Below are positions 1 to 64,000 of a stretch of DNA of 64,000 nt, one piece after another; position 1 is the stretch's first letter; every line of letters begins with the position of its first letter. The stretch comes from Chaetoderma sp. LZ-2023a (lineage: Eukaryota; Mollusca; Caudofoveata; Chaetodermatida; Chaetodermatidae). The notes under the pieces are model-generated. The model saw nothing but the letters and a program-made list of their open reading frames with translations, had not been told where the DNA came from and did not search any database. Where the stretch lies: the NCBI GenBank assembly GCA_034401795.1, contig CM067363.1, positions 25,787,688-25,851,687 of the forward strand, read 5' to 3'. The translations under genes and the position numbers were made by a program.

Positions 1-24
1 CCCAGGGATCTTCATGCTCCTAAG

Positions 25-1009
25 CTAGCATAGGGAGGTGTGGTCTGTACATAATGCAAATGGTCGCCCATACAGAAAGTGTTTACAGTACTTCGTGAAG
101 TACACGGCGAACAATTCCTGTTTCGTGCTGTTGTATCTTTTCTCAGTTTTACTGAGCATAGGTGAGCCATAGCCCAATACCTGCTCTGTGACCTGTGCTA
201 GAACTGTGCCAATGGCAAACGAAGAGACGTCAGTGCCGAGAATGAAATCCAAATTAGGATTAGTGAGAGTGAGAATTGGTGCGGCAGCGAGTTGTGTTTT
301 CAGCGCCTTGAGAGCTATCTCACATTAATTGGTCCTTCTCAGTGATTTGAAATAATGGTGCCGCAATCTCGCTAAAATAGCGGATGAATCTTCGACAATA
401 CTATCAGAGACCAAGGAAGCCTCGAGTGTCTGTGGCCGCAGTGTGACTTTCCCACTCGGCCACTACACGAGTCTTCTTGGGATGGGTTGCCATGCCATCG
501 GCGGATATGATATGGCATAGAAATTCAACCTGTTGTTGAAAGAAATGGCACCTCTTTAGTTTGAGTTTTAAATTGTCATTTTTAAAATGCTCTATTACCT
601 CGGCTAAACTGACCAAGGTTTGCTCAAACGTGGGGCCTAAAGCAATACCATCGTCCAGATAGCACACTCAGATTTGCCACTGGAGTTTGGTGAGTACCTG
701 CTCCAGCAGGGGCTCACACATGCCAGGTGTGCTACCCATGCCATAGGGTATTTTACGGAATTGGAACAAGCAATCTCAGCATTTAAAATCAGTTTTCTCG
801 ACTGATCGATGTGAGGAAGGGGGTTACACGGCTTTCACCCTCAGGTCGTTCAGACGATGGCTGGCCCACGGAGAGGCAGAGGATTTGATTACGCCTGTTA
901 TTAGAATGTCAGTAACATGTTGGTGTGCTTCTACTTCTTTGTGTATGGGGAGACAGTGGACAGATTGACCGATAGGCCGACTGTGTCCGGTGTCGATGGA
1001 TTGGCACAC
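25..1009 (-). pseudogene. Ty3/gypsy pol remnant: reverse transcriptase and RNase H
   Basis: This is a decayed polyprotein segment of a Ty3/gypsy LTR retrotransposon, read right to left. Around 1009-824 the frame contains the N-terminal RT signature (HKEVEAHQHV followed by GVIKSSASPWAS). Around 667-404 it contains the catalytic YLDD box followed by the NLKLKLKRCHFF and GFLGL motifs that precede the RNase H domain. Around 340-25 it contains the RNase H signature (LDFILGTDVSSFAIGTVLAQ, then KRYNSTKQELFAV). The order and spacing are normal for gypsy pol, but several frameshifts separate the pieces. Integrase, if present, would lie beyond base 1. The element is inactive. Assignment to gypsy is firm; the clade is not determined. 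Confidence 0.92.
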
Positions 1010-1355
1010 TAGGTGAGTTTCTTCCAGGTTTACATCACCTGCTGAGTAACTGTCCCCGTATTTATTCAGTATTCAGCGTACATCACACGCATGCTCCTTT
1101 CTTAGGCCCAATGTGGCGCATACGTAAAGAGCATGTAAGCATATTGATAGGTTAGTGTGAGTTAGCGTCGTGGGTATGTGTACATTGGATTATGTTTTCC
1201 CCGAAATTACTTCCACAAGTGGCCACAGCGTACACCCGGAGTGAGGGTTATAGCATCAGCTGTGCCATTGAATACCTTAAAAGATAATTATCTGAACTTC
1301 ATTGGTGGTAGTAACTAATATGCGTGAGCTAACACACTGTGAAACTATCATGCAT

Positions 1356-1619
1356 TCATGGTCTGGCTTTAGCATGGCCATGTGTGTGTGGTTGCCAAGG
1401 TGCAGTACAGTGACCCAGAGAATTTCCTCTTGGCCAGGCTAAAACAGTGATGGTTGAAGCCAATATCAATGGGCAGGTATCGTACATTGATGTCTCCAGC
1501 TCTAAGGCTATAAGGTGGCCATGCATGTCTAGTTTTTGCTGTCTGCGGTGTATGATGACTTCGTTGGCGCTGAAGAAATCAATGCCAAGGAGGGCATCGA
1601 TTTGGATAGAGGGGACCAC
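1356..1619 (-). pseudogene. Gypsy retropepsin (aspartic protease) C-terminal fragment
   Basis: The minus-strand frame contains IQIDALLGIDFFSANEVI, which matches the conserved C-terminal block of gypsy proteases (a hydrophobic run, then LGxDFL). The catalytic D-T/S-G should lie N-terminal to it, above about base 1640, but only out-of-frame residue strings are visible there. The fragment lies upstream of the RT block in transcription order, as expected for a protease-RT-RNase H polyprotein. Bases 1010-1355 between protease and RT give no clear motif and are taken as decayed linker and RT N-terminus. Confidence 0.75.
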
Positions 1620-1739
1620 AACTCATTGTTTGAATTGCATTTCCTCTATCTGAATTACGAGGTTTAGTATACCTGCCACTGGCGACCCTGCTTGTGAAAA
1701 GCAATTTTTTAATGTATTTTAATGTATTTTGACACAACG

Positions 1740-2000
1740 AACAAGAATCAGAAAGTGCCCCCAAAATTCTAACCTATAATTAGGTCACAAATGTGACCAC
1801 TAGAGGTCATTCAAGGTCAAATGCTGTAAAATAGCTAAAATAACAACTATATGTCCTATGAAGTTCAGATTGGTGTCAAATGAAAGGTTTTAGCAAGACA
1901 AAACATTTTTACTCCGGTGCATAAAGTGGTGTGGTCAACCATTTGACCTCTAGAGGTCATTCACGGACAAATAATGTAAACAACTGAAAATGAAACTGAG
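1740..2000. repeat. Diverged direct repeat with palindromic TGACCTCTAGAGGTCA boxes
   Basis: A box of the form GACCNCTAGAGGTCATTCA occurs near 1775-1815 and again near 1943-1965, each followed by a GGTCAAAT- or GGACAAAT-like stretch and TGTAAA. The spacing between the two is about 155 bases. The core CCTCTAGAGG is a perfect palindrome. The block separates gypsy sequence from the plus-strand pseudogene that starts at about 2016, so it may be the edge of the inserted element. Confidence 0.5.
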
Positions 2001-2015
2001 GACAAACAGATATTT

Positions 2016-4569
2016 ATGTGGTCAACATATCATGCATCGCATGTTGTTGATTTGCCTACTTCGCTCGCAGCTATTGAAACTATTCTACCTTTTTTCTACG
2101 AATCTTCCCCCAACCCTCTCTACGCTATGGCTAAGAAGCCTCAATGGACATTCTCTGATGAATTAGGAGAGGACAAGTTCGTCATTATGATGGTGGGAGG
2201 GGAGTGCTCCACATCAACATGACCTTGTGGAAAACCATTGGAGACCTTCTGCGAGGTGCATCCTGGGAAGTGATTTTAGCAGAGTCTGGCATTGCCACAC
2301 CTGGCACAGCGTCATCATTCCTGACAGCTGCAGATTCAATGAAGACTCGGTATGCACACTAGGTCGCAGTAGCAGTGCTAGATACCCTTCCACATGAAGT
2401 GCACATTTCTGTAGGTACAGACTTAACAATAGAAGAATGGATTAAAGAAAATGCAGAAGTCAACCCTACATTCGATTCTGGATCCTTGTAAAGAAGTATC
2501 AGCTATTGGTCCTCCTGTGTGTACACGCTCACCGGGAACGAAACTTCAGGCTTTTCGTGGAGGTGCTCAAGGCAGTAGTCGGACTCTTCTATGCCATGGG
2601 CCCCCACACTTATGCCAGATGGCTATCCATAATCATTTCTGATCTTGAAGGCCAGCCATGGACATTGGACAATCAACCGTACAGTGAACCGGTTCTCTGC
2701 TATTGCAATAGAGCACATGCACGAGCAAAAGAACAAACTGGTCAAAGGCGTTGGAGGGATTATTGACGTAACAGAAGATCCTGCCTCACTAGCAAAATGG
2801 CTAATAATTGGCCCAACCCTTGCCCGTCTAGTGGATGTATTCCGAAGCACTTCTGTTGAACCTGAAAACCAAGTGTGTCTACCACATAATGAGGAAAGCA
2901 AGTCATATCAAGTGCAGTTCATGATGGATATAAGGAACATCCTGGACATGAGTCTACTGCATGGGAATCCATTTCAAGAAGGTGACACATGAATGAGTGT
3001 CTCTTTGTGGGTGGGTATGCCTATTAACATCACCACCTTAGGCAGTTCAGTCAATTGACAAACTTGGTTTGTCACAATATGAAGACCATATCACATCTGT
3101 TCTGGTAAATAGGGCACGTGATCTGTGTGTTCCCATTAAAAAGACGAAACTAAGCTTCTTCAAACAGGTTAAGCAACGGAAGACCACAGCACAACAAAAA
3201 CCATCCCTCTTCAACGATATATGGGCAACTCTTTGTCTCATTGCATATGCCCCAAGGGAATTTGGCTCTTTTCTTTGAACATGAGTCCGTAACGCCTCCC
3301 CCTGCAATGAAGCCCACAACTGACAAGGCTGCACAGTACCACTGCATCACCGAAGATTACGCTGATGAAGGAGCCGAGTTGGTGGAACCAGACCAGGCCA
3401 CCCCTACAAGTTACGATGATAGCATAGTCAATGATGGTGCCGCACTTATACATATTATGCAACCAATGCCACCTTGCTCAACATTTGACGATTACGCGTC
3501 CACTGTGTTCCGTCGTCGTTCGCGCCTGGAACTTAAGATGTATGATCGCCTTGACGTGTGGGATCGGCATTTCCCTAAAAAAGCATCAACGGAAATACAC
3601 GAAGCCAGAGAGCTGATGGAGCTGGTGGAGGAACACGCCAGCGCGTCCATGGATGAGCAAAGATTCCGTAATTTCAGACAAACTGAGACAAATTTCTGGC
3701 GGACACTTCAAACAAAGAGGAACTGTTCACATTTCTGTCGAATGAAGCTGTAAAAAATCCATACTACCACGACAATAAGGATTTATATTTGACATTAACT
3801 GATCATGTCGTTCATGTTGGGCCTGGAAGTGGGATGACAGAAACTTCAAATCACGAGGAAGCAGTTACGAGAACCGGTGTGCATCTCGTTGATGCACTTC
3901 AGGATTGGAACTGTATTCTTATTCGTACAGGAGATACTGATGTTCTTGTCATTCGCATGGGAGAGTTTAGCCATGTCCAGTCGTTAAATACGTTTGTGGA
4001 ACTATGGATTGCCTTGTGGAAAGCATCAGCAGTTGCTACACGTTAACTACACTCTGTCAGCATCTTGGTTCAGAACGCAGCCTTGGGTTACCAATGTTCC
4101 ATGCCAGATCAGGTTGTGACACAATAAACAGGCTGAAAAAGAAAGGTAAGCGTTTTTGGTGGAAAACGGTGGAAAACAACACAGCGGTTACGAATACGCT
4201 TGTGAAATTCGTCCTGTTTCCCTTCCAAGCATTTGAAAGTGATGACCCAACTATTATCGAGTCATTTATATGTCGACTTTATGCCCCACAGTCCACTACT
4301 ACCGAAGCTAATGTTCTTTTGCTGAACCTGTATCAGGCCTCTATCTGTGCTACTAGTCATCATGCACATCTGACGAGAAGCAATATTCATTTGGCTGGAA
4401 AGAGGAAGGTGACAGAGCTCTACCTGTGTGGACATCTATGGGCATCGATACTGAATTGTTTAAACTCATCGTGAAATGTGGCTGCCGGGCTCATTGTTCT
4501 GGTTCGTGTTTATGCAAGAAGAAAACTCTTGTTTGTACCCAACTGTGCAAATGCTCGTGTTCGAAGTAA
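2016..4569 (+). pseudogene. Pseudogene of an abundant uncharacterised animal family (HEEADTR/GCDT, possible PIN/FEN-like nuclease, Cys-rich tail)
   Basis: Reading across several frameshifts and stops, the plus strand retains the conserved blocks of an uncharacterised family that I recall as highly multicopy in cnidarian, lancelet, mollusc and fish genomes. In order: YHASHV..ILPFFYESS (2024-2105), GEDKFVIMM (2165), LHINMTLWKTIGDLL (2210-2250), the NRTVNRFSAIAIEHMHEQ block ending in KGVGG (2660-2760), LAKWLIIGPTLARLV (2790-2830), STFDDYASTVF (3475-3510), a degenerate FRQTETNFW (3670-3700), SNHEEAVTRTGVH (3848-3885), ILIRTGDTDVLVIRMG (3915-3963), LGLPMFHARSGCDT (4080-4125), and a C-terminal Cys-rich tail (4470-4569: CGCRAHC..CLCKK..CTQLCKCSC, then TAA). 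The acidic EEA/DTDV/GCDT series resembles PIN/FEN-1 nucleases, which is inference. At least five frame disruptions mark it as dead. Confidence 0.85.
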
Positions 4570-5065
4570 TTTGTGGAATGTGTAAAAACATGACTAATTT
4601 CTAAACATAATCCATTAATCATTCATACCACTGGCTATATTAATTACTCGTTCTAAATCAATGTTAGATCAATGTTAGATTTCTTAATATGTTTCACCTT
4701 TGAAGATGAAATTTAGTTAAGAAAGATCTAAATTTCTCTTTAAAATGTCCATTTGCAGATCAAGCGAGAACTATTTTTGGAAATGTATCACTGGAACGAG
4801 TGGCTCGTTTATCGAGCTAGTCATTCCAGTGGTGGGTTTTCAAAAATAGTCTTCTCATAGTCCGCAAATGGACATTTATCCATGACACTGCAGATGCGTA
4901 GGTGTGGGCCTTAAAGGGCTAATGTAATTGCTAATAAAAGTAGACCTAGAAACCTCTGTAAGTTGTAATGCTAGTTTATACTTCTGCTGCTTTTGTTATA
5001 CAGCATGCTACTTGGTAGCATTGTTTGCGCACATAACATGTTGTAGATCCACAGAGGAATCAAAC
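4570..5065. other. Non-coding interval apart from the family B copy
   Basis: Outside the hairpin at 4744-4877 I see only AT-rich sequence with a short direct duplication (ATCAATGTTAG at about 4660-4680). No gene or RNA was recognised. Confidence 0.5.
4744..4877. mobile_element. Family B foldback MITE, copy 1
   Basis: The arms GTCCATTTGCAGATCAAG and its inverse end (CCGCAAATGGACATTT) enclose ACTATTTTTGGAAATGTATC and a central GGCTCGTTTATCGAGC hairpin. The whole segment can fold on itself. Family B in this window has the pattern CCATTTGCAG..GAAGACTATTTTTGAAA..CCACTGGAATGACTGGCTCG, then the inverse. Flanking TTAACCCTTTAA-like and AAGTGTTAA-like ends in other copies suggest a full element of about 240 bp. 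No coding capacity; non-autonomous. Confidence 0.85.
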
Positions 5066-5184
5066 CTAAACATCCTTACAATCATGAGAATGAACTGAAA
5101 TGGAACAAGCAATGTGCAGCATGATGCGCAGCAACGGTATTAAAAGTATACATTTATTCTTAAACATTTCACGTCCAAGTATCT

Positions 5185-5305
5185 CAATTTCAAGACACTT
5201 ATGAAAGCTGTGGAATAATTTGAAACCAATGTAACTGGAAACTATTGCTGCCATATTTGCTGCAACACTTCCCAGCGATATTAATTTCAAACCATTCAAC
5301 AGAAT
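5185..5305. repeat. Diverged palindromic core related to family A
   Basis: The pattern GAATAATTTGAAACCAATGTAACTGGAA, then TTGCTGCCATATTTGCTGCAA, then TTAATTTCAAACCATTCAAC is an imperfect inverted repeat matching the central palindrome of family A (TTGAATATTTTGAAACTAATTT and its inverse). The TGACGTCA arm is missing, so this is either a fragment or a related subfamily. Confidence 0.6.
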
Positions 5306-5310
5306 AAGTA

Positions 5311-5760
5311 TGTATTCTGTGCTTTATTTTTTCAATAATGCCTCATTGTGTTCAACTGAATTGGGCAGACACTGGTTGAGGACGATCCAATCAAATTTGG
5401 TGGTGTGGAGTTGGTGCAGGTGGTCTGTGCATAGGCGAATGACGACCAGCCTCTGAAGGTTTTGGAACATATACTGGGTTAGGCTGGTGGATCTGTGCCT
5501 CATCATACCATAACTTATCTGTCATTTGACGTAGTGGGTCAGAGAAGTATGCCCATGGTATGGCGGAGGACTAGGTGATGACGGTGGGTGGTGGGTGCTA
5601 GGTAATGGAAATGGTAGAGCATAACTCTGAGGTGCGTATGCCGGTACCGTGTATGCTCCTCTACCTTCCTGTCTTGGTACTCGTGGCTCTGCCGTACGCT
5701 GTGGCATGTTTGGGGATGGATAGCGAGGTGGTGTCATGGAACGTACATTATATAACTATT
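5311..5760 (-). pseudogene. Possible gag remnant of the gypsy element (unrecognised Pro-rich protein)
   Basis: Two minus-strand open segments in the same frame (5737-5522 and 5506-5324) are separated only by one stop and a few codons, suggesting a single former reading frame of about 140 residues. The first part is rich in Pro, Arg, Ser and Tyr and begins MTPPRYPSPNMPQR; the second is not obviously low-complexity. I recognise no domain and no CCHC zinc knuckle. Its place downstream of a primer-binding-site-like sequence, on the same strand as the pol remnants, makes gag the simplest reading, but this rests on position alone. Confidence 0.35.
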
Positions 5761-6106
5761 GTGGTCGCGTTAGCCACCTAAAATCAGGTTAGACAATTCG
5801 TTGGCGTTGTGCACATGTTACAGTATTACTGGGGTGGTGTGGTTGAAGAGTATAATTCGGCGTCGGAGATCGGCGCCGGTCATGTACTTAATATAATGTC
5901 ATAGATAACATGTCTACCTCAGAGGCATCAATACACGCCCCCTCACTTATCTGTTTGTGTATAAATTATGACTAGATGCGCCATATGGTCCGGTGCTCTC
6001 TGCTCTATTTGTTTGACAGTCTTCGTGTTGTACTGCTATATACTCGTTGAAATAGAATGGCGGCTGGAATAGTGCAGTGTTATACAGAGTGGGTTCGTCA
6101 TTTCGA

Positions 6107-6124
6107 TACCCGCATTGGGTGCCA
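6107..6124 (-). promoter_or_regulatory. Candidate tRNA-Lys-type primer binding site
   Basis: On the minus strand the sequence TGGCACCCAATGCGGGTA, followed by TCGAA, resembles the common gypsy primer binding site TGGCGCCCAACGTGGGGC (13 of 18 positions), with most differences typical of decay. It is preceded on the same strand by CA and two spacer bases, the normal arrangement at the end of a 5' LTR. This fits the minus-strand pol remnants further along. Confidence 0.5.
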
Positions 6125-6353
6125 CTTGTAGCTCAAGCGCCTCGTTGTCCCATTTCTACCTCCTACTGGTTAACTAAGGTGGGAGAATGCGGAGGGAATC
6201 CTTGGCCAGCCGGGGTGTAGATAGACCGACCTCTGGTGCTGGTGGAATGATCACATTCAAGTCAGGCCGAGCGAGCAACCCCGCCAATGCGAAACACCAC
6301 CAGCTCATCCCAACTATTCGTAAAACCGATGTGGCATTGCATCTTTGTTGGTC

Positions 6354-6384
6354 CTACTTAAGTATGTTATACATACTTAAGTTA
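6354..6384. repeat. Short perfect palindrome
   Basis: ACTTAAGTATG, a 5-base centre TTATA, then CATACTTAAGT form a perfect 11-bp inverted repeat. It lies within the putative LTR. Confidence 0.8.
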
Positions 6385-6532
6385 TAGGCTTGGCACAGCG
6401 AGTTGAGTGCTGGCTTCTTGAGAAAAGTTACTGAAGGGGAGAGCCACAGTTGTCAGCGACGTACCCTTACAATTATGAGTGTGGCGTATCTGTGCTGTCT
6501 ACGTTGTTACCTCACAATAAATACCTATCTTC

Positions 6533-6536
<4 letters not shown>

Positions 6537-6567
<31 letters not shown>
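6537..6567. repeat. TA dinucleotide microsatellite
   Basis: About 15 uninterrupted TA units follow CTTCCTTTTA. Short open frames of alternating Tyr-Ile here are artefacts. Confidence 0.95.
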
Positions 6568-6570
<3 letters not shown>

Positions 6571-6769
6571 TAGGTACCCAAGTAAGGGATGAGCACTTGC
6601 ACAGTGTATGGGTCCACGAGTTTAATACAAACTAAATATGCCTCATATCAGCCGATTAATTGGTTTGGTGAGAGGAAAAGTGCCTCGCGTGGGCCTCCGT
6701 TGCAGAGAAATGCCTACCACTCCATCGCGGAGGAGGTGAATCGGTTAGTACCATTCTCCTCTTCAGAAT

Positions 6770-7840
6770 AACGCGAGTGTGTTGAATTATATATGTGTTT
6801 TTTTGTTATCTATATTGGGGTGCACCCTTTTTTACGTGTAGACGGTGCACAGGTTTCAACAAACATCGGCGCAGTAGTCTCTAAATACGTTACGGTTCTT
6901 ATTTGGTGACACGTTATTTTGGCGGTCCTTCCCATGGTGCTAGACTGACATTTAGCCATTAAGGCCAGACATGGAGAGTTTAGGCCTCAAATGGCTTATG
7001 CCTACTTAACGGTACCAATGCTAGTCTTCCTGGCATATGTGCTTGAGCCCCTGTCTCGGGTCTGACTCAACTACCTCAGGCCGATATGTTGTCTGGTCAA
7101 CGAGTCTGAAGCCGATGAGCGACTTCTAACCATGTGTCAGCACAACCACAAATAGCAAGACAAAGACAGGACAGCACAAAATCGTTGAATAAGCACATTA
7201 TCTGTTTATGACGATGCCGAAGAAGTAGATGGCAGACTATGTTCACCTTCCTTGAAGGCGTGGATGACTCACTTCACGCTTCCAGGCACTGCAGGGTTAA
7301 TCTGCAATCAGCGTCTGTTGCCGCCATCTAAGTGCCGAGATCGAGCCGTATAAGACTCGTTCCCTGGTAGCTAACGTTTAACTGCATTATGGTTATGTAA
7401 ACGTCCAGAGGTTTACTGCCATGCCGTTAATACTAGACTTATTATTTCGCAGTGAATTCCTACGTTGGCGTAAACACTATTCTAAGGGGTACCAGTGAAG
7501 GTACTGGGGAAGTGTGTGAAACGTCCTCATTTAGATTCTAGCCGTCGAGAATCCAATGCGATGCCATGGGTCGGCTCTAACCTACTCGAAGGTGGAGGTA
7601 CCAAGTCAACGAGGGCCCAAATAGGCCAACGGTTTGGCGCAGAGAGAGACAGCTTCTAAAAAACTATATGGTCTTTATAGACTCGTGGCCTTATAGACTC
7701 TTTTAAATGGCGCTCCACTAGCTACAATGTGTGCCACTGAACAGCGAGATTTACAATACAATTGCTACTTAGAGCAACTGCCTTAGTTTTTACACTATCC
7801 TAACCAAAACACCAGAGCTAATATTATGTAAGGGTTATGG
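6770..7840. other. About 1 kb without recognisable features
   Basis: Balanced-composition sequence with no open frame above background, no clear inverted repeat and no repeat family recognised from elsewhere in the window. Confidence 0.5.
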
Positions 7841-8370
7841 CGCCGTGTCTCGTGTCTATTGGCGCAAGCACGAGAAACGGTCATTAGTGAACATGTGTTG
7901 CCGTTTTTTAAAGTTCGGTGGTGTGCTTATTGAAGCTATGTAGCATAAATAAGCGAGTGTGTATTTTCTATAAAAAGTTAACTACTTAAACATAACAGCA
8001 AAAGGTTCTTGATAAAACAAACACCTGCTAGTTCTAGCTGACCTGTAGCGCCTACATGTAATCAGCCCAAGAGAAATATAACATTACACAATTGAAGGGC
8101 GTCTGTTAGTCATCAGCACAAAGAGTCAGAGAAAGCATAGCTGTTGACGCCTGTTAGTCATCAGTGAAAATAACTATTGGTGCAGTTAATCTTGGCGTCT
8201 TTTAGTTATTGGCGCAAGAACTGTCCATGAATTGGTGCACCCAGAGTTGTCGCCTGTGAGTCATCAGCGCAAAGCAATATTGATGCAGTTACTGCTGGCC
8301 CAAGTACTGTCCACGAATCGGTACAGTCACTGTTGGCGCGCCTTAGTTGTTGGCACAAATAACAATAGAC
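7840..8370. repeat. Diverged tandem repeat of about 50 bp (GGCGYCTGTTAGTCATCAGCGCAAA)
   Basis: A motif of the form GGCG-CTGTTAGTCATCAGYRCAAA recurs near 8096, 8148, 8194, 8250 and 8330, alternating with AAGNACTGTCCAYGAATNGG and TATTGRTGCAGTTA. A single isolated half-match lies near 7856. The units are strongly diverged. No coding potential; a decayed minisatellite or the interior of a transposon. Confidence 0.7.
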
Positions 8371-8990
8371 AGGTAATATGCAGCAAAGAATTTGCAGTGT
8401 TGAAGGAATACGGCTAAAATGTATGGTGCGGGTATCCGTACTGTACAGTTTGCGGATATATAAAGCGCTCACAAGACGATCGACGTCACCAGCTCAGGAG
8501 CGACGGTGAAAGCAATGTTCCAAGTAAAACGGTGGAGTCGAAAACACTTAAAATATGGCACTAGAAGTGTGCGTTTAGTCTACCACTCTTTGCCGTGAGT
8601 TGGACTGGTCTAGAGAGATATCAGATCGGGCAAATCGGTTCACAAGGTAGGATGTTATAGGCCAAAACTGGCGCCTTCGGACGGCGCTATTCTTATACGG
8701 GGAAGGTACCGTCAGAAGTCAGATTCTAATTCTGTAATCGGATTCGTGTTTCTGAACGAATCCCGGTTATGATTCATCCGAAAATGATTGAGATGGGCAT
8801 CGTATTAACGATATGGTAATACGGGCGATTACTGTCTATGCAGCATAGGCATGCTATCTCGAATGGCGCGCATGCGTAATTCGCTCTCTTACGGACTTAG
8901 CCATTTCACACGCTCTGATTCTCATAGGGCTTTACGCCAGTCCATGGGACCGTGGGTGCGTTAGGAACATCTCAGTCCTGGCCGTTTCGT
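8371..8990. other. Featureless interval
   Basis: No gene, hairpin family or tandem repeat recognised over about 620 bases. Confidence 0.45.
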
Positions 8991-8997
8991 ACCCGGG

Positions 8998-10062
8998 GCT
9001 AAGCGTACACACGCACACACGCACTGGCACATGTACACAGTTGTATGCATACGCACACACACACGAGTGCACATACAAATGTATTGCCTCGCGCATTACC
9101 TGATCCATCTTCGTGATTGCTACACGGGTCCGCCTCGTTGAGATTATCCGCCGTCGTGTTCCCCTCATATACGTGTGCATGAGTTGTATGTGCATTCATG
9201 ATTGCTGTATACATACAGGTATTACCGTTTTGCTCTTTATTTTGTAAACAATTTCGGCATTTTGCTGTCACGGCTATAGACTAGATCACATTCAACACAA
9301 GCGGTAAGTCCAATATGCTGCTCTGAGACTTATTGAATAACTAATAACGTGTGTTGTTAACCTAGGCTGTGACAGTTGTAATGCCGTTTGTGCGTAACCG
9401 TGTTCGCTATGACTAAATACGAATATGTTTCCAACAATTTCGATCTAGAGTAATCCGTGCACACGATATACTATTCGCCTACTTATGTACTTATTCTTAC
9501 GTAATTGGGTTCGCTTTCACTAAAGACGGAGCCCCGTAATAGACATGCGTAAACAATTTCGATCTAAACTATTTCGTGCACACGATATACTATTTCGTGC
9601 GCACGATTCATTATTTCCTGCTCATGCTATACTATTTCGTGCGCAAGAATTATAGTATATCGTAAAACTATTTTAAAATGTGTCTTCACACATGTTCCTT
9701 GCTGGGCTCCGTACACTAGTAAACAAGTAATGGCTTAAATATACGATGACCAAATACATATTGGAGTCTATGGTATTATGATGGTAACTGATCTCATAGC
9801 GCCAATGCAACACGTAACCTACTGACTAAGCCTCGTAATATGCATGTGGTTGTGTCAGCAATACTCACATTGCTTTAGCCGAGGACAGATTGGGTCATAT
9901 TTATTTATCAGCACTTCGTGTCAATACTTGATAAGAACTGAACAAACTATGTGCGAGATTTGCATACGTATCTATCGTGGGCTTTGCTATGTGTATTTAT
10001 GCTCAGGAGTGTTATGAACAACTGGCATAACATAAGAGGTTACACATGAACACGTAATCTTC
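8998..10062. repeat. Long dispersed repeat D, copy 1
   Basis: This stretch aligns by eye with 28885-30165 in the same orientation. Shared landmarks in order: a CACACGC-rich start, GCCTCGCGCATTACCTGATC (about 9088), TTCATGATTGCT (about 9195), ACAATTTCG (about 9248), a block repeating ACTATTTCGTGCNCACGATA (9560-9650), GTGTCTTCNCACATGTTCC (about 9680), TTAAATATACGATG (about 9735) and ACTTCGTGTCAA (about 9913) through CATAAGAGGTTA (about 10030). It has no coding potential. It lacks the 93-bp MITE present in copy 2. The class is unknown; a non-autonomous DNA element is possible. Confidence 0.8.
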
Positions 10063-10296
10063 AGACACATCAACTTCATATGCGGCAAAGCATAACGAGT
10101 TCAACTCACGGGTGTCAAAAAGCCCATTACTTACATTGACCAGTAACCAGTTATTTTCTAGCCTCACTCTGATCAACATTCTCACTAAAATATATTTTCT
10201 CAAGTGCTACTTTTAGGAGACTATGCCGAGAGACTTGATAAGAACAACAATGTAAACAAGGACACTTTCGATGTCAGACGCTTCATCAAATGAATC

Positions 10297-10690
10297 AATG
10301 GAAGGGACCAGTTTTAGCCATGCCACATCCATCTCTAGCTAAGCTCCACCAACATTTCGATTGCGTCGGAATCGATCGATCTCTACACTTTATGAATCTC
10401 GATTTTCAGAAAGTAAGCTGCTGAATAATTAGTCACTAATTTTCTGAGTGATGTTGCTGCCTATGGCAGCAACTGGACCCGGTCAAATTGGTTTCAAAAT
10501 ATTCAACAGCATGTTTATTACATACTATAGCCATACATTTCGTACAACAACGCGTAGTTCGTCTTCAATTTATCACGTGCGCGATGCACCTAGTTATGTC
10601 ATTCATGGCATAATTCATTATGATGTTATCCTACACATCACACAGTTGATTATGACGGCATGTGATTGATGGAACAACTGGACAGCTTCC
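10297..10690 (+). mobile_element. Family A MITE, copy 1 (reference description)
   Basis: Family A, written in plus orientation here, starts GGACCTTTCCAGTTTTAGC, continues through CCCCGCCCATCTCTAGCTAA, GCTCCACCCACACCTCGC, a GATCGATCGATC run and AATTTCCAGAAAACTATACA, then has a central palindrome TTGAATATTTTGAAACTAAT..TTGACTGGGCGCTGTTGCTG with its inverse, then ACATACAATTCGTACAACAA, several TGACGTCA or TGATGTCAT sites, and ends AAACTGGAAAGGTCC. In this copy the centre is GTTGCTGCCTATGGCAGCAAC (about 10451-10471) and the arms are diverged. It adjoins long repeat H, as the copy at 51.5-51.8 kb also does. Confidence 0.85.
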
Positions 10691-11349
10691 TTGCCGTCAA
10701 GAGATAAGTGAGTATCACAGCTTGGATACGTAATATGTTCGATCATGTGAAGGTGTGTGAAGAGTAGCCAACATACACAGCAAACTAACAGTTAGTGCCT
10801 AACTAAACCTGGACGAAAGCAAAGTGAAGTCACCATTTGAACTCGAAACGCTGAATTCGAAAACTCCTTTGCAATTTAAGAAATATAATGTTGAATATTT
10901 TGAAGCTAATTTAACTGAAAGCTATGGCTACTATGGCAGCAACATACTCTTGTCAACTTGTTTTCAAACTAGTCGAGTGCCTACCTGTATGGTTATTTTG
11001 TAAATGAGATTCCGTGAATTCCTGCTTCAGGGTAGGTTGGGAGTGGGGTCAATGTCTAATAACACATAAGTGGATCACATACTATCATATCCAATGTTAC
11101 ATAGACGAACATGCACGAATAAACAGTAGGTGATATTATGTGCACAACACAGACCAGGTGATTTTGCACACAAATGTGTAGGGCTTACACGGTTGTACAT
11201 ATCTTTTCGGTTCAACGAGGCCAGGGTGATTCTCTACGAAAGAAACTAGAAACATTCCTGCTAACGGCAATCGGATTTAACATATTGAATCACATAGCTG
11301 AATTCGATAACTAGTATATTGCAAATTGTGAAACAATACTTCATGACGG

Positions 11350-11362
11350 AACGTGTTAATAG
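11350..11362. repeat. Target site duplication of the LINE insertion (left copy)
   Basis: AACGTGTTAATAG is repeated exactly at 11832-11844. Confidence 0.9.
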
Positions 11363-11831
11363 TTCTTTTTCTTCTTTTCGATCGCTGGTGTCACACTTGG
11401 AGAGCCGTTCTCAAGATGAAATCTGTGGTTTTCTGCAGTTCTTCCACAGGCCCATACAGATTTTCAAGAAAAGAGGTTGACAAAGGCCAGCTCTCTTCTC
11501 TCAGCAGCTGATACGTACTGCAACATTGAAGTATGTGCTCTGTGGTCTGTTCTGCTTCTCCACAAGGACAAGCGGGCGATGTCGTAAGGTGGAACCGCCT
11601 GTACATGTGTTGGTTTAATCTGTTGTGTCCAGTTCTGAGACAAATGATGGCCACTTGCTCTGGCCTCGAGAGATGATGGTAGGCATCTTCTGATTGAGGT
11701 GTTCTATAGAGTGACTTGATGATAGTCTTCATCTCTGTATGGGTAACCATGTTTTCTGTCTGATTCTCTTCTGCACCCACCTTTGCCATCTTGTCTGCCT
11801 CCTCATTCCCTTGGACTCCACATTTTTTATT
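11363..11831 (-). mobile_element. 5'-truncated LINE insertion (RNase H end plus C-terminal domain) with 13-bp target duplication
   Basis: On the minus strand the insert starts in the end of an RNase H domain (CGVQGNEEADKMAKVGAEEN, about 11825-11760). It continues through a C-terminal domain with LRTGHNRLNQHMYRRF and CPCGEAEQTTEHILQC, typical of animal non-LTR retrotransposons with RNase H (I, Nimb or related clades), and stops at TGA (11391). A short 3' tail AGCGATCGAAAAGAAGAAAA follows. AACGTGTTAATAG flanks it exactly at 11350-11362 and 11832-11844, which defines both insertion ends. The open part of 132 residues has no internal stop, so this is among the younger insertions here. Confidence 0.93.
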
Positions 11832-11844
11832 AACGTGTTAATAG
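11832..11844. repeat. Target site duplication of the LINE insertion (right copy)
   Basis: Exact repeat of 11350-11362. The right-hand host sequence resumes repeat H. Confidence 0.9.
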
Positions 11845-11914
11845 GAAGCCGTGCCTGTGCCGTTGATTGTTATAACCGATTCTTGCGGCAGTAACTTGTG
11901 TAGATGTCAGTGAG

Positions 11915-12178
11915 GTGCATATTCACACCAAAATGCCCGAAAATAAAACTGTTAAAATTGTATAATTTTTAGGCTTTAATTGTGTACCTCAATGTAATGA
12001 CACGAAATAAATCTTAGCATATGACGATTTCATTCCCTATATATGTAAAAGTAATGAAATCATCATGTGTTAAGATTGAATTCTGTTCATTACATCTAAC
12101 CACACCGAGTTAAGCCTCTAAAAGTATATAATTTTAATATTTTTATTTTAAAGTATTTTGCGCTTTTAAGATTGAAAA
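11915..12178. mobile_element. Family E foldback MITE, copy 1
   Basis: The ends AGGTGCATATTCACA and a degraded TTTTGCGCTTTTAA are inverted. Inside, AAATCTTAGCATATGACGAT.TTCATT is mirrored by ATGAAATCATCATGTGTTAA, and TAGGCTTTAATTGTG by GAGTTAAGCCTCTAAAAGTA. AT-rich with no coding potential. It sits in repeat H copy 1 but not in copy 2, so it inserted after H spread. Confidence 0.8.
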
Positions 12179-12324
12179 TAGGTTCGTTATCACATAAGCG
12201 AGTATGTCTCCCATTGCATAGCATTTGTTTAAACAATTACATATTATTTTATATCCAAACGGTATAATAATAAAGTCTAGCGCTACTGACGCGCATCCCG
12301 GGCAGAAAAGTAATACGCCAATGG

Positions 12325-12660
12325 GCCTTTCTAATTTATCCTTCACCCATATGACGATCATCAATCTACGTGACGTGTATGATGAGGTCATAATCAATGA
12401 CGTCATGGCTGACGTAGACAGGTTCGTCACGAACGCATAATTGATAACGGATTAAGCCTTGTTGTACGAATTGTATATATTTACTGTCTAATAATCATGC
12501 TGTTGACTATATTGAAACCAATTTGACTGGGCGCTGTTGCTGGCCAGGCGGCAACAGCACGCAGTCAAGTTAGTTTTAAAATATTCAGCAGCCTCCCTGT
12601 ACAGTTTTCTGGAAATTGATAGTCATGGCATTCAGGGATCGATGGATCCCTGGCATTCGA
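12325..12660 (-). mobile_element. Family A MITE, copy 2
   Basis: In reverse orientation: a decayed start (GCCTTTCTAATTTATCC), two good CRE-like sites (GTGACGTG, AATGACGTCATGG near 12398), the central GACTGGGCGCTGTTGCTGGC with inverse, then GATCGATGGATCCCTGGCAT. The terminal GGAAAGGTCC is lost. Confidence 0.8.
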
Positions 12661-13560
12661 AGACAACAGATTTGCTTCTCCCGATGGCGACTGGGTAAGC
12701 TGCACACGTTTGCTGGCCACGGAAAGGGCCTGATATGCATTCAGGCCCAGAATGTACCCAATGCTCCGAGTACCTTCCCTCTGAGTTGATCACATAGGAT
12801 TCAGTGGAGGGGTGGGTAATAGGAGTTCGAGAATAGTTACATTACAACTATGAGAAATGCAATATTAAAGATAGTAGCACGCGGTAATTCGACCACGGAA
12901 ATGTATTTCCCCGATTTTATGGGCGGTTCCAACACAAATAACGACAATATCAGTACATAGGATGTTTAATCATGCATACTAATTGCGGGTAGCAACTCCA
13001 GGTATCAAATAAAAGTGTGGGTCACAGCCTACAAAGCCACATTAAATGAGGTGAATTCGTTCTACATACGGGGTGGGGTGGGGTGGGGTGGTGTGGTATG
13101 ACGTACGAATATGAGGGACACGTCCGGATGGAATGTAATACTGGAGGTAGGAAATGGAGAATTCCATCAGTATAGTAGGTGTTTATTATATTTCCATAAA
13201 GTTACAAGATAACTGAACATGGTTACAGGCCAATATATAACTATCAAATTATATGTTTTTTTAATATAGGTGTCTTATCAATGAATTGGTAACAGTATGT
13301 TTCTAAGATTGAGATTGTGTTACCCTAAGATATACTGTTCATTAACAAGAGCGGGGCGTCCGTAGGCACACAACAGATGTTCGACAGAAACGGATGTCGG
13401 AGGTACCGAATCGTAAAAGGAGTGAGCTTCCGCAAGTAGCAGATGAAGGCGAGGTCCCAGCAAATAAATAATGGATATCATATCGCTATGTTGAAATGCA
13501 GAGGTTTCCAATTATTTTCTCATAAGCTATTACTAATGATATATGACGGATGTTGGGTTG
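12660..13560. other. Interval with only a GGGGT minisatellite
   Basis: A run of GGGGT units lies at about 13068-13093. No gene was recognised; the 63-residue minus frame at 13320-13511 has no known motif. Confidence 0.5.
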
Positions 13561-14300
13561 TTAATAATCAACACATGGTTTAGCCGGGTACTTTGTTTCT
13601 AGCTCATGATGCTCATGAGAGAGTGGGATTACCATGGGATCATACATTCTGTGGGATTGATATAATATATGACAATAGCTCACGTACAGTCCACAAGTTC
13701 CGCAGTAAGACTGCGGGTGCATGCCCTATAGTATGCGGATTTCATAAATCAATGAAAGAATTAATGGTAATCAAAGAACAACAACAAGGAAAATGAAAGG
13801 GTTACCACTACGAAGGGGAGTTTGTGGAGATGAAAAGGATGAGGCTATTGCTGAATCTGGGTCTTGACAAGACACCTCAAAGGCAGGCTATTAAGTGGGG
13901 AAGGAGAAAGACCATGAACAGAGGTGCAAGTGATCTCTCGATAACATATGACTACACCTATGATTCGGGAAGCTTGAGGTCATAGAGAGGAAAATCCACG
14001 TAGTCGAGAATTGATCTATCCACAACAAGTATTAATTTTAATGCTCCGATGAGCGAGACGTCTATCCAACTAAATGATGTTAAAGCACACAGACCAAACT
14101 TAGAACAGTTATCTTTTTAAACGGTTTCTGATAACAAAAATACCCTGTAGGAAGGTAAGGAACGACGACTACTTGCTATCAGGACCAGCACCTCTTCGGG
14201 ATGCTCAGCGAGGTGGCTACAGAGGCCAACTGCTAGGGAAAGGAAGGAAAGCCTGCTAGAAATAGTCACAAGAAAAAAGTTACAAGGCTAAGGTGTCGTT
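13560..14300. other. Unassigned sequence, probably within or beside repeat H
   Basis: Short open frames (for example 13593-13796, plus) show no motif that I recognise. The far end (about 14250-14300) matches the end of repeat H copy 2. The middle contains nothing identifiable. Confidence 0.4.
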
Positions 14301-15284
14301 CAACACAATATTTTCTGCTACAGTTTTGCTGCTGTTCAAGTTGTTGCCATCATTAGTTTAGTTATTTGAAGTGTTTAACTATTTTTATGATAGATTTGCA
14401 GAGTTAGATAGCAGACTAAGTTTATGATTAGAGAGGAGTTGATAGCATTTGTGATAGTTTGATCGGTAACAAGTTTTTCGGTAGAATATTGTTTCTAAAT
14501 TCCTTAAAAAAGTCACGTAGAAATAAATAATGGTACTCATCTCCGATGTATTGTTTGTCACAGAGTGAACATATCCTGTTTTCCCTTGGCGCTACACAAA
14601 GGGAAAACAGGATATGATCACTCTGTGACAAACAAGACATCGGAGATGAGTACCATTATTTATTTCTATGTGACTTCACGGCCTGCCCCACTTCACTGCC
14701 TCTATTGGTAGCTTATGATTACTGGTTCTAAATCGTGTTAGTGTTATTCTGTTCGTAGTGCTTAGTTTTAGTAGGCACGGTTCTGGTTCATACCAAGGTT
14801 TATAAATTCTATACGTTCTTCCCTTTGAGCAGTTTAGAGTTCGCAGGCCAAGATTGGATACATTGATCTACGAGTGTTTGTATTGTTATTTGTGCTAGAT
14901 TCTTGTTTACCATGGTCTGATTATCCTATAGGTGCTCATTCCCGTTGTATTTAAAATTACTTCGACATTTCTTAGCCGGTTAAATTGTGTCCCATTGTCT
15001 ATATATTTGTTCAGCACATACTTATACAGACGATGTCAAAGTTTGGTTTCTGTGCCATTTACTAAGGTAATCCAGAAGTGTATTATTTTACCTTGAATGG
15101 TTATTTTAACAGGATATCTATTTGATTCGCCATGCATCATACATTTAGGCGTCCTCCTGTTCACATTCAAAATTTTACGTTGAAAATTTAATTGTATCTT
15201 CTTTAATATATCGACTTTCTCAAACGCCCCCGCACCACATCCCCCACCCCACCTAATATCTAGATAAGCCCCACACGCACACAC
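14300..15284 (-). pseudogene. LINE 3'-terminal coding remnant
   Basis: The minus strand reads through ILKKIQLNFQRKILNVNRRT then PKCMMHGESNRYPVKITIQG (15200-15100), YRIYKPWYEPEPCLLKL (about 14815-14765), TRFRTSNHKLPIEAVKWGRP (about 14750-14690) and finally ENRICSLCDKQYIGDEYHYL (about 14585-14525). This is the order of the C-terminal region of a LINE family common in lancelet, bivalve and brachiopod genomes. Several frameshifts and stops are present. Between the KWGRP and ENRIC blocks an inverted copy of the ENRIC block has been added (see the hairpin entry), so the fragment is rearranged as well as mutated. Confidence 0.85.
14511..14685. repeat. Long hairpin made by inverted duplication of LINE coding sequence
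   Basis: The left arm (about 14511-14587) and right arm (about 14596-14672, plus flanking bases to 14685) are inverse copies of about 75 bp with few mismatches, around a loop of roughly a dozen bases (GGCGCTACACAAA). Both arms encode the same CSLCDK..IGDEYHYLF segment, one on each strand. The minus-strand copy is in sense with the surrounding LINE and the plus-strand copy is extra. Confidence 0.92.
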
Positions 15285-15600
15285 ATCGCCCGTGTTGAGA
15301 TCGGTCGAGCCTCGAGCTCCCTGCCGATAAATTTCCAGAAAACTATACAGTTAGGATGCTGAATGTTTTCAAACACAACAGCGCCCAGTCAAATTAGTTT
15401 CAAAATATCCAATTGTACGTTTATTAAACAGTAAATGCATGCACTTCGTACAGCAACGCTGCGTCAGTCATCAATTATGCTAGTGCCGAACTTATCTAAG
15501 TCATTCATGATATCATTGAGTATGACACCATCCTACTCGTCACATAGTTGAGTATGACATCATATGATTGATGGATAAACTGGAAAGGACCATTGGTATT
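15285..15600 (+). mobile_element. Family A MITE, copy 3 (5' truncated)
   Basis: Starts inside the CTCGTGTTGGGATCG block and lacks the left half of the central palindrome (CAACAGCGCCCAGTCAAATT remains). The CRE-like sites have mutated to CATGATATCATTG and TATGACATCATAT. Ends AAACTGGAAAGGACC. Confidence 0.85.
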
Positions 15601-15859
15601 GAAAACATTAGTCTTCTCATGCGGTATTGAGGCCGCTGTGGTCACATTGGAAGGCACTAGTACAATGGATCCTATTTGCATTAATGGAATATTTATTTAT
15701 TGCCCATTGCGCAACAGCGACGACAATAAACTCCTACACTAACACCTGCAAGTATCAAAATAAATAACTACTTCGTGGAAGAAGATAATCACTAAAAATA
15801 TACGAATATTCCCTTCTATTATTATAAATGATTCACGATAACTCTACAGAATCTAAGCT

Positions 15860-15952
15860 GATAACCCAGGTTGTTGGGCCGGCAGTGGGTGAAAAGGTGG
15901 CCGGTGCGACGTTGTGTAGGTAAAGTTCCGGCCCAGTAACCTGCGTTATCAG
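15860..15952. repeat. Small foldback element with GGGCCGG arms
   Basis: GATAACCCAGGTTGTTGGGC at the left is mirrored by GGCCCAGTAACCTGCGTTATC at the right. The inner part repeats GTGGCCGGTGCG. It resembles the arms of the larger foldback at 38365-38611 and of the hairpin at 37516-37586. Confidence 0.7.
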
Positions 15953-16320
15953 AAGATGTAACGTCATTAAGTCAGTAAATACAAACTAGGGTTCCTTCTA
16001 TTAATATTGATGATTATCAACACGGTGGCCTCTTTAGATGAAACAGTCAATTTAGTAATAATCAGGCTCGAAGTTCAACATAAATCTGTTAGGAAGACGC
16101 AGTTTAAGAAATACATACATTTTGATGAAAATATACATTTATAAGAAATTCATACGTCTTCAGCAAGAACAGAAATTATAATCTACCCATTTGATAACCT
16201 AGGGTGCACGTAGGCTATAACAGAAACATTTAATTCAGTTCTGGTATGCCCTAGGCAATGGGTTTTTGATGCCCTGTCTATAAAAAGATTTGGACGAATC
16301 TGGCTATAATATGCACCTAT
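15953..16320. other. Featureless AT-rich interval
   Basis: No gene or repeat recognised. Confidence 0.4.
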
Positions 16321-16324
16321 ATTA

Positions 16325-16505
16325 ACACAAATTAGTTACACAATATTCAACAAAATGTTTATTAAATTCGAAAGTCCACCAAAGACATACACTTAGTACA
16401 CTTGGCGGACTTTTAAATGTTCATGACGGAACTAGATGCGCCATTCATTGCGCATGCAGATTGTCGCCCTACATGTAACACACTTAATTATGACGTAATT
16501 CAGAT
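16325..16505 (+). mobile_element. Family A right-half fragment
   Basis: ACACAAATTAGTTACACAAT, then ATTCAACAAAATGTTTATTA, is the right arm of the central palindrome, followed by a scrambled CRE arm ending near TAATTATGACGTAATTC. Two inverted GAAAGTCCACCAAAGACATA / AAGTGTACTAAGTG-like segments suggest local rearrangement. Confidence 0.6.
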
Positions 16506-17490
16506 CCCCCAACCAACCCCACCCCACCCCCTTGACACAATCTTGAGAATTCGAAATGTGTTGCCCAATATTTAAAATGGAGCATTCTTACATCTGCAAT
16601 TTCTTCATCACAGATTTAGAATATAGTTGCTAGATTACTCATGGTCCTCTCAAAAGCCATATTCCGCTATTTTACATGTCAAATATTATTGTGAGATAAA
16701 TATAGCCAATACAATTTCTGACAAAAATATGTGAATTTGTGTCTGTTCAATTTATCTTCAAATTACCAAAAGATAATTTAGTCATTTTTGAAGACTAGCT
16801 ATGCAGACGATCGTCTGCATCAGGCAGTCAGTGACTAACTGGCCATGCGTAATTGCGAGTTACTGAACTCACTCTACCGGCGTTCCCGACAACACGCCCC
16901 AACCCGTGAGGCTATGAGCATGGGCGATCTAGCCAATGTATCCACATCTACGTTTACTATCACCGTTCCATCATAAATATCAAAGTAATATGTAAGATGA
17001 CGCGCGATTGGCTGTAGATATCATGATTGACAGTTTAAGAACATGGCCAGTCGTGTCCAAAGGAAAGTAGGCTATAATAACATACTATGACAGGTCAAAT
17101 ATGTCATGTGATTGGACAAGGGTAATTAACGGTCGACCAAGGATTTCCTAAATGAACTAAATTGACAAAACCCATTGAGGTTCGGAGGACAGGGTCCTAG
17201 GGGTTTGTTTAGCTCTGCCATCGTTCCTAGCCAAAGTTTCCATATAACACATGGTGTCTCAGCTACATGGTGCCCACCTATATTTAATATTGATTGTAGG
17301 TATTTCAAGGACAGTAAACAAGAGCGAAAGGAATTCTCAAGGATTAAAAACAAGTTATCGATAAATCATAGACGCAGAATTAGCACAATGAGAAATTCAA
17401 GAGTCTTTCAAGGGCGTTTTCAATTCCGGCTAAATTCAAGGACCATGAAGGACTTGTAAAATGTAGACACACATACATGATTAAATGACA
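16506..17490. other. About 1 kb without recognised features
   Basis: A short C-rich stretch at 16508-16532 and a perfect CAGACGATCGTCTG palindrome (16803-16816) are the only structures seen. The plus frame 17175-17459 has no known motif. Confidence 0.45.
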
Positions 17491-17494
17491 ATGC

Positions 17495-17890
17495 CCCGTT
17501 GCAGTTTCAGCGATGCCCTGTCCATCTCTAGCTAAACTCCACACATACCTCGCTCGTGTTATGATCGTTCGATCTCTGAACTCCCTGACTATTAATTTCC
17601 AGAAAACAATACACGTAAGCTGTTGAATATTTTGAAACTTATTTGACTTGGTGCTGTTGCTGCCTATGGCAGCAACAGCGCCCAGTCAAATTAGTGTCAA
17701 CGTATTCAACATAATTTGTAATAAATAGTAGAGACATACAATTCTTACAACGTGTCAGTCTATTAAGAGTTACAGATATGCCTAATATAATCATTTATGA
17801 TGTATTGATTATGATGTCATCCTTCACGCGTCTTAGCTTATTATGACGTTATATGACGTAAACTCATCGATGGATGCTCTGGAAATGTGA
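17495..17890 (+). mobile_element. Family A MITE, copy 4
   Basis: Almost full length with a well-kept centre (GCTGTTGCTGCCTATGGCAG, about 17655-17675). The CRE arm has drifted to TGATGTCATCC and TATGACGTTATATGACG. Neither terminal ACCTTTCCAGT is intact. Confidence 0.85.
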
Positions 17891-18037
17891 ATTGCATTAT
17901 TGTCGCTAGACTTCATTGGGAAACTAGATATAATGATAGACCCATCACTTGTAGAGCATCTAGGAAGCAAATCATTTTACTTGTCATTCAGACAAACAGA
18001 GTGCACTTTGGAATTGAGAAACTCGCTTAAAGCAATC

Positions 18038-18355
<318 letters not shown>

Positions 18356-18810
18356 GATTTGAAACTTTGAAACATAAACTCTCAGAATCTACAGTTCAAC
18401 TGTATATGCGTGATGAAACAGAGTCAAACTTTGAAAATTGAATTTCCAGACTCTACACTTCAACCTAGCGAAATAGATTAGCTGGTGAATACATTGAAAT
18501 ATGTTTGAATTGGGAATGTTGTTGCTTCAAAATGTTACAAATAATTTTAATTAAATTGTAAATTCATCAAATATGTATAATTCGTTCACGTACCTGATAT
18601 ACTATATGCCACATTCGTATTGTGATTATGCCGTTTTGATTGCGACGTCAGCTAACACGTGACAAGTGATTATGGAACAAGCTGCTTAAGTGAAGGATGA
18701 AATCCCTTCATTAGGCAGCCATATGGCATGCACATCATAGAGGGTGTTACGTAAACAGCCTGATTGCTGCAGGCCACCAGCCCATACATTAAATGGACAA
18801 TAACTACGGA

Positions 18811-18892
18811 TGTGCTGAATATTTTGAAAACAATTTAATGGAACTTGTTGGTGGCTGGGCCACCAACAACTTTCATACAAATTGTATTCAAA
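18811..18892. repeat. Palindromic core related to family A
   Basis: CTGAATATTTTGAAAACAAT, then GGAACTTGTTGGTGGCTGGG, then CCACCAACAACTTTCATACA, ending TCAAATTATTC. An inner 10-bp stem TTGTTGGTGG/CCACCAACAA sits within degraded outer arms. A left-half-like piece also lies at 18490-18540. Confidence 0.65.
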
Positions 18893-19006
18893 TTATTCTA
18901 CATATCCAGAGTTAATCCCCATGGAGAACGTCGTCTGCAGAAAATCAGCAGATAGACGGTTATAGAAAGGTATTTAGGCGTATATGTATCGAGGTTACTG
19001 TATGCA

Positions 19007-20045
19007 TTAGACATCTGTGCTGCGGTTCCATAACAGACTGTCATCAACAACTACTTCAGGTTTCTTAGAAGCAGAAACTTGTCCATACTTAACCTTCATT
19101 AGAATAGATATAATACTGAAAATCAAAAAAAGAAGTATGCATTCAACGGTCAGCAACCAAACAAACCACATGGGCGTATGGTTTTCGAAGAGATACCCTA
19201 TAAGAAGTAGGTTGACTATGGCGCCAATACCTCCAGATATAAGAAACAAGGAGGTAATATGTCCATCGACTTTCATAATCCTGATTTCTGCCCAAGCAAA
19301 GCTTGCTCCAAACATGCTCGCTATGCCCAGACCTATCAATACAGAAGCTGCCCACAAAAATGCTGGACTGTGAGCCAAAAAGCTCAGCAACATTTAAGTT
19401 ATTAATAAACATATACGGTCAATTAAAATCATTTTCCAAGGAGAGAGAACGTTTGCAATCAGTATAGACATAAGACGTGAGACTGCGAATGAACCCCAGC
19501 AGACAGACATCAAGTTTGCTCCGTCTGATTTCGACATGTTTCCATATTCGACAACAAATGCAGCCATGAACATAACACACATATCTCCTATGTTCATATA
19601 AAAAAGAAGAACAGTGACAACAGAACCAAGTACACGATCTTGCTGAAGAGGGTAAGTTTTCCTTGTCCTCGCTCGTCATGTTCTTCTTCCCGGTCTCTGT
19701 TCCATTTGCTATGTCTTTTATTTAAAAAATACAGATATATAAAGGGAAACGATGCAGTTATAGCTATAAGGCCACATATTAGACATCTAAAATATACCAT
19801 TGTTTCTGGCTGCTGGTTTAGCTCAACGTCCCTACTCCTGGCAAGCTGAAGTGCTCCCGAACTGTTAATCGAATCGTTGATGAAGATGTAACTATTTGTG
19901 ACGTTTGTGTTGTTCGACTTCTCCAGCAGGAATGGCTCCGTGATAAGTGGCCCCACCAGACCGCCAATTGCAAAAAGAAAATAAATTGCCTGCATATACG
20001 GACCAACTTCCTTTCCCCAAATCAGCATACATACAGCGATAACAG
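19007..20045 (-). pseudogene. NaGLT1/MFSD4B-like MFS sugar transporter pseudogene 1, exon 2 (C-terminal part)
   Basis: Minus-strand exon whose acceptor (TTCTTTATTGTAG, then CTGTT) lies at 20045/20046. It encodes the middle and C-terminal half of a major facilitator with the NaGLT1-like signature FLFAIGGLVGPLITEPFL, a glycosylatable loop (NNTNVTN), a transmembrane segment CLICGLIAITASFPFIYLYF, a charged loop KWNRDREEEHDERG, and further helices ending near MWFVWLLTVECILLFLIFSI and the tail SLLWNRSTDV, TAA. Lesions: one base lost in a T run at about 19603 (LFFFFI, then the frame resumes at MNIGDMCVMF) and an in-frame TAA at 19394-19396 between LLIT and MLLSFL. The family members carry glucose or related solutes; no function is expected here. 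A paralogue lies at 45.1-46.3 kb. Confidence 0.88.
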
Positions 20046-20186
20046 CTACAATAAAGAAGACCAAAATTAAATATTTTAAAACGAGCGAAAATAAGTATGT
20101 AGCCTGACTTGGTTTACTGCGCAATAGAAAACAAACAGGTATAACAGAATCACGTAATCATGCACATTTTTTTATTTTTGTTATTT

Positions 20187-20217
<31 letters not shown>

Positions 20218-20230
20218 TTATTATTGTTGT
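20187..20230. repeat. TTA trinucleotide microsatellite
   Basis: TTA units from about 20187 with one interruption, ending in TTGTTGTTG. A second short TTA run is at 20358-20373. Both lie in the transporter intron. Confidence 0.9.
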
Positions 20231-20399
20231 TGTTGATGCTTTTGTGGTCCGGACGCATGGGCATACTCCTTACTTGTATACCATATGATGTGTCTCTATT
20301 ATTAATCTGCAGTGTCAATCGCAGATTATTGTTTTTACTCAGGATCTTTCTTCTTCTTATTATTATTATTATTCTCAAGGGGTTCGCCACCTATCTCCT

Positions 20400-21240
20400 C
20401 CTACAGTTATAGGATCAGCTGAAAACTTGGTCAACTTGTGGTACCCATTTTGACTTGCGTTGCTCTTGCTATTGATCTGGATCGACCCACACAGTTTTCG
20501 AGCTACGCACCTTTGAGTGGGCATAACATCCCATAGTAAATGTATGGGGGCGTTCTTTAAACTGCTACTACACTGAGAGTTTTGAACAGATCACTGCCAT
20601 ATTTGCTGAGGATGTTACCACTGGGGATTTGTTTTTGAAAGGTTTTTTTTTTTCAAAATAGCCGCCAAACCTTTGACCTCCCAATACATGGAAAAAGTCC
20701 CATAGGAAATGCTACTACACCTAGCGTTTTGATCGGATCACTACCATACTTATGTAGGATGTTACCACCAATTGGTTTTCAAAATGGCCGCCATGAAAAA
20801 AATTTGGCCAAAAATACAAGTTGTCAGGTTTTTTTGCAAAAATGAACTTTTTTCTGGGAAATATGACGACCAGACGCAACTTTTGAGGTCAAAATGACCA
20901 AAAATGTTTTTTGCACAAATGGACTCGAGGTGAAAAAAAATGTTCAAATTTTTTTTTCAAAAATGCCCGCCTTCAAATTTGGTGAACTTCTACGGCTTAC
21001 ATGGTCTTGATTTGATTCAACGTTAAACTTGATCAGACAAACAGTTTTCGACAAAACCAGCCTTTCCGTGCCACATAGCCCCATAGTAAACCTATGTTAG
21101 CAATAATGGAACAGTGTTATTTTCTACAGTTTTCCTCCGATTCTTTTCAAACCAGGCCAGATTCTAGAACATTGAAAGATCTAAACAATTTCCAATAAAA
21201 ATCGTAATACCTCCATTGGGATCAAGGTCGTTCACTGGTA
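20400..21240. other. Unclassified intronic sequence with repeated CCCATAGTAAA phrases
   Basis: The phrase CATAGTAAANNTATG recurs near 20533 and 21070; CCATACTTATGTAGGATGTT (about 20744) resembles CCATATTTGCTGAGGATGTT (about 20598); and TTTTCAAAATNGCCGCC recurs (about 20653 and 20778). It is probably an old tandemly organised repeat, with homopolymer T and A runs. No coding potential. Confidence 0.5.
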
Positions 21241-21324
21241 AATCTTTCCAGGTTTGATGTTTGGTATAAGTTACCTGTCCTTCATCATCTTCAACAGTAA
21301 AAGGGACGTAATTCGTGCACAAAT

Positions 21325-21455
21325 CTATTCAACAGCTTACCTTGTAGTTTTCTGGAAATTCATAGCCAGGGTGTTCAGCCCAACACGAAAGAGGTGTGGG
21401 TGGAGCTTAGATAGAGATAGGTGGGGCATAGCTAAAACCGCAAAGATCCATTACA
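21325..21455 (-). mobile_element. Family A terminal fragment
   Basis: TCAACAGCTTACCTTGTAGT, then TTTCTGGAAATT, CCCAACACGA, GAGGTGTGGGTGGAGCTTAG and GTGGGGCATAGCTAAAACCG represent one terminal third of family A. The centre and CRE arm are missing. Confidence 0.8.
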
Positions 21456-21814
21456 TCACATGTTAGTTGCCATTGATTGTGACAATCAAAATAGCATAGT
21501 ACCTTCATGAACATCGAAATGTATGTCACGAAAGCGTACATGTGCAGCACATTCAACACCACACCTCTATACTTATCATCCAATGTGGAGCATGGGAATG
21601 TAGGTCCTACACTTTCAAATCGATTTCAGCACACGTGAAATGTTGGAAAGCCATATCTAGAAATGGGCTGGGATATATTGAAATTGGCACCGCTATTGCA
21701 GCCCCATACTGGAATGTGCATTCCACACTTTCATGGCCACACCCCGTACAAATTCGAAATAAGGCTAGAACAATTACTCGCTTGTTTTACAAACCGTCCT
21801 AACTTAATATTTCC

Positions 21815-21975
21815 ATGCCTAGAACAAAAAAATGCTGGTATTTTAAGGCATTATTTTCAACATTCTTTCCATCCAACAATTTATGATAACCAAATCCTTA
21901 TCACTAGGAATTCCTTAGAATGTTCTGTAACTCTGGTTGCGCACTGTAGCTTTGTTACATCTTTAATGGGTAGGA
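21815..21975. repeat. Dispersed repeat G, copy 1
   Basis: ATTATTTTCAACATTCTTTC and CAAATCCTTA.CACT..GAATTCCT.AGAA.TTTCTGTAACT align with 40265-40430 in the same orientation. There is a perfect 20-base match at GCATTATTTTCAACATTCTT. Confidence 0.75.
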
Positions 21976-22026
21976 CGGTAAAAATGGCGCTGCAATTGGC
22001 GTGAAATTGTTTATTATCTTTATACC

Positions 22027-22090
22027 GCCCCCCCCCCACCTCTTCCCACCACACCCCCACCCCGCGCCATCCCACCCACCCGCCCCCACA
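22027..22090. repeat. C-rich low-complexity tract
   Basis: CCCCCCCCCACCTCTTCCCA followed by repeated CACCCCCACCC-like units. The complementary G-rich strand has several G runs. Confidence 0.85.
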
Positions 22091-22350
22091 TCTCACATTC
22101 TGTATTCTGCGTGGAAATTTTTGTAAATCAAAACATTAAATTGCTCTCGCCCAATACCTTATAAAATACATATACTCTCGCAGTCGTTGTATATTTTCGT
22201 ATCACATTTGTCACACGAGTTTCACAACGTCTCATTCGGAGCTCGCTAAATCTTGTTCGAAATAAAATCTCATTAAACTCGTGTGATAAGTTTGATAGAA
22301 AATTACAACCCTTGTGAGATCCTCTACATATGAATACAATTAAAGTATAC

Positions 22351-22701
22351 CTGTATCAACTGATCCGACACTAAATGCAAACAGACATCCATTACAGCCA
22401 TGCCAGCTGTTACTTTAATCCACGGCATGAAGATGAAGAATCCACCCATAGTGAATGTAGCTACGAACATTAATATATCCTGATTGAATTTTTCAATTAG
22501 TATTCCACAGCTAAATCATCCAACAAGATAGCCGATAGAAGAACTAGTGAAGAAGACAGCACCTTGCTCAATGTTTACCTGTACGATGGAGAGGAGATCT
22601 AGCAATGCCGGGCCAATTACTGAAAATGTAAGACCCTGGAAAACAAAAATAACAAAGGCCCTTGTATTAATATCCGACGGTTTCCTTATATGTCGAGCCA
22701 A
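22351..22701 (-). pseudogene. NaGLT1/MFSD4B-like MFS transporter pseudogene 1, exon 1 (N-terminal part)
   Basis: Starts MARHIRKPSDINTRAFVIFV, then FQGLTFSVIGPALLDL (helix 1) and FFTSSSIGYLVG (helix 2), an in-frame TGA where the family has a small residue, then IEKFNQDILMF and GGFFIFMPWIKVTAGMAVMD (helices 3-4). It ends in a donor (ACAG, then GTATAC) at 22350/22351. The phase fits exon 2 exactly: the split codon G/CT gives Ala. A single missing base near 22372 is needed to read VCLAFSVGSVDT before the donor. The intron is about 2.3 kb and holds repeats. Confidence 0.82.
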
Positions 22702-22724
22702 AACTATATTGATTTTCCATTAGA

Positions 22725-22902
22725 CCCAATGCGCATGTCTCGAATTCCTGATGCATTGGGCGTTTCCATTTCAGCTATGCTCGCACATCTTTAGGTAAGC
22801 TCCACCCACGACTCGCTCGCGATCTTGAACTCCCCGACGATCAATTTCCAGAGAACTATACAGGTAAGCTGTTGAATATGTTAAAACTAGTTTAAAGGAC
22901 AA
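22725..22902 (+). mobile_element. Family A MITE, copy 5, left part (interrupted)
   Basis: CCATTTCAGCTATGCTC, then GGTAAGCTCCACCCACGACT and AGAGAACTATACAGGTAAGC, up to AAAACTAGTTTA inside the left arm of the central palindrome, where another element begins. A small outer palindrome CCAATGCG..CGCATTGG-like precedes it. Confidence 0.85.
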
Positions 22903-24523
22903 TTCCGGGATTGGTAAAAGTGTATTTTATTTGAAAGACTATTATATGACTAACATATTGGATCCTAAATAAAAACAATAGACAAATAATATGAGTAATT
23001 ATACCATCGTTAACATGGGATTATCTTATCCCCCGGGCGGCGCCATTTTCTTGCAACGAGAGCGAGATTTCACGAGATCCTGACGTCATACCCGCACCAA
23101 CGCTATCTTTGCCGAGCACGACGGCTGTACAGTAACTATGCATATGCATGGAAGCCTAACATGTGCTAATTTGTAATCGTTAGAACATTGTCCAGTTAAG
23201 CTAGTTATTTTTTCAAGTAATTCTAGTATCCGAAGTCGGTGGGGAATCGTTAACCCATAGACCGATGAAGCATAGATTCCATTTTCTCTATCCTATCAGA
23301 ATGTGTTCATTTTGGTAACCATGCCACTGTAAGTCATTACTGTGCACGACAGCAACACGTTTCAGAAACCTTTTTTTCAAAATATACCCCGGAACTATCT
23401 CTGTAAGTAGGCTATTATGCATTTTACACCATGCGATAAGGGCTAAATGAAGTGGTACACTTCACATGTGCGTATTGTCAAATTACTCAGCCGACTTAAG
23501 ATACCGTCGTAGAGCGTGTCGCAGGCCGTGTAAATGTATATTCCAAGAAAACTTATGATAATATTGCCGGAACCACAGAACCGATTGTAATAATTCTGAC
23601 ACCTACCTGTAGCTGCAAATTCGAAGATATATCCAATGCTAGGGATGTTTGAATCGGCCTAGTGGTTGAAAAGATACACTCTGCGGGGAAAAGTAAGCCA
23701 GCAAACTTTCAAACACAAATTTCAGAATGCGCTCTATCCATCATCCCATATCAGAATGAGTATTACAGCTACAATGACAGAATTTGCTGTGCTGAAGCGT
23801 TATAATGTTATCACGTAACGGGAAAAATTTCATCAATATATCTTACTTATTGATATTACTACAACTTGCCGGGAAATATTGATCGGCGATGAAAATTCCC
23901 AGATTTTATGTCGAAATGTTAATTCATTTGGTGATATCTCTGGCAATATTCACGTGAGCAAAATTATAATTGGTCAGGCAAATAGCCATTTCTTTCAGCT
24001 TTAAGCACACTCCAATTTACTGACAATACGCAAAGATAATGTCTGCGAGACAAAAGCCATCTCATGCTGAATTTTACCCAAAAAGGATAACATATTTTCA
24101 GATCGTATTTTAGATGAATAATTTGTTTATATATTCCAGTCTTTTGGACCTCTTGTCCGATATTAACATCCATTATATCATTTTAATCCCGAGGTCGGCA
24201 CCTATTTAGAGATTCAAGAATCATTGGAATCGCTTCCGCGGTTCGTTTGCTATTATCATTTACGCATACTTCCTTAAAATATATACCCGCAGCTATTGGC
24301 CTCTCTCCCCCAGTCAGCAATAGAGGTGGCGCGGGCCTGGCGTAGCTAGACGTGATAAAATGGCAGCGCCCTGATGTTTGAAAAAATTGTCAATTTTACC
24401 GACTTTATCTAGCGATATTTGGAGGCGCTATTTCTACCAGGTTATTATTCTGGCGCAATTTCATTAAACATGTAATAATATTTCAAATAAACCACACTTT
24501 TTATCATCCCGGAATTGTCCTTT
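22903..24523. mobile_element. Non-autonomous TIR DNA transposon, about 1.6 kb, nested in family A
   Basis: The left end AGGACAATTCCGGGAT and right end ATCCCGGAATTGTCCT are perfect 16-bp inverted repeats. TTAA (or TTTAA) is present on both flanks. Subterminal segments are also inverted (GCGGCGCCATTTT near 23040 and AAAATGGCAGCGCC near 24358). No open frame longer than about 70 codons exists, so transposase must be supplied elsewhere. The TTAA target would fit a piggyBac-like mobiliser, although the ends do not begin with the usual CCC; a TA target cannot be excluded. Confidence 0.85.
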
Positions 24524-24845
24524 AACGGGGTGATGTTGCTGCCTACAGCACGTTTACGCTATGCCCCGCCAATCACTAGCTAGCTCCACCCACACTTCGC
24601 CTTGTTGGGATTGATCGATCCCCGAATGCCTATGGCAGCAACAGGGCCGAGTCAAAATAGTTTCAAAATATTCAACAGCATGTTTATTACGTAGCAGTGG
24701 CATGCAAATCGTACAACATGTCTGACTATTAAGAGTTAAAGACGGGCCATATCGAATCATTTATGACGCAATGAGTATGATGCCATCTTACACGTCGATT
24801 AGCTGATTATGATGTCATATGACGTCAGATTGATAGATGGATACT
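24524..24845 (+). mobile_element. Family A MITE, copy 5, right part, with rearranged centre
   Basis: Resumes with GGGGTGATGTTGCTGCCTA, which continues the palindrome cut at 22902. A short left-end piece (TTTACGCTATGCCCCGCCAA to GATCGATCCCCGAA) is inserted at the hairpin tip before TGCCTATGGCAGCAACAGGG. The CRE arm ends TATGATGTCATATGACGTCA near 24823. Confidence 0.82.
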
Positions 24846-25450
24846 CAGGTCACAATACTTCGTTGCATATCAAAATCTGCAAACACGTTATGATACAGTT
24901 GGTGCAATATATGCGCCACATTGACAGACACATTTGTCCTAATGCCCTAATATCCACCAGTTTCTGGCTCAAGTATATATCTAAGGAAACGTGTAGGAAT
25001 GGACAAAGTATCAGGTCAAGCCAAAATGGTTGTTCTTTCGTTCGCTCGCCGAACTCTAGGCTGAATGGCGTTGTTATTAGACGGATACGCTTTGATCTAA
25101 TTTAATCGTATACGCATGTGCTAAGAAACTACTTCCCGTGAAACAAAGACAATGTTGGATGGGGATCAGATCAATCAATCAATTATATGACGTCATAATG
25201 ATTGCGTCACGTGTTAGCTAATATCACAGTTATAATTACTTGTAGTTCAGTAATAAAAATCGAGGTGTCCGTCATGAGCGTATACAGATTGTATGTCTTG
25301 GCTGAATTTCCAAGTTAATATTCATTCAGTTTGATATGTTGCAACTAAGTGGACTGATTGATAACTGGTGGAGCCAAAGGCAGCAACAACACCCAGCAAA
25401 TTATCCAACAGCTTACCTACATAATAACCTTGAATTTGGGAGTCTGGGAA
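24846..25450. other. Mostly unassigned, with a weak family A piece
   Basis: GGCAGCAACAACACCCAGCA followed by CCAACAGCTTACC at 25379-25420 is a small family A fragment. The rest, including the plus frame 24809-25105, shows no motif. Confidence 0.45.
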
Positions 25451-25459
25451 GTCAGGGTT

Positions 25460-25625
25460 CAAAATACGTATTGAAATCATCATATGTTAGGATTCATTCG
25501 TTTCATTACATCTAGGCACACCATTTACGCTTCTAAAAGTATACGATTTTTTCAATTTTTGTTTTCAAGCATTTGGTGTGAATCTGCCCCTTTAATAGAG
25601 TTGAACACCATGATTCATATAGTTT
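25460..25625. mobile_element. Family E MITE, half copy
   Basis: TTGAAATCATCATATGTTAG, then GCTTCTAAAAGTATACGATT, and the end GGTGTGAATCTGCCCCTTTA match the right half of family E (compare 12060-12178). Confidence 0.75.
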
Positions 25626-25684
25626 AATCCGGGAGCACTATCGTGTTGTCCCTAATTCAAATTCACAACAAAAACCGGTATATT

Positions 25685-25795
25685 AATTTATATGTATTGA
25701 AATAGGAATACACGATTTAAGCATCTACGAGTATATAATATTAACAGTTTTATCTTCAGGTATTCTGCTGTGAATATGCATTTTTAACCCTGTGA
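25685..25795. mobile_element. Family E MITE, second half copy
   Basis: ATTTAAGCATCTACGAGTAT, then TTCAGGTATTCTGCTGTGAA and TATGCATTTTTAA. It lies about 60 bases after the first half copy and in the same orientation. Confidence 0.7.
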
Positions 25796-25844
25796 ACCCT
25801 AAGGAGCCAGCACCTCACTTTCAAAATTATGTAGGTAGGCTGTT

Positions 25845-25940
25845 GAACAGTTTGAATCTAATTTTACAGGAACCCATGGCAGCAACAGGTTCCTGTCAAA
25901 CTAGTTTCAACATAGTCAACAGCATAATTAATAAATTGTA
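25845..25940. repeat. Palindromic core, family A-related subfamily with GGAACC tip
   Basis: GCTGTTGAACAGTTTGAATC, then TTTTACAGGAACC, CATGGCAGCAACAGGTTCCT, GTCAAACTAGTTTCAACATA. The inner inverted pair is CAGGAACC/GGTTCCTG rather than CTGGGCGC/GCGCCCAG, so it represents a different tip variant. Confidence 0.65.
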
Positions 25941-26229
25941 GATAATATTTGGTATTTTGACTTTTCGACTTCGAAGGGTTAACATGTTAAACCCACACAC
26001 AAACATCTACTAACAAAGCACGTGAAAGACAGGCCGAGAAACAACGTGTTCACTCGCTTTCTCCGTATCAAGCCTCGTTTGTCTCCACTCACACCTGCTT
26101 CCCGTGATGTTGCAGTGGTGTCCACATCTTTCAGCCAGATCTCCTCAATTTCCACTCCTGAGGAGAAAAATAGGATACATAGCAAATTGTGTTTTTGAGG
26201 ATGTTGAGCTATTAGTGTAGGCTTGCGCA

Positions 26230-26690
26230 ATTATGTGATTAAATCGAAAATCGCGATTATTTTTTAAATCGTGAATTTATATGATCAAAAATTAAATACT
26301 CGAATAATCGTGAATAATTCTACAGCATAAGATATTTCAAAACCTACCTTTTAATTATTCTTTAATGCGATCGGTCACGGAAATTTACATTTTGCTCAGC
26401 GAATGCATGCCCATTTTCACGCCAAGCGAAGACTATTTTTGAAAATGTATCACTGGAATGACTGGCTTGAGAATCGAGCCAGGCATTCCAGTGACACATT
26501 AAAAAAAATAGACTTCTCTTGGCTTGCAAATCGACCTTTCTCAACATCATTGCAGCATTCATCATTGAAATGCGTTTTTTCCTGTTTTAACTGGGTAATG
26601 TGTACTCAAGCTGATTAATCGAGTAATCGCGATTATTATTAAATAATCGATCGCCATTACTGAAAGCAATAATCGCGCAAGCCTACTATA
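26230..26690. mobile_element. Larger inverted-repeat element enclosing family B copy 2
   Basis: GGCTTGCGCAATTATGTGAT, then AAATCGCGATTATT, at 26220-26262 is mirrored by AATCGCGATTATTATTAAAT.. and AATAATCGCGCAAGCC at 26625-26685. The terminal GGCTTGCGC/GCGCAAGCC is a clean inverted pair. Thus the family B hairpin sits near the centre of a longer foldback of roughly 460 bp. Confidence 0.7.
26410..26540. mobile_element. Family B MITE, copy 2
   Basis: Strong hairpin: AAGCGAAGACTATTTTTGAA, CACTGGAATGACTGGCTTGA, then GCCAGGCATTCCAGTG and AGACTTCTCTTGGCTTGC. The loop is about 6 bases. An AT-rich block with mirrored AATCGCGATTATT motifs surrounds it (26245-26300 and 26620-26680). Confidence 0.85.
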
Positions 26691-26765
26691 TTGGTTACAT
26701 AACCGCGGACGAATTCGTTTATTAAACCATGTCGGTCAAGCCAGCTAAACCGGCCTCTGCAGTGG

Positions 26766-26878
26766 TCAAGAGAAATCTTCATTTGCAAGCCAAGTGAAGA
26801 GTGCATGTGAGAAATTACTACTGGAGTAATTGGCCGCGAAAGTAGTTCTCTTGGCCTGGGAATTGACCCTAAATACTT
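26766..26878. mobile_element. Family B MITE, copy 3 (deleted)
   Basis: CTTCATTTGCAAGCCAAGTG and the inverse end TTCTCTTGGCCTGGGAATTG survive. Much of the right inner arm is missing after GGAGTAATTGGCCGCGAAAG. Confidence 0.7.
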
Positions 26879-26889
26879 GCAAATTTCCA

Positions 26890-27410
26890 TTGATCTTAAC
26901 CATTAATTAACCCTATGCGCAGCCAGAAACGGCGTCTGAGATAGGCTTGATATATTTCTATTTGTAGGACAACAGCAAGTTGTGTTTACAAATTCCAGGC
27001 GAAAACTGTATAAATGGTGTTTATCAGCCTACAAATGGGCATGTAAAGATGGATAATTATTTTGTAATTTTCTTGCGACGCCGCGCTCATTAACTGGCGA
27101 ATTTATTCGATCATGTTTGCGCATTCGTATTATGGTCTAACTAAAAGAGTTTGAAGGATAACTAACCCCATCTCTTGATTGCTATTTGGGTGATTTAATA
27201 CGCCACTCAACATCTAAGCCGGTAATTTCAAGCTAGCTAACGTGCGCTATGTAGGTATCCAGGCCTTAGTACCTAACTGTTGGTACATTTCTACACCCTA
27301 TGATGACTGTCATGATTTACTTTTTAACCAATCAGAAAACTCCCAGAGTGTCTTCCTCGGGATATACGCTTACTCATAGAGGTGCCATCCATAGTTTGCC
27401 AATGGGGTGT
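26890..27410. other. No recognisable feature
   Basis: AT-rich sequence without open frames or repeats that I could match. Confidence 0.4.
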
Positions 27411-27414
27411 AAAA

Positions 27415-27520
27415 GCACCCATACTGGTAAGCCGTTGACTATTTTGAAACTAATTTGGCTGGAACTTCCAGTTAAATTAGTTCACAAAATATTCAACACA
27501 TTGAGTGTTACTTAATAAAT
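27415..27520. repeat. Family A central palindrome only
   Basis: TTGACTATTTTGAAACTAAT, then TTGGCTGGAA, CTTCCAGTTAAATTAGTTCA and CAAAATATTCAACA. The hairpin tip is shortened to TGGAA/TTCCA. Confidence 0.7.
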
Positions 27521-27764
27521 AATGTAATGTGTTTGCAAAGCAGATAGTGTGATGCTGATAACGGAATGTGACAGGATATGAATGATATGCTATCTATATG
27601 CCATAGTCTATCGGCGCAATACAATAGGTCAAAGGAGATTAGCATCCCTTTAAATGCGTATATATTTTCTGAGCCAGAGTAATGTTAGCGCGGGGTTTCC
27701 TTAGATGTATTGAATCAATAGAGATCCATTTCTAACTATGCCCAGCCCATTTCTGTAAAACTCC

Positions 27765-27940
27765 GGCCACAATTTTAAGAGTGTCCAAGACATACAATGG
27801 ACCTTTCTAGTTTTAGTTATGACCCGCCCATCCCTGGTTAAGCTCCGCCTACGCATCGCTCGTGTCGTGTTAGTTAGCATTGATAGCTCCCTGAGTTTCT
27901 TAACTATCAATTTCGAGAAAACTATACAAGGAACTATCTC
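27765..27940 (+). mobile_element. Family A left-half fragment
   Basis: GACCTTTCTAGTTTTAGTTA, then GACCCGCCCATCCCTGGTTA, GCATCGCTCGTGTCGTG and TCAATTTCGAGAAAACTATA. The fragment stops before the central palindrome. Confidence 0.8.
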
Positions 27941-28044
27941 GAGACTAATTTGAGGTGTTGCTGCTCTGAGAAGGTAGGTGGACCGGTCCTACAGGAAAAT
28001 CTGGAAAATGTTATTCTCTAAGAAGCCATTTCCCTAATACATTG

Positions 28045-28120
28045 ACTAAACAATGTGCATATACGCGCGTGCGTGCATGCGGTATGGCGTGCGTACGTGC
28101 GTGCGTATGTCGGCGTGGGG
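28045..28120. repeat. GTGC/GCGT alternating purine-pyrimidine tract
   Basis: Repeated GCGTGCGTGCATGC and GTGCGTACGTGCGTGC. Such tracts can adopt Z-DNA. Confidence 0.75.
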
Positions 28121-28169
28121 TGGGAGGTGTTTTGTTTCTTGTGCCTTTGTTTGCGGAGACCAGTGAGTG

Positions 28170-28310
28170 GTGCGGGGTATGGGGGGGGGGGGGTGTTGCG
28201 GGGTAGGCGGTGGTGGTGGGGGGGGGGGTGGCTGGGTGGTTTGGGGGTGGGAGGTGGGAGGTTTGTGGGGGTGGGATGGGGGTGGTGATTGGTCCCCCAC
28301 CTGCATGGAG
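28170..28310 (+). repeat. G-rich tract with multiple G runs
   Basis: Runs of 4 to 11 G separated by short T-containing spacers (for example GGGGGTGTTGCGGGGTAGG, then GGTGGTGGTGGGGGG). It satisfies a G-quadruplex pattern on the plus strand several times over. It precedes a family A tail (GGAGCTTAACTAGAAATAGG, about 28356-28375). Confidence 0.85.
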
Positions 28311-28529
28311 GTGGATGCAATCTACATGATCTCCGACACCTACCGTGGCCGCCTCTGGAGCTTAACTAGAAATAGGCGGGGCATGACTAGAAATCGGCCC
28401 CCATAGTATGGCTCACAAGTTCCAATATCTCATCAGTTGAAAATTAATCAGTAACTGTCCCTAGTACCCTCCCTTTAACCCTGTAAGTCTTACATTTTGT
28501 TCAAGAATATTTTACTCTTCTCAATGAAA

Positions 28530-28660
28530 ATGTTAATTTGCAGACCAAGATAGGATATTTTTTTTTAATTTAGCACTGGGATGACTGGCTCGGTTTTCGA
28601 GCCAGTCAATCCAGTTGTAAATCTTCGAAAGGTGTGTTCCTTTGGTCTGCAAATGGACAG
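28530..28660. mobile_element. Family B MITE, copy 4
   Basis: TTAATTTGCAGACCAAGATA, ACTGGGATGACTGGCTCGG, CGAGCCAGTCAATCCAGT and CCTTTGGTCTGCAAATGGAC. A T8 run replaces part of the left stem. Confidence 0.85.
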
Positions 28661-28884
28661 TTTTCCAAGACCACCGCAGAGGCTACTCTTTTTGGCTGAT
28701 ATGCGTGTTAAACGGTTAAGTCGTTGAAAAGACTGTAATGCCGAGACCCTTCGACATGATAAATAATGTAGAACGTTCTGGTGGAGCAGCCAGCTAACCT
28801 GAAGGCCATGCCCGAACAGAGTAGACGGTGCCTTTAATATACAGATGCGAATCAAAGGTATCTACTGTAAACAAACGCACTCGC

Positions 28885-30165
28885 AGACGCGCGCATACAC
28901 GCGCACGCGCACGTACACATGCACGCAAACACGCGTGCACGCGCACTCCCACAAGTACACAGTTGCGTACACACGCACATGCACGAGTGCACATACACAC
29001 GCAATGCCTCGCGCATTACCTGATCCATCCCAGTGATTGCTGCATGTGTCCGTCTCGCCGAGCGTATCCGTCGTCATGTTCCACTCATATATTTATACAT
29101 GAGATGTATGCATATTCATGATTGCTATATAAATACAGGTGTCAACGTCTTGCTTGTTATTTTGAAAACAATTTCGACATCGTCCTGTCACTGCTACAGA
29201 CTTTCAACTTTCAACATAAGCGGCAAGTGTCATAGTTTGCTCTTAGGCGCATTGAATAGATAATAACGCGTTCTGTTTCCCTAGGCTGTGACAGTTGTAA
29301 TAACATTTTTGCATACTTGTGTCGGTTATTATTGCTTAATTGGGTTCGCTTTCACTAAATACGGAACCCCGTAAGGGACATGTGTAAAGAATTCCGATCT
29401 AAACTATTTCGTGCACACGATATACTATTTCGTGAGCACAAATCATTATTTCGTGTCCATGGTATATTATTTCGGCCGCAAGCATTATATGGTATATCGA
29501 GTGCGTGAAATAATAGTTCGCAAACTCGAAATAATATATTTTAAAATGTGTCTTCGCACATGTTCCTTGGTGGGTGCCGTACACTAAGAGCGTTATATTG
29601 ATAGCAATTTTTTTTTATGAACCTCACCCGATAACTAAGGAGGCTACACCATGCCCTGTAAAAAGCTCACCAGTGTACACCGATAATGCCTTAAATATAC
29701 GATGTCTAATTATATATTGGAGTCTAAGGCCGTGTTCTCTCCAGCGAGGTAATCAGGAATAACGCCATACGCCGCCAGTATGGCGTTATTCCTGATTAAG
29801 TCTCTGGTGAGAACACGGCCTAAGAATCTTACAGATTTTACGCGGTTAAGTGAATCTCATAGCGTCTACACAACGAGTAACCTACTAACTAACGCGCGAG
29901 TGAATAATTATACTCAGCGTAATATGCCTACATGTATGATTTTATCAGCACGACCGACATCCCGTTAGCCTTGAACGGATTACGTCACATTCATTTGATG
30001 CCCACTTCGTGTCAACACTTGATAAGAAGTGAACACATTACGTGCACTGTTTACATATTTATCTAGTGTGGACTGTGTTGTGTTTATTTCTGCTTACAGC
30101 TATTATGAGCTGCTGGTATTACATAAGAGGTTATGCGTGAACTGGCGTGAGGCAGGGCACGTACG
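28885..30165. repeat. Long dispersed repeat D, copy 2
   Basis: Collinear with 8998-10062 (GCCTCGCGCATTACCTGATC at about 29007, ACTATTTCGTGCACACGATA at about 29403, GTGTCTTCGCACATGTTCCT at about 29547, ACTTGATAAGAA at about 30017). The start is a CACGCG-rich purine-pyrimidine tract (28868-28950). It carries a hairpin MITE insertion at 29728-29820 that copy 1 lacks. Confidence 0.82.
29728..29820. mobile_element. 93-bp foldback MITE (family I, GGCCGTGTTCTC ends) with TAA duplication
   Basis: GGCCGTGTTCTCTCCAGCGA at the left is mirrored by TCTCTGGTGAGAACACGGCC at the right; the inner arms GGAATAACGCCATAC/GTATGGCGTTATTCC are perfect around the tip GCCGCCA. TAA flanks both sides (29725-29727 and 29821-29823), as expected for a PIF/Harbinger-type TWA target. 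Copy 1 of repeat D has no such sequence at the corresponding place (about 9770). Confidence 0.92.
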
Positions 30166-30254
30166 GAGACACGTAGATCGAATGTTGCTTCTATTCCCTG
30201 TGTTCCTCATGCCAATTATGTCTGCAATTTCCAACCCGTGTTACGCAACACTGC

Positions 30255-30409
<155 letters not shown>

Positions 30410-30529
30410 AAAGTATCCCAATATCAATTAGTTATGTCACAATGACCAAACGAATTGCCTAGAATGTTCGTATTATATGTCAGACCGCTTCCTATCCGCG
30501 CTATGATGTATACAGGCTGAACAGCTGAC

Positions 30530-30552
30530 CCCCCCCCCCCCCCCCCCCCCCC
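30530..30552. repeat. Poly-C run of about 23 bases
   Basis: Pure C run after GAACAGCTGA. Confidence 0.9.
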
Positions 30553-30924
30553 TCGCCCTGTTGTATACCGCATACTGATTATTCTGTTGTAGTCGGTCAA
30601 GTACCAATATACCCTCAATAACCCAGTAGGTGCATACAATGATCTTGAACTCGGTACCTCAGTGCCGATGACGTATGATGTCAAAGTGACAATTATAAAA
30701 AATATAAATCAAAGGCAACACGTCTCCACTAATGGGCATGGCATATCCCGAATTGCGTAACCTTACTCAGCATTACAGTTAGTTTCATGGGAAATAGTTG
30801 CTAGGCAAGGACGCACCTGGCTGTCGCAATTTATTAGACACTAGATTAGCCAACTACCCTTTTTCTTAGCCAACTCTGAACTATTTTGGCCAACTGAACG
30901 CTACTTGGCAGATACAAATTACAA

Positions 30925-31020
30925 TGTATGTTGAACATTTTGAAACTAATTTGCCTGGAAGCTTTTGCTGCCTAGGGCAGCGTCCAGTCAACTTGTTTTC
31001 AAGATATTCAACAGCCGGCT
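30925..31020. repeat. Family A-related palindromic core
   Basis: TGTTGAACATTTTGAAACTA, TTGCCTGGAAGCTTTTGCTG, CCTAGGGCAGCGTCCAGTCA, ACTTGTTTTCAAGATATTCA, ACAGC. The right arm is shortened. Confidence 0.7.
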
Positions 31021-31274
31021 TGCAATCGTGCTTTTGATCTGAGATATTAGGATTTCAGGGTGTATTCGGTCACAATAAAAACACAATATATATAGGAGTT
31101 ACATTGTCACTTACATAAATAGTTATCTTACGATGTTCTTCAAAGTTAATTGCTATGTTTATCTACTTAGAAAGTGTTAATTTAATATGATTTTAATTAA
31201 TAGATACATTTTTAGCCAATCCTGCTTTCTATTAGCCATATCTCAAATTTACTAGCATTTGGCTAAGGGACCGT

Positions 31275-31490
31275 TCCAGTTTTAACTATGCCCTACCCAA
31301 CTCAAGCTAAGCTCCCCACTCCCCACGCCCCCACCCTCTACCCCACCCACCCCTCGCTAGTGTTGTGATCGATCGATTGATCGATCGCTGCACACGCTAA
31401 CTATCAAATTCCAGAAAACTATACAGGTTCGCTGTTGAATATTTTTTAATTAATTTGACTGGGTGCTGGTGCTGCTACTCTGGGTGTATT
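31275..31490 (+). mobile_element. Family A MITE, left part
   Basis: GTTCCAGTTTTAACTATGCC, an expanded C-rich segment in place of the CCACCC block, then GATCGATCGATTGATCGATC, ATTCCAGAAAACTATACAGG and TTGACTGGGTGCTGGTGCTG. It stops at the hairpin tip. Confidence 0.8.
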
Positions 31491-31589
31491 GTGTCACGAT
31501 TCAAAGTGTTAAACCTGATTAGAATGTGTGTTCAATCAGCGCAGAAACTGGCTGGGCATAGCAAGATATGGATCGCTCTATTTATCGAT

Positions 31590-31800
31590 AGAATGGGCAT
31601 TTCCAGTTTTAGCTTTGCCGAACCCCCCCCCCCCCCACCACACACACACCAGCCCCTCTCTAACTAATCTCCACCTACACCTCGCTCGTGTCGGAATCGA
31701 TTGCTACCTGAATTCCATGACTTTTCCAGAAAAGTATACAGGTTAGCTGTTAAATATTTTGAAACCAATGTGACTGGGTGATGGTGCTGCCTATAAAACT
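31590..31800 (+). mobile_element. Family A MITE, left part of an interrupted copy
   Basis: ATTTCCAGTTTTAGCTTTGC, then a C13-CACACAC expansion where the family has CCCCGCC, CTCGCTCGTGTCGGAATCGA, and AAACCAATGTGACTGGGTGA up to the palindrome tip GCTGCC. A CRE-arm piece at 32050-32155 may be its other half. Confidence 0.8.
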
Positions 31801-32049
31801 ATTAAACTAACTACTAAATACTAAATATGTGGCAAAATTGTATGGTTATAACGCGGAATAGCCACGCTCAAGAATATACGTTTAATAAGTAAGGTATGGC
31901 GCGACAGAGAGCGAATAATAATTGTAGCAATGTATCGGGGCAAAGCCAAGGTGTGTAATATGATCATGTATATATGTAGATAGCCTAATCTACGGAATTA
32001 CCTTAAGGTAATGCGAAATATTGTAGAGCAATATTCTAACAAGCTCGAG

Positions 32050-32155
32050 TCACGCATGACATAATTATCTATGACGTCATTCTACACGTCGTGTAGTAGA
32101 TTATGGCGTCATATGACGTCGTGCGATGAATGGATAAAGCGGAAAGGTCCTTTGT
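32050..32155 (+). mobile_element. Family A CRE arm fragment
   Basis: Contains TATGACGTCATTC (about 32068-32080), CGTCGTGTAGTAGATTATGG and CATATGACGTCGTG, and ends GCGGAAAGGTCC. If it belongs with 31590-31800, about 250 bases of unrelated sequence separate the halves. Confidence 0.8.
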
Positions 32156-32627
32156 ATGATGTAGGGTCCGAACATGTCCAAATTATTAACCATTTCATCC
32201 TGAACCGGACCAAACGCAGCCTCTACAGTGGTCTTAGGAATGCCCATCTGGGGGCCGTGCGAATAAACGTTCAAGAAGCACATATATTTTGATTTTCTTG
32301 ATCAAATGTATTCAATATAGGGTTTAAGTGTGTCATACTATTTTCACGAATGCCGCAGACATGTTCCTATGAATCGAAATAATACATATTTATTAAAATC
32401 GGGGTTCAGTTTGCATACACACATTCTCGGACCAGCACAAGAATATTGTCAAATATTTTTTTCTGTTTAAAATCGTAGATGCTCACACCGTTAGTATGTG
32501 ACATAACATGCATGTTTTAAATGCAATGCGATTGCTTGCAATATATCTTTAAAGGAGAGAAGATCGCTAATGAGGAATCCACTTCAACACAGATATGTTT
32601 AGGTTATCCGTGTGCTCACATTAATTA

Positions 32628-32992
32628 ACCTTTCCAGTTTTAGCTGCGGACCGCCCATCTCTAACTAAGCTCCATCCGCACCTCGCTCGTGTTGGGATCG
32701 ATCGATCCCTGAACTCCCTGACTTTCAATTTCCAGAATACTATACAGGTAAGCTGTTGGATATTTTGACACTAATTTGACTGGGTGATGTTGCTGAGTAT
32801 GGGATAACATTATGTTTATGAAATAGAAAATGCATACAATTCGTACAGCAACGCATAGTCCGTCATCAATTAAGCTTCGTGACGTACTTATCTATATCAT
32901 TTATGACGCCATTGATTGCTACGTCATCCTACCCGGCACGTAGTTGATTATGACATCGCATGGTGGATGGATAAACTGGAAAGGTCCATTTT
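32628..32992 (+). mobile_element. Family A MITE, near-complete copy lacking the right palindrome arm
   Basis: Begins AACCTTTCCAGTTTTAGCTG and ends AAACTGGAAAGGTCCATT. The left arm and tip are present (ATTTGACTGGGTGATGTTGC), but the inverse arm is deleted, so it runs directly into TTATGTTTATGAAATAG. CRE sites have drifted (TTTATGACGCCATTG, CTACGTCATCC). Confidence 0.88.
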
Positions 32993-33468
32993 GGTTCTTT
33001 TCAGGTGATATTAAGTGGATAGCGTGTTATCACATACAAAATGAAACCACTTTTACTTGAATTCTTCCAAAAAAAATGTCAAAAAGTTATCAATTGCTCA
33101 AGGAAGGATGTATTACTAATCAGAGTGATGTTCGTATGGTTTCGTGCTGGATCTTGCAGGCACATGTAATGGCTACGTGCAGATGTATGTAAACAAGGCA
33201 CGTATCTAGCATTACCTATGCATGTAGTGTATCACTTTAGTTAGCTAAAATCTACGTCACCAATTCCTGCATATGGTTAGAAAGGAGAAACGGCAAGCCT
33301 GTGAATCACGCACGCCCCATCTGCAATAACTCAAGGACAATGGATTGCGCAAAATAAAACCTTCACGGCAATCGAAATTGTAAAAAAAACCATGAAACGG
33401 TTTCACCAGCGATGGAAATATTTCTCAGAACTCGATTTTAACCCATAACCATCAAATTTGTTCAAGAA

Positions 33469-33596
33469 AATGTCCATTTGCAGACCAAAAGCAGACAAGT
33501 ATTGAACATGTACTACTGGAATGACGGACCGGTTATCCATCAGTTATTTCAGTGGTAAATTAAAAAAGGATTTTCTTGGTCTGCAAATGGACATTT
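33469..33596. mobile_element. Family B MITE, copy 5
   Basis: AATGTCCATTTGCAGACCAA and its inverse TTGGTCTGCAAATGGACATT are perfect 20-bp arms. The inner stem is diverged (ACTGGAATGACGGACCGG/CAGTTATTTCAGT). Confidence 0.88.
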
Positions 33597-33744
33597 CTCA
33601 AGACCACTATAGAAGCTGTTTTTGGCTGATATGAGTGCTAAGGGGTAAAAAATACTCTGAACTGGAAACTGGTGATTGTTTGATGATGTAAATTACTACA
33701 CACAGTACAGCTCATACACGCTTAACATATTTCGAAAACAAAAT

Positions 33745-33815
33745 AAAAAACATACTGTTGAATAGTTTGAACATATTCGGATTGGGAGACATTGCTGCAT
33801 ACGGCAATCCAAGTA
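33745..33815. repeat. Weak family A-like core
   Basis: TGTTGAATAGTTTGAACATA, then GACATTGCTGCATACGGCAA. Only the left arm and tip are recognisable. Confidence 0.5.
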
Positions 33816-33971
33816 TGTACACCATATCCGGCAGCGGCTGCACATTTCTTACATCATGTTCAAAATGTGCTTTTGTGTTGGAAACATGTACAATTAACTA
33901 TGACGTGTACACATGTTCTAAACCTGTATCTTGCTTTTTCTCCTAATGTCGCAAATATGACAACGACACTG

Positions 33972-33972
<1 letters not shown>

Positions 33973-34068
<96 letters not shown>
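33973..34068. repeat. TA microsatellite, about 96 bp
   Basis: Uninterrupted TA units after CACTGGG. Confidence 0.97.
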
Positions 34069-34267
34069 CAATGCTATATAAGGGCGAATCTGTGTTATTT
34101 ACAACCTACTATTATAATGGAGTGATCCGGCATGCCATTCATACAGAGGGCGTCCTCATCGATTACATCCCACTCATAACGCATATAGCTCCGCGACGAA
34201 AATCGAAAATCCGTCACTAGTGTGCGAACTGTGCGTGTTTGACGAATCTACAACCTAATCAACCATT

Positions 34268-34375
34268 CTTTTGAATATTTTGAACTAAGTTGACTGGAAT
34301 GTGTTGCTCGCAAAAGCAGCAACAACTCGCAATCGAATTACTTTCACAATATACTAAAGTTTGCCTGTATAATTA
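34268..34375. repeat. Family A-related palindromic core
   Basis: TTCTTTTGAATATTTTGAAC, then GTGTTGCTCGCAAAAGCAGC, AACAACTCGC, ATTACTTTCACAATAT and TTTGCCTGTATAATTACC. Confidence 0.65.
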
Positions 34376-34579
34376 CCTTGGAATTTTGATTTTGCGAATT
34401 TATGTTTCAATGTTTTATATTGATCCCAACACTTGTAAAATGTATGTGGACCTTAGCTAGAAATAGGCTGAGCATAGCTATACAGGAGTACTTCTATTAT
34501 ATATAACAAGGACACATTTGTCCAATACCCGCGTAATTGATGTATTTTTTAGTCAAGCCACCTTAAGGTCAACAGTGTC

Positions 34580-35055
34580 TATTTTGAAAACAACGTTGCT
34601 GAAATCTGTTGCTGTTGTGTTATAATTTTTTACCTTAAACTTGGCATACGTATTTGGGGCCCAACCGACACACATCAATACAAAGTTCGGAAAAAGATCG
34701 CGCAATTAGAGTTAATGAAAAATTCTTTGAAAATGCTTATTTTGAAAACAATGTTGCTGTGAGCTGTTGCTGTTGCGTTTTAGCCGTCGGCCACAAGATT
34801 GGCATAAGCTTACTTATTCGAGACCACATGGGCAAGCGTCCACCCATGTATGGAGAAGATTGCACCAGTAGAACCTGAGTTATCGAATGATGAATAAACG
34901 TGTTTATTTGGAAAAAAATGTTGCTAAAAGCTGTTGTTCTTGCGATTTATAGCACAAAAATGGTAGATCGGGTCGAAACCCCGCCGACATACTGCCCTCG
35001 AAATTTGGAGACGATCCCTTTAGTATAACCAAATTAAGTTATTAACAATATCTTA
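34580..35055. repeat. Three diverged tandem monomers of about 160 bp
   Basis: TATTTTGAAAACAACGTTGC (34580), TATTTTGAAAACAATGTTGC (34738) and TTTATTTGGAAAAAAATGTT (34902) each start a monomer. Each is followed by an AGCTGTTGCTGTTGCG-like phrase, a TTTAGC..AAANTTGG phrase and, further on, a GAGTTAATG- or GAGTTATCGAATGA-like end. The period is about 158-164 bases. The 74-residue plus frame here has no known motif. Confidence 0.78.
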
Positions 35056-35625
35056 AATTGAGAACAGCCAGACACACTCCACGCTCACAGATAACCGTCT
35101 GGCGATGGTGGCAATAAGAGCAGTAGTGCATCAAACACGCATAACTCATATGCGATCTGAATCATAATTATTATTCCTGTTTATTTTAGGAACTATTCTA
35201 TTGTATTTCTTATTCTTTAAAAGAAGTTAATCGAACATAAACTAAACCAACACCTAAAAATAGCGCGTTCACGGTCTGCTCAACAAAAACTATTTATTTT
35301 GCAATCTCCAACAATATCGAACACGTGTCTTGACTTCGGGTGTATTTACGGTGGAATTCCAATACATCGGTGTCTTTAGTTTTCTGGATCATAAGACTTA
35401 CCCGGAAACACTCTTGTCTCTTGTATCGAATCTTTCGTGCCAATTCATCCAATTACGATAGCACCAGCGCGATAAATCTTGGTGTTAGATGCTACGTAAC
35501 GAAATAATGAAGGGATATTCCCCGGTGTATTCGCTCAATCCCTTCTCAAATCGTGATGAACAAGCTAGAGATATCACTATCCAAAATAGCATTGCTCTTT
35601 TAAATTTGCAGCAGCCATTCCATTT
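35056..35625. other. No recognisable feature
   Basis: No gene or repeat family seen. Confidence 0.4.
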
Positions 35626-35676
35626 AACCCTTGAATGACTAAATTTGATCAGAAAATACAAATATTTGCTTATTGA

Positions 35677-35806
35677 CTGTCAATTTGCAGGTCGTGCGAA
35701 GCCTATTTTTGAAAGGTTACCACTGGAATGACTGGCTCGATTATCGAGCCAGTCATTCTAGTGGTAACATTTCAAAAATATCCTTCTCTTGGTCAGAAAA
35801 TGGGCA
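35677..35806. mobile_element. Family B MITE, copy 6 (best hairpin)
   Basis: CACTGGAATGACTGGCTCGA, TTATCG and AGCCAGTCATTCTAGTGGTA form a stem of more than 20 bp with one mismatch. Outside the core, ATTTAACCCTTGAATGACTA (35624) and CGTCATGCAAGTGTTAATAC (35848) are inverted, giving a full element of about 240 bp (35626-35867). Confidence 0.9.
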
Positions 35807-36012
35807 AATGTTAAGGCCATTGCAACGGTCAGTTTTGGCCGCTTTCGTCATGCAAGTGTTAATACGATAAATGGTATTCGGTTTGAAAACTAAAACGTAC
35901 TCAATTAAGGTATTGCCGTCTAGGCAACAACCGCTTTAGCAACGTTAGTTTTGATAATGTACAGGTAGGGTAATCCTAAGCTATGCCAGTTAACGTTTTA
36001 CACATGACCCAG

Positions 36013-36112
36013 CAGACACATGGCGTTGTTTCAATGTTGAATCCACGTTGAAATCACGTCATAACGTGATTTCAACGTGGATTCAACGTTGAAACAACAT
36101 CATGTGACTGCG
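36013..36112. mobile_element. Near-perfect foldback MITE (GTTGTTTCAATGTTGAATCC)
   Basis: GTTGTTTCAATGTTGAATCC, then ACGTTGAAATCACGT, a CATA centre, then ACGTGATTTCAACGT and GGATTCAACGTTGAAACAAC. Arms of about 35 bp with one mismatch, with weaker pairing outwards (GCAGACACATG/CATGTGACTGC). A similar TTCAACGTTGA phrase is widespread in animal MITEs. Confidence 0.92.
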
Positions 36113-36114
36113 GA

Positions 36115-36478
36115 GGAACCTTTCCAGTGTTAGCTAGACCCCGCCCATCCTCATTTAAGCTCCACCTACGCTTATCCCGTGTTTGCATCGATCGGAACGC
36201 CCTGCTTATACATTTCCAGAACACTATGCGGGTAACCTGCTTAATATGTTGACACTAATTTGACTGTGTGCTGTTGCTGCTCATGGCAGCAACAGCGCCC
36301 AGTCAAATTAGTTTCAAAATATTCAACAGAATGTTAATTCAATATTAGATAAACACTTCGTACACCAACGCTTGTCTTCCAGTATGCGTTCGTGACGTAC
36401 TTATCTACGACATTCGTAACGTCATTGATTATGACGTCAGCATACACATCAAATAGTTGATTATGACGTCATATACGG
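36115..36478 (+). mobile_element. Family A MITE, complete centre
   Basis: GAACCTTTCCAGTGTTAGCT start; centre GTGCTGTTGCTGCTCATGGC, AGCAACAGCGCCCAGTCAAA; arm with AACGTCATTGATTATGACGT, CAGCATACACATCAAATAGT and ATTATGACGTCATAT (two perfect TGACGTCA). The right terminus is lost. Confidence 0.92.
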
Positions 36479-36960
36479 GTTATCTCAAGTGTAAGTAGCC
36501 GACTTCTTTGAAATTGTGTTTGTAAGAATCGATAGAATCCTGTAAAGTGTAACCGCGATGTTAGAGAATGCCCGGGGGCTACGAATGACCATGATTTATC
36601 ATAGCATTGGGATATTATTTAAATAAAATCTTTAAAAAAGTAAACGTTATGTAGATGAGTGTCGGTATTCGGATACAGATCTGTATTCGAATATGTGTAT
36701 AAATACATAAATGAATATTCGAAACATTCGAAAATGTCAGATGACGGGCCAAATGGTGTTAGTCTGCTGCCAAGTTTCAAGTCATTTAGTTAAACAACTC
36801 TAGGAGAAAACCCAGTTTAAATGTGGATATCATTCATTTAATAAGCGAGGCACCTTTGGTAAAGAAAGGCCGATTTCTCGACAGTGATTTGAAGGATCCA
36901 ATATGGAATTTATCCGCGAGCCAAGCGTAACGTCCAACTTAGGGAAAATGGTGACACGAT
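36479..36960. other. No recognisable feature
   Basis: Contains a small GTATTCG/CGAATAC-like repeat (36660-36735) only. Confidence 0.4.
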
Positions 36961-36964
36961 AGCA

Positions 36965-37232
36965 ATAGACGTTTCCAGTTTTAGCTATGTCCTGCCCATC
37001 TCTAGTTAAGCTCCACCTACACCTCGCTCGTGTTGGGATCGACCGCTCCCTGAATTTACTGTCTATTAAGTACTAGAAAACTATACAGGCAAGCAGTTAA
37101 CTATTGTAAAACTAATTTTACTGAGTGCTGTTCCTGCCTATTGGTCTAAGACGGACTAAATCGAGTAATCCTAGGCATCACGTGGCTGATTCTGACGCTA
37201 TATGATGGGTGCATTAAACTGGAAAGGTCGAG
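36965..37232 (+). mobile_element. Family A MITE, internally deleted
   Basis: GTTTCCAGTTTTAGCTATGT start, left palindrome arm to the tip (GCTGTTCCTGCC), then a jump to GGACTAAATCGAGTAATC and the end AAACTGGAAAGGTC. Confidence 0.85.
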
Positions 37233-37254
37233 TATAGGTGTATTTGTGATTGAA

Positions 37255-37335
37255 TTTTCCATACCGTGAATTCGTATCCCGTGTGGCTGGAGCTTAGCTA
37301 GAGATGGCGGGACATATCTAAACCTGGGTTCAGTC
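37255..37335 (-). mobile_element. Family A terminal fragment
   Basis: TGGCTGGAGCTTAGCTAGAG and TGGCGGGACATATCTAAACC. About 25 bases after the previous copy and in opposite orientation. Confidence 0.75.
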
Positions 37336-37515
37336 ATTAGCTAAAAATTAATTCCTCTTTTAGCATTATGTATTGAATGTGGCCGGCGTGGCCATAGCTT
37401 CCGTATGCTGTAGTGCTTGTGAAAAACAGTACTTGTATGAGCCATCTAAAGTGATTATGAAAGAAGGCGGGCAGTTAATGCTGAAACTCAGTTGATATGG
37501 CGCAGTGATAACTCA

Positions 37516-37586
37516 TTTTACCGAGCCGGTACTGGACTAATAATGATCGCTATTGACCCAGTACCCGCTCAGTAAGCTACGTTATA
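37516..37586. repeat. Small hairpin with CCGGTACTGG arms
   Basis: TACCGAGCCGGTACTGGACT and CGCTATTGACCCAGTACCCG, then CTCAGTAAGCTACG, are roughly inverted. It is similar in design to the inner part of 38365-38611 (GGTACTGAGCCAATAACG). Confidence 0.6.
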
Positions 37587-37804
37587 CGGATTTTCGGACT
37601 TATGAGCATGAGGCTTAATGAATCGCTGTGTTTGTCCCTCATAAACAGTTGTCCGGAATAGCGAGATTTGCATGCGTGCGTATTGTCTTCTAACCACGAA
37701 ATTAACTCCACTTGTGTCCTGGCCAGCTTTCAGAATTCTTCCATATCGGTTGAGCAACGTGTTCAATTCATCATACTCAAATTCCTTAGACTGGACAGCT
37801 AATT

Positions 37805-38213
37805 CACCTTTCCAGAGTATCTATCCAGCACCTGACCTCGTATAACGTCATAATCAGCTCAGCGCGTGTATGCTGACGTCACATTCACTACGTTACAAAT
37901 GGTTCCATATAGACCTTCATCAAATCTCAAAAAGTCCGACACGTTGCATGAATTGTATGCATTTATAAGTCTTTGCTATTTAATAAACATGCTGTTTGAT
38001 TTTGAAACCAATTTGACTGGGCGCTGTTGCTGCCTTAGGCAGCAACAGCACCCGACCAAATTAGTTTCAAAATATTCAACAGCTTACCTGTGTAGATTTT
38101 TTGGAAATTGATGGTCAGCGAGTTCAGAGATCGATCGATACCAACACGAGCGAGGTGTAGGTGGAGCTTAGCTAGAGATGGGCGGGGCTTAGCTATACCG
38201 GAAAAGGTCCATT
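37805..38213 (-). mobile_element. Family A MITE, full length (CACCTTTCC subtype)
   Basis: Starts CACCTTTCCAGAGTATC and ends GGAAAAGGTCC. The centre GGGCGCTGTTGCTGCCTTAG, GCAGCAACAGCACCCGACCA is intact, followed by GATCGATCGATA. The first 45 bases (CAGCACCTGACCTCGTATAA) are shared with the copy at 47044, marking a subtype. Confidence 0.93.
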
Positions 38214-38364
38214 AACAGGACGACATCAATGTGACAAGCCACAGGGAAATGGTATTACTAAGGTGCGATTTGTATTGACTGTCATGTTGGTCTGCATTGA
38301 CAATGAAGCTATACAGCCCTGCGCTAATTCTCTATTACGTCATACGTACTAACATGATTAGGCA

Positions 38365-38746
<382 letters not shown>

Positions 38747-39021
38747 GGTTTCTTACTCTGGTAGTATATGGAAACGCATTAGCTTCAGATTACATAGTAA
38801 AAAACGACGCAATGTAGTTGTAATATAAATACTTTTTCTGGGTAACGCAATTCATATAACCGATTGCATCTATTTCCTCTGAGAAATTGGACACTTAATC
38901 ATACCGATAACGCGCTGTTTGTGTAGCGCATCCTTGCTCAAGCGCGCAGATTGCCTCCCAATATGTTATGTCTTCTATCTAGCGCGAACATGTGTGGCAT
39001 TGTAATCCTTTGTTGAGAATG

Positions 39022-39466
39022 GATGAATCCAGCTTTAGCTATGCCACACCCATCTCCAGCTAAGCTCCACCCACGTTGTGCAAGTGTTGAGATCGATCGA
39101 TGGCTGCACTCTCGGAATCTCAATTTCCAGAAAACTATGCCAGTGAGCTGTTGAATATTTTGAAACTAATTTGATCGGGTGCTCAATTTACGGGAAACTA
39201 TACAAGATACGTTGTTGAATATGTTGAAGCTAATTTCAGTGGGTGCTGGTGCAGCGCCCAGTCAAATTGGATTCAAAATATTCAATAACCTGCTTGTTAA
39301 ATAATAAAGACATATAATTCGTATCACAACGCGTATCCGCCATAAATCAAGCCTTCGTGACGTCAGTAGCTACGTCTTTCATGACGTCAGTGAATATGAC
39401 GTCATCCTACACTTCGCGTAGTTGATTATGACGTTATATGATTGCTGGGTAAACTAGAAAGGTGCA
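39022..39466 (+). mobile_element. Family A MITE, longest copy with a duplicated left arm
   Basis: The left palindrome arm occurs twice (TTGAATATTTTGAAACTAAT at 39152 and TTGAATATGTTGAAGCTAAT at 39214), separated by AATTTACGGGAAACTATACA. The right arm CAGCGCCCAGTCAAATTGGA follows. The CRE arm has perfect TGACGTCA at 39358-39365, 39382-39389 and 39397-39404. The end is AAACTAGAAAGGTGC. Confidence 0.92.
39358..39404. promoter_or_regulatory. Cluster of three perfect CRE (TGACGTCA) octamers in a family A copy
   Basis: TGACGTCA at 39358, 39382 and 39397, within 47 bases. This is the palindromic CREB/ATF recognition sequence. Whether any factor binds here is unknown. Confidence 0.7.
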
Positions 39467-39509
39467 TAGTGTCACGTTGCTGAATATTTTAAAACTAATA
39501 TCACTTGAC

Positions 39510-39895
39510 ACCGGTGGCCAGACAGCATACTTTCCAACGATGCACTATGCAAGATGTGTAATACGTCGCCGCTGTCTGTAAAAGTTGCCCAGCAAAGATG
39601 GCCCATGTTTGACCATGTGCTAATGATGCCAGCAGGGACACTAGCGCAGAGAGTCTTGGAATTTGCCCTACTAGGAGCCAGCAAACACAAAGGCAAGCGA
39701 GGACGTCATTGCGTAAATCTGCTAAGCGTGCTACGGGGCGACCTCAAGACAGCAGGCCTCGGTACACTCAAGCCAAGAATGGACCTGAGGAAGCCAAGGA
39801 TTTCCACTGCGGACAAGACACGGTAGGCAAAAGCGAAGACTGGCTGACTGCTCCTACTACAGCCGCAGGTTACAGTAATCATACACACTATTAGT
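39510..39895 (+). pseudogene. LINE C-terminal fragment (MFDHVLMMP family), copy 1
   Basis: The frame from about 39510 reads SNDALCKMCNTSPLSVKVAQ, QRWPMFDHVLMMPAGTLAQR, GKRGRHCVNLLSVLRGDLKT, then AGLGTLKPRMDLRKPRIS. The end of the LINE frame (AGYSNHTHY, stop) is at about 39890 after a frameshift. The GHVxRMP-type signature belongs to the C-termini of many animal LINEs. It shares its tail with 63553-63800. The plus frame that follows (39894-40142) has no recognised motif. Confidence 0.8.
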
Positions 39896-40261
39896 GGAAG
39901 ATATTAGCCTAAACAGCGTCATCTCTCAGTTCAATCTTAAACTAGTTAAATGGAAATGTCGAATCACTAAACTTCTTAACTATCATCGGATGGCTAAAGT
40001 ATGTTGTATTATGCCACTTAAACTGAATGGTTATCGTGGGAACGAGTGCGTGTCTGAGGTTTTTTTAGAGGGCTGGGAGAAATCAGTAAAACATGTTGCT
40101 GATAATGTACTGGCAATTGGGAATCAGCACTGTGATGCTTAGCCCAGCCGCAGCAGCTTTGCAAGAGCTGATGATTAACTGTCAACGTCTTATCATGGGC
40201 ATTATTCTGGCAATGGCCATATCAATTAATTGTGTTTTGTTTTACAAAGTCTCTTAACTTA

Positions 40262-40432
40262 ATTGTGCATATCTAGAGAAAAATAATGCCGGAATCTTAA
40301 CGCATTATTTTCAACATTCTTTCCGTCTAGCAATCTTTGCAGTCAAATCCTTAGCACTCAGAATTCCTCAGAATTTTCTGTAACTATTTTTTTTATCTCT
40401 GTAGCTTTGCTAACCCTTTAATGGTCAGCCCA
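40262..40432. repeat. Dispersed repeat G, copy 2
   Basis: Matches 21815-21975. Landmarks are GCATTATTTTCAACATTCTT, CAGAATTCCTCAGAATTTTC and TAGCTTTGCTA. Followed by AACCCTTTAATGGTCAGC, the start of family B copy 7. Confidence 0.75.
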
Positions 40433-40445
40433 TTAAAAATTGTCA

Positions 40446-40578
40446 CGAGAAAAGTCAATTTTCTGGCAAAGAGAAGACAATTTGTGAAAATTTACCACTG
40501 GAACGGCTGGCGCGTTAACGAGCCAGCCATTCCAGTGGTAACGTTTCAAAAATAATCTTCTCCTGGTATGCAAATGAC
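40446..40578. mobile_element. Family B MITE, copy 7
   Basis: CACTGGAACGGCTGGCGCGT, TAACGAGCCAGCCATTCCAG, then TGGTAACGTTTCAAAAATAA. Preceded by AACCCTTTAATGG (40412), the outer end. Confidence 0.88.
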
Positions 40579-40599
40579 CACTCACTGAAAAAACGTTTT

Positions 40600-41275
40600 G
40601 GATTTCCTTCTTTAATCCTGATTAGCATGATGACAGGATTAATACTGTAATAGCTTAAAACTTCTGAGCTTAAAATTATTTTTATTTTTTTAAACTCAGA
40701 TCGAGTTTTGGGTTGGGGAATTTTCATAAAACGAAACATTAAACCGGTTTGGCCTAAAGCTACGCATTGCTATATGCGGTAGACCTATATCTCGTAAGGG
40801 AAATCGATAAATCTGCGAGGATGTCAACACATTTGAAGTGTCTGCGTGTTAAATGACTTTATAATTGGCTAAGAGAGAGAAACTTTGAAATTGAAAGTAT
40901 ATAAAATTACATAAATACATGTGATTACAAAAGCAAACAAAGCGGGTGGGGTGGGGTGGGATCGGACTGAAAATCTAGTATTTGTAAACAAAAAGTCCTG
41001 AGATTAGAACATAGAATTAGATCCTGTTGTGGTTCGACATAATACGATGTGTGCGTGCCGTCATCAGTATCAGTCACGAGGTACAGCCGGAGAACTACGT
41101 GATATACCGATCTCAGATCGTAAACCGGTTCAATATGGTGACGGTTTTCAAACCGCCGTAATCATGCTCAAACTGAAAAACCGAGTTTAATTAAATTTTT
41201 CAGTTTAGTCATTACTGATTAATCTTTTTTAAATTACAAATATTTATGCTAAGTCAGCCTCTGTGGATGGTCTTG
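40600..41275. other. Interval with a short GGGGT run
   Basis: GTGGGGTGGGGTGGG at about 40946-40960 is the only structure noted apart from mirrored CCGGTT motifs (41112-41185: ACCGGTTCAATATGGTGACG..TTTTTCAGTTT). Confidence 0.45.
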
Positions 41276-41282
41276 GGGACTA

Positions 41283-41403
41283 TTAATTTGTAGACCTAAA
41301 GTCTATTTTTGAAAATTTACCCTTGAAATGACTGGATCGAGAACGAAATCAGACAATCTAGGCGTAAATTTTCAAGAATAATCTTCATTTATCTGCAAAT
41401 TTT
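41283..41403. mobile_element. Family B MITE, copy 8 (diverged)
   Basis: AGTCTATTTTTGAAAATTTA, ATGACTGGATCGAG, then GTAAATTTTCAAGAATAATC. Outer arms are degraded (TTAATTTGTAGACC/ATCTGCAAATTTT). Confidence 0.75.
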
Positions 41404-41544
41404 ATGAGAAAATGTATTATTATATTGGCCAAATTTGATGATTAAAGGTTTAAACCAGACCCATTTGAACATACAAAAGCCAAGATTTCCGTTATTTTTG
41501 TGTTCCCACTAAAGTGCGGTTGATGAATTGCAATCTATCCGTAA

Positions 41545-41645
41545 ACTGTCCAATATTTTGAAAGTAATCTGACTACAAAATGCTGCTGTTGTTTGTAGCA
41601 CCAAATCCCAGTCACATTATGTTCGAAATATTTAACATATAAGAT
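41545..41645. repeat. Family A-related palindromic core
   Basis: CCAATATTTTGAAAGTAATC, TGACTACAAAATGCTGCTGT, TGTTTGTAGCACCAAATCCC, AGTCACATTATGTTCGAAAT. Confidence 0.6.
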
Positions 41646-41649
41646 AATA

Positions 41650-42215
41650 TTTGGAAAATTGTAAATGCTTGGCTTTCTATTGGTATTTTGTGTTCAGCGT
41701 TAACATAATCGAATTTGGTATACAATGAGTCCTCTCTTTAATTCGTGTACGTATGATTGACCAGTGTTGGCACGCAATGTATGCGTCCCATGCTGTGTGA
41801 ATAATTCATTAGCACAATTCCGTTAAAATCACATGATTACCTATATTTATTCAAAGCTTCTGCTAAACTAAACAGGTAGTCCACATCGCGAGTTCCGAGG
41901 AATTGTGTAATTGTCGCAATTCGGATACAAAATAAACAGGTTTACTGACTGTATTCCGGAGCGAGGGATTATCACAACAGAACTAATTAACCCACTTCAT
42001 GTTTAGACACGTATTTAATCCCTCGTGTGTCAACAGCGCCTCAAAGTGCTCAAAATACTACTTGATATATCAATTAAACATTTTGATAGTCAATATTTGT
42101 CAAAAGATTACAATTTTAGATGACTATTTTTTGTAAATTTACCATTGAATTTCTTTTCGCCGGCTTGACCATTACAGGGGTAATTGCAATGAAAATTAAA
42201 GTTTTCATTTAGCTA
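41650..42215. other. No clear feature
   Basis: A family B-like scrap (TGTAAATTTACCATTGAATT, about 42134) is the only match. Confidence 0.4.
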
Positions 42216-42219
42216 GTGT

Positions 42220-42352
42220 CTATCTGCAAGGCCGAGAGAAGAGTATTAAAAAAAAAATGTAACACTAGAATGACTGGCTCGGCTACAGAGCCAGCCATTC
42301 TAGGGGTGCATATTAACAAAATACTCTTCACTAGACCTTTCAAATAGACATG
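42220..42352. mobile_element. Family B MITE, copy 9
   Basis: GCCGAGAGAAGAGTATTAAA, CACTAGAATGACTGGCTCGG, CTACAGAGCCAGCCATTCTA, then AAAATACTCTTCACTAGACC. Followed by the outer end GACCACTAAGCGGTTAATTT. Confidence 0.85.
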
Positions 42353-42399
42353 TCAGAAAACCCCTGCAAAGTTGCTTTCGGGTCAGTTTGACCACTAAG

Positions 42400-43100
42400 C
42401 GGTTAATTTGACACAAGACGGGTTAGAGTTAAGATTGCAAGATAACGGCCAACTTGACACGCGGTGTCAGTTTGCGTTATATGCCGGTGGTCCTAGTCGT
42501 ATTAATTTAGTAGGTGCATGCTCTAGTGCCCCCCTGTAACATACCAAAATCATCATTACCGGGATGTCTAACCAATGTAAACAATATGACTCGATGACTG
42601 CTTGTCATCAGAATGTTAAAATGAGAGTAATTGCTAGAACGATGTTGCTGTCCGTGACACCAATAATTTTCAACAAGCAGTCTAAAAATAATACCACATT
42701 ATTCAACGGATTTACACAAATTAAGGTATATATCCCGTTTGTTCTACGCGCGATGTTTATACACACGACAAATCAAGCGCATCAGGATTAATCGAGTAAT
42801 CGATTGTAAATTGTTGGCTAGTCTGTAAGAGGCTAGATTTGAACAATTACTAGCTTAATCAGAAATGAATGTTATAAAAATAATTCCTGATGCTTAGAAA
42901 GAAAGTAAGTGATGAGCGTGTATTTTGGGTCAAAGGTTACAGACAACTCACGTATACTTGCTACACGCTAATCGAAAAAATATTACATACAATAATTTTA
43001 CCAACTAATTCTTGCCCCCGCCCATCCCATAATACCGATATACGGTTCAAACCGGTTTGAAAATTGACATCGTCACCGGTTTCACATTCTGCCTTACTGA
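42400..43100. other. No recognisable gene
   Basis: The 75-residue plus frame 42564-42791 has no known motif and I leave it uncalled. Confidence 0.4.
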
Positions 43101-43108
43101 GCAGCCTT

Positions 43109-43197
43109 GGCCGTGTTCTCACTAAAGACGTAACTGGCGTAGCGCAATACTGAGCTACGGCGTTATTCCCTATCAACTCTCCAGTGAGAACACGGCC
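43109..43197. mobile_element. Family I MITE, copy 2 (89 bp)
   Basis: GGCCGTGTTCTCACTAAAGA is mirrored by TCTCCAGTGAGAACACGGCC. The inner arms (ACTGGCGTAGCGCAATACTG / CTACGGCGTTATTCCC) are more diverged than in the copy at 29728. The flanks are CTT and TTA. Confidence 0.9.
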
Positions 43198-43349
43198 TTA
43201 GGTACAGGTGAGTGAACTGACGATTTGCATGGATTCAGGAACGTCCGTGGTTACCAGTGAAATGGGAAAATGTGGATGAAAGTGAAAATATCGTTATCCA
43301 GAACCCCTCAAATATGAACATTCGCAGATGCCATCACCCGTATCAATTT

Positions 43350-43470
43350 GAAAACAACTATACATGTATGTTGCTGTATATTTCGAAACGAATTCTACTG
43401 TAACAAGTTGCTGTCATAATCAGCAAAAGCTCCCAGTCAAATTAGTTTCAATATATATAACATATTATTT
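43350..43470. repeat. Family A-related palindromic core
   Basis: TGTTGCTGTATATTTCGAAA, TTGCTGTCATAATCAGCAAA, AGCTCCCAGTCAAATTAGTT, TCAATATATATAACAT. Confidence 0.65.
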
Positions 43471-43579
43471 CTCGGCTTATAAAGAGTATATCACGGTTGG
43501 TCTGCAAATTGAAAAAATTTAATACTTTAGCCAGTTAGTCACTACATTTATCCACGAAAAACTAAATATCAGCTTATTG

Positions 43580-43702
43580 AATGCCCATTTCAAGAGAAGA
43601 CTATTGTTGCAACTTCGTCACTGGAATGACTGCCTTGATTCGCAAGCCAGTCATTCCAGTAGTAAAATGTCCACAGAATATCCTCCTTGTCTGCAAATGG
43701 TG
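43580..43702. mobile_element. Family B MITE, copy 10
   Basis: CAAGAGAAGACTATTGTTGC, CACTGGAATGACTGCCTTGA, AAGCCAGTCATTCCAGTAGT, TTGTCTGCAAATGGTGAG. The outer right end CGTCCTGAAAGTGTTAATGC follows at 43745. Confidence 0.87.
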
Positions 43703-43764
43703 AGTCCTCGAGACGATTTCAGAGACTGGATTTGGCCGGCTTCGTCCTGAAAGTGTTAATGCTT

Positions 43765-44220
43765 AACCATTACCACTCTGATGTCAACATTTTAATTTTT
43801 CAACTTAATTTTATCCGTTTAACTGGTATTTATTTTTCATCAAATTTGGTGGAAGATGATGCTGTCGTAGACAGCAACATCGTCCACTAAAATTGTTGAA
43901 AAATGTACACCAATTTCTTTGCTATTGATGTAGTGGTAGATGGTAAGGTAAGGGTTAGCACTGTTCAAGAAGAAAGAAAATGTTTCTTAGGCAAAATCCA
44001 TTTGTAAGCATGGAGATGGTAATTTTGAATGTTGTGTCCATCTTAATTCCTTTCATAAGTATGTCACGGGCTTTCAGTTAGCGAAATCAGTTTTGGCCAC
44101 TCTAAATAAGACCATCTATACCATTTTCAACGTCTGCAACAGTCTAATAAGTAATATTAATTACATATACTGCTACTTTCCCCATACGAAGAAAGCGGTA
44201 ACAACTAAATAACATATAAA
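43765..44220. other. No recognisable feature
   Basis: AT-rich sequence; a GATGATGCTGTCGTAGACAG, CAACATCGTC hairpin at about 43855-43885 is the only structure. Confidence 0.45.
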
Positions 44221-44229
44221 TAGACAAGA

Positions 44230-44340
44230 GTTACCGGTTTTCGCCATGGACACGGTTAATGATATCATCATGAGTATGACGGCATCCGATACGTCACGTA
44301 GTTGATTATGATGTCATATAATGGATGGGTAAACGTGGTT
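44230..44340 (+). mobile_element. Family A CRE-arm fragment
   Basis: GATATCATCATGAGTATGAC, GGCATCCGATACGTCACGTA, GTTGATTATGATGTCATATA, ATGGATGGGTAAACGTGG. The terminal GGAAAGGTCC is lost. Confidence 0.7.
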
Positions 44341-44471
44341 TGAAAAATTACGTGATCATGATTATTCTCGCATCTTTATGATGTGTTCTGTTCACGTGAT
44401 CATTCGCGCTTTGGCAGTGCCATGACGCTAGCAGCTTCTACGGGATGTGAACTAGAACACAATATCTCGTG

Positions 44472-44526
44472 AACATGACGCGCATGCGCGCATGTACGCG
44501 CGCACTGACGCATGCACGCACGCATA
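44472..44526. repeat. Alternating CGCGCATG tract
   Basis: GACGCGCATGCGCGCATGTA, CGCGCGCACTGACGCATGCA. Z-DNA-type alternating sequence with a perfect CATGCGCGCATG palindrome. Confidence 0.8.
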
Positions 44527-44689
44527 TAAATATAGTTACCTTGAAATATATTTTGTGAGAATTAAGTTTTTACAAATTCAAATAGATTCCATCAATTGTT
44601 AAAGTGGTTGGAGCTTTGGTAGAAATAGGCGGGTTGATAGATATATAGATTGATATATATATCAATAGAGGAATCCTGTTTTATATATG

Positions 44690-45075
44690 CCATGCCCATC
44701 TCTGGCTAAAACCAACCTACACTTCGCCCGTGTTCGGATCGATCTCTACCTGAACTGCCTGCGTATCAATTTCGAGAAAACTCTACAGGTAAGCTGCTGG
44801 GTATTTTGAAACCATAAGGTGGCTATGCTCTCTTGGTGACTATTGACTATCGCTGCAACAGCACCCGGTTAAATTAGTTTCAAAATATTCAACACTGAGA
44901 ATGTGTAATAAATAGTAAAAACATACAATTCGTCCAACCACGCTTTGTCCGCCATCAAGTAATTGATCGTGACGGACTTATCCACGCCAGGCATGACGTA
45001 GTTGATTATGACGTCATCCTGCACGTCACGTAGTTGATAATGACGTCACATTGATGGCTACACTGGAAAGATCTA
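44690..45075 (+). mobile_element. Family A MITE abutting transporter pseudogene 2
   Basis: CATGCCCATCTCTGGCTAAA start, disrupted palindrome (AAACCATAAGGTGGCTATGC replaces the left inner arm), right arm CAACAGCACCCGGTTAAATT. Perfect TGACGTCA at 45009-45016 and 45041-45048. It ends ACACTGGAAAGATCTA exactly where the downstream coding remnant has its stop codon (TAG on minus, 45073-45075). Confidence 0.9.
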
Positions 45076-46329
45076 GTACGCATCTGTGTCGCGGTTCCAT
45101 AACAGACTTTCATCAACAGCTACCTCAGGTCGGATACTCGTAGGAACTTGTCCATACTCAAACTTAGTTAGAATAGTTATAACACTGAAAGGCAGGACAC
45201 GAACTATGCATTCGCCCGTAATCAACCACACACACCACATGGGTGTATAGTTTCGAAGAGATGCCCTGTAAAAAGTGGATTGTTAACACTTCCAACACTT
45301 CCATAATATTGATCTCTGTCCATGCAGAGTTTGATGGGAATACACTCGCTATGCTAAGACGCACTAATGCGGAAGCTGCCCACAGAAATGCGGTTATATT
45401 TGCCAAAAAAGCATAGCAATAACAAAGTTACCAACAATGATATAGAGTCAAGCAAAATCATCTTCTAAGGAGAGAGAAGCTTGGCGATCAGTACAGACAG
45501 AAGACGTGAAACTGCGAAGGAACCCCAGTAAACAGACATCAAGCTGGCTCCGTCGGATTTCGACGTGTCTCCATATTCTACAACAGATGCAGCCATACAG
45601 ACTGAAAAGATATCCTCTACACTGATATACACCAGCAAGAACACTGATAATAAAACCAGGTATACGCCCTGTAGGTGGGTCTTAGAATACACCTTCCGTA
45701 TCCTCTGCGTGTCGTAAGAGGCGACTAAAGGCGGTAAGGGTGACGTAACCCTGACAGAAACCTTGAGTGCTGAAGACGGATGTTCCAGGCCGCACGGCGC
45801 ACTCTAATAAACCATGGATCCACGCACTTAACGCATATGATCATGTCGATAGTCACTTACAGGACTGGCGGTATGATCAGCGAACGAAAAGAAGAAGAAG
45901 AAACCAGGTATACGATCTTGCTAAACAAGCTAAGTTTTATTTATCCTTCCTCTTCGTGTTCATCATGTTTCTCTCTATTCCATTTGACATGCCCTTTATT
46001 GATAAAATACAGATACATAAAAGGAATCGAGGCTGTAACAGTTATAAGGCCACATATTTGAATTGCAAAATGTACCCTGGTTTCTGGGTGTTGGCTTAAC
46101 GGAATGTCCACGCCGTCAAGCTGTATGCTTTGAATCCTATCGAGTGGATTGTTGATACATTTGGAAGTATTTGTCTCGATAATTGTGCTGCTTGCATTAG
46201 ATGTATCCATTAGGAATGGCTCGGTGATTAGTGGTCCCATGAGACCGCCCACTGCAAACAGGAAACATATTACCTGCAAATATGGTCCGGCCTTCACTCC
46301 CCATATCACCGCACACGCCGCGTTAACGG
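45073..46329 (-). pseudogene. NaGLT1/MFSD4B-like MFS transporter pseudogene 2 (exon 2 equivalent)
   Basis: Minus-strand paralogue of 19007-20045. An acceptor (TCTATTTCAG, then CCGTT) lies at 46329/46330 at the homologous position. The reading frame has FLFAVGGLMGPLITEPFL, a loop with NASSTI, QICGLITVTASIPFMYLYFI, the charged loop KWNREKHDEHEEEG, then (after a 234-bp insertion) VYLVLLSVFLLVYISVEDIF and SVYWGSFAVSRLLSVLIAKL, an in-frame TAG at 45465-45467, LWAASALVRLSIASVFPS, and a C-terminal SLLWNRDTDAY stop. A deletion of about 60 bases removes a helix seen in pseudogene 1 between WTEINIM and YTHVVCV, and there is a frameshift near 45400. No exon 1 equivalent was found upstream. It is more degraded than pseudogene 1. 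Confidence 0.87.
45667..45900 (+). mobile_element. Retroposon insertion (SINE-like or truncated LINE tail) in pseudogene 2
   Basis: A 234-bp insert flanked by a perfect 14-bp duplication AAACCAGGTATACG (45653-45666 and 45901-45914). It contains a small hairpin phrase GTCGTAAGAGGCGAC and ends with ATCAGCGAACGAAAAGAAGA, AGAAG, an A-rich simple tail typical of target-primed integration. The uninterrupted counterpart (ACCAAGTACACGATCTTGCT) exists in pseudogene 1 near 19627. I see no convincing A and B boxes, so a tRNA-derived SINE is not proven; a 5'-truncated LINE 3' end is equally possible. Confidence 0.9.
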
Positions 46330-46464
46330 CTGAAATAGAACACATCGATATAGTAATCTGTTCTGTCACTCAAGTATATGACGTCATAATGACATACATT
46401 AATCGTTAGCTGGCGTCTCGATCTTAATGGTGCAGAGCTCAATCATAAACATGAAAAAGTTGCT

Positions 46465-46985
46465 TTTCCAGTCTATCCATCTATCCGCTGACGTCATATG
46501 ACGCCATAATCAACTACGTAACGTCTAGGATGACGTAACAATTAAATATGGCATGGATTACGCTATTTAGTCCGTCTTTGACGCATAACAGTCCGAGACG
46601 TTGTCCGAATTGTATGTCGTTACCATTTAATAAACAGTTTGTTAAATATTTTGAAACTAATTTGACTGGTCGCTTTTGACGCCATAGTTTAAATCAGCTA
46701 CGTGAAGTGTAGGATGATGTCTTAATTAATTATAGTATGAATGAGTCAATTTAGTCCGTCTTAAATGTCTCTACCATTTAATACGCATTCTGCTGGATAT
46801 GTTGAACCATAGGCAGCAATAGCACCCAGCCAATTTAGGTTTAAATATTCAACAGCTTACCTGTATAGTTTTCTTAAAATTGATAGCCAAGGAGTTTAGC
46901 GATCGATCCCAACACGGACGAAGATGTAGCTTAGGGGCGGTGGATCCTAGTTAGAGAAAGGCGGACCTTAGCTGGAAGGGTTCAT
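46465..46985 (-). mobile_element. Family A, two partial copies joined
   Basis: The first piece: TTTTCCAGTCTATCCATCTA, CGCTGACGTCATATGACGCC, CATTTAATAAACAGTTTGTT, TTTGACTGGTCGCTTTTGAC (46465-46690). The second: a repeat of the CRE arm (CAGCTACGTGAAGTGTAGGA) followed by the right half GGCAGCAATAGCACCCAGCC, GCGATCGATCCCAACACG and the end GCTGGAAGGGTTCATT. This looks like a recombinant or a partial tandem. Confidence 0.8.
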
Positions 46986-47043
46986 TGCATATAAAGAAGC
47001 TGTTTCTGGGGGTTTTTCAGTACAAAGATTAACTTACTTAATT

Positions 47044-47455
47044 CACCTTTCCAGAGTAGCCATCCAGCATCTGACCTCGTATGACGTCATAAGCAGCCAA
47101 GCACGTGTATGATGATGTCACAATCATTACGTCACAAAGGGTTCCATATAGACCGTCATCAAATCTCAAACAGTTCGACCCGTTGTATGAATTGTATGTC
47201 TTTGTAATTGTGTGCTATTTAATAAGCATGCTGATGAATATCTTGAAACTAATTTGACTGGGCGTTGTTGCTGCCTTTAGGCAGTAACAGCACCCAGTCA
47301 ACTTAGTTCCAACATATTCAACAGCTTACCCGTGTTGTTTTCTGGAAATTGATAGTCAGGGTGTTCAGAGATCGATCGATCACAACACGAGCGAGGTGTG
47401 GGTGGAGATTAGCTAGAGATGGGCGGGGCATAGCTAAACAATGGAAAGGTCCATT
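47044..47455 (-). mobile_element. Family A MITE, full length (CACCTTTCC subtype)
   Basis: Starts CACCTTTCCAGAGTAGCC and ends GGAAAGGTCCATT. The centre GGGCGTTGTTGCTGCCTTTA, GGCAGTAACAGCACCCAGTC is intact, as is GATCGATCGATCACAACACG. It is similar throughout to the copy at 37805. Confidence 0.93.
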
Positions 47456-47687
47456 GTGACGGGGTTTCGCGCATAAATGTTCTCTCCATCAGGCCTCACA
47501 TCTATGTGCGAAAGTTAGTCAAAATAAAATAAGTTAATCTAGAAGGCTCTCCCTTTGGTTCTATATTCTCTAATTCTTATGCTGGCTTAAGACAACCATA
47601 CATCTATATCATTTTGAGGATGTCAGTAAGAATAATCCTAATACGACATCGTTCTTTATCCAACTCTGTGTCGAATAACTATATTTT

Positions 47688-48030
47688 TAAAGGTGCATAT
47701 GCACATCAGAATGCTTGAAAAAAAAATTGTAAATGTATACTTTTATATGGTAAAATTAGGTGCCTATGTGTAATGAAACGAAACAAATCTTAGCATATAA
47801 TGATTTCATTCCGTATAAATTAATATGATTTTTTAAGTTGCGAAATTGAAATAGAGGCACGAAATTGTGCAAATTTAAAAAATGTTATTAATTTATTTGG
47901 ACTGGAATCATCACATGTTAAGGTTTACTTCGTTTCATTGCATATAGGCTCACAGTTTAAGCCTCTAAAAGTATATAATATAAGCAATTTTATTTTCAGT
48001 AATTTTGCTGTGAATATGCACGTTTAATGC
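47688..48030. mobile_element. Family E foldback MITE, full copy
   Basis: AAAGGTGCATATGCACATCA at the left is mirrored by TGCTGTGAATATGCACGTTT at the right; internally AAATCTTAGCATATAATGAT, TTCATT is mirrored by AATCATCACATGTTAAGGTT. About 340 bp, AT-rich, non-coding. Confidence 0.85.
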
Positions 48031-48750
48031 AGTAAATACTAATGAATATTGTTTTGTCAATTCCTCTCCATCGTGATAAGTGACATCGCCATACACACCG
48101 ACGGACATGCCATCTATTAACCAGCAGACAGTGATGTATATAGTAAACTGTACGTATCGTGTAATGTGTAAAATGTTTTTTTAGGTACTGGGCTTGCCCT
48201 ATGTTGGCGGAACAACACATTACGACGAACCTATAATGTTGCAACTGTTTTTCCAACGTTGGCCCGTTACACTGTCACCAATTGCGACCCCACCGCAGAC
48301 AGGAAAATGGCAAATATCTGTCACTTACCCCACCCCTCACCTTTTGAAAACGTTATCGTTCTGTATACTCACTACACTGGTGTGTCGCTGATGCAACATA
48401 CTTTGGGAGCATCGTCTCCGGGTAAAGGTAATCAACGGAATTCTAATTAATTTGTAAATTCATCAAAGCCATATAATTCGTACACTTTAAGCAAGCGGCC
48501 CATCTACCGAATTTATCTACCGACTGCACTGCCGGCCGGCAGAATAAGTAGCGTCGGTAGACGAGCCGGATCTGCGGGTACGGTATTTTCAAAATCGCCC
48601 GGATAAATAACAAATTCCTTGGCAATGTCAAGGATTTACCGGCCTAATCTATACCGGCCGGTGCAAATCGGCAAATGGAAACACTGAACAGAAAAAACCG
48701 GCCGAATTTGCTAGTAATGTCATCGTGACATGACTTGCCACATGCTCTCG
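48031..48750. other. Unassigned, with CCGGCCG-rich segment
   Basis: CCGGCCGG-type motifs recur at about 48532, 48650 and 48710, and again beyond the CT tract (48905-48970). They may be arms of a degraded foldback, but I could not establish pairing. The plus frame at 48194-48391 has no known motif. Confidence 0.4.
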
Positions 48751-48762
48751 CTCTCTCTCGCC

Positions 48763-48804
<42 letters not shown>

Positions 48805-48860
48805 CTCTTTCTCTCTTTCTCTCTCTCTCTCTGTCTCTCTTTCTCTCTCTCTCTCTCTCG
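48748..48860. repeat. CT microsatellite with a C run
   Basis: C12 followed by about 100 bp of CT units with TTTCT and GTCTCT interruptions. Confidence 0.95.
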
Positions 48861-49562
48861 GTTAAATCGGGCTATGTGCGCAGGGAATCGGTAGGTGTGA
48901 GCGGCCCCGTTCCGGCCGACGAAAATGCGAAGTTACTGGCAGATTTATCCTGCCGGAAAGTTTAAATCGGCCCGTAACAAAACAAATCTGTAAATGTGCC
49001 GCCGACTTTAAGTGAGGGACATGCCGATTTTCTTGACGGAGCTGCTTTTTATTGTGACGTCAGCTAACAAGCTAACAAGCTATGCAAGTAACATTCCGGA
49101 CAACCACCGCTCACCCCCACCAACCACCACACGCACCCACCAACCCACTACCACAATCCCCACCCCACCCCATACTCTTGTTACAAATCCATTATTTCTT
49201 TGAGTCACTTTAGAATTGTGACAACATTGGATCAAAATATATATTAATTGAAGGCTTAGTTACCTGAAATATATATTAAAATGCCAATACATTTTATCCC
49301 CACCTGTATGTTTCTATAGAGTATATAGCACACTTATACTGATACACATATACTGGCATAGCAAGTGTAAGCCAGGCCAAGAAACAGTGTGTTCAATTTT
49401 TTATCTCCAGAGCAAGCAGTATTTCTCATCACCAATGCCTTGTGCGGATGCCGGTGATGTAGCCTCTACCTGTTTCACACATACCTCCTCATTTTGCTAT
49501 CCCGTGGAGCAAAATAACATGAATACCAAAGAAGAAGAATCAGAGATTGCAGACCCTCACCC
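48861..49562. other. No recognisable gene
   Basis: A C-rich CACCCACCAACC region at 49095-49175 is low complexity. Short frames show no known motif. Confidence 0.4.
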
Positions 49563-49920
49563 TCGAGTACGTTGACACATTGTTAAAGGTTTTCGGATGA
49601 TCCAGATGTTTTATCGTATATTTTTCGGATTTTCCAGATGTTTATCGGATATCAACCAATGTTGTGGAATCACACCGTAAGCCCACACTCTGGCTGGCAG
49701 AGAAATAAGCGGACGGCGGACGGACGGACGGGCAGGCTGGCACACGGGCTGACTGGCGGAAGGATGGACGGCAAGAAGGACAGCCAGCAAGACGAACGGA
49801 CAGACAGACAGGCATATATGTAGCCATATACACATACATACATATAGGCAGGCGGGCAGTCAGGCGAGCATGCAGGCAGGCATGCTATCATGTTTGCAGG
49901 CAGACAGGCATGCATGTATG

Positions 49921-50012
<92 letters not shown>

Positions 50013-50097
50013 CATACAGGCAGGCAGGCAGGCAGGCAGGCAGACAGGCAGGCATAAAAGGAAACAAACATCTATACAGCAAGACAGCAAGACACCA
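49563..50097. repeat. Tandem macro-unit 1 carrying a GGCA array
   Basis: The unit runs from TCGAGTACGTTGACACATTG through TTTTCGGATGATCCAGATGT, a GGACGGACGG-type section, a (GCAG)n array at about 49919-50045 and the tail AGGAAACAAACATCTATACA. The next unit begins 535 bases later with TCGAGCACGTTGATACATTG. Confidence 0.93.
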
Positions 50098-50815
<718 letters not shown>

Positions 50816-50825
50816 AGACAAACAG

Positions 50826-50962
50826 ATGGACGGACGGACGGACGGACGGACGGACGGACGGACGGACGGACGGACGGACGGACGGACGGAAAGAAGGAAG
50901 GAAGGAAGGACGGACGGACGGACGGACGGACGGACGGACGGACGGACGGACGGACGGACAGA
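50826..50962. repeat. GGAC tetranucleotide microsatellite
   Basis: GGAC units interrupted once by GGAAAGAAGGAAGGAAGGAA (about 50886-50905). The Asp-Gly-Arg-Thr-type frames are artefacts. Confidence 0.95.
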
Positions 50963-50969
50963 CAGACAT

Positions 50970-51490
50970 ACAGACCCGTTCGTAAAATTATCTTCGTCTT
51001 ATGCGGCAAGGTAATTATGATACAGTCAAGCAACCACATATAGTGGTATTGGTGGTTCTGTATTTAAGGGTCTAGCTAAGAATAACGTTTAGGGTCGAAC
51101 TAAAAATTCCAGTTCCAAGGTCAGAGCGACCGTACTATTGATTGGATCTATTTCTAGTGTCAAATTAACTGGGATCATTGAGAAGGATTTTTCTATCAGT
51201 TCAAGCTTGTCAATAGGTTGGAGTTGTCATGAGCGGATAACCAAGGTTGGACTGATTTAGGCAATATGTAAAGGCCATTAATGGAACATTGACCCATGTA
51301 TGGCAACAGGCTAATCTGCAGACACGCGTAGTTCATATACACCCTAGCGCGACTAGTTCAACTCGCTGCTGTAAAAAGCCATCAGTTACATTAATCAGTG
51401 ACTGTCTCTGGCAGCCACACTCTGACCAACATTCGCACTAAAAGATACTTTAATAAGTGCTACCTTGAGGGCACTATGACAAGATCCTTG
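50970..51490. other. No recognisable feature
   Basis: GGTCTAGCTAAG/GGGTCGAACTA-like phrases recur at 51070-51100, but no family is recognised. Confidence 0.4.
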
Positions 51491-51494
51491 GGCA

Positions 51495-51815
51495 CCGTAA
51501 CTATCACACTCCGGAAAACTATACAAAGAAGTTGTTGAATATTTTACTTTGAAACTAACTTGATTGGACACTGTTGCTGCATATGGCAGCAACGGCGCCC
51601 AGTCACCTTAGTTTCAAAATATTCAACAGCATGTTTATTAAATAGTACAGACCTATTATGTGTACAACAACGCTGAGTCAGCCGTCAATTACGCATTCTT
51701 GATGAACTTACCTACGCCATTCATGACGTCATTAATTATGACGTCATCATACACGCCAGGTAGTTAACTATGGGGGCCATATGATTGATGGATAAACTGG
51801 AAAGATCAATTGCCC
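51495..51815 (+). mobile_element. Family A MITE next to repeat H copy 2
   Basis: Starts inside the left portion (CCGGAAAACTATACA), full centre CTGTTGCTGCATATGGCAGC, AACGGCGCCCAGTCAC, perfect TGACGTCA at 51724-51731 and 51739-51746, end AAACTGGAAAGATC. Its position relative to repeat H is the same as that of the copy at 10297-10690. Confidence 0.9.
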
Positions 51816-52770
51816 TCATTAGACAGCTGGGTATCAAAAGTTGCTTTGATACATTATATGTTCGGTTATGTGAGTGGTGTGTGAACAGTAGCATACGTAC
51901 ACAGCAAACATACAGTTAGTACATAGCGAAACCATGACGAAAACAAAGTTTTGATTTACACATTTGAACACGAAATCGCTGAATTCGAAAATTCATTTTC
52001 AATTTAACATACATAATGATGTATAGTATGATGCTAATATAAATAGAAGATGTTGGCACCATGACAACAACAGATTCCTGTCAAATTATTTTCGAAATAT
52101 TCGGCTGCCTACCTATATGGCCATTTAATAAATGAGATACGGTGCATTCTTGGTTCGGGGTGGCGGGTTAACGTCTAGTAACGTATAAGTGGATCGCATA
52201 CTTTCATGTCCAATGCTACACAGACGAGCATGCAATAATAAACATTAGGTGATAGTATATGCATACCGGGGACCAGGGTATTTTGTACAATAAGGGTAGG
52301 GGCTAGATGTGTGCACATATTTTATCGGTGAAACTAGGATAGGGTCATTCCTTAATTAGGAAAGAAATTATACAACTGCCTGCTAACGACAATCGGATTT
52401 AAGACGTTGAATCATAATCGCGTAAATCGAAAATACATGTACAATTTTACAACTAGTACATTGGACATTTTAAAACAATAAACGCATGGTTCAGCCGGTT
52501 ACTAGTAAGTTGTGACTGTGTCATTGATTGCCATAAACTAGCAGTATTGACTGATGCAGATTTGAGTGAAAGCTATTCCCGCTTTATCAGGAAGATTGGA
52601 ATTATGGTTTTATCACATAAGCAAGCTTGTATTCCATTGCGTATCACTCATTCAAACAGTCCACACCAGTCTGGAGAAGGACTACTAGAAATAATCAAAC
52701 AAGGTGGCAATACTCAAACAAGGTGACAAGTTTAAGGTGGCACTCGACACATTATCATAAATGCGTATCA
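51815..52770. repeat. Long dispersed repeat H, copy 2 (uninterrupted)
   Basis: Collinear with 10690-14320 but contiguous. Landmarks: ACACAGCAAACATACAGTTA (about 51899), CACGAAATCGCTGAATTCGA (about 51968), GACTGTGTCATTGATTGCCA (about 52514), TATCACATAAGCAAGCTTGT (about 52612) and GTGGCACTCGACACATTATC (about 52736). It contains a palindromic core variant at 52050-52130 (GATTCCTGTCAAATTATTTT). No coding potential. Confidence 0.8.
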
Positions 52771-54145
52771 CAGAGCGTCCTAGCCTAACTCAGTAAAAAG
52801 ATATTCCTGTGCTAGATGGCTTACTGTAGATGAAAGGTGTTATCCGGGTGTGCGTGATATGGGAGAGTGAGCACTCTGCGGACAGATGAACGCAATTATT
52901 TATTTAGGAGAAACATCTTCTAACTTGAAGTATATTAGGATAAGAAGATATATGCGGAGTATCTGTAGTTTCACAAAACATCACTGGCTGCCACAAGTTG
53001 AGAAGATGTGTGTTCAAGTAATGCAGTTCTCTGATTGGTAGTAAGAAATTAAACAGGAGCATACATTTCAGGTGGGCATACTTGGATGCATCAAATAGTT
53101 CCATAATGGAATTCTAGGAAAATAGTAGGTTCACAAAAAAGTCGGCTAAGACGGCTTGATGCTAGCCTTTTAATTACGTACCGGGTATACTCGTATGCTA
53201 GTAACATACTCGTACATAAAATCACGGTTTGTTGCAGGCCCTGCGGCATCGAGAGTTTGTCCTAACACCTTTTTAAATCACGTGTGTTTAGCATAGCACA
53301 TGACGATCAGAAACTATCTCCCTTTTATAGGTGCTGGAGAGGAAGGGCACGTTTCTTAAGTTAAATACACTAATCAGTGTGCGAGTGATGCTGCAGGAAC
53401 CTGATCGCGGGGCATGAATTCCACGCGGAGAAAACGTGCTGGAAGCTGTAGAGGATAGATAGGGTTGACCGCGGTAATAGCATGGTCGGTGGTGGAAACA
53501 TACGCAATTTCCTTCCCTCCTCGTTGCCTCTCTCCACTCGTGCAAAAACTTACTCGTTACCAATAACAGACTGAAATAAAAATCCAGCCTAGATATGGCA
53601 TGATGGCGTTTGCTGGGGGCTGATGGAATTTTGTCGCACGTGTGTCTACTGCCATTTGTCAAAACTCTCAGTCCTTAAGCCTGTATCCTACTAGGGGACC
53701 ATTTACTTGGGAGTTGATGCACGTACGTGCCAGTGGTTGAGCCCGTGAAATACTCGTTAGGTGGGAGAGGATTTGCCCACACGCGCTCGCAAGTTGTAGC
53801 CGCCTCTAAAGTTTGGTAGGTGGTGCTTGTTGAGTTTTGAACATGTGCAAAAGTCTGTCGATGTTGGCAAGCACACGCTGACAGTCTCACGCCAAACTCA
53901 ACTCACTCGCAAAGTGTGAGAAGGGGAGCGTGGTGTGTGACGCAATAGTTCGCGTATACATTTTTTTTTAAATCAGCAGAGTGTTTATTAAAGTGTAAGT
54001 TCATCAACCACAAACAACTCGTACATTTTGGTGACGGACGTTTCGGGTTTCAAGACGAAGCTGATCGGGACATCGGCTAACGTGTGACGTATTTGACGTC
54101 ATATGCTGCAGTGACTGATCTGATCCCTGTATTATCCTAAACATT
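52771..54145. other. 1.4 kb without recognised features
   Basis: The 124-residue minus frame at 53288-53662 and the 71-residue minus frame at 53675-53890 have no motif that I can place; they may be random or transposon-derived. No repeat family matched. Confidence 0.4.
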
Positions 54146-54149
54146 AAAA

Positions 54150-54510
54150 TATGTCGCTATGGGTGAATCCAGTTGTAGCTATACCTCGCCCATTCCTAGC
54201 TAATCTCCGCCCACGCTGTCTCCGTGTTGGGATCGTTCGAACCTTGAACTCCCTGGATCTCAATTACCAGAAAGCTATACATGTAAGGCGGTGAATATAA
54301 TGAAACTAACTTGGCTGGGTGTTGTTGATGCCTGTTAAATGTGTATTAAATAGTAAAGACATATACTTCGTACAACTTGACGGGAAATTAAGCGCTTATG
54401 ACGGACCTATTTATATGTATTAGATTGTAACGTCAACCTACCTGTAACGACATTGATAATGTCATCGATAATGGCGTCACATATTTGACAGACAGACTGG
54501 ACTCCTGTAT
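54150..54510 (+). mobile_element. Family A MITE, right palindrome arm missing
   Basis: ATCCAGTTGTAGCTATACCT start, ACTTGGCTGGGTGTTGTTGA tip, then directly ATTAAATAGTAAAGACATAT and a decayed CRE arm (GTAACGTCAACC, ATAATGGCGTCACAT), ending GACAGACTGGACTCC. Confidence 0.8.
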
Positions 54511-54894
54511 TGTAAATATACATATTACAGTGGTGCAGCTCAAACTAGGACATAGTATTGTCAGAAGTCAGCGGGGTCATGACGACATCAGGCGATTATT
54601 CAAATGCATAGATTAGTGGTTATGTAACTAGGCATTTGGGTCAGAATATTACAATCAGGGTATCCAGGGAACGACTTACCCATTCGCCAATTATCCAAAT
54701 GCTAGGGAAATTGAGATCTGGCTAATAGAATGTAGGATTGACTAAATATTTGGGTACTGAGTAAAATCATATAAGTATGCAGAATACTTTCTAAGTTGAG
54801 AAACATTAAAATTAACTTTGAAGAATTTCTTAAGATACATGTTTATGGACCTAATATATTATGTTTGTTATTGTGAGCAAATAAACCCTGAAAT

Positions 54895-55010
54895 CCTAAT
54901 ACCGCATGTTGAATATTTTGAAACTAATTTAACTGGAAACTGTTGCTGCCTAGGCAGGAACTGTTCCAGGCAAATTAGATTCGACAAATTCAACATAGTC
55001 GTGTGTCTGC
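54895..55010. repeat. Palindromic core, GGAAACTG tip variant
   Basis: GCATGTTGAATATTTTGAAA, TTTAACTGGAAACTGTTGCT, GCCTAGGCAGGAACTGTTCC, AGGCAAATTAGATTCGACAA. A right-arm scrap of the same type is at 55265-55310. Confidence 0.7.
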
Positions 55011-55324
55011 TATGTAGCTTTCGGTCAAGTGGGTTAGCTGGTGATGAGGGATCGTAGACATTGGAAAACATTGATTAAAATAGTTCAGATTTGGCTAAGG
55101 AAAAAAATATTTGGCTAATCTGTTGGCTAATAATTTGTGAAAAAGAGCTCTGCCCCTGTACCGCCCACCATTTACGCACGGTTAGAATCAATGGGAAACG
55201 TTAAAACCTGAATTCCCGAAATCTAAAATCCAAGGCATCTATGCCAGATGTTAAATATGTTTAAAGTAATCTTTCAGTTAAATTGGTTTCAAAATATTCA
55301 ACGGAATTTTAAACCAATTCGCAC

Positions 55325-55480
55325 TAGCACACCATACGTCCACGCGTGTGCACGTGTATGCGCGTGTGCGTGTGGGCGCGCATACATCTGCCAGTGCGTG
55401 CATGTGTACGTATGTGTGGTTTGCATGTGCGTAGGCGTGCGTACGCGCGCGTCTGCGTGTGCGTGTATGAATGTGCATGT
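55325..55480. repeat. GTGCGTGC-rich alternating tract
   Basis: GCGTGTGCACGTGTATGCGC and related sequence over about 150 bases. The Cys/Val-rich and Thr/His-rich frames on the two strands are artefacts. A possible very diverged third copy of repeat D follows (CTTACCTGACCCATCTTG near 55650), which I could not confirm. Confidence 0.8.
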
Positions 55481-55499
55481 GCTTACGATATGTGTATTG

Positions 55500-56140
55500 G
55501 TCATATACAGTTCCGTTTGACTGTGGAACCATTTTGCAATAATGAGGAGTGATCGGTAATATGCGAGTTACTGCATTTGCGCGCGCACTCGCATGTACGC
55601 ACACGCATATACCTACGCATCCAGTACCCACGTAGATTACAGCCCACCTTACCTGACCCATCTTGTGAAAATTGTCAAATAGTTCCGTTTGGTTCATCTG
55701 TCGTCATCGCCATGGATTTATACATTATTTATAGACGTTCCACTTCGTAGAAAAAGGTACACAGATTGCTTTAAAGCAGCTGGTAAAATGAACGCCATTA
55801 TCGAGTCACTATTCTCACATGGCTTTATCATCTTAGTCTTTGACACCCGTCGCTGCATATTCATCTATAATACCAAACTGTCTGCTCTCACCAATCGACC
55901 CAAATAACTGTATATTTTCTATGTTTAGCACTCACTAAGTAAAATGTGCATACGCTATATACGGCCAAGTACTTAAATACCATACGATGTTAGAATGCAT
56001 ATTAACCCATTGCTTACTGAATTCCCAGATTATCAATCTCGACGTATCAGTCTGGTGTATCTGACGTCATCGCTATGCATCTATACACGGGGTATACCCC
56101 ACACAGTACACATTTCACATTGTACAGAAATGTAAACAGA
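55500..56140. other. Unassigned interval
   Basis: The 72-residue plus frame 55689-55907 has no known motif. Scattered phrases resemble repeat D. Confidence 0.35.
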
Positions 56141-56144
56141 TTGC

Positions 56145-56388
56145 GTTAACCCTTTAATGGCCACTTTTGGTCAAGAGACTCAATATGTTAGCTTAGTGAA
56201 GTCCATGTGCAGGTCAAGAGAGGACAATTTTTGAAAATTGACCACCGGAATGGCCAGCTCGGATGCCGAGCCAGCCGTTCAGGAGGTAATTTTTCTAAAA
56301 TTGTCTTCTCTTGGCCTGGCAATCGACATTCCTCGAGACTACTGCAGAGGCTGGTTTGGGCTGGACTCGTCATGAAAGTTGTAAGGCA
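56145..56388. mobile_element. Family B MITE, copy 11, with both outer ends
   Basis: Outer end GTTAACCCTTTAATGGCCAC (56145) pairs with the decayed inverse GTCATGAAAGTTGTAAGGC (56369). Core: AAGAGAGGACAATTTTTGAA, CGGAATGGCCAGCTCGGATG, CCGAGCCAGCCGTTC, TTGTCTTCTCTTGGCCTGGC. Confidence 0.88.
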
Positions 56389-56544
56389 TGAGACAAAAAT
56401 AAGTCAATAATAATGTCTTAAGACGATTGAGTCACCTGGTATTATCGGACAGTCGTCGGTAGATATTTATCCGCGAAATATATATGTACGATGTTTGACA
56501 ACAATAGCATGGAATGGATTATTTCACATTCGGTTATCATAACT

Positions 56545-56875
56545 CACCTTTCCAGTTTATCCATCGATCAGCTGACGTCACATGACGTCATAATTAACTA
56601 AGCTACGTGTGTGATGACGTCATAATCATGACGTCGTGGATGAATCGAAATAGTCCGTCTGTACCGCTTAATAGTCCGGCATGTTGTACGAATTGTATGG
56701 CTTTACCATTTAATAAACAGTATGTCGAATACTTTTAAACCTAATTTGTCTGGACGGTGTTGCTGCCATAGGAAACAACTGCCCGCAGTCAAATTGGTTT
56801 CAAAATAGTCAACAGCCTACTTGTATACTTTTCTGGAGGTTGATAGTCCGAGAGTTGGAAAGGTCCACTTCACGG
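56545..56875 (-). mobile_element. Family A MITE, CRE-rich copy
   Basis: Starts CTCACCTTTCCAGTTTATCC and ends GAGTTGGAAAGGTCC (the GATCGATC block is deleted). Perfect TGACGTCA at 56573-56580, 56583-56590 and 56615-56622. Centre TCTGGACGGTGTTGCTGCCA, TAGGAAACAACTGCCCGCAG. Confidence 0.92.
56573..56622. promoter_or_regulatory. Cluster of three perfect CRE (TGACGTCA) octamers
   Basis: TGACGTCA at 56573, 56583 and 56615 in a family A copy. A fourth partial site (ATGACGTCG) is at about 56629. Confidence 0.7.
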
Positions 56876-57029
56876 CATCGTCTGATATGCTGCCTCGGTA
56901 GACTGAGTGTAATACACGTGAAACTGATGAATATGGAATGATTTACACACTTATTTCATTTTTCATGTATTTCACTTATGTAGCATTATTGTCGTTGTAA
57001 GTAGTGAGAATGTAGTTTATGATTATTAT

Positions 57030-57372
57030 GGGGAAATAGTTTTAGATATGCCCCTCCCACCTCTAGGTAAGCTCCATCCGTGTTGGGATCGCTCGATCCC
57101 TGAACTCAATGACTGTTAATTTCCATAAATCTATGCAAGGTAAGCTGTTGACTATTTTGGAACGAATCTGATTAAAATTAATTTCAAAATATTCAATAGC
57201 GTGTTTATTAAATAGTAAAGGCAATCGATTCGTACACCAATGCTTAGCCCGTCATCAATCATGCGTTTGTGAAGAACGTAACTACGCCATTCATGATGTC
57301 ATTGCTTATGATGTCATCCTACACGTAGTTGATAATGGCGTCATATGATTGATTAATGAACTGAAAAGGTGC
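57030..57372 (+). mobile_element. Family A MITE with deleted hairpin tip
   Basis: TTTTAGATATGCCCCTCCCA start, left arm TTGACTATTTTGGAACGAAT joined directly to TTAATTTCAAAATATTCAAT, and CRE arm with CATGATGTCATTGCTTATGA, TGTCATCC. The end is ACTGAAAAGGTGC. Confidence 0.85.
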
Positions 57373-57634
57373 GTTGGTATACGACATGGCCCTATATCGT
57401 GAGCCGTCACACCATTGCTCTATCAGAAAATTACATTTGTTACTATGTTGTATACCATATGATCCACATTTTCCAACCGTGAGTAGCTGCTGGTATGAAA
57501 TGCTGTATTATTGTATTACATGTTGATATTATTTATTAATGGATGCTCCTAGATGACATCTCTATATGAACCATCCGTTGGCTGTTAGATTACTTCATTT
57601 TAGAGATTCAATTTCTGTTTTGCTCACTCAAGGA

Positions 57635-57992
57635 AACTTTCCAGTTTCTCAGTCAATCATATGGCGTCATAATAAACCACGTGACTTATAAAATGGCGTC
57701 ATGATCAACGAATGGCGTAATTAAGTTCGTCACGAACGCGTACTCGATGACGAACTAAGCGCGGTTGAACGAAGTGTATGTCTGTACAAGCTGCTGTATA
57801 TGTTTTAACTAGTTTGACTGGGCGCTGTTGGTGCCACAAAATTAGTTTCAAAATATTCAACAGCTTACCGGTATAGCTTTCTGGAAATTGATGGTCAGTG
57901 ATGTCAGGGATCGATTGATCACATCACGGGCGAAGCACGGCCGAAGTTTAGTTAGAGATGGGCGGAGCAAATCTAAAACTGGAGTCCTCAAT
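57635..57992 (-). mobile_element. Family A MITE with shortened right arm
   Basis: AACTTTCCAGTTTCTCAGTC start, CATATGGCGTCATAATAAAC, centre TGGGCGCTGTTGGTGCCACA joined to AAATTAGTTTCAAAATATTC, then GATCGATTGATCACATCACG and AAAACTGGAGTCC. Confidence 0.88.
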
Positions 57993-58970
57993 GTATTAAC
58001 AAGTCAATCATATTGTTTCAGTCAGCACACGTCGCGGTCAAATAAGCAAATATGCCTTACAATAACATACCCAATTTATCATAATCCGATCGCTTTATAT
58101 GGGCAGTTAATGAACCAATACAACAACGGCGTGACTGGGAACATGAAACCGTTATTATTGTGGAAACTCGTATTGACCGATCTGTGCGAGTGTGTTTACA
58201 AAGAGCCCATAGTAGTTACAACGCAATGTCCAAATTACCATTTATGTGAGCTCGCAGCTTCTCGGGTATTGTTTCAAATATAATTGTTTGCTGTATAACG
58301 TGTGTACAGCAAAGATGTGTTTATTGAGAATAGGTCAATAGAACGGCCGAAGATGGGATCAGGATATGCACATTGGCGTAAAACAATATGACACTTAAGT
58401 TAGAACGGCATATGTATCGCATGTGTGTACGAGACCTAGAAATACAAGTATATTATCTGATATTTGTATTCCACGATCGGATCGTACAAAACTGTGTTGT
58501 TTTAAATCAACGCAGCGGTTTCGATACAACGGTAATTAATGCATTAATTAGTATTCAATACGATATTCAGTTCTTTGTTGGATTGTGAATTGCACATGGG
58601 TGAGCGATCTTTCGATATAATGAGTTATCTTGATTCCGTTACATATCTTGATCCTTTCGATGTTAAGCACAACTATTGAATGATCCTGCGCAAATTCCGA
58701 ACTGCTGCCTATGTCGGTTTGTCTTTAGCTAAGGTAGCATCTACTTCCTGGTAAATTGATTTCCCAAATATTCAAACAAATCTGTGTATGTATCAAGAAT
58801 CATCGTCCCCATTAACAATATTTCTTCTAACATTTGGGCAATTGACATATCGATATATTGCGATTTAAATGCTCTCTGTATCACGATACTGTATATAGTG
58901 TAAGACACGTGCAAACGCACTAACTTACTTATTTAACTCTCAAATTTGTTACAGAATATGTCCATGTTTT
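57993..58970. other. About 1 kb without recognised features
   Basis: The plus frames 57888-58283 and 58388-58588 show no domain; the first overlaps a MITE and is not credible. Confidence 0.45.
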
Positions 58971-58982
58971 TAAATCTAGTAA

Positions 58983-59117
58983 ATGTCCATTTGCAAACCA
59001 AGAGAATATTATTTTTGAGGATTTATCAGTGGAGTTACTGGCGCGGTTGTCAGGCCAGTCATTCCAGGGATAATATTTCAAATAGGTTTTTTTTTCCTTG
59101 ATCTGCAAATTGACATT
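58983..59117. mobile_element. Family B MITE, copy 12
   Basis: AAATGTCCATTTGCAAACCA, GAGAATATTATTTTTGAGGA, CAGTGGAGTTACTGGCGCGG, GGCCAGTCATTCCAG and ATCTGCAAATTGACATTTCC. Confidence 0.85.
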
Positions 59118-59609
59118 TCCAAAGACAACATGCTGGAGCCATTTTGGTCACCGTGGTTGTAACATGGTTAAGCAGATGTTAGGAACACTATATCGCCCAT
59201 AATGAATGGCCGTACGGGTGGGCCAGATGCATCAACAATGCACATCTAATTCATGCAGATGATACCATCTTAAAACCCCTCAAATATGTTGACAACCCTA
59301 CCCTGGATCAACACCTCCCTATAGATGATGTGGGTAAAGCCACACCTATCGCACTTCGTAAACTCCATCTGGTTAAATGTCGATTCAGTGATACCATTAT
59401 CAGAAGTACTGCAAAGTGCAGAGCCAATTTAAGAGAAGAAACAGTTGCGCCCAAATAGTATAGGCACACCGTATGCTTACGTCGCTACTTCTATCAGAAC
59501 AATGTGATGAAGAGGCCACATAATCTCAAATCGTCCACCAAGCTGAATGAGACGATGCCAAACTACGCTTAGTGAGACTCCTAATGCCAGACCCTGAATT
59601 GAGAAACCC

Positions 59610-59918
59610 AGTTTCTCAATCAATCATATGACGTCATAATCAACTACGTGGCGTGTAAGCTTATGTCATAATCAAATACGCCATGAACTGTATGTTGTTG
59701 CTATTTATTAAACATGCTTTTGTATGTTTTGAAACTAATAGGCAGCAACAGCATCCAGTCAAATTATTTTCAAAATATTCAACAGCTTACCTGGATAGTT
59801 TTTTAGACATCGACATTCTATGTGCTCAGGAATGGATCGATCATAACACGAGTGATGTGTGGGTAGGGCTCTGCTAAAGATGGGCGGGACATTGTTAAAC
59901 CGGATTCCTCCATTAACT
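59610..59918 (-). mobile_element. Family A MITE, left palindrome arm deleted
   Basis: CAGTTTCTCAATCAATCATA, TGACGTCATAATCAACTACG (perfect CRE at 59629-59636), TTTTGAAACTAATAGGCAGC, AACAGCATCCAGTCAAATTA, GGATCGATCATAACACG, GGGCGGGACATTGTTAAACC. Confidence 0.88.
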
Positions 59919-59919
59919 G

Positions 59920-60350
59920 TTCATGTCATATCAGAATTTGACACATCAATAAGATCGCCACAAGGAGAAGAGTTGTCACCAGTGCTCGTGAACTGTTGCC
60001 TTGTGGCACCTTTAAAGTCGGTTAGAGAACACTCAACACAGCCAAGCTCAGAAATTATAAGCGTAAGCAAGCCACTACAATGGAGTATGCCGATGGTGTT
60101 GATTGCATAGATGCAGCAACTGGTCATCTTGATGCTCTTCTTCCAAGAGCGGCAAAACAGCTCAAATCCACAGATCTCTTCATATCCGAAGTCAAGCAGA
60201 GTGCATACGTGCCAGACACAAATGAGAGGGCGGATGAACGTGCGTTCCGTCGGTGAGAGGGTAAGTGTGGAAAGCGCCGAATCCTGGATTCACTTCTCTG
60301 CAGTTCAACCGACAATACAAATCACTGTATAACAAGAAAATTAGATTTCC
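59920..60350 (+). pseudogene. LINE reverse transcriptase palm fragment
   Basis: The plus strand reads FDTSIRSPQGEELSPVLVNC then LKSVREHSTQ, and after a one-base shift MEYADGVDCIDAATGHLDA, followed by LKSTDLFISEVKQSAYVP, a stop, and KRRILDSLLCSSTDNTNH. This is the order of the SPQGDxLSP and YADD motifs, then the post-palm region, of an animal LINE. The catalytic YADD has become YADG, and there is at least one frameshift and one stop. It starts at the edge of a family A element. Confidence 0.82.
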
Positions 60351-60985
60351 GGTCATTCAGGAACTTAGTGTTTCCTAATATGGTATTTCCTGGACGAAAA
60401 GTTGTTCCAATGATTCCATATCTGCATTTCGATATGCTGTGTGTCTCGAAGCAGATCTATCCAGTGCACCCTCAATCGTACACGTGTCCTGATTTGACTA
60501 GGGTCTGTCCAGATGGACGTCGAACGAGTTTACCTTTCAGCCCACCACCACTTCATCATCAGGTAGACTACTTCAGGGTTTAGCCACTCTAACGCAGAAG
60601 CTATTCAGTCTCAGCTTGCCCTTGCTCGTGTGCTAAACTTGTTCAAGTAAATGCATCGTGTCGAAACCTCTTCTCTAAGTTGGAGTTTTAGACATACATC
60701 CCTGCCATATATTCATCTCAGCATGATAAATACCCCGATCATGTCGCCTTCAATCACGTCTCCTAGAAGTCTGCAATATGTAAGCGATGACAGCGTCAGT
60801 TTCCTGAGTCTGTTTTCTTAACTCATGTCCTTGAATCCAGCGATCAGCTTCGTGGCTCTTCCACATCCGCTTCCCTTGATCCACGTGCACTAACAAACAC
60901 CAGATCAGCCCCATGATCTGTGTTACCGCGTTTGCCTTTTCGCTTACGTGCTTTTCGAATAATAAATTAGTGTCTACAGTGACAC
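60350..60985. other. Unassigned sequence between two LINE remnants
   Basis: The plus frame 60368-60583 (71 residues) has no motif that I recognise. Part may be the decayed 3' end of the minus-strand LINE that follows. Confidence 0.4.
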
Positions 60986-60989
60986 CCAG

Positions 60990-62010
60990 GGATTGTTATG
61001 GACCATGCATATTCCGAGTCATTAACTTTTACTCATTGTTTGCGATTTGATAGGAATGCTGTGATCCACAGGTGGAGTTTTCAAGTTATCATATCCATAG
61101 AGCTTGCTCTGTAGTTGTAGTTGGCTCTGGGTTTGTGGTACAGTATCGAAGGTGTTCATCAAATATACATAAATGACACCAACGTTGCTTTCCTCATAGG
61201 TTGGAATTGTTCACGAATCTAACAGTTTTAACAGTTTGAGGATTTCGATCTTGCGGATATAAATTCAAACTGTGTGTCGCTGATCAGGGAGTTGCTCTTC
61301 ATATGTTCTAATATGCAATCCCTAACAATAATATTGCGCACTAGCGGAGACACTGCGTGTGCAGCTAACCGGTCTGTAGTTGCTCATTGACAGCTGGCTG
61401 CCCTGGTTAACACCAGCTGATAGGTTTGCAGTTTTACAGTCCTCTCATGTCTTCCCAGTACTCAGTGCTGATTTGAATAGTATTGCTAAGGTGCTGCTTA
61501 ATACCTCATAGAGTCCTGTATTTAGTCTTGGGTGTATGGCCCTGCTGATTTATCCGTCGTTCTTTTTGCCAGCTTCCTCTTTATACCGATGCCAGTGCCA
61601 CTAATCTCATCTAGTGGTGCATCATGCGTTCTTGTAGTTCTTGTATGTGCATTGACATCTTCTACTTGAGGATCTCATGTAAACACACTTGAGAAAAAAG
61701 TATGCCAGTTTTCCTTTCATGAACTTCCAGAAACGATTTGGGTTGGTTCTAGCCTTCCTATCTATTGCCCTTTCTATTTCTAGTTGCAGCTTGCTTGTCA
61801 TTTCTCTGACCTTGTTCCTCTGCCTCTTGTATTCTATGTATTTTTCTAGGTCTTTGGTCTCAACACAGCGCTGCCAACATCGCTGGTTCTTTATTATTGC
61901 TCCTAAGCGGCTTTGTATTGATGATTGCTGCTTTCCCGAGTTTGGCATTGGTGTGACAGCTTTACTTGGGCCACGTTTATCTTCTGCACTGCATAGTCTC
62001 TGCAAGAAAC
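60990..62010 (-). pseudogene. CR1/L2-like LINE remnant: endonuclease-RT linker and RT N-terminal half
   Basis: Minus strand, with frameshifts: KNQRCWQRCVETKDLEKYIE, YKRQRNKVREMTSKLQLEIE and ARTNPNRFWKFMKGKLAYFF (61930-61690) form the linker before the RT; then DKSAGPYTQD (about 61540), MSNYRPVSCTRS (about 61390), NIIVRDCILEHMKSNSLISD, TQFEF (about 61330-61265), a VIYVYLMNTFDTVP-like block (about 61165) and WITAFLSNRKQ (about 61060). The order matches CR1-type RTs. The catalytic palm box is not recognisable below 61000. It is a 5'- and 3'-incomplete, inactive fragment. Confidence 0.87.
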
Positions 62011-62120
62011 TCTAGCTCTGCACCATGAACATCTAATTCACATTCCCATTCGAGATCTAGTTCCTACTTAATGCATTCCTAATTTCCTTCATCACATTGG
62101 TCACGGTTCCCTACGTGTAC

Positions 62121-62122
<2 letters not shown>

Positions 62123-62197
<75 letters not shown>

Positions 62198-62198
62198 C
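62123..62198. repeat. TC microsatellite
   Basis: About 38 TC units with three CCC interruptions. Confidence 0.96.
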
Positions 62199-62353
62199 GT
62201 CACCAACCACTGCCTCTTACTTTGACATAATCAGGTCTAGTATGTGTGGTCCATTTGAATCTCGTCCACCTTTTGCATCTATCACATGCTGGGACAAGTA
62301 GTGTTTCTTGGCGTTTCTATGTATTTATTTTAGGCGGCATACAGTTCTGAAGA

Positions 62354-62580
62354 ATGTTATGGTGCACCTTTGCGGTGGGTGTTACACGTGCCTTGATAAT
62401 CTTATGCAACTGCGACATTTGGGAAGCTGCAAAGGCACTTTCGCATAGATGCCATGCGTCTTATCACAACCACCTGCAAGCCCTCACCCAATTGCCACCC
62501 TTTGGGCACGTTTTTCGAATGCCACAGTATTTACCAGCTCAAACAGCATTGAAGATTTCTGTATTGCCAACGGTATAGAT
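62354..62580 (+). pseudogene. Possible LINE C-terminal scrap
   Basis: The plus frame ends PPFGHVFRMPQYLPAQTALK, which resembles the GHVLRMPxxTPAQRAL box seen at 39600-39660. The part before it is not recognisable. Assignment is tentative. Confidence 0.35.
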
Positions 62581-62589
62581 GCACGCACA

Positions 62590-63020
62590 GGGCGCAATAA
62601 GAACAACTAGTTACGTGATTCTTGCGATCAGAAATACAGAAACGTAATCTAAGACCACACGGGGTGAGGAGGAGCCTACATCACATTAAGATGGTAGCAA
62701 AGCACAATACGCAGAGGAGAGCTTGTAGAAAACTGATTGCAGATGAAATAGGATTTCGCATCTTCCAGCCGGAATCTGCCACTCTTTATCACTATCATTC
62801 AAACATAGGAGTGCACACACTTTAAATCCTGTCACTGTAAGCTGGTTCCTAAATCTCCATGATCGCATAGTCAATAAGTGTAGGTGGTAATTAAAAAATA
62901 CGCCCAAGGCTGTTAATAGGTGACATGCGGTTTTGTACCAATATGATGGTTCTTCGTTTAGATGGACGAGACTTAACTCTTTGACCAACGAACTCTCAGA
63001 ATCTCACTTTCAATTTAATT
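62590..63020. other. Unassigned
   Basis: Short frames on both strands lack recognisable motifs. Confidence 0.4.
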
Positions 63021-63024
63021 CACA

Positions 63025-63395
63025 TTTCCAGAGGATTCACCCATCATATGACACCATACTCAACGACGTGATGTGTAGATGGACACGATAAGTACGTCAC
63101 GAATGCACATTTGAGGACGGGCCATGCGTTGTTGTACAAATTGTATGTCTTTACTATTTAATAAATATTCTGTTGACTATTTTAAAACTAATTTGACTGG
63201 GCGCTGTTGCTGCCATAGGCAACAACAGCACCCAGTCAAATTAGTTTCAAAATATTCATCAGCTTCCCTGTATAATTTTCAAGAAATTGATAGTTATGGC
63301 ATTCGGGGATCGATCAATCCTATCACGGCGAGGTGTGGGTGGAGCTTAGCTGGTGATGGGCGGGGCATAGCTAAACATAGAAATGCCAATTGTGC
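63025..63395 (-). mobile_element. Family A MITE, complete centre
   Basis: ACATTTCCAGAGGATTCACC start, CGTCACGAATGCACAT, TGGGCGCTGTTGCTGCCATA, GGCAACAACAGCACCCAGTC, GATCGATCAATCCTATCACG, GGGCGGGGCATAGCTAAACA. CRE octamers are lost (ATGACACCATACTC). Confidence 0.92.
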
Positions 63396-63397
63396 AG

Positions 63398-63500
63398 GGT
63401 AACTGTTGCACATTTTGAAACTAATTTGACAGGAGCATGTTCCTGTCATAGGCAGCAACAGCTTTCAGTCACATTCGGTTCAAAATATTTACCAGGATAG
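63398..63500. repeat. Palindromic core immediately after a full family A copy
   Basis: TAACTGTTGCACATTTTGAA, TTTGACAGGAGCATGTTCCT, GTCATAGGCAGCAACAGCTT, TCAGTCACATTCGGTTCAAA. The tip uses AGGAGCATGTTCCT rather than GGGCGC. Confidence 0.65.
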
Positions 63501-63552
63501 TCTAGGTATTGGAAATGATCTTTATTGTATTTGGCATTTCGGATTGAAATGT

Positions 63553-63800
63553 TTAAAGAACCACCATCTTGTTGATCAAACAAAACGTACAATATGAATG
63601 ATTACTGTATTCTGCGGCTTGAGTAAAAGAAACATCCCACAACTGCAACCAGTCCTTATTCCCTTTTGCCCACTGTCTCTTGTCTTCAGCCGAAATCCTT
63701 GGCTTGTTCAGGTCCATTCTTGACTTGAGTGTACCGAGTCCTGCTTTCTTGAGGTTACTTCGTAGCACGCTTGCAGATGCATGCAGTGCCGTCATGTCCT
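63553..63800 (-). pseudogene. LINE C-terminal fragment (same family as 39510-39895), copy 2
   Basis: Minus frame SVLRSNLKKAGLGTLKSRMD, LNKPRISAEDKRQWAKGNKD, WLQLWDVSFTQAAEYSNHSY matches LRGDLKTAGLGTLKPRMD, LRKPRIS and YSNHTHY of the other copy. Open for 80 codons. 5'-truncated near 63800, where unrelated sequence begins. This is the extreme C-terminus plus a 3' segment of the LINE. Confidence 0.85.
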
Positions 63801-64000
63801 GGCTTTGTACGCTAATTAAACCTGTATTAAACGTCCGCTATGCTTTGCGCCAATCTATCTATACTGTCCGCCAGATATGTTTTACCGTATTTCGAAGAAT
63901 ATTGTAAGATCGGCATATTAGAATATTTAAATGGTAGAAAATCTATCGTAAGAGAAATGAACCCCGTTTTGCAGAGTGTCAAGTCATTATTTCAGAAAGG
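63801..64000. other. No recognised feature to window end
   Basis: Nothing identified. Confidence 0.4.

What the first reader, a model, noticed from the sequence alone, without database searches (positions are those of the whole stretch)
39022..39466. A MITE family that carries clusters of perfect CRE (TGACGTCA) sites
One arm of family A repeatedly contains TGACGTCA: three copies within 47 bases at 39358-39404, three at 56573-56622, two each at 36430-36470, 45009-45048 and 51724-51746, and one at 59629. Other copies have one-base variants (TGATGTCAT, TGACGCCAT, TGACGTTAT) at the same positions, so the ancestral element probably had three to four sites. This is the palindromic recognition sequence of CREB/ATF bZIP factors. 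With roughly 30 copies per 64 kb, the family would scatter many potential bZIP sites across the genome. Alternatively the octamers could be transposase-binding repeats; both uses are possible.
Basis: partly seen in the sequence, partly recalled or inferred. Interest (0 to 1): 0.75.

Follow-up and report, generated by a model that had tools for sequence, protein, structure and literature searches.

The report
Abundant MITE carrying clustered CRE sites
A very common, old, protein-less mobile DNA element in this animal genome brought with it a cluster of perfect CRE sites (the docking sequence of CREB/ATF/Jun regulators), so the genome has a large excess of such sites, but the sites are decaying much like the rest of the element and nothing yet shows that they are used.

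Summary
The window has 25 TGACGTCA (0.75 expected), 22 inside family A hits. The host genome (2.44 Gb, unnamed, perhaps a mollusc) has 398,896 perfect octamers; the same letters read backwards give 41,418. In 20 stretches (195 kb) picked without regard to sequence, 39 octamers stand against 2.3 expected, 23 in family A, which covers about 6.6% of that sample. The consensus of 88 right arms has three octamers in subfamily A and two in B, all in one arm, about 30-90 bp from one end. So the sites are ancestral cargo that was amplified. They are not specially preserved: octamer CpGs are kept 394/474 against 1001/1236 for other right-arm CpGs; whole octamers rank mid-table among 8-mers; a small excess at non-CpG octamer bases matches that of the element's palindrome. 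Best reading: an old MITE-like family carrying a former regulatory (less likely transposase-binding) array, spread passively. TSD, superfamily, autonomous partner and bZIP binding were not established. MITE-driven amplification of transcription-factor sites is known in plants: a new animal member of a known kind.

The parts
39019..39470 (+). The named family A copy (two profile pieces, 39019-39183 and 39182-39470; internal 64-bp tandem duplication 39119-39247)
   Evidence: nhmmer hits; TRF
39019..39183 (+). Left arm of the element and start of the core, beginning ATGGA...TCCAG (imperfect terminal inverted repeat); no octamer
39211..39289 (+). Central palindrome (38-nt arms, 82% complementary, 3 nt apart here); the core is among the best conserved parts of the family
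   Evidence: the repeat finder I1; conservation; single-strand fold of another copy (17492), z -10
39300..39470 (+). Right arm with the octamer cluster, ending CTAGAAAGGTGCAT (terminal inverted repeat partner)
39358..39365 (.). TGACGTCA, private change at an ancestral GTGACG half-site
39382..39389 (.). TGACGTCA, ancestral site 1 (profile column 316)
39397..39404 (.). TGACGTCA, ancestral site 2 (profile column 331)
39429..39436 (+). TGACGTTA, decayed ancestral site 3 (profile column 363)
36116..36498 (+). family A copy, octamers at 36432 and 36464
44665..45078 (+). family A copy, octamers at 45009 and 45041
51483..51815 (+). family A copy, octamers at 51724 and 51739
56538..56857 (-). family A copy (subfamily B), octamers at 56573, 56583 and 56615
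59596..59687 (-). family A right arm, octamer at 59629
12316..12650 (-). family A copy, octamer at 12398
46458..46687 (-). family A right arm (subfamily B), octamer at 46489
37800..38213 (-). family A copy (subfamily B), octamer at 37874; 86% identical to 47039-47455
47039..47455 (-). partner of that pair, octamer at 47082 (a different site)
32045..32155 (+). family A right-arm fragment, octamer at 32072
24627..24843 (+). family A right-arm fragment, octamer at 24820
25173..25460 (-). diverged family A copy (89 bits), octamer at 25188
53973..54115 (+). weak family A match (E 1.3e-6), octamer at 54094
46364..46422 (-). very weak family A match (E 0.0032), octamer at 46379

Best explanation
Family A is an old, non-autonomous, MITE-like DNA element of about 410 bp with short imperfect terminal inverted repeats, a central palindrome (arms of about 44 nt in the copy folded) and an asymmetric right arm. 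Its ancestor carried two or three ATGACGTCAT sites about 30-90 bp from the right end, plus half-sites. Amplification to an estimated 10^5 or more copies seeded the genome with CRE octamers, which have since decayed at roughly the element's own rate. Shown: presence in the consensus, genome-wide excess, decay at about background rate. Inferred: the array was originally useful to the element, most likely as a bZIP-responsive promoter or enhancer of its autonomous parent (about 0.45) rather than a transposase-binding array (about 0.3). Today most copies are passive cargo: potential, mostly unselected bZIP sites.
For: Window excess 25 vs 0.75, 22 of 25 in family A hits. Consensus of 88 right arms (40 unselected, 48 picked by similarity) has TGACGTCA at columns 316, 331, 363 (subfamily A, 64 arms) or 331, 363 (B, 24 arms). 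Genome 398,896 octamers vs 41,418 for the reversed letters. 195 kb chosen without regard to sequence: 39 vs 2.28 expected, third of 256 palindromic 8-mers; family A covers 6.6% (bootstrap 3.6-10.1%) and holds 23 of 39. Decay: octamer CpG 394/474 vs other right-arm CpG 1001/1236, difference 0.022 (-0.013 to 0.056); in the 40 unselected arms octamer minus palindrome is 0.006 (-0.026 to 0.035) at non-CpG and 0.047 (-0.06 to 0.157) at CpG columns; whole octamers intact in 27/63, 24/62 and 17/61 subfamily A copies, ranks 169, 209, 295 of 378 8-mers. Anchored samples keep CG in 53/100 and 58/100 octamers vs 68/100 at one control CpG. Another palindrome of the same element, GATCGATC, is also enriched, 18 vs 1.9. 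The host has bZIP-like stretches at 9 places, one Jun-like.
Against: Non-CpG octamer columns are better kept than the rest of the right arm: 1285/1421 vs 6911/8149 in all 88 (difference 0.056, 0.032-0.081) and 526/589 vs 2944/3647 in the 40 unselected (0.086, 0.043-0.128), and better than the left arm (0.055, 0.019-0.093), so past or present constraint on the array is possible. Among 8-mers that contain CpG the octamers stand above the median: ranks 25, 39, 77 of 113 (subfamily A), 15 and 19 of 92 (B). Sixteen of 39 octamers in the unselected sample lie outside family A hits, against 2.3 expected in all; some look by eye like diverged relatives, others lie in other repeats, so one family does not explain everything. 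Decayed forms such as TGATGTCA can still bind CREB, more weakly (PMC1796609, passages). No autonomous parent, transcript or binding data were seen, so the original role is inference. CREB itself was not identified.
Confidence: 0.72

Rival explanations
1. The octamers are subterminal binding repeats for the transposase (or an accessory factor) of the autonomous parent, with no link to bZIP proteins.
For: Several sites close to one end at spacings of 15 and 32 columns, about 30-90 bp from the terminus; non-CpG octamer bases are kept as well as the palindrome and better than the left arm; subfamilies A and B share sites 2 and 3.
Against: Only one arm carries full sites; the left-arm consensus has none. 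TGACGTCA also sits at matching places in copies of two other repeats (L042/L043; window 23081/L048). The 86%-identical pair retains one octamer each, at different sites.
Confidence: 0.3
2. The host has put the elements to work: many copies are CREB/ATF/Jun-bound enhancers or promoters, or act together as a sink for these factors.
For: Scale: 398,896 octamers; 5 of 20 window right arms hold 2-3 octamers; bZIP-like genes in the host; CREB1 binds perfect CREs in mouse IAP LTRs when unmethylated (PMC9729108, passages); better-kept non-CpG octamer columns than the rest of the right arm.
Against: No clear excess preservation of octamer CpGs over other CpGs, and less in one anchored comparison; octamer intactness mid-table; octamer number does not follow copy age (rho 0.20, p 0.40, 20 copies). 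These averages cannot exclude a small used minority.
Confidence: 0.1
3. Chance or low-complexity artefact.
For: None found in the controls run.
Against: Shuffle and Markov controls; exact anchored pattern counts of 5,679, 2,642 and 9,428 with reversed controls 0.
Confidence: 0.01

Closest known systems
E2F-site amplification by MITEs and other transposons in Brassicaceae (Henaff et al. 2014, as described in the review PMC12595863; passages of the review seen; the 2014 paper itself not seen)
   Same: MITEs hold most genomic copies of one transcription-factor motif; most lie far from genes and may dilute the factor
   Different: Plant, E2F motif, several superfamilies, binding to E2Fa reported; here an animal, CRE octamer, largely one family, no binding data
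DcTourist_15 of carrot spreading LHY/RVE sites (PMC13102513; passages seen)
   Same: A single MITE family with probably ancestral sites, lost copy by copy through mutation
   Different: 1,064 copies, DAP-seq and yeast one-hybrid support; here an estimated 10^5 or more copies and sequence evidence only
CRE in IAP LTRs of mouse bound by CREB1 (PMC9729108; passages seen)
   Same: Perfect TGACGTCA inside a mobile element; methylation of its CpG blocks binding there
   Different: LTR retrotransposon promoter with a tested CRE; family A is a protein-less DNA-type element and untested
MITE-like repeat of Lucina pectinata haemoglobin genes (PMC4732748; passages seen)
   Same: Clam, MITE-like, folds into a stable secondary structure, no target-site duplication found
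   Different: Sequence not compared here; no CRE clusters mentioned in the passages seen
HINE / DINE-1 non-autonomous Helentrons (PMC4067079; passages seen)
   Same: Short inverted repeats near the ends, palindromes, no TSD established
   Different: HINE palindromes are 5-10 bp near the 3' end with T-rich insertion sites; family A has a long central palindrome and no T-run common to its flanks

Membership tests
MITE | Short, non-coding, high copy number | tested here: met
   about 410 columns; 20 right arms in 64 kb, 18 in 195 kb unselected; no ORF of 110 aa or more over the copy at 39019-39470
MITE | Terminal inverted repeats | tested here: met
   AATGGACCTTTCCAG / CTGGAAAGGTCCATT, imperfect; a second 5' end type reads AATGGAGGAATCCAG
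MITE | Target-site duplication | tested here: inconclusive
   No convincing TSD of 3-10 bp at a common offset in 15 window copies, nor of 3-9 bp in 44 usable of the 45 copies printed out of 48 full ones. AT stands on both sides at one offset in 26 of 44, but AT is its own complement, so this cannot be told from the inverted repeat. A nested A-in-A insertion (L046; same site in L041) shows AT/ATT on both sides, possibly one event
MITE | Autonomous partner with shared ends | not tested
   no genome-wide search was made; 7 split copies were listed, junctions of 4 were printed, none taken for one
Non-autonomous Helentron (HINE) | subTIRs plus short 3' hairpin and insertion between Ts | tested here: not met
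   Long palindrome is central, not near the 3' end; bases outside the ends vary (by eye)
Transposon-borne amplification of a TF motif | Motif present in the family consensus | tested here: met
   88 right arms, 48 of them picked by similarity
Transposon-borne amplification of a TF motif | Motif enriched genome-wide, largely because of the family | tested here: met
   39 vs 2.28 in 195 kb, 23 of 39 in family A (bootstrap 27-80%); genome count 398,896
Transposon-borne amplification of a TF motif | Copies bound by the factor | not testable with these tools
   no chromatin or binding data
Functional CRE under selection | Octamer preserved better than comparable sequence of the element | tested here: inconclusive
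   CpG columns: no clear excess, 394/474 vs 1001/1236. Non-CpG columns: excess over the right and left arms, none over the palindrome. Ranks 169, 209, 295 of 378 8-mers; above the median among CpG-containing ones in 4 of 5 cases

The most novel reading that the evidence does not exclude
Chiefly one animal transposon lineage has multiplied the genome's perfect CREs roughly ten- to fourteenfold, to about 400,000, so that bZIP (CREB/ATF/Jun) regulation in this species runs against a vast decoy pool with a minority of copies recruited as enhancers; and CRE sites were independently favoured by several unrelated mobile elements of the same genome as a way to be transcribed.
Probability: 0.12. Interest if true: 0.78.

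Novelty: new member of a known kind. Interest (0 to 1): 0.5.

Why it matters
It gives an animal, perhaps molluscan, case of transposon-driven inflation of one transcription-factor motif at a scale (about one perfect CRE per 6 kb) where factor titration and network rewiring become testable. CREB is a classic subject of mollusc memory research (recalled, no call), so anyone predicting CREB targets by motif in this genome could be misled unless family A is masked.

Tried and rejected
Rejected: chance. Not borne out as a general claim: octamers specially preserved. Non-CpG octamer bases do show an excess over the rest of the right arm: 294/332 vs 1328/1700 in the window, 526/589 vs 2944/3647 in the 40 unselected arms and 1285/1421 vs 6911/8149 in all 88. 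I discount it because the palindrome is kept equally well, not because it vanishes.

Led nowhere: TSD search at fixed offsets; exact palindrome or right-arm patterns in viral contigs and genome contigs, 0 matches each; protein search with an MFS exon, none; tRNA and Rfam scans of the window, none; Pfam on 7 ORFs, one match, MFS_1 below its cut-off. Literature searches for a CRE-bearing MITE (8 of 10 allowed) showed none among the listed titles and abstracts; listings were capped and subscription work is not covered. Passages of seven papers were seen; none was read whole. The apparent split copy in L002 is by eye two separate copies, not an autonomous element.

Weak points: the CG/TG/CA tallies were copied by hand from the first 100 listed places, all on contig C1, out of 5,679, 2,642 and 9,428. 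Only one control CpG was obtained; the control may include related families of another age. A second control (AGCTATGCCC...) was asked and never answered; nor were non-CpG controls; GATCGATC count. 48 of the 88 right arms come from loci picked by similarity to the named copy, which favours octamers; the other 40 are 20 from the window and 20 from the unselected stretches. Copies below 55 bits or with fewer than 90 letters in columns 270-400 were dropped before these counts, as were hits overlapping a better one by more than 20 bases. Consensus letters were not left-one-out. The scaled copy and octamer numbers rest on 20 stretches, 5 of them without family A.

Full report
Observation. TGACGTCA occurs 25 times in the window against 0.75 in dinucleotide shuffles. 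A profile built from 14 hand-chosen copies gives 98 hits at E<=0.01, of which 57 do not overlap; 22 of the 25 octamers lie in such hits. Twenty right arms hold 19 octamers: two arms with three, three with two, seven with one, eight with none; shuffles of the same arms give 0.17.

Anatomy. The element is about 410 columns long. It starts with AATGGACCTTTCCAG or AATGGAGGAATCCAG and ends with CTGGAAAGGTCCATT. Left arm: no octamer, two overlapping GATCGATC palindromes. Centre: a palindrome; the copy at 17492 folds as single-stranded DNA with arms of about 44 paired bases at -36.5 kcal/mol against a mean of -12.2 for shuffles. By eye it also occurs with other arms or none. Right arm of subfamily A: GTGACG half-site, ACGTCA half-site, then ATGACGTCAT at columns 316, 331 and 363, with a further ACGTCACG between the last two; the element ends near column 402, so the full sites lie about 30-90 bp from that end. 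Subfamily B has full sites at 331 and 363 only. In the named copy the octamer at 39358 is a private change at the half-site, 39382 and 39397 are sites 1 and 2, and site 3 reads TGACGTTA.

Genome scale. The host assembly has 2.44 Gb in 2,753 contigs; the window is C5:25787688-25851687. It holds 398,896 TGACGTCA; the same letters read backwards, also a palindrome but without CpG, occur 41,418 times. Twenty 10-kb stretches at round-number positions (195,126 readable bases) hold 39 octamers against 2.28 from a first-order Markov model, third of 256 palindromic 8-mers after two TA repeats. Scaled, the Markov figure is about 28,500 for the genome, so the excess is roughly tenfold (against the reversed letters) to fourteenfold. 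Twenty-three of the 39 are in family A (bootstrap over stretches 27-80%), which covers 6.6% of the sample (3.6-10.1%); scaled up this is about 225,000 right arms (100,000-366,000). Five of the 20 stretches have no family A match. The sampled density scales to about 487,000 octamers (282,000-732,000), in line with the exact count. The other 16 octamers are themselves above the 2.28 expected.

Are the octamers preserved? Against subfamily consensus, 88 right arms (40 unselected, 48 picked by similarity) keep 394 of 474 octamer CpG positions and 1001 of 1236 other right-arm CpG positions; the difference is 0.022 (-0.013 to 0.056). The 40 unselected give 163/196 and 399/505, difference 0.041 (-0.016 to 0.098). 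Non-CpG positions: 1285 of 1421 against 6911 of 8149, difference 0.056 (0.032-0.081); unselected 526/589 against 2944/3647, difference 0.086 (0.043-0.128). This excess is real, but the palindrome is kept as well: 5849/6443 in all 88, and in the unselected arms octamer minus palindrome is 0.006 (-0.026 to 0.035), octamer minus left arm 0.055 (0.019-0.093). Whole octamers are intact in 27 of 63, 24 of 62 and 17 of 61 subfamily A copies, ranks 169, 209 and 295 of 378 8-mers, and in 10/24 and 9/24 subfamily B copies, ranks 107 and 133 of 370. The median 8-mer of subfamily A is intact in 41%, the median CpG-containing one in 33%; among the latter the octamers rank 25, 39 and 77 of 113 (B: 15 and 19 of 92), so four of five stand above that median. 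In the 21 unselected subfamily A arms the ranks are 126, 195 and 285 of 386. Counting genome-wide with fixed 22-base flanks: 5,679 places for site 3, 2,642 for site 2, 9,428 for a control CpG elsewhere in the element; in the first 100 listed of each the dinucleotide is CG in 53, 58 and 68 (Fisher p 0.043 and 0.19 singly, 0.046 pooled), with CpG transitions in 42, 36 and 24. Octamer CpGs thus erode about as fast as other CpGs, or faster in this comparison. Octamer number does not follow copy age in the window (rho 0.20, p 0.40, n 20).

What it most likely is. The anatomy and copy number are those of a MITE-like DNA element, but no convincing TSD of 3 bp or more was found. A nested insertion of one family A element in another, seen at the same internal place in L041 and L046, has AT or ATT on both sides; the two may be one event copied. 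Superfamily is left open, and no autonomous parent was seen or searched for genome-wide. A one-armed cluster near a terminus is what a promoter remnant would look like; this is inference. Two other repeats carry TGACGTCA at matching positions in their copies: L042/L043 (84% identical over 2.5 kb) and window 22892-24525 with L048 (90% over 1.6 kb, inverted ends of 57 bp), which fits a host-factor motif somewhat better than one transposase's private motif. The host has nine bZIP-like places over the Pfam cut-off; one open frame matches Jun bZIP structures best, another looks like ATF4 by eye (recalled). CREB itself was not identified; the search does not join exons.

Host. Unnamed. Of 20 relatives of a retroelement frame in the window, the one with an organism name is from Ostrea edulis (61% over 73%). 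A mollusc is a guess from that and from overall character, not shown.

Known context. Amplification of E2F sites by Brassicaceae MITEs (PMC12595863, passages) and of LHY sites by carrot DcTourist_15 (PMC13102513, passages) is the same kind of phenomenon. CREB1-bound CREs in a mobile element are known from mouse IAP LTRs (PMC9729108, passages). Eight library searches listed no paper on a CRE-bearing MITE by title or abstract.

Verdict.

Noticed in passing
window 22892-24525; L048 20-1636: A second repeat of about 1.63 kb with inverted ends of 57 bp, abutting a family A left arm (22757-22893), 90% identical to a copy in L048; it carries TGACGTCA at 23081.
   Followed up: partly
L042 1-2500; L043 4366-6852: Repeat 84% identical over 2.5 kb with TGACGTCA at the same place in both copies.
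   Followed up: partly
L041 7945-8453; L046 801-1165: Family A element nested inside another family A copy at the same internal site and orientation on two contigs; hot spot or composite that moved as a unit.
   Followed up: partly
window 10452-11292 and 51572-52414: 855-column alignment, 74.5% identical, spanning family A right arms and a core-only copy, so not all copies are independent insertions.
   Followed up: partly
window 30929-31021, 54907-54998, 18813-18902: The central palindrome alone, by eye without family A arms: perhaps an element of its own.
   Followed up: no
window 19007-20157 and 45465-46369: Two duplicated MFS-transporter-like exon sets on the minus strand (71-72% identical DNA; one exon with a Pfam MFS_1 match below cut-off).
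   Followed up: no
window 9568-9642 and 29403-29474: Related 21-bp tandem repeats ACTATTTCGTGNACACGATAT inside a 77%-identical repeat.
   Followed up: no
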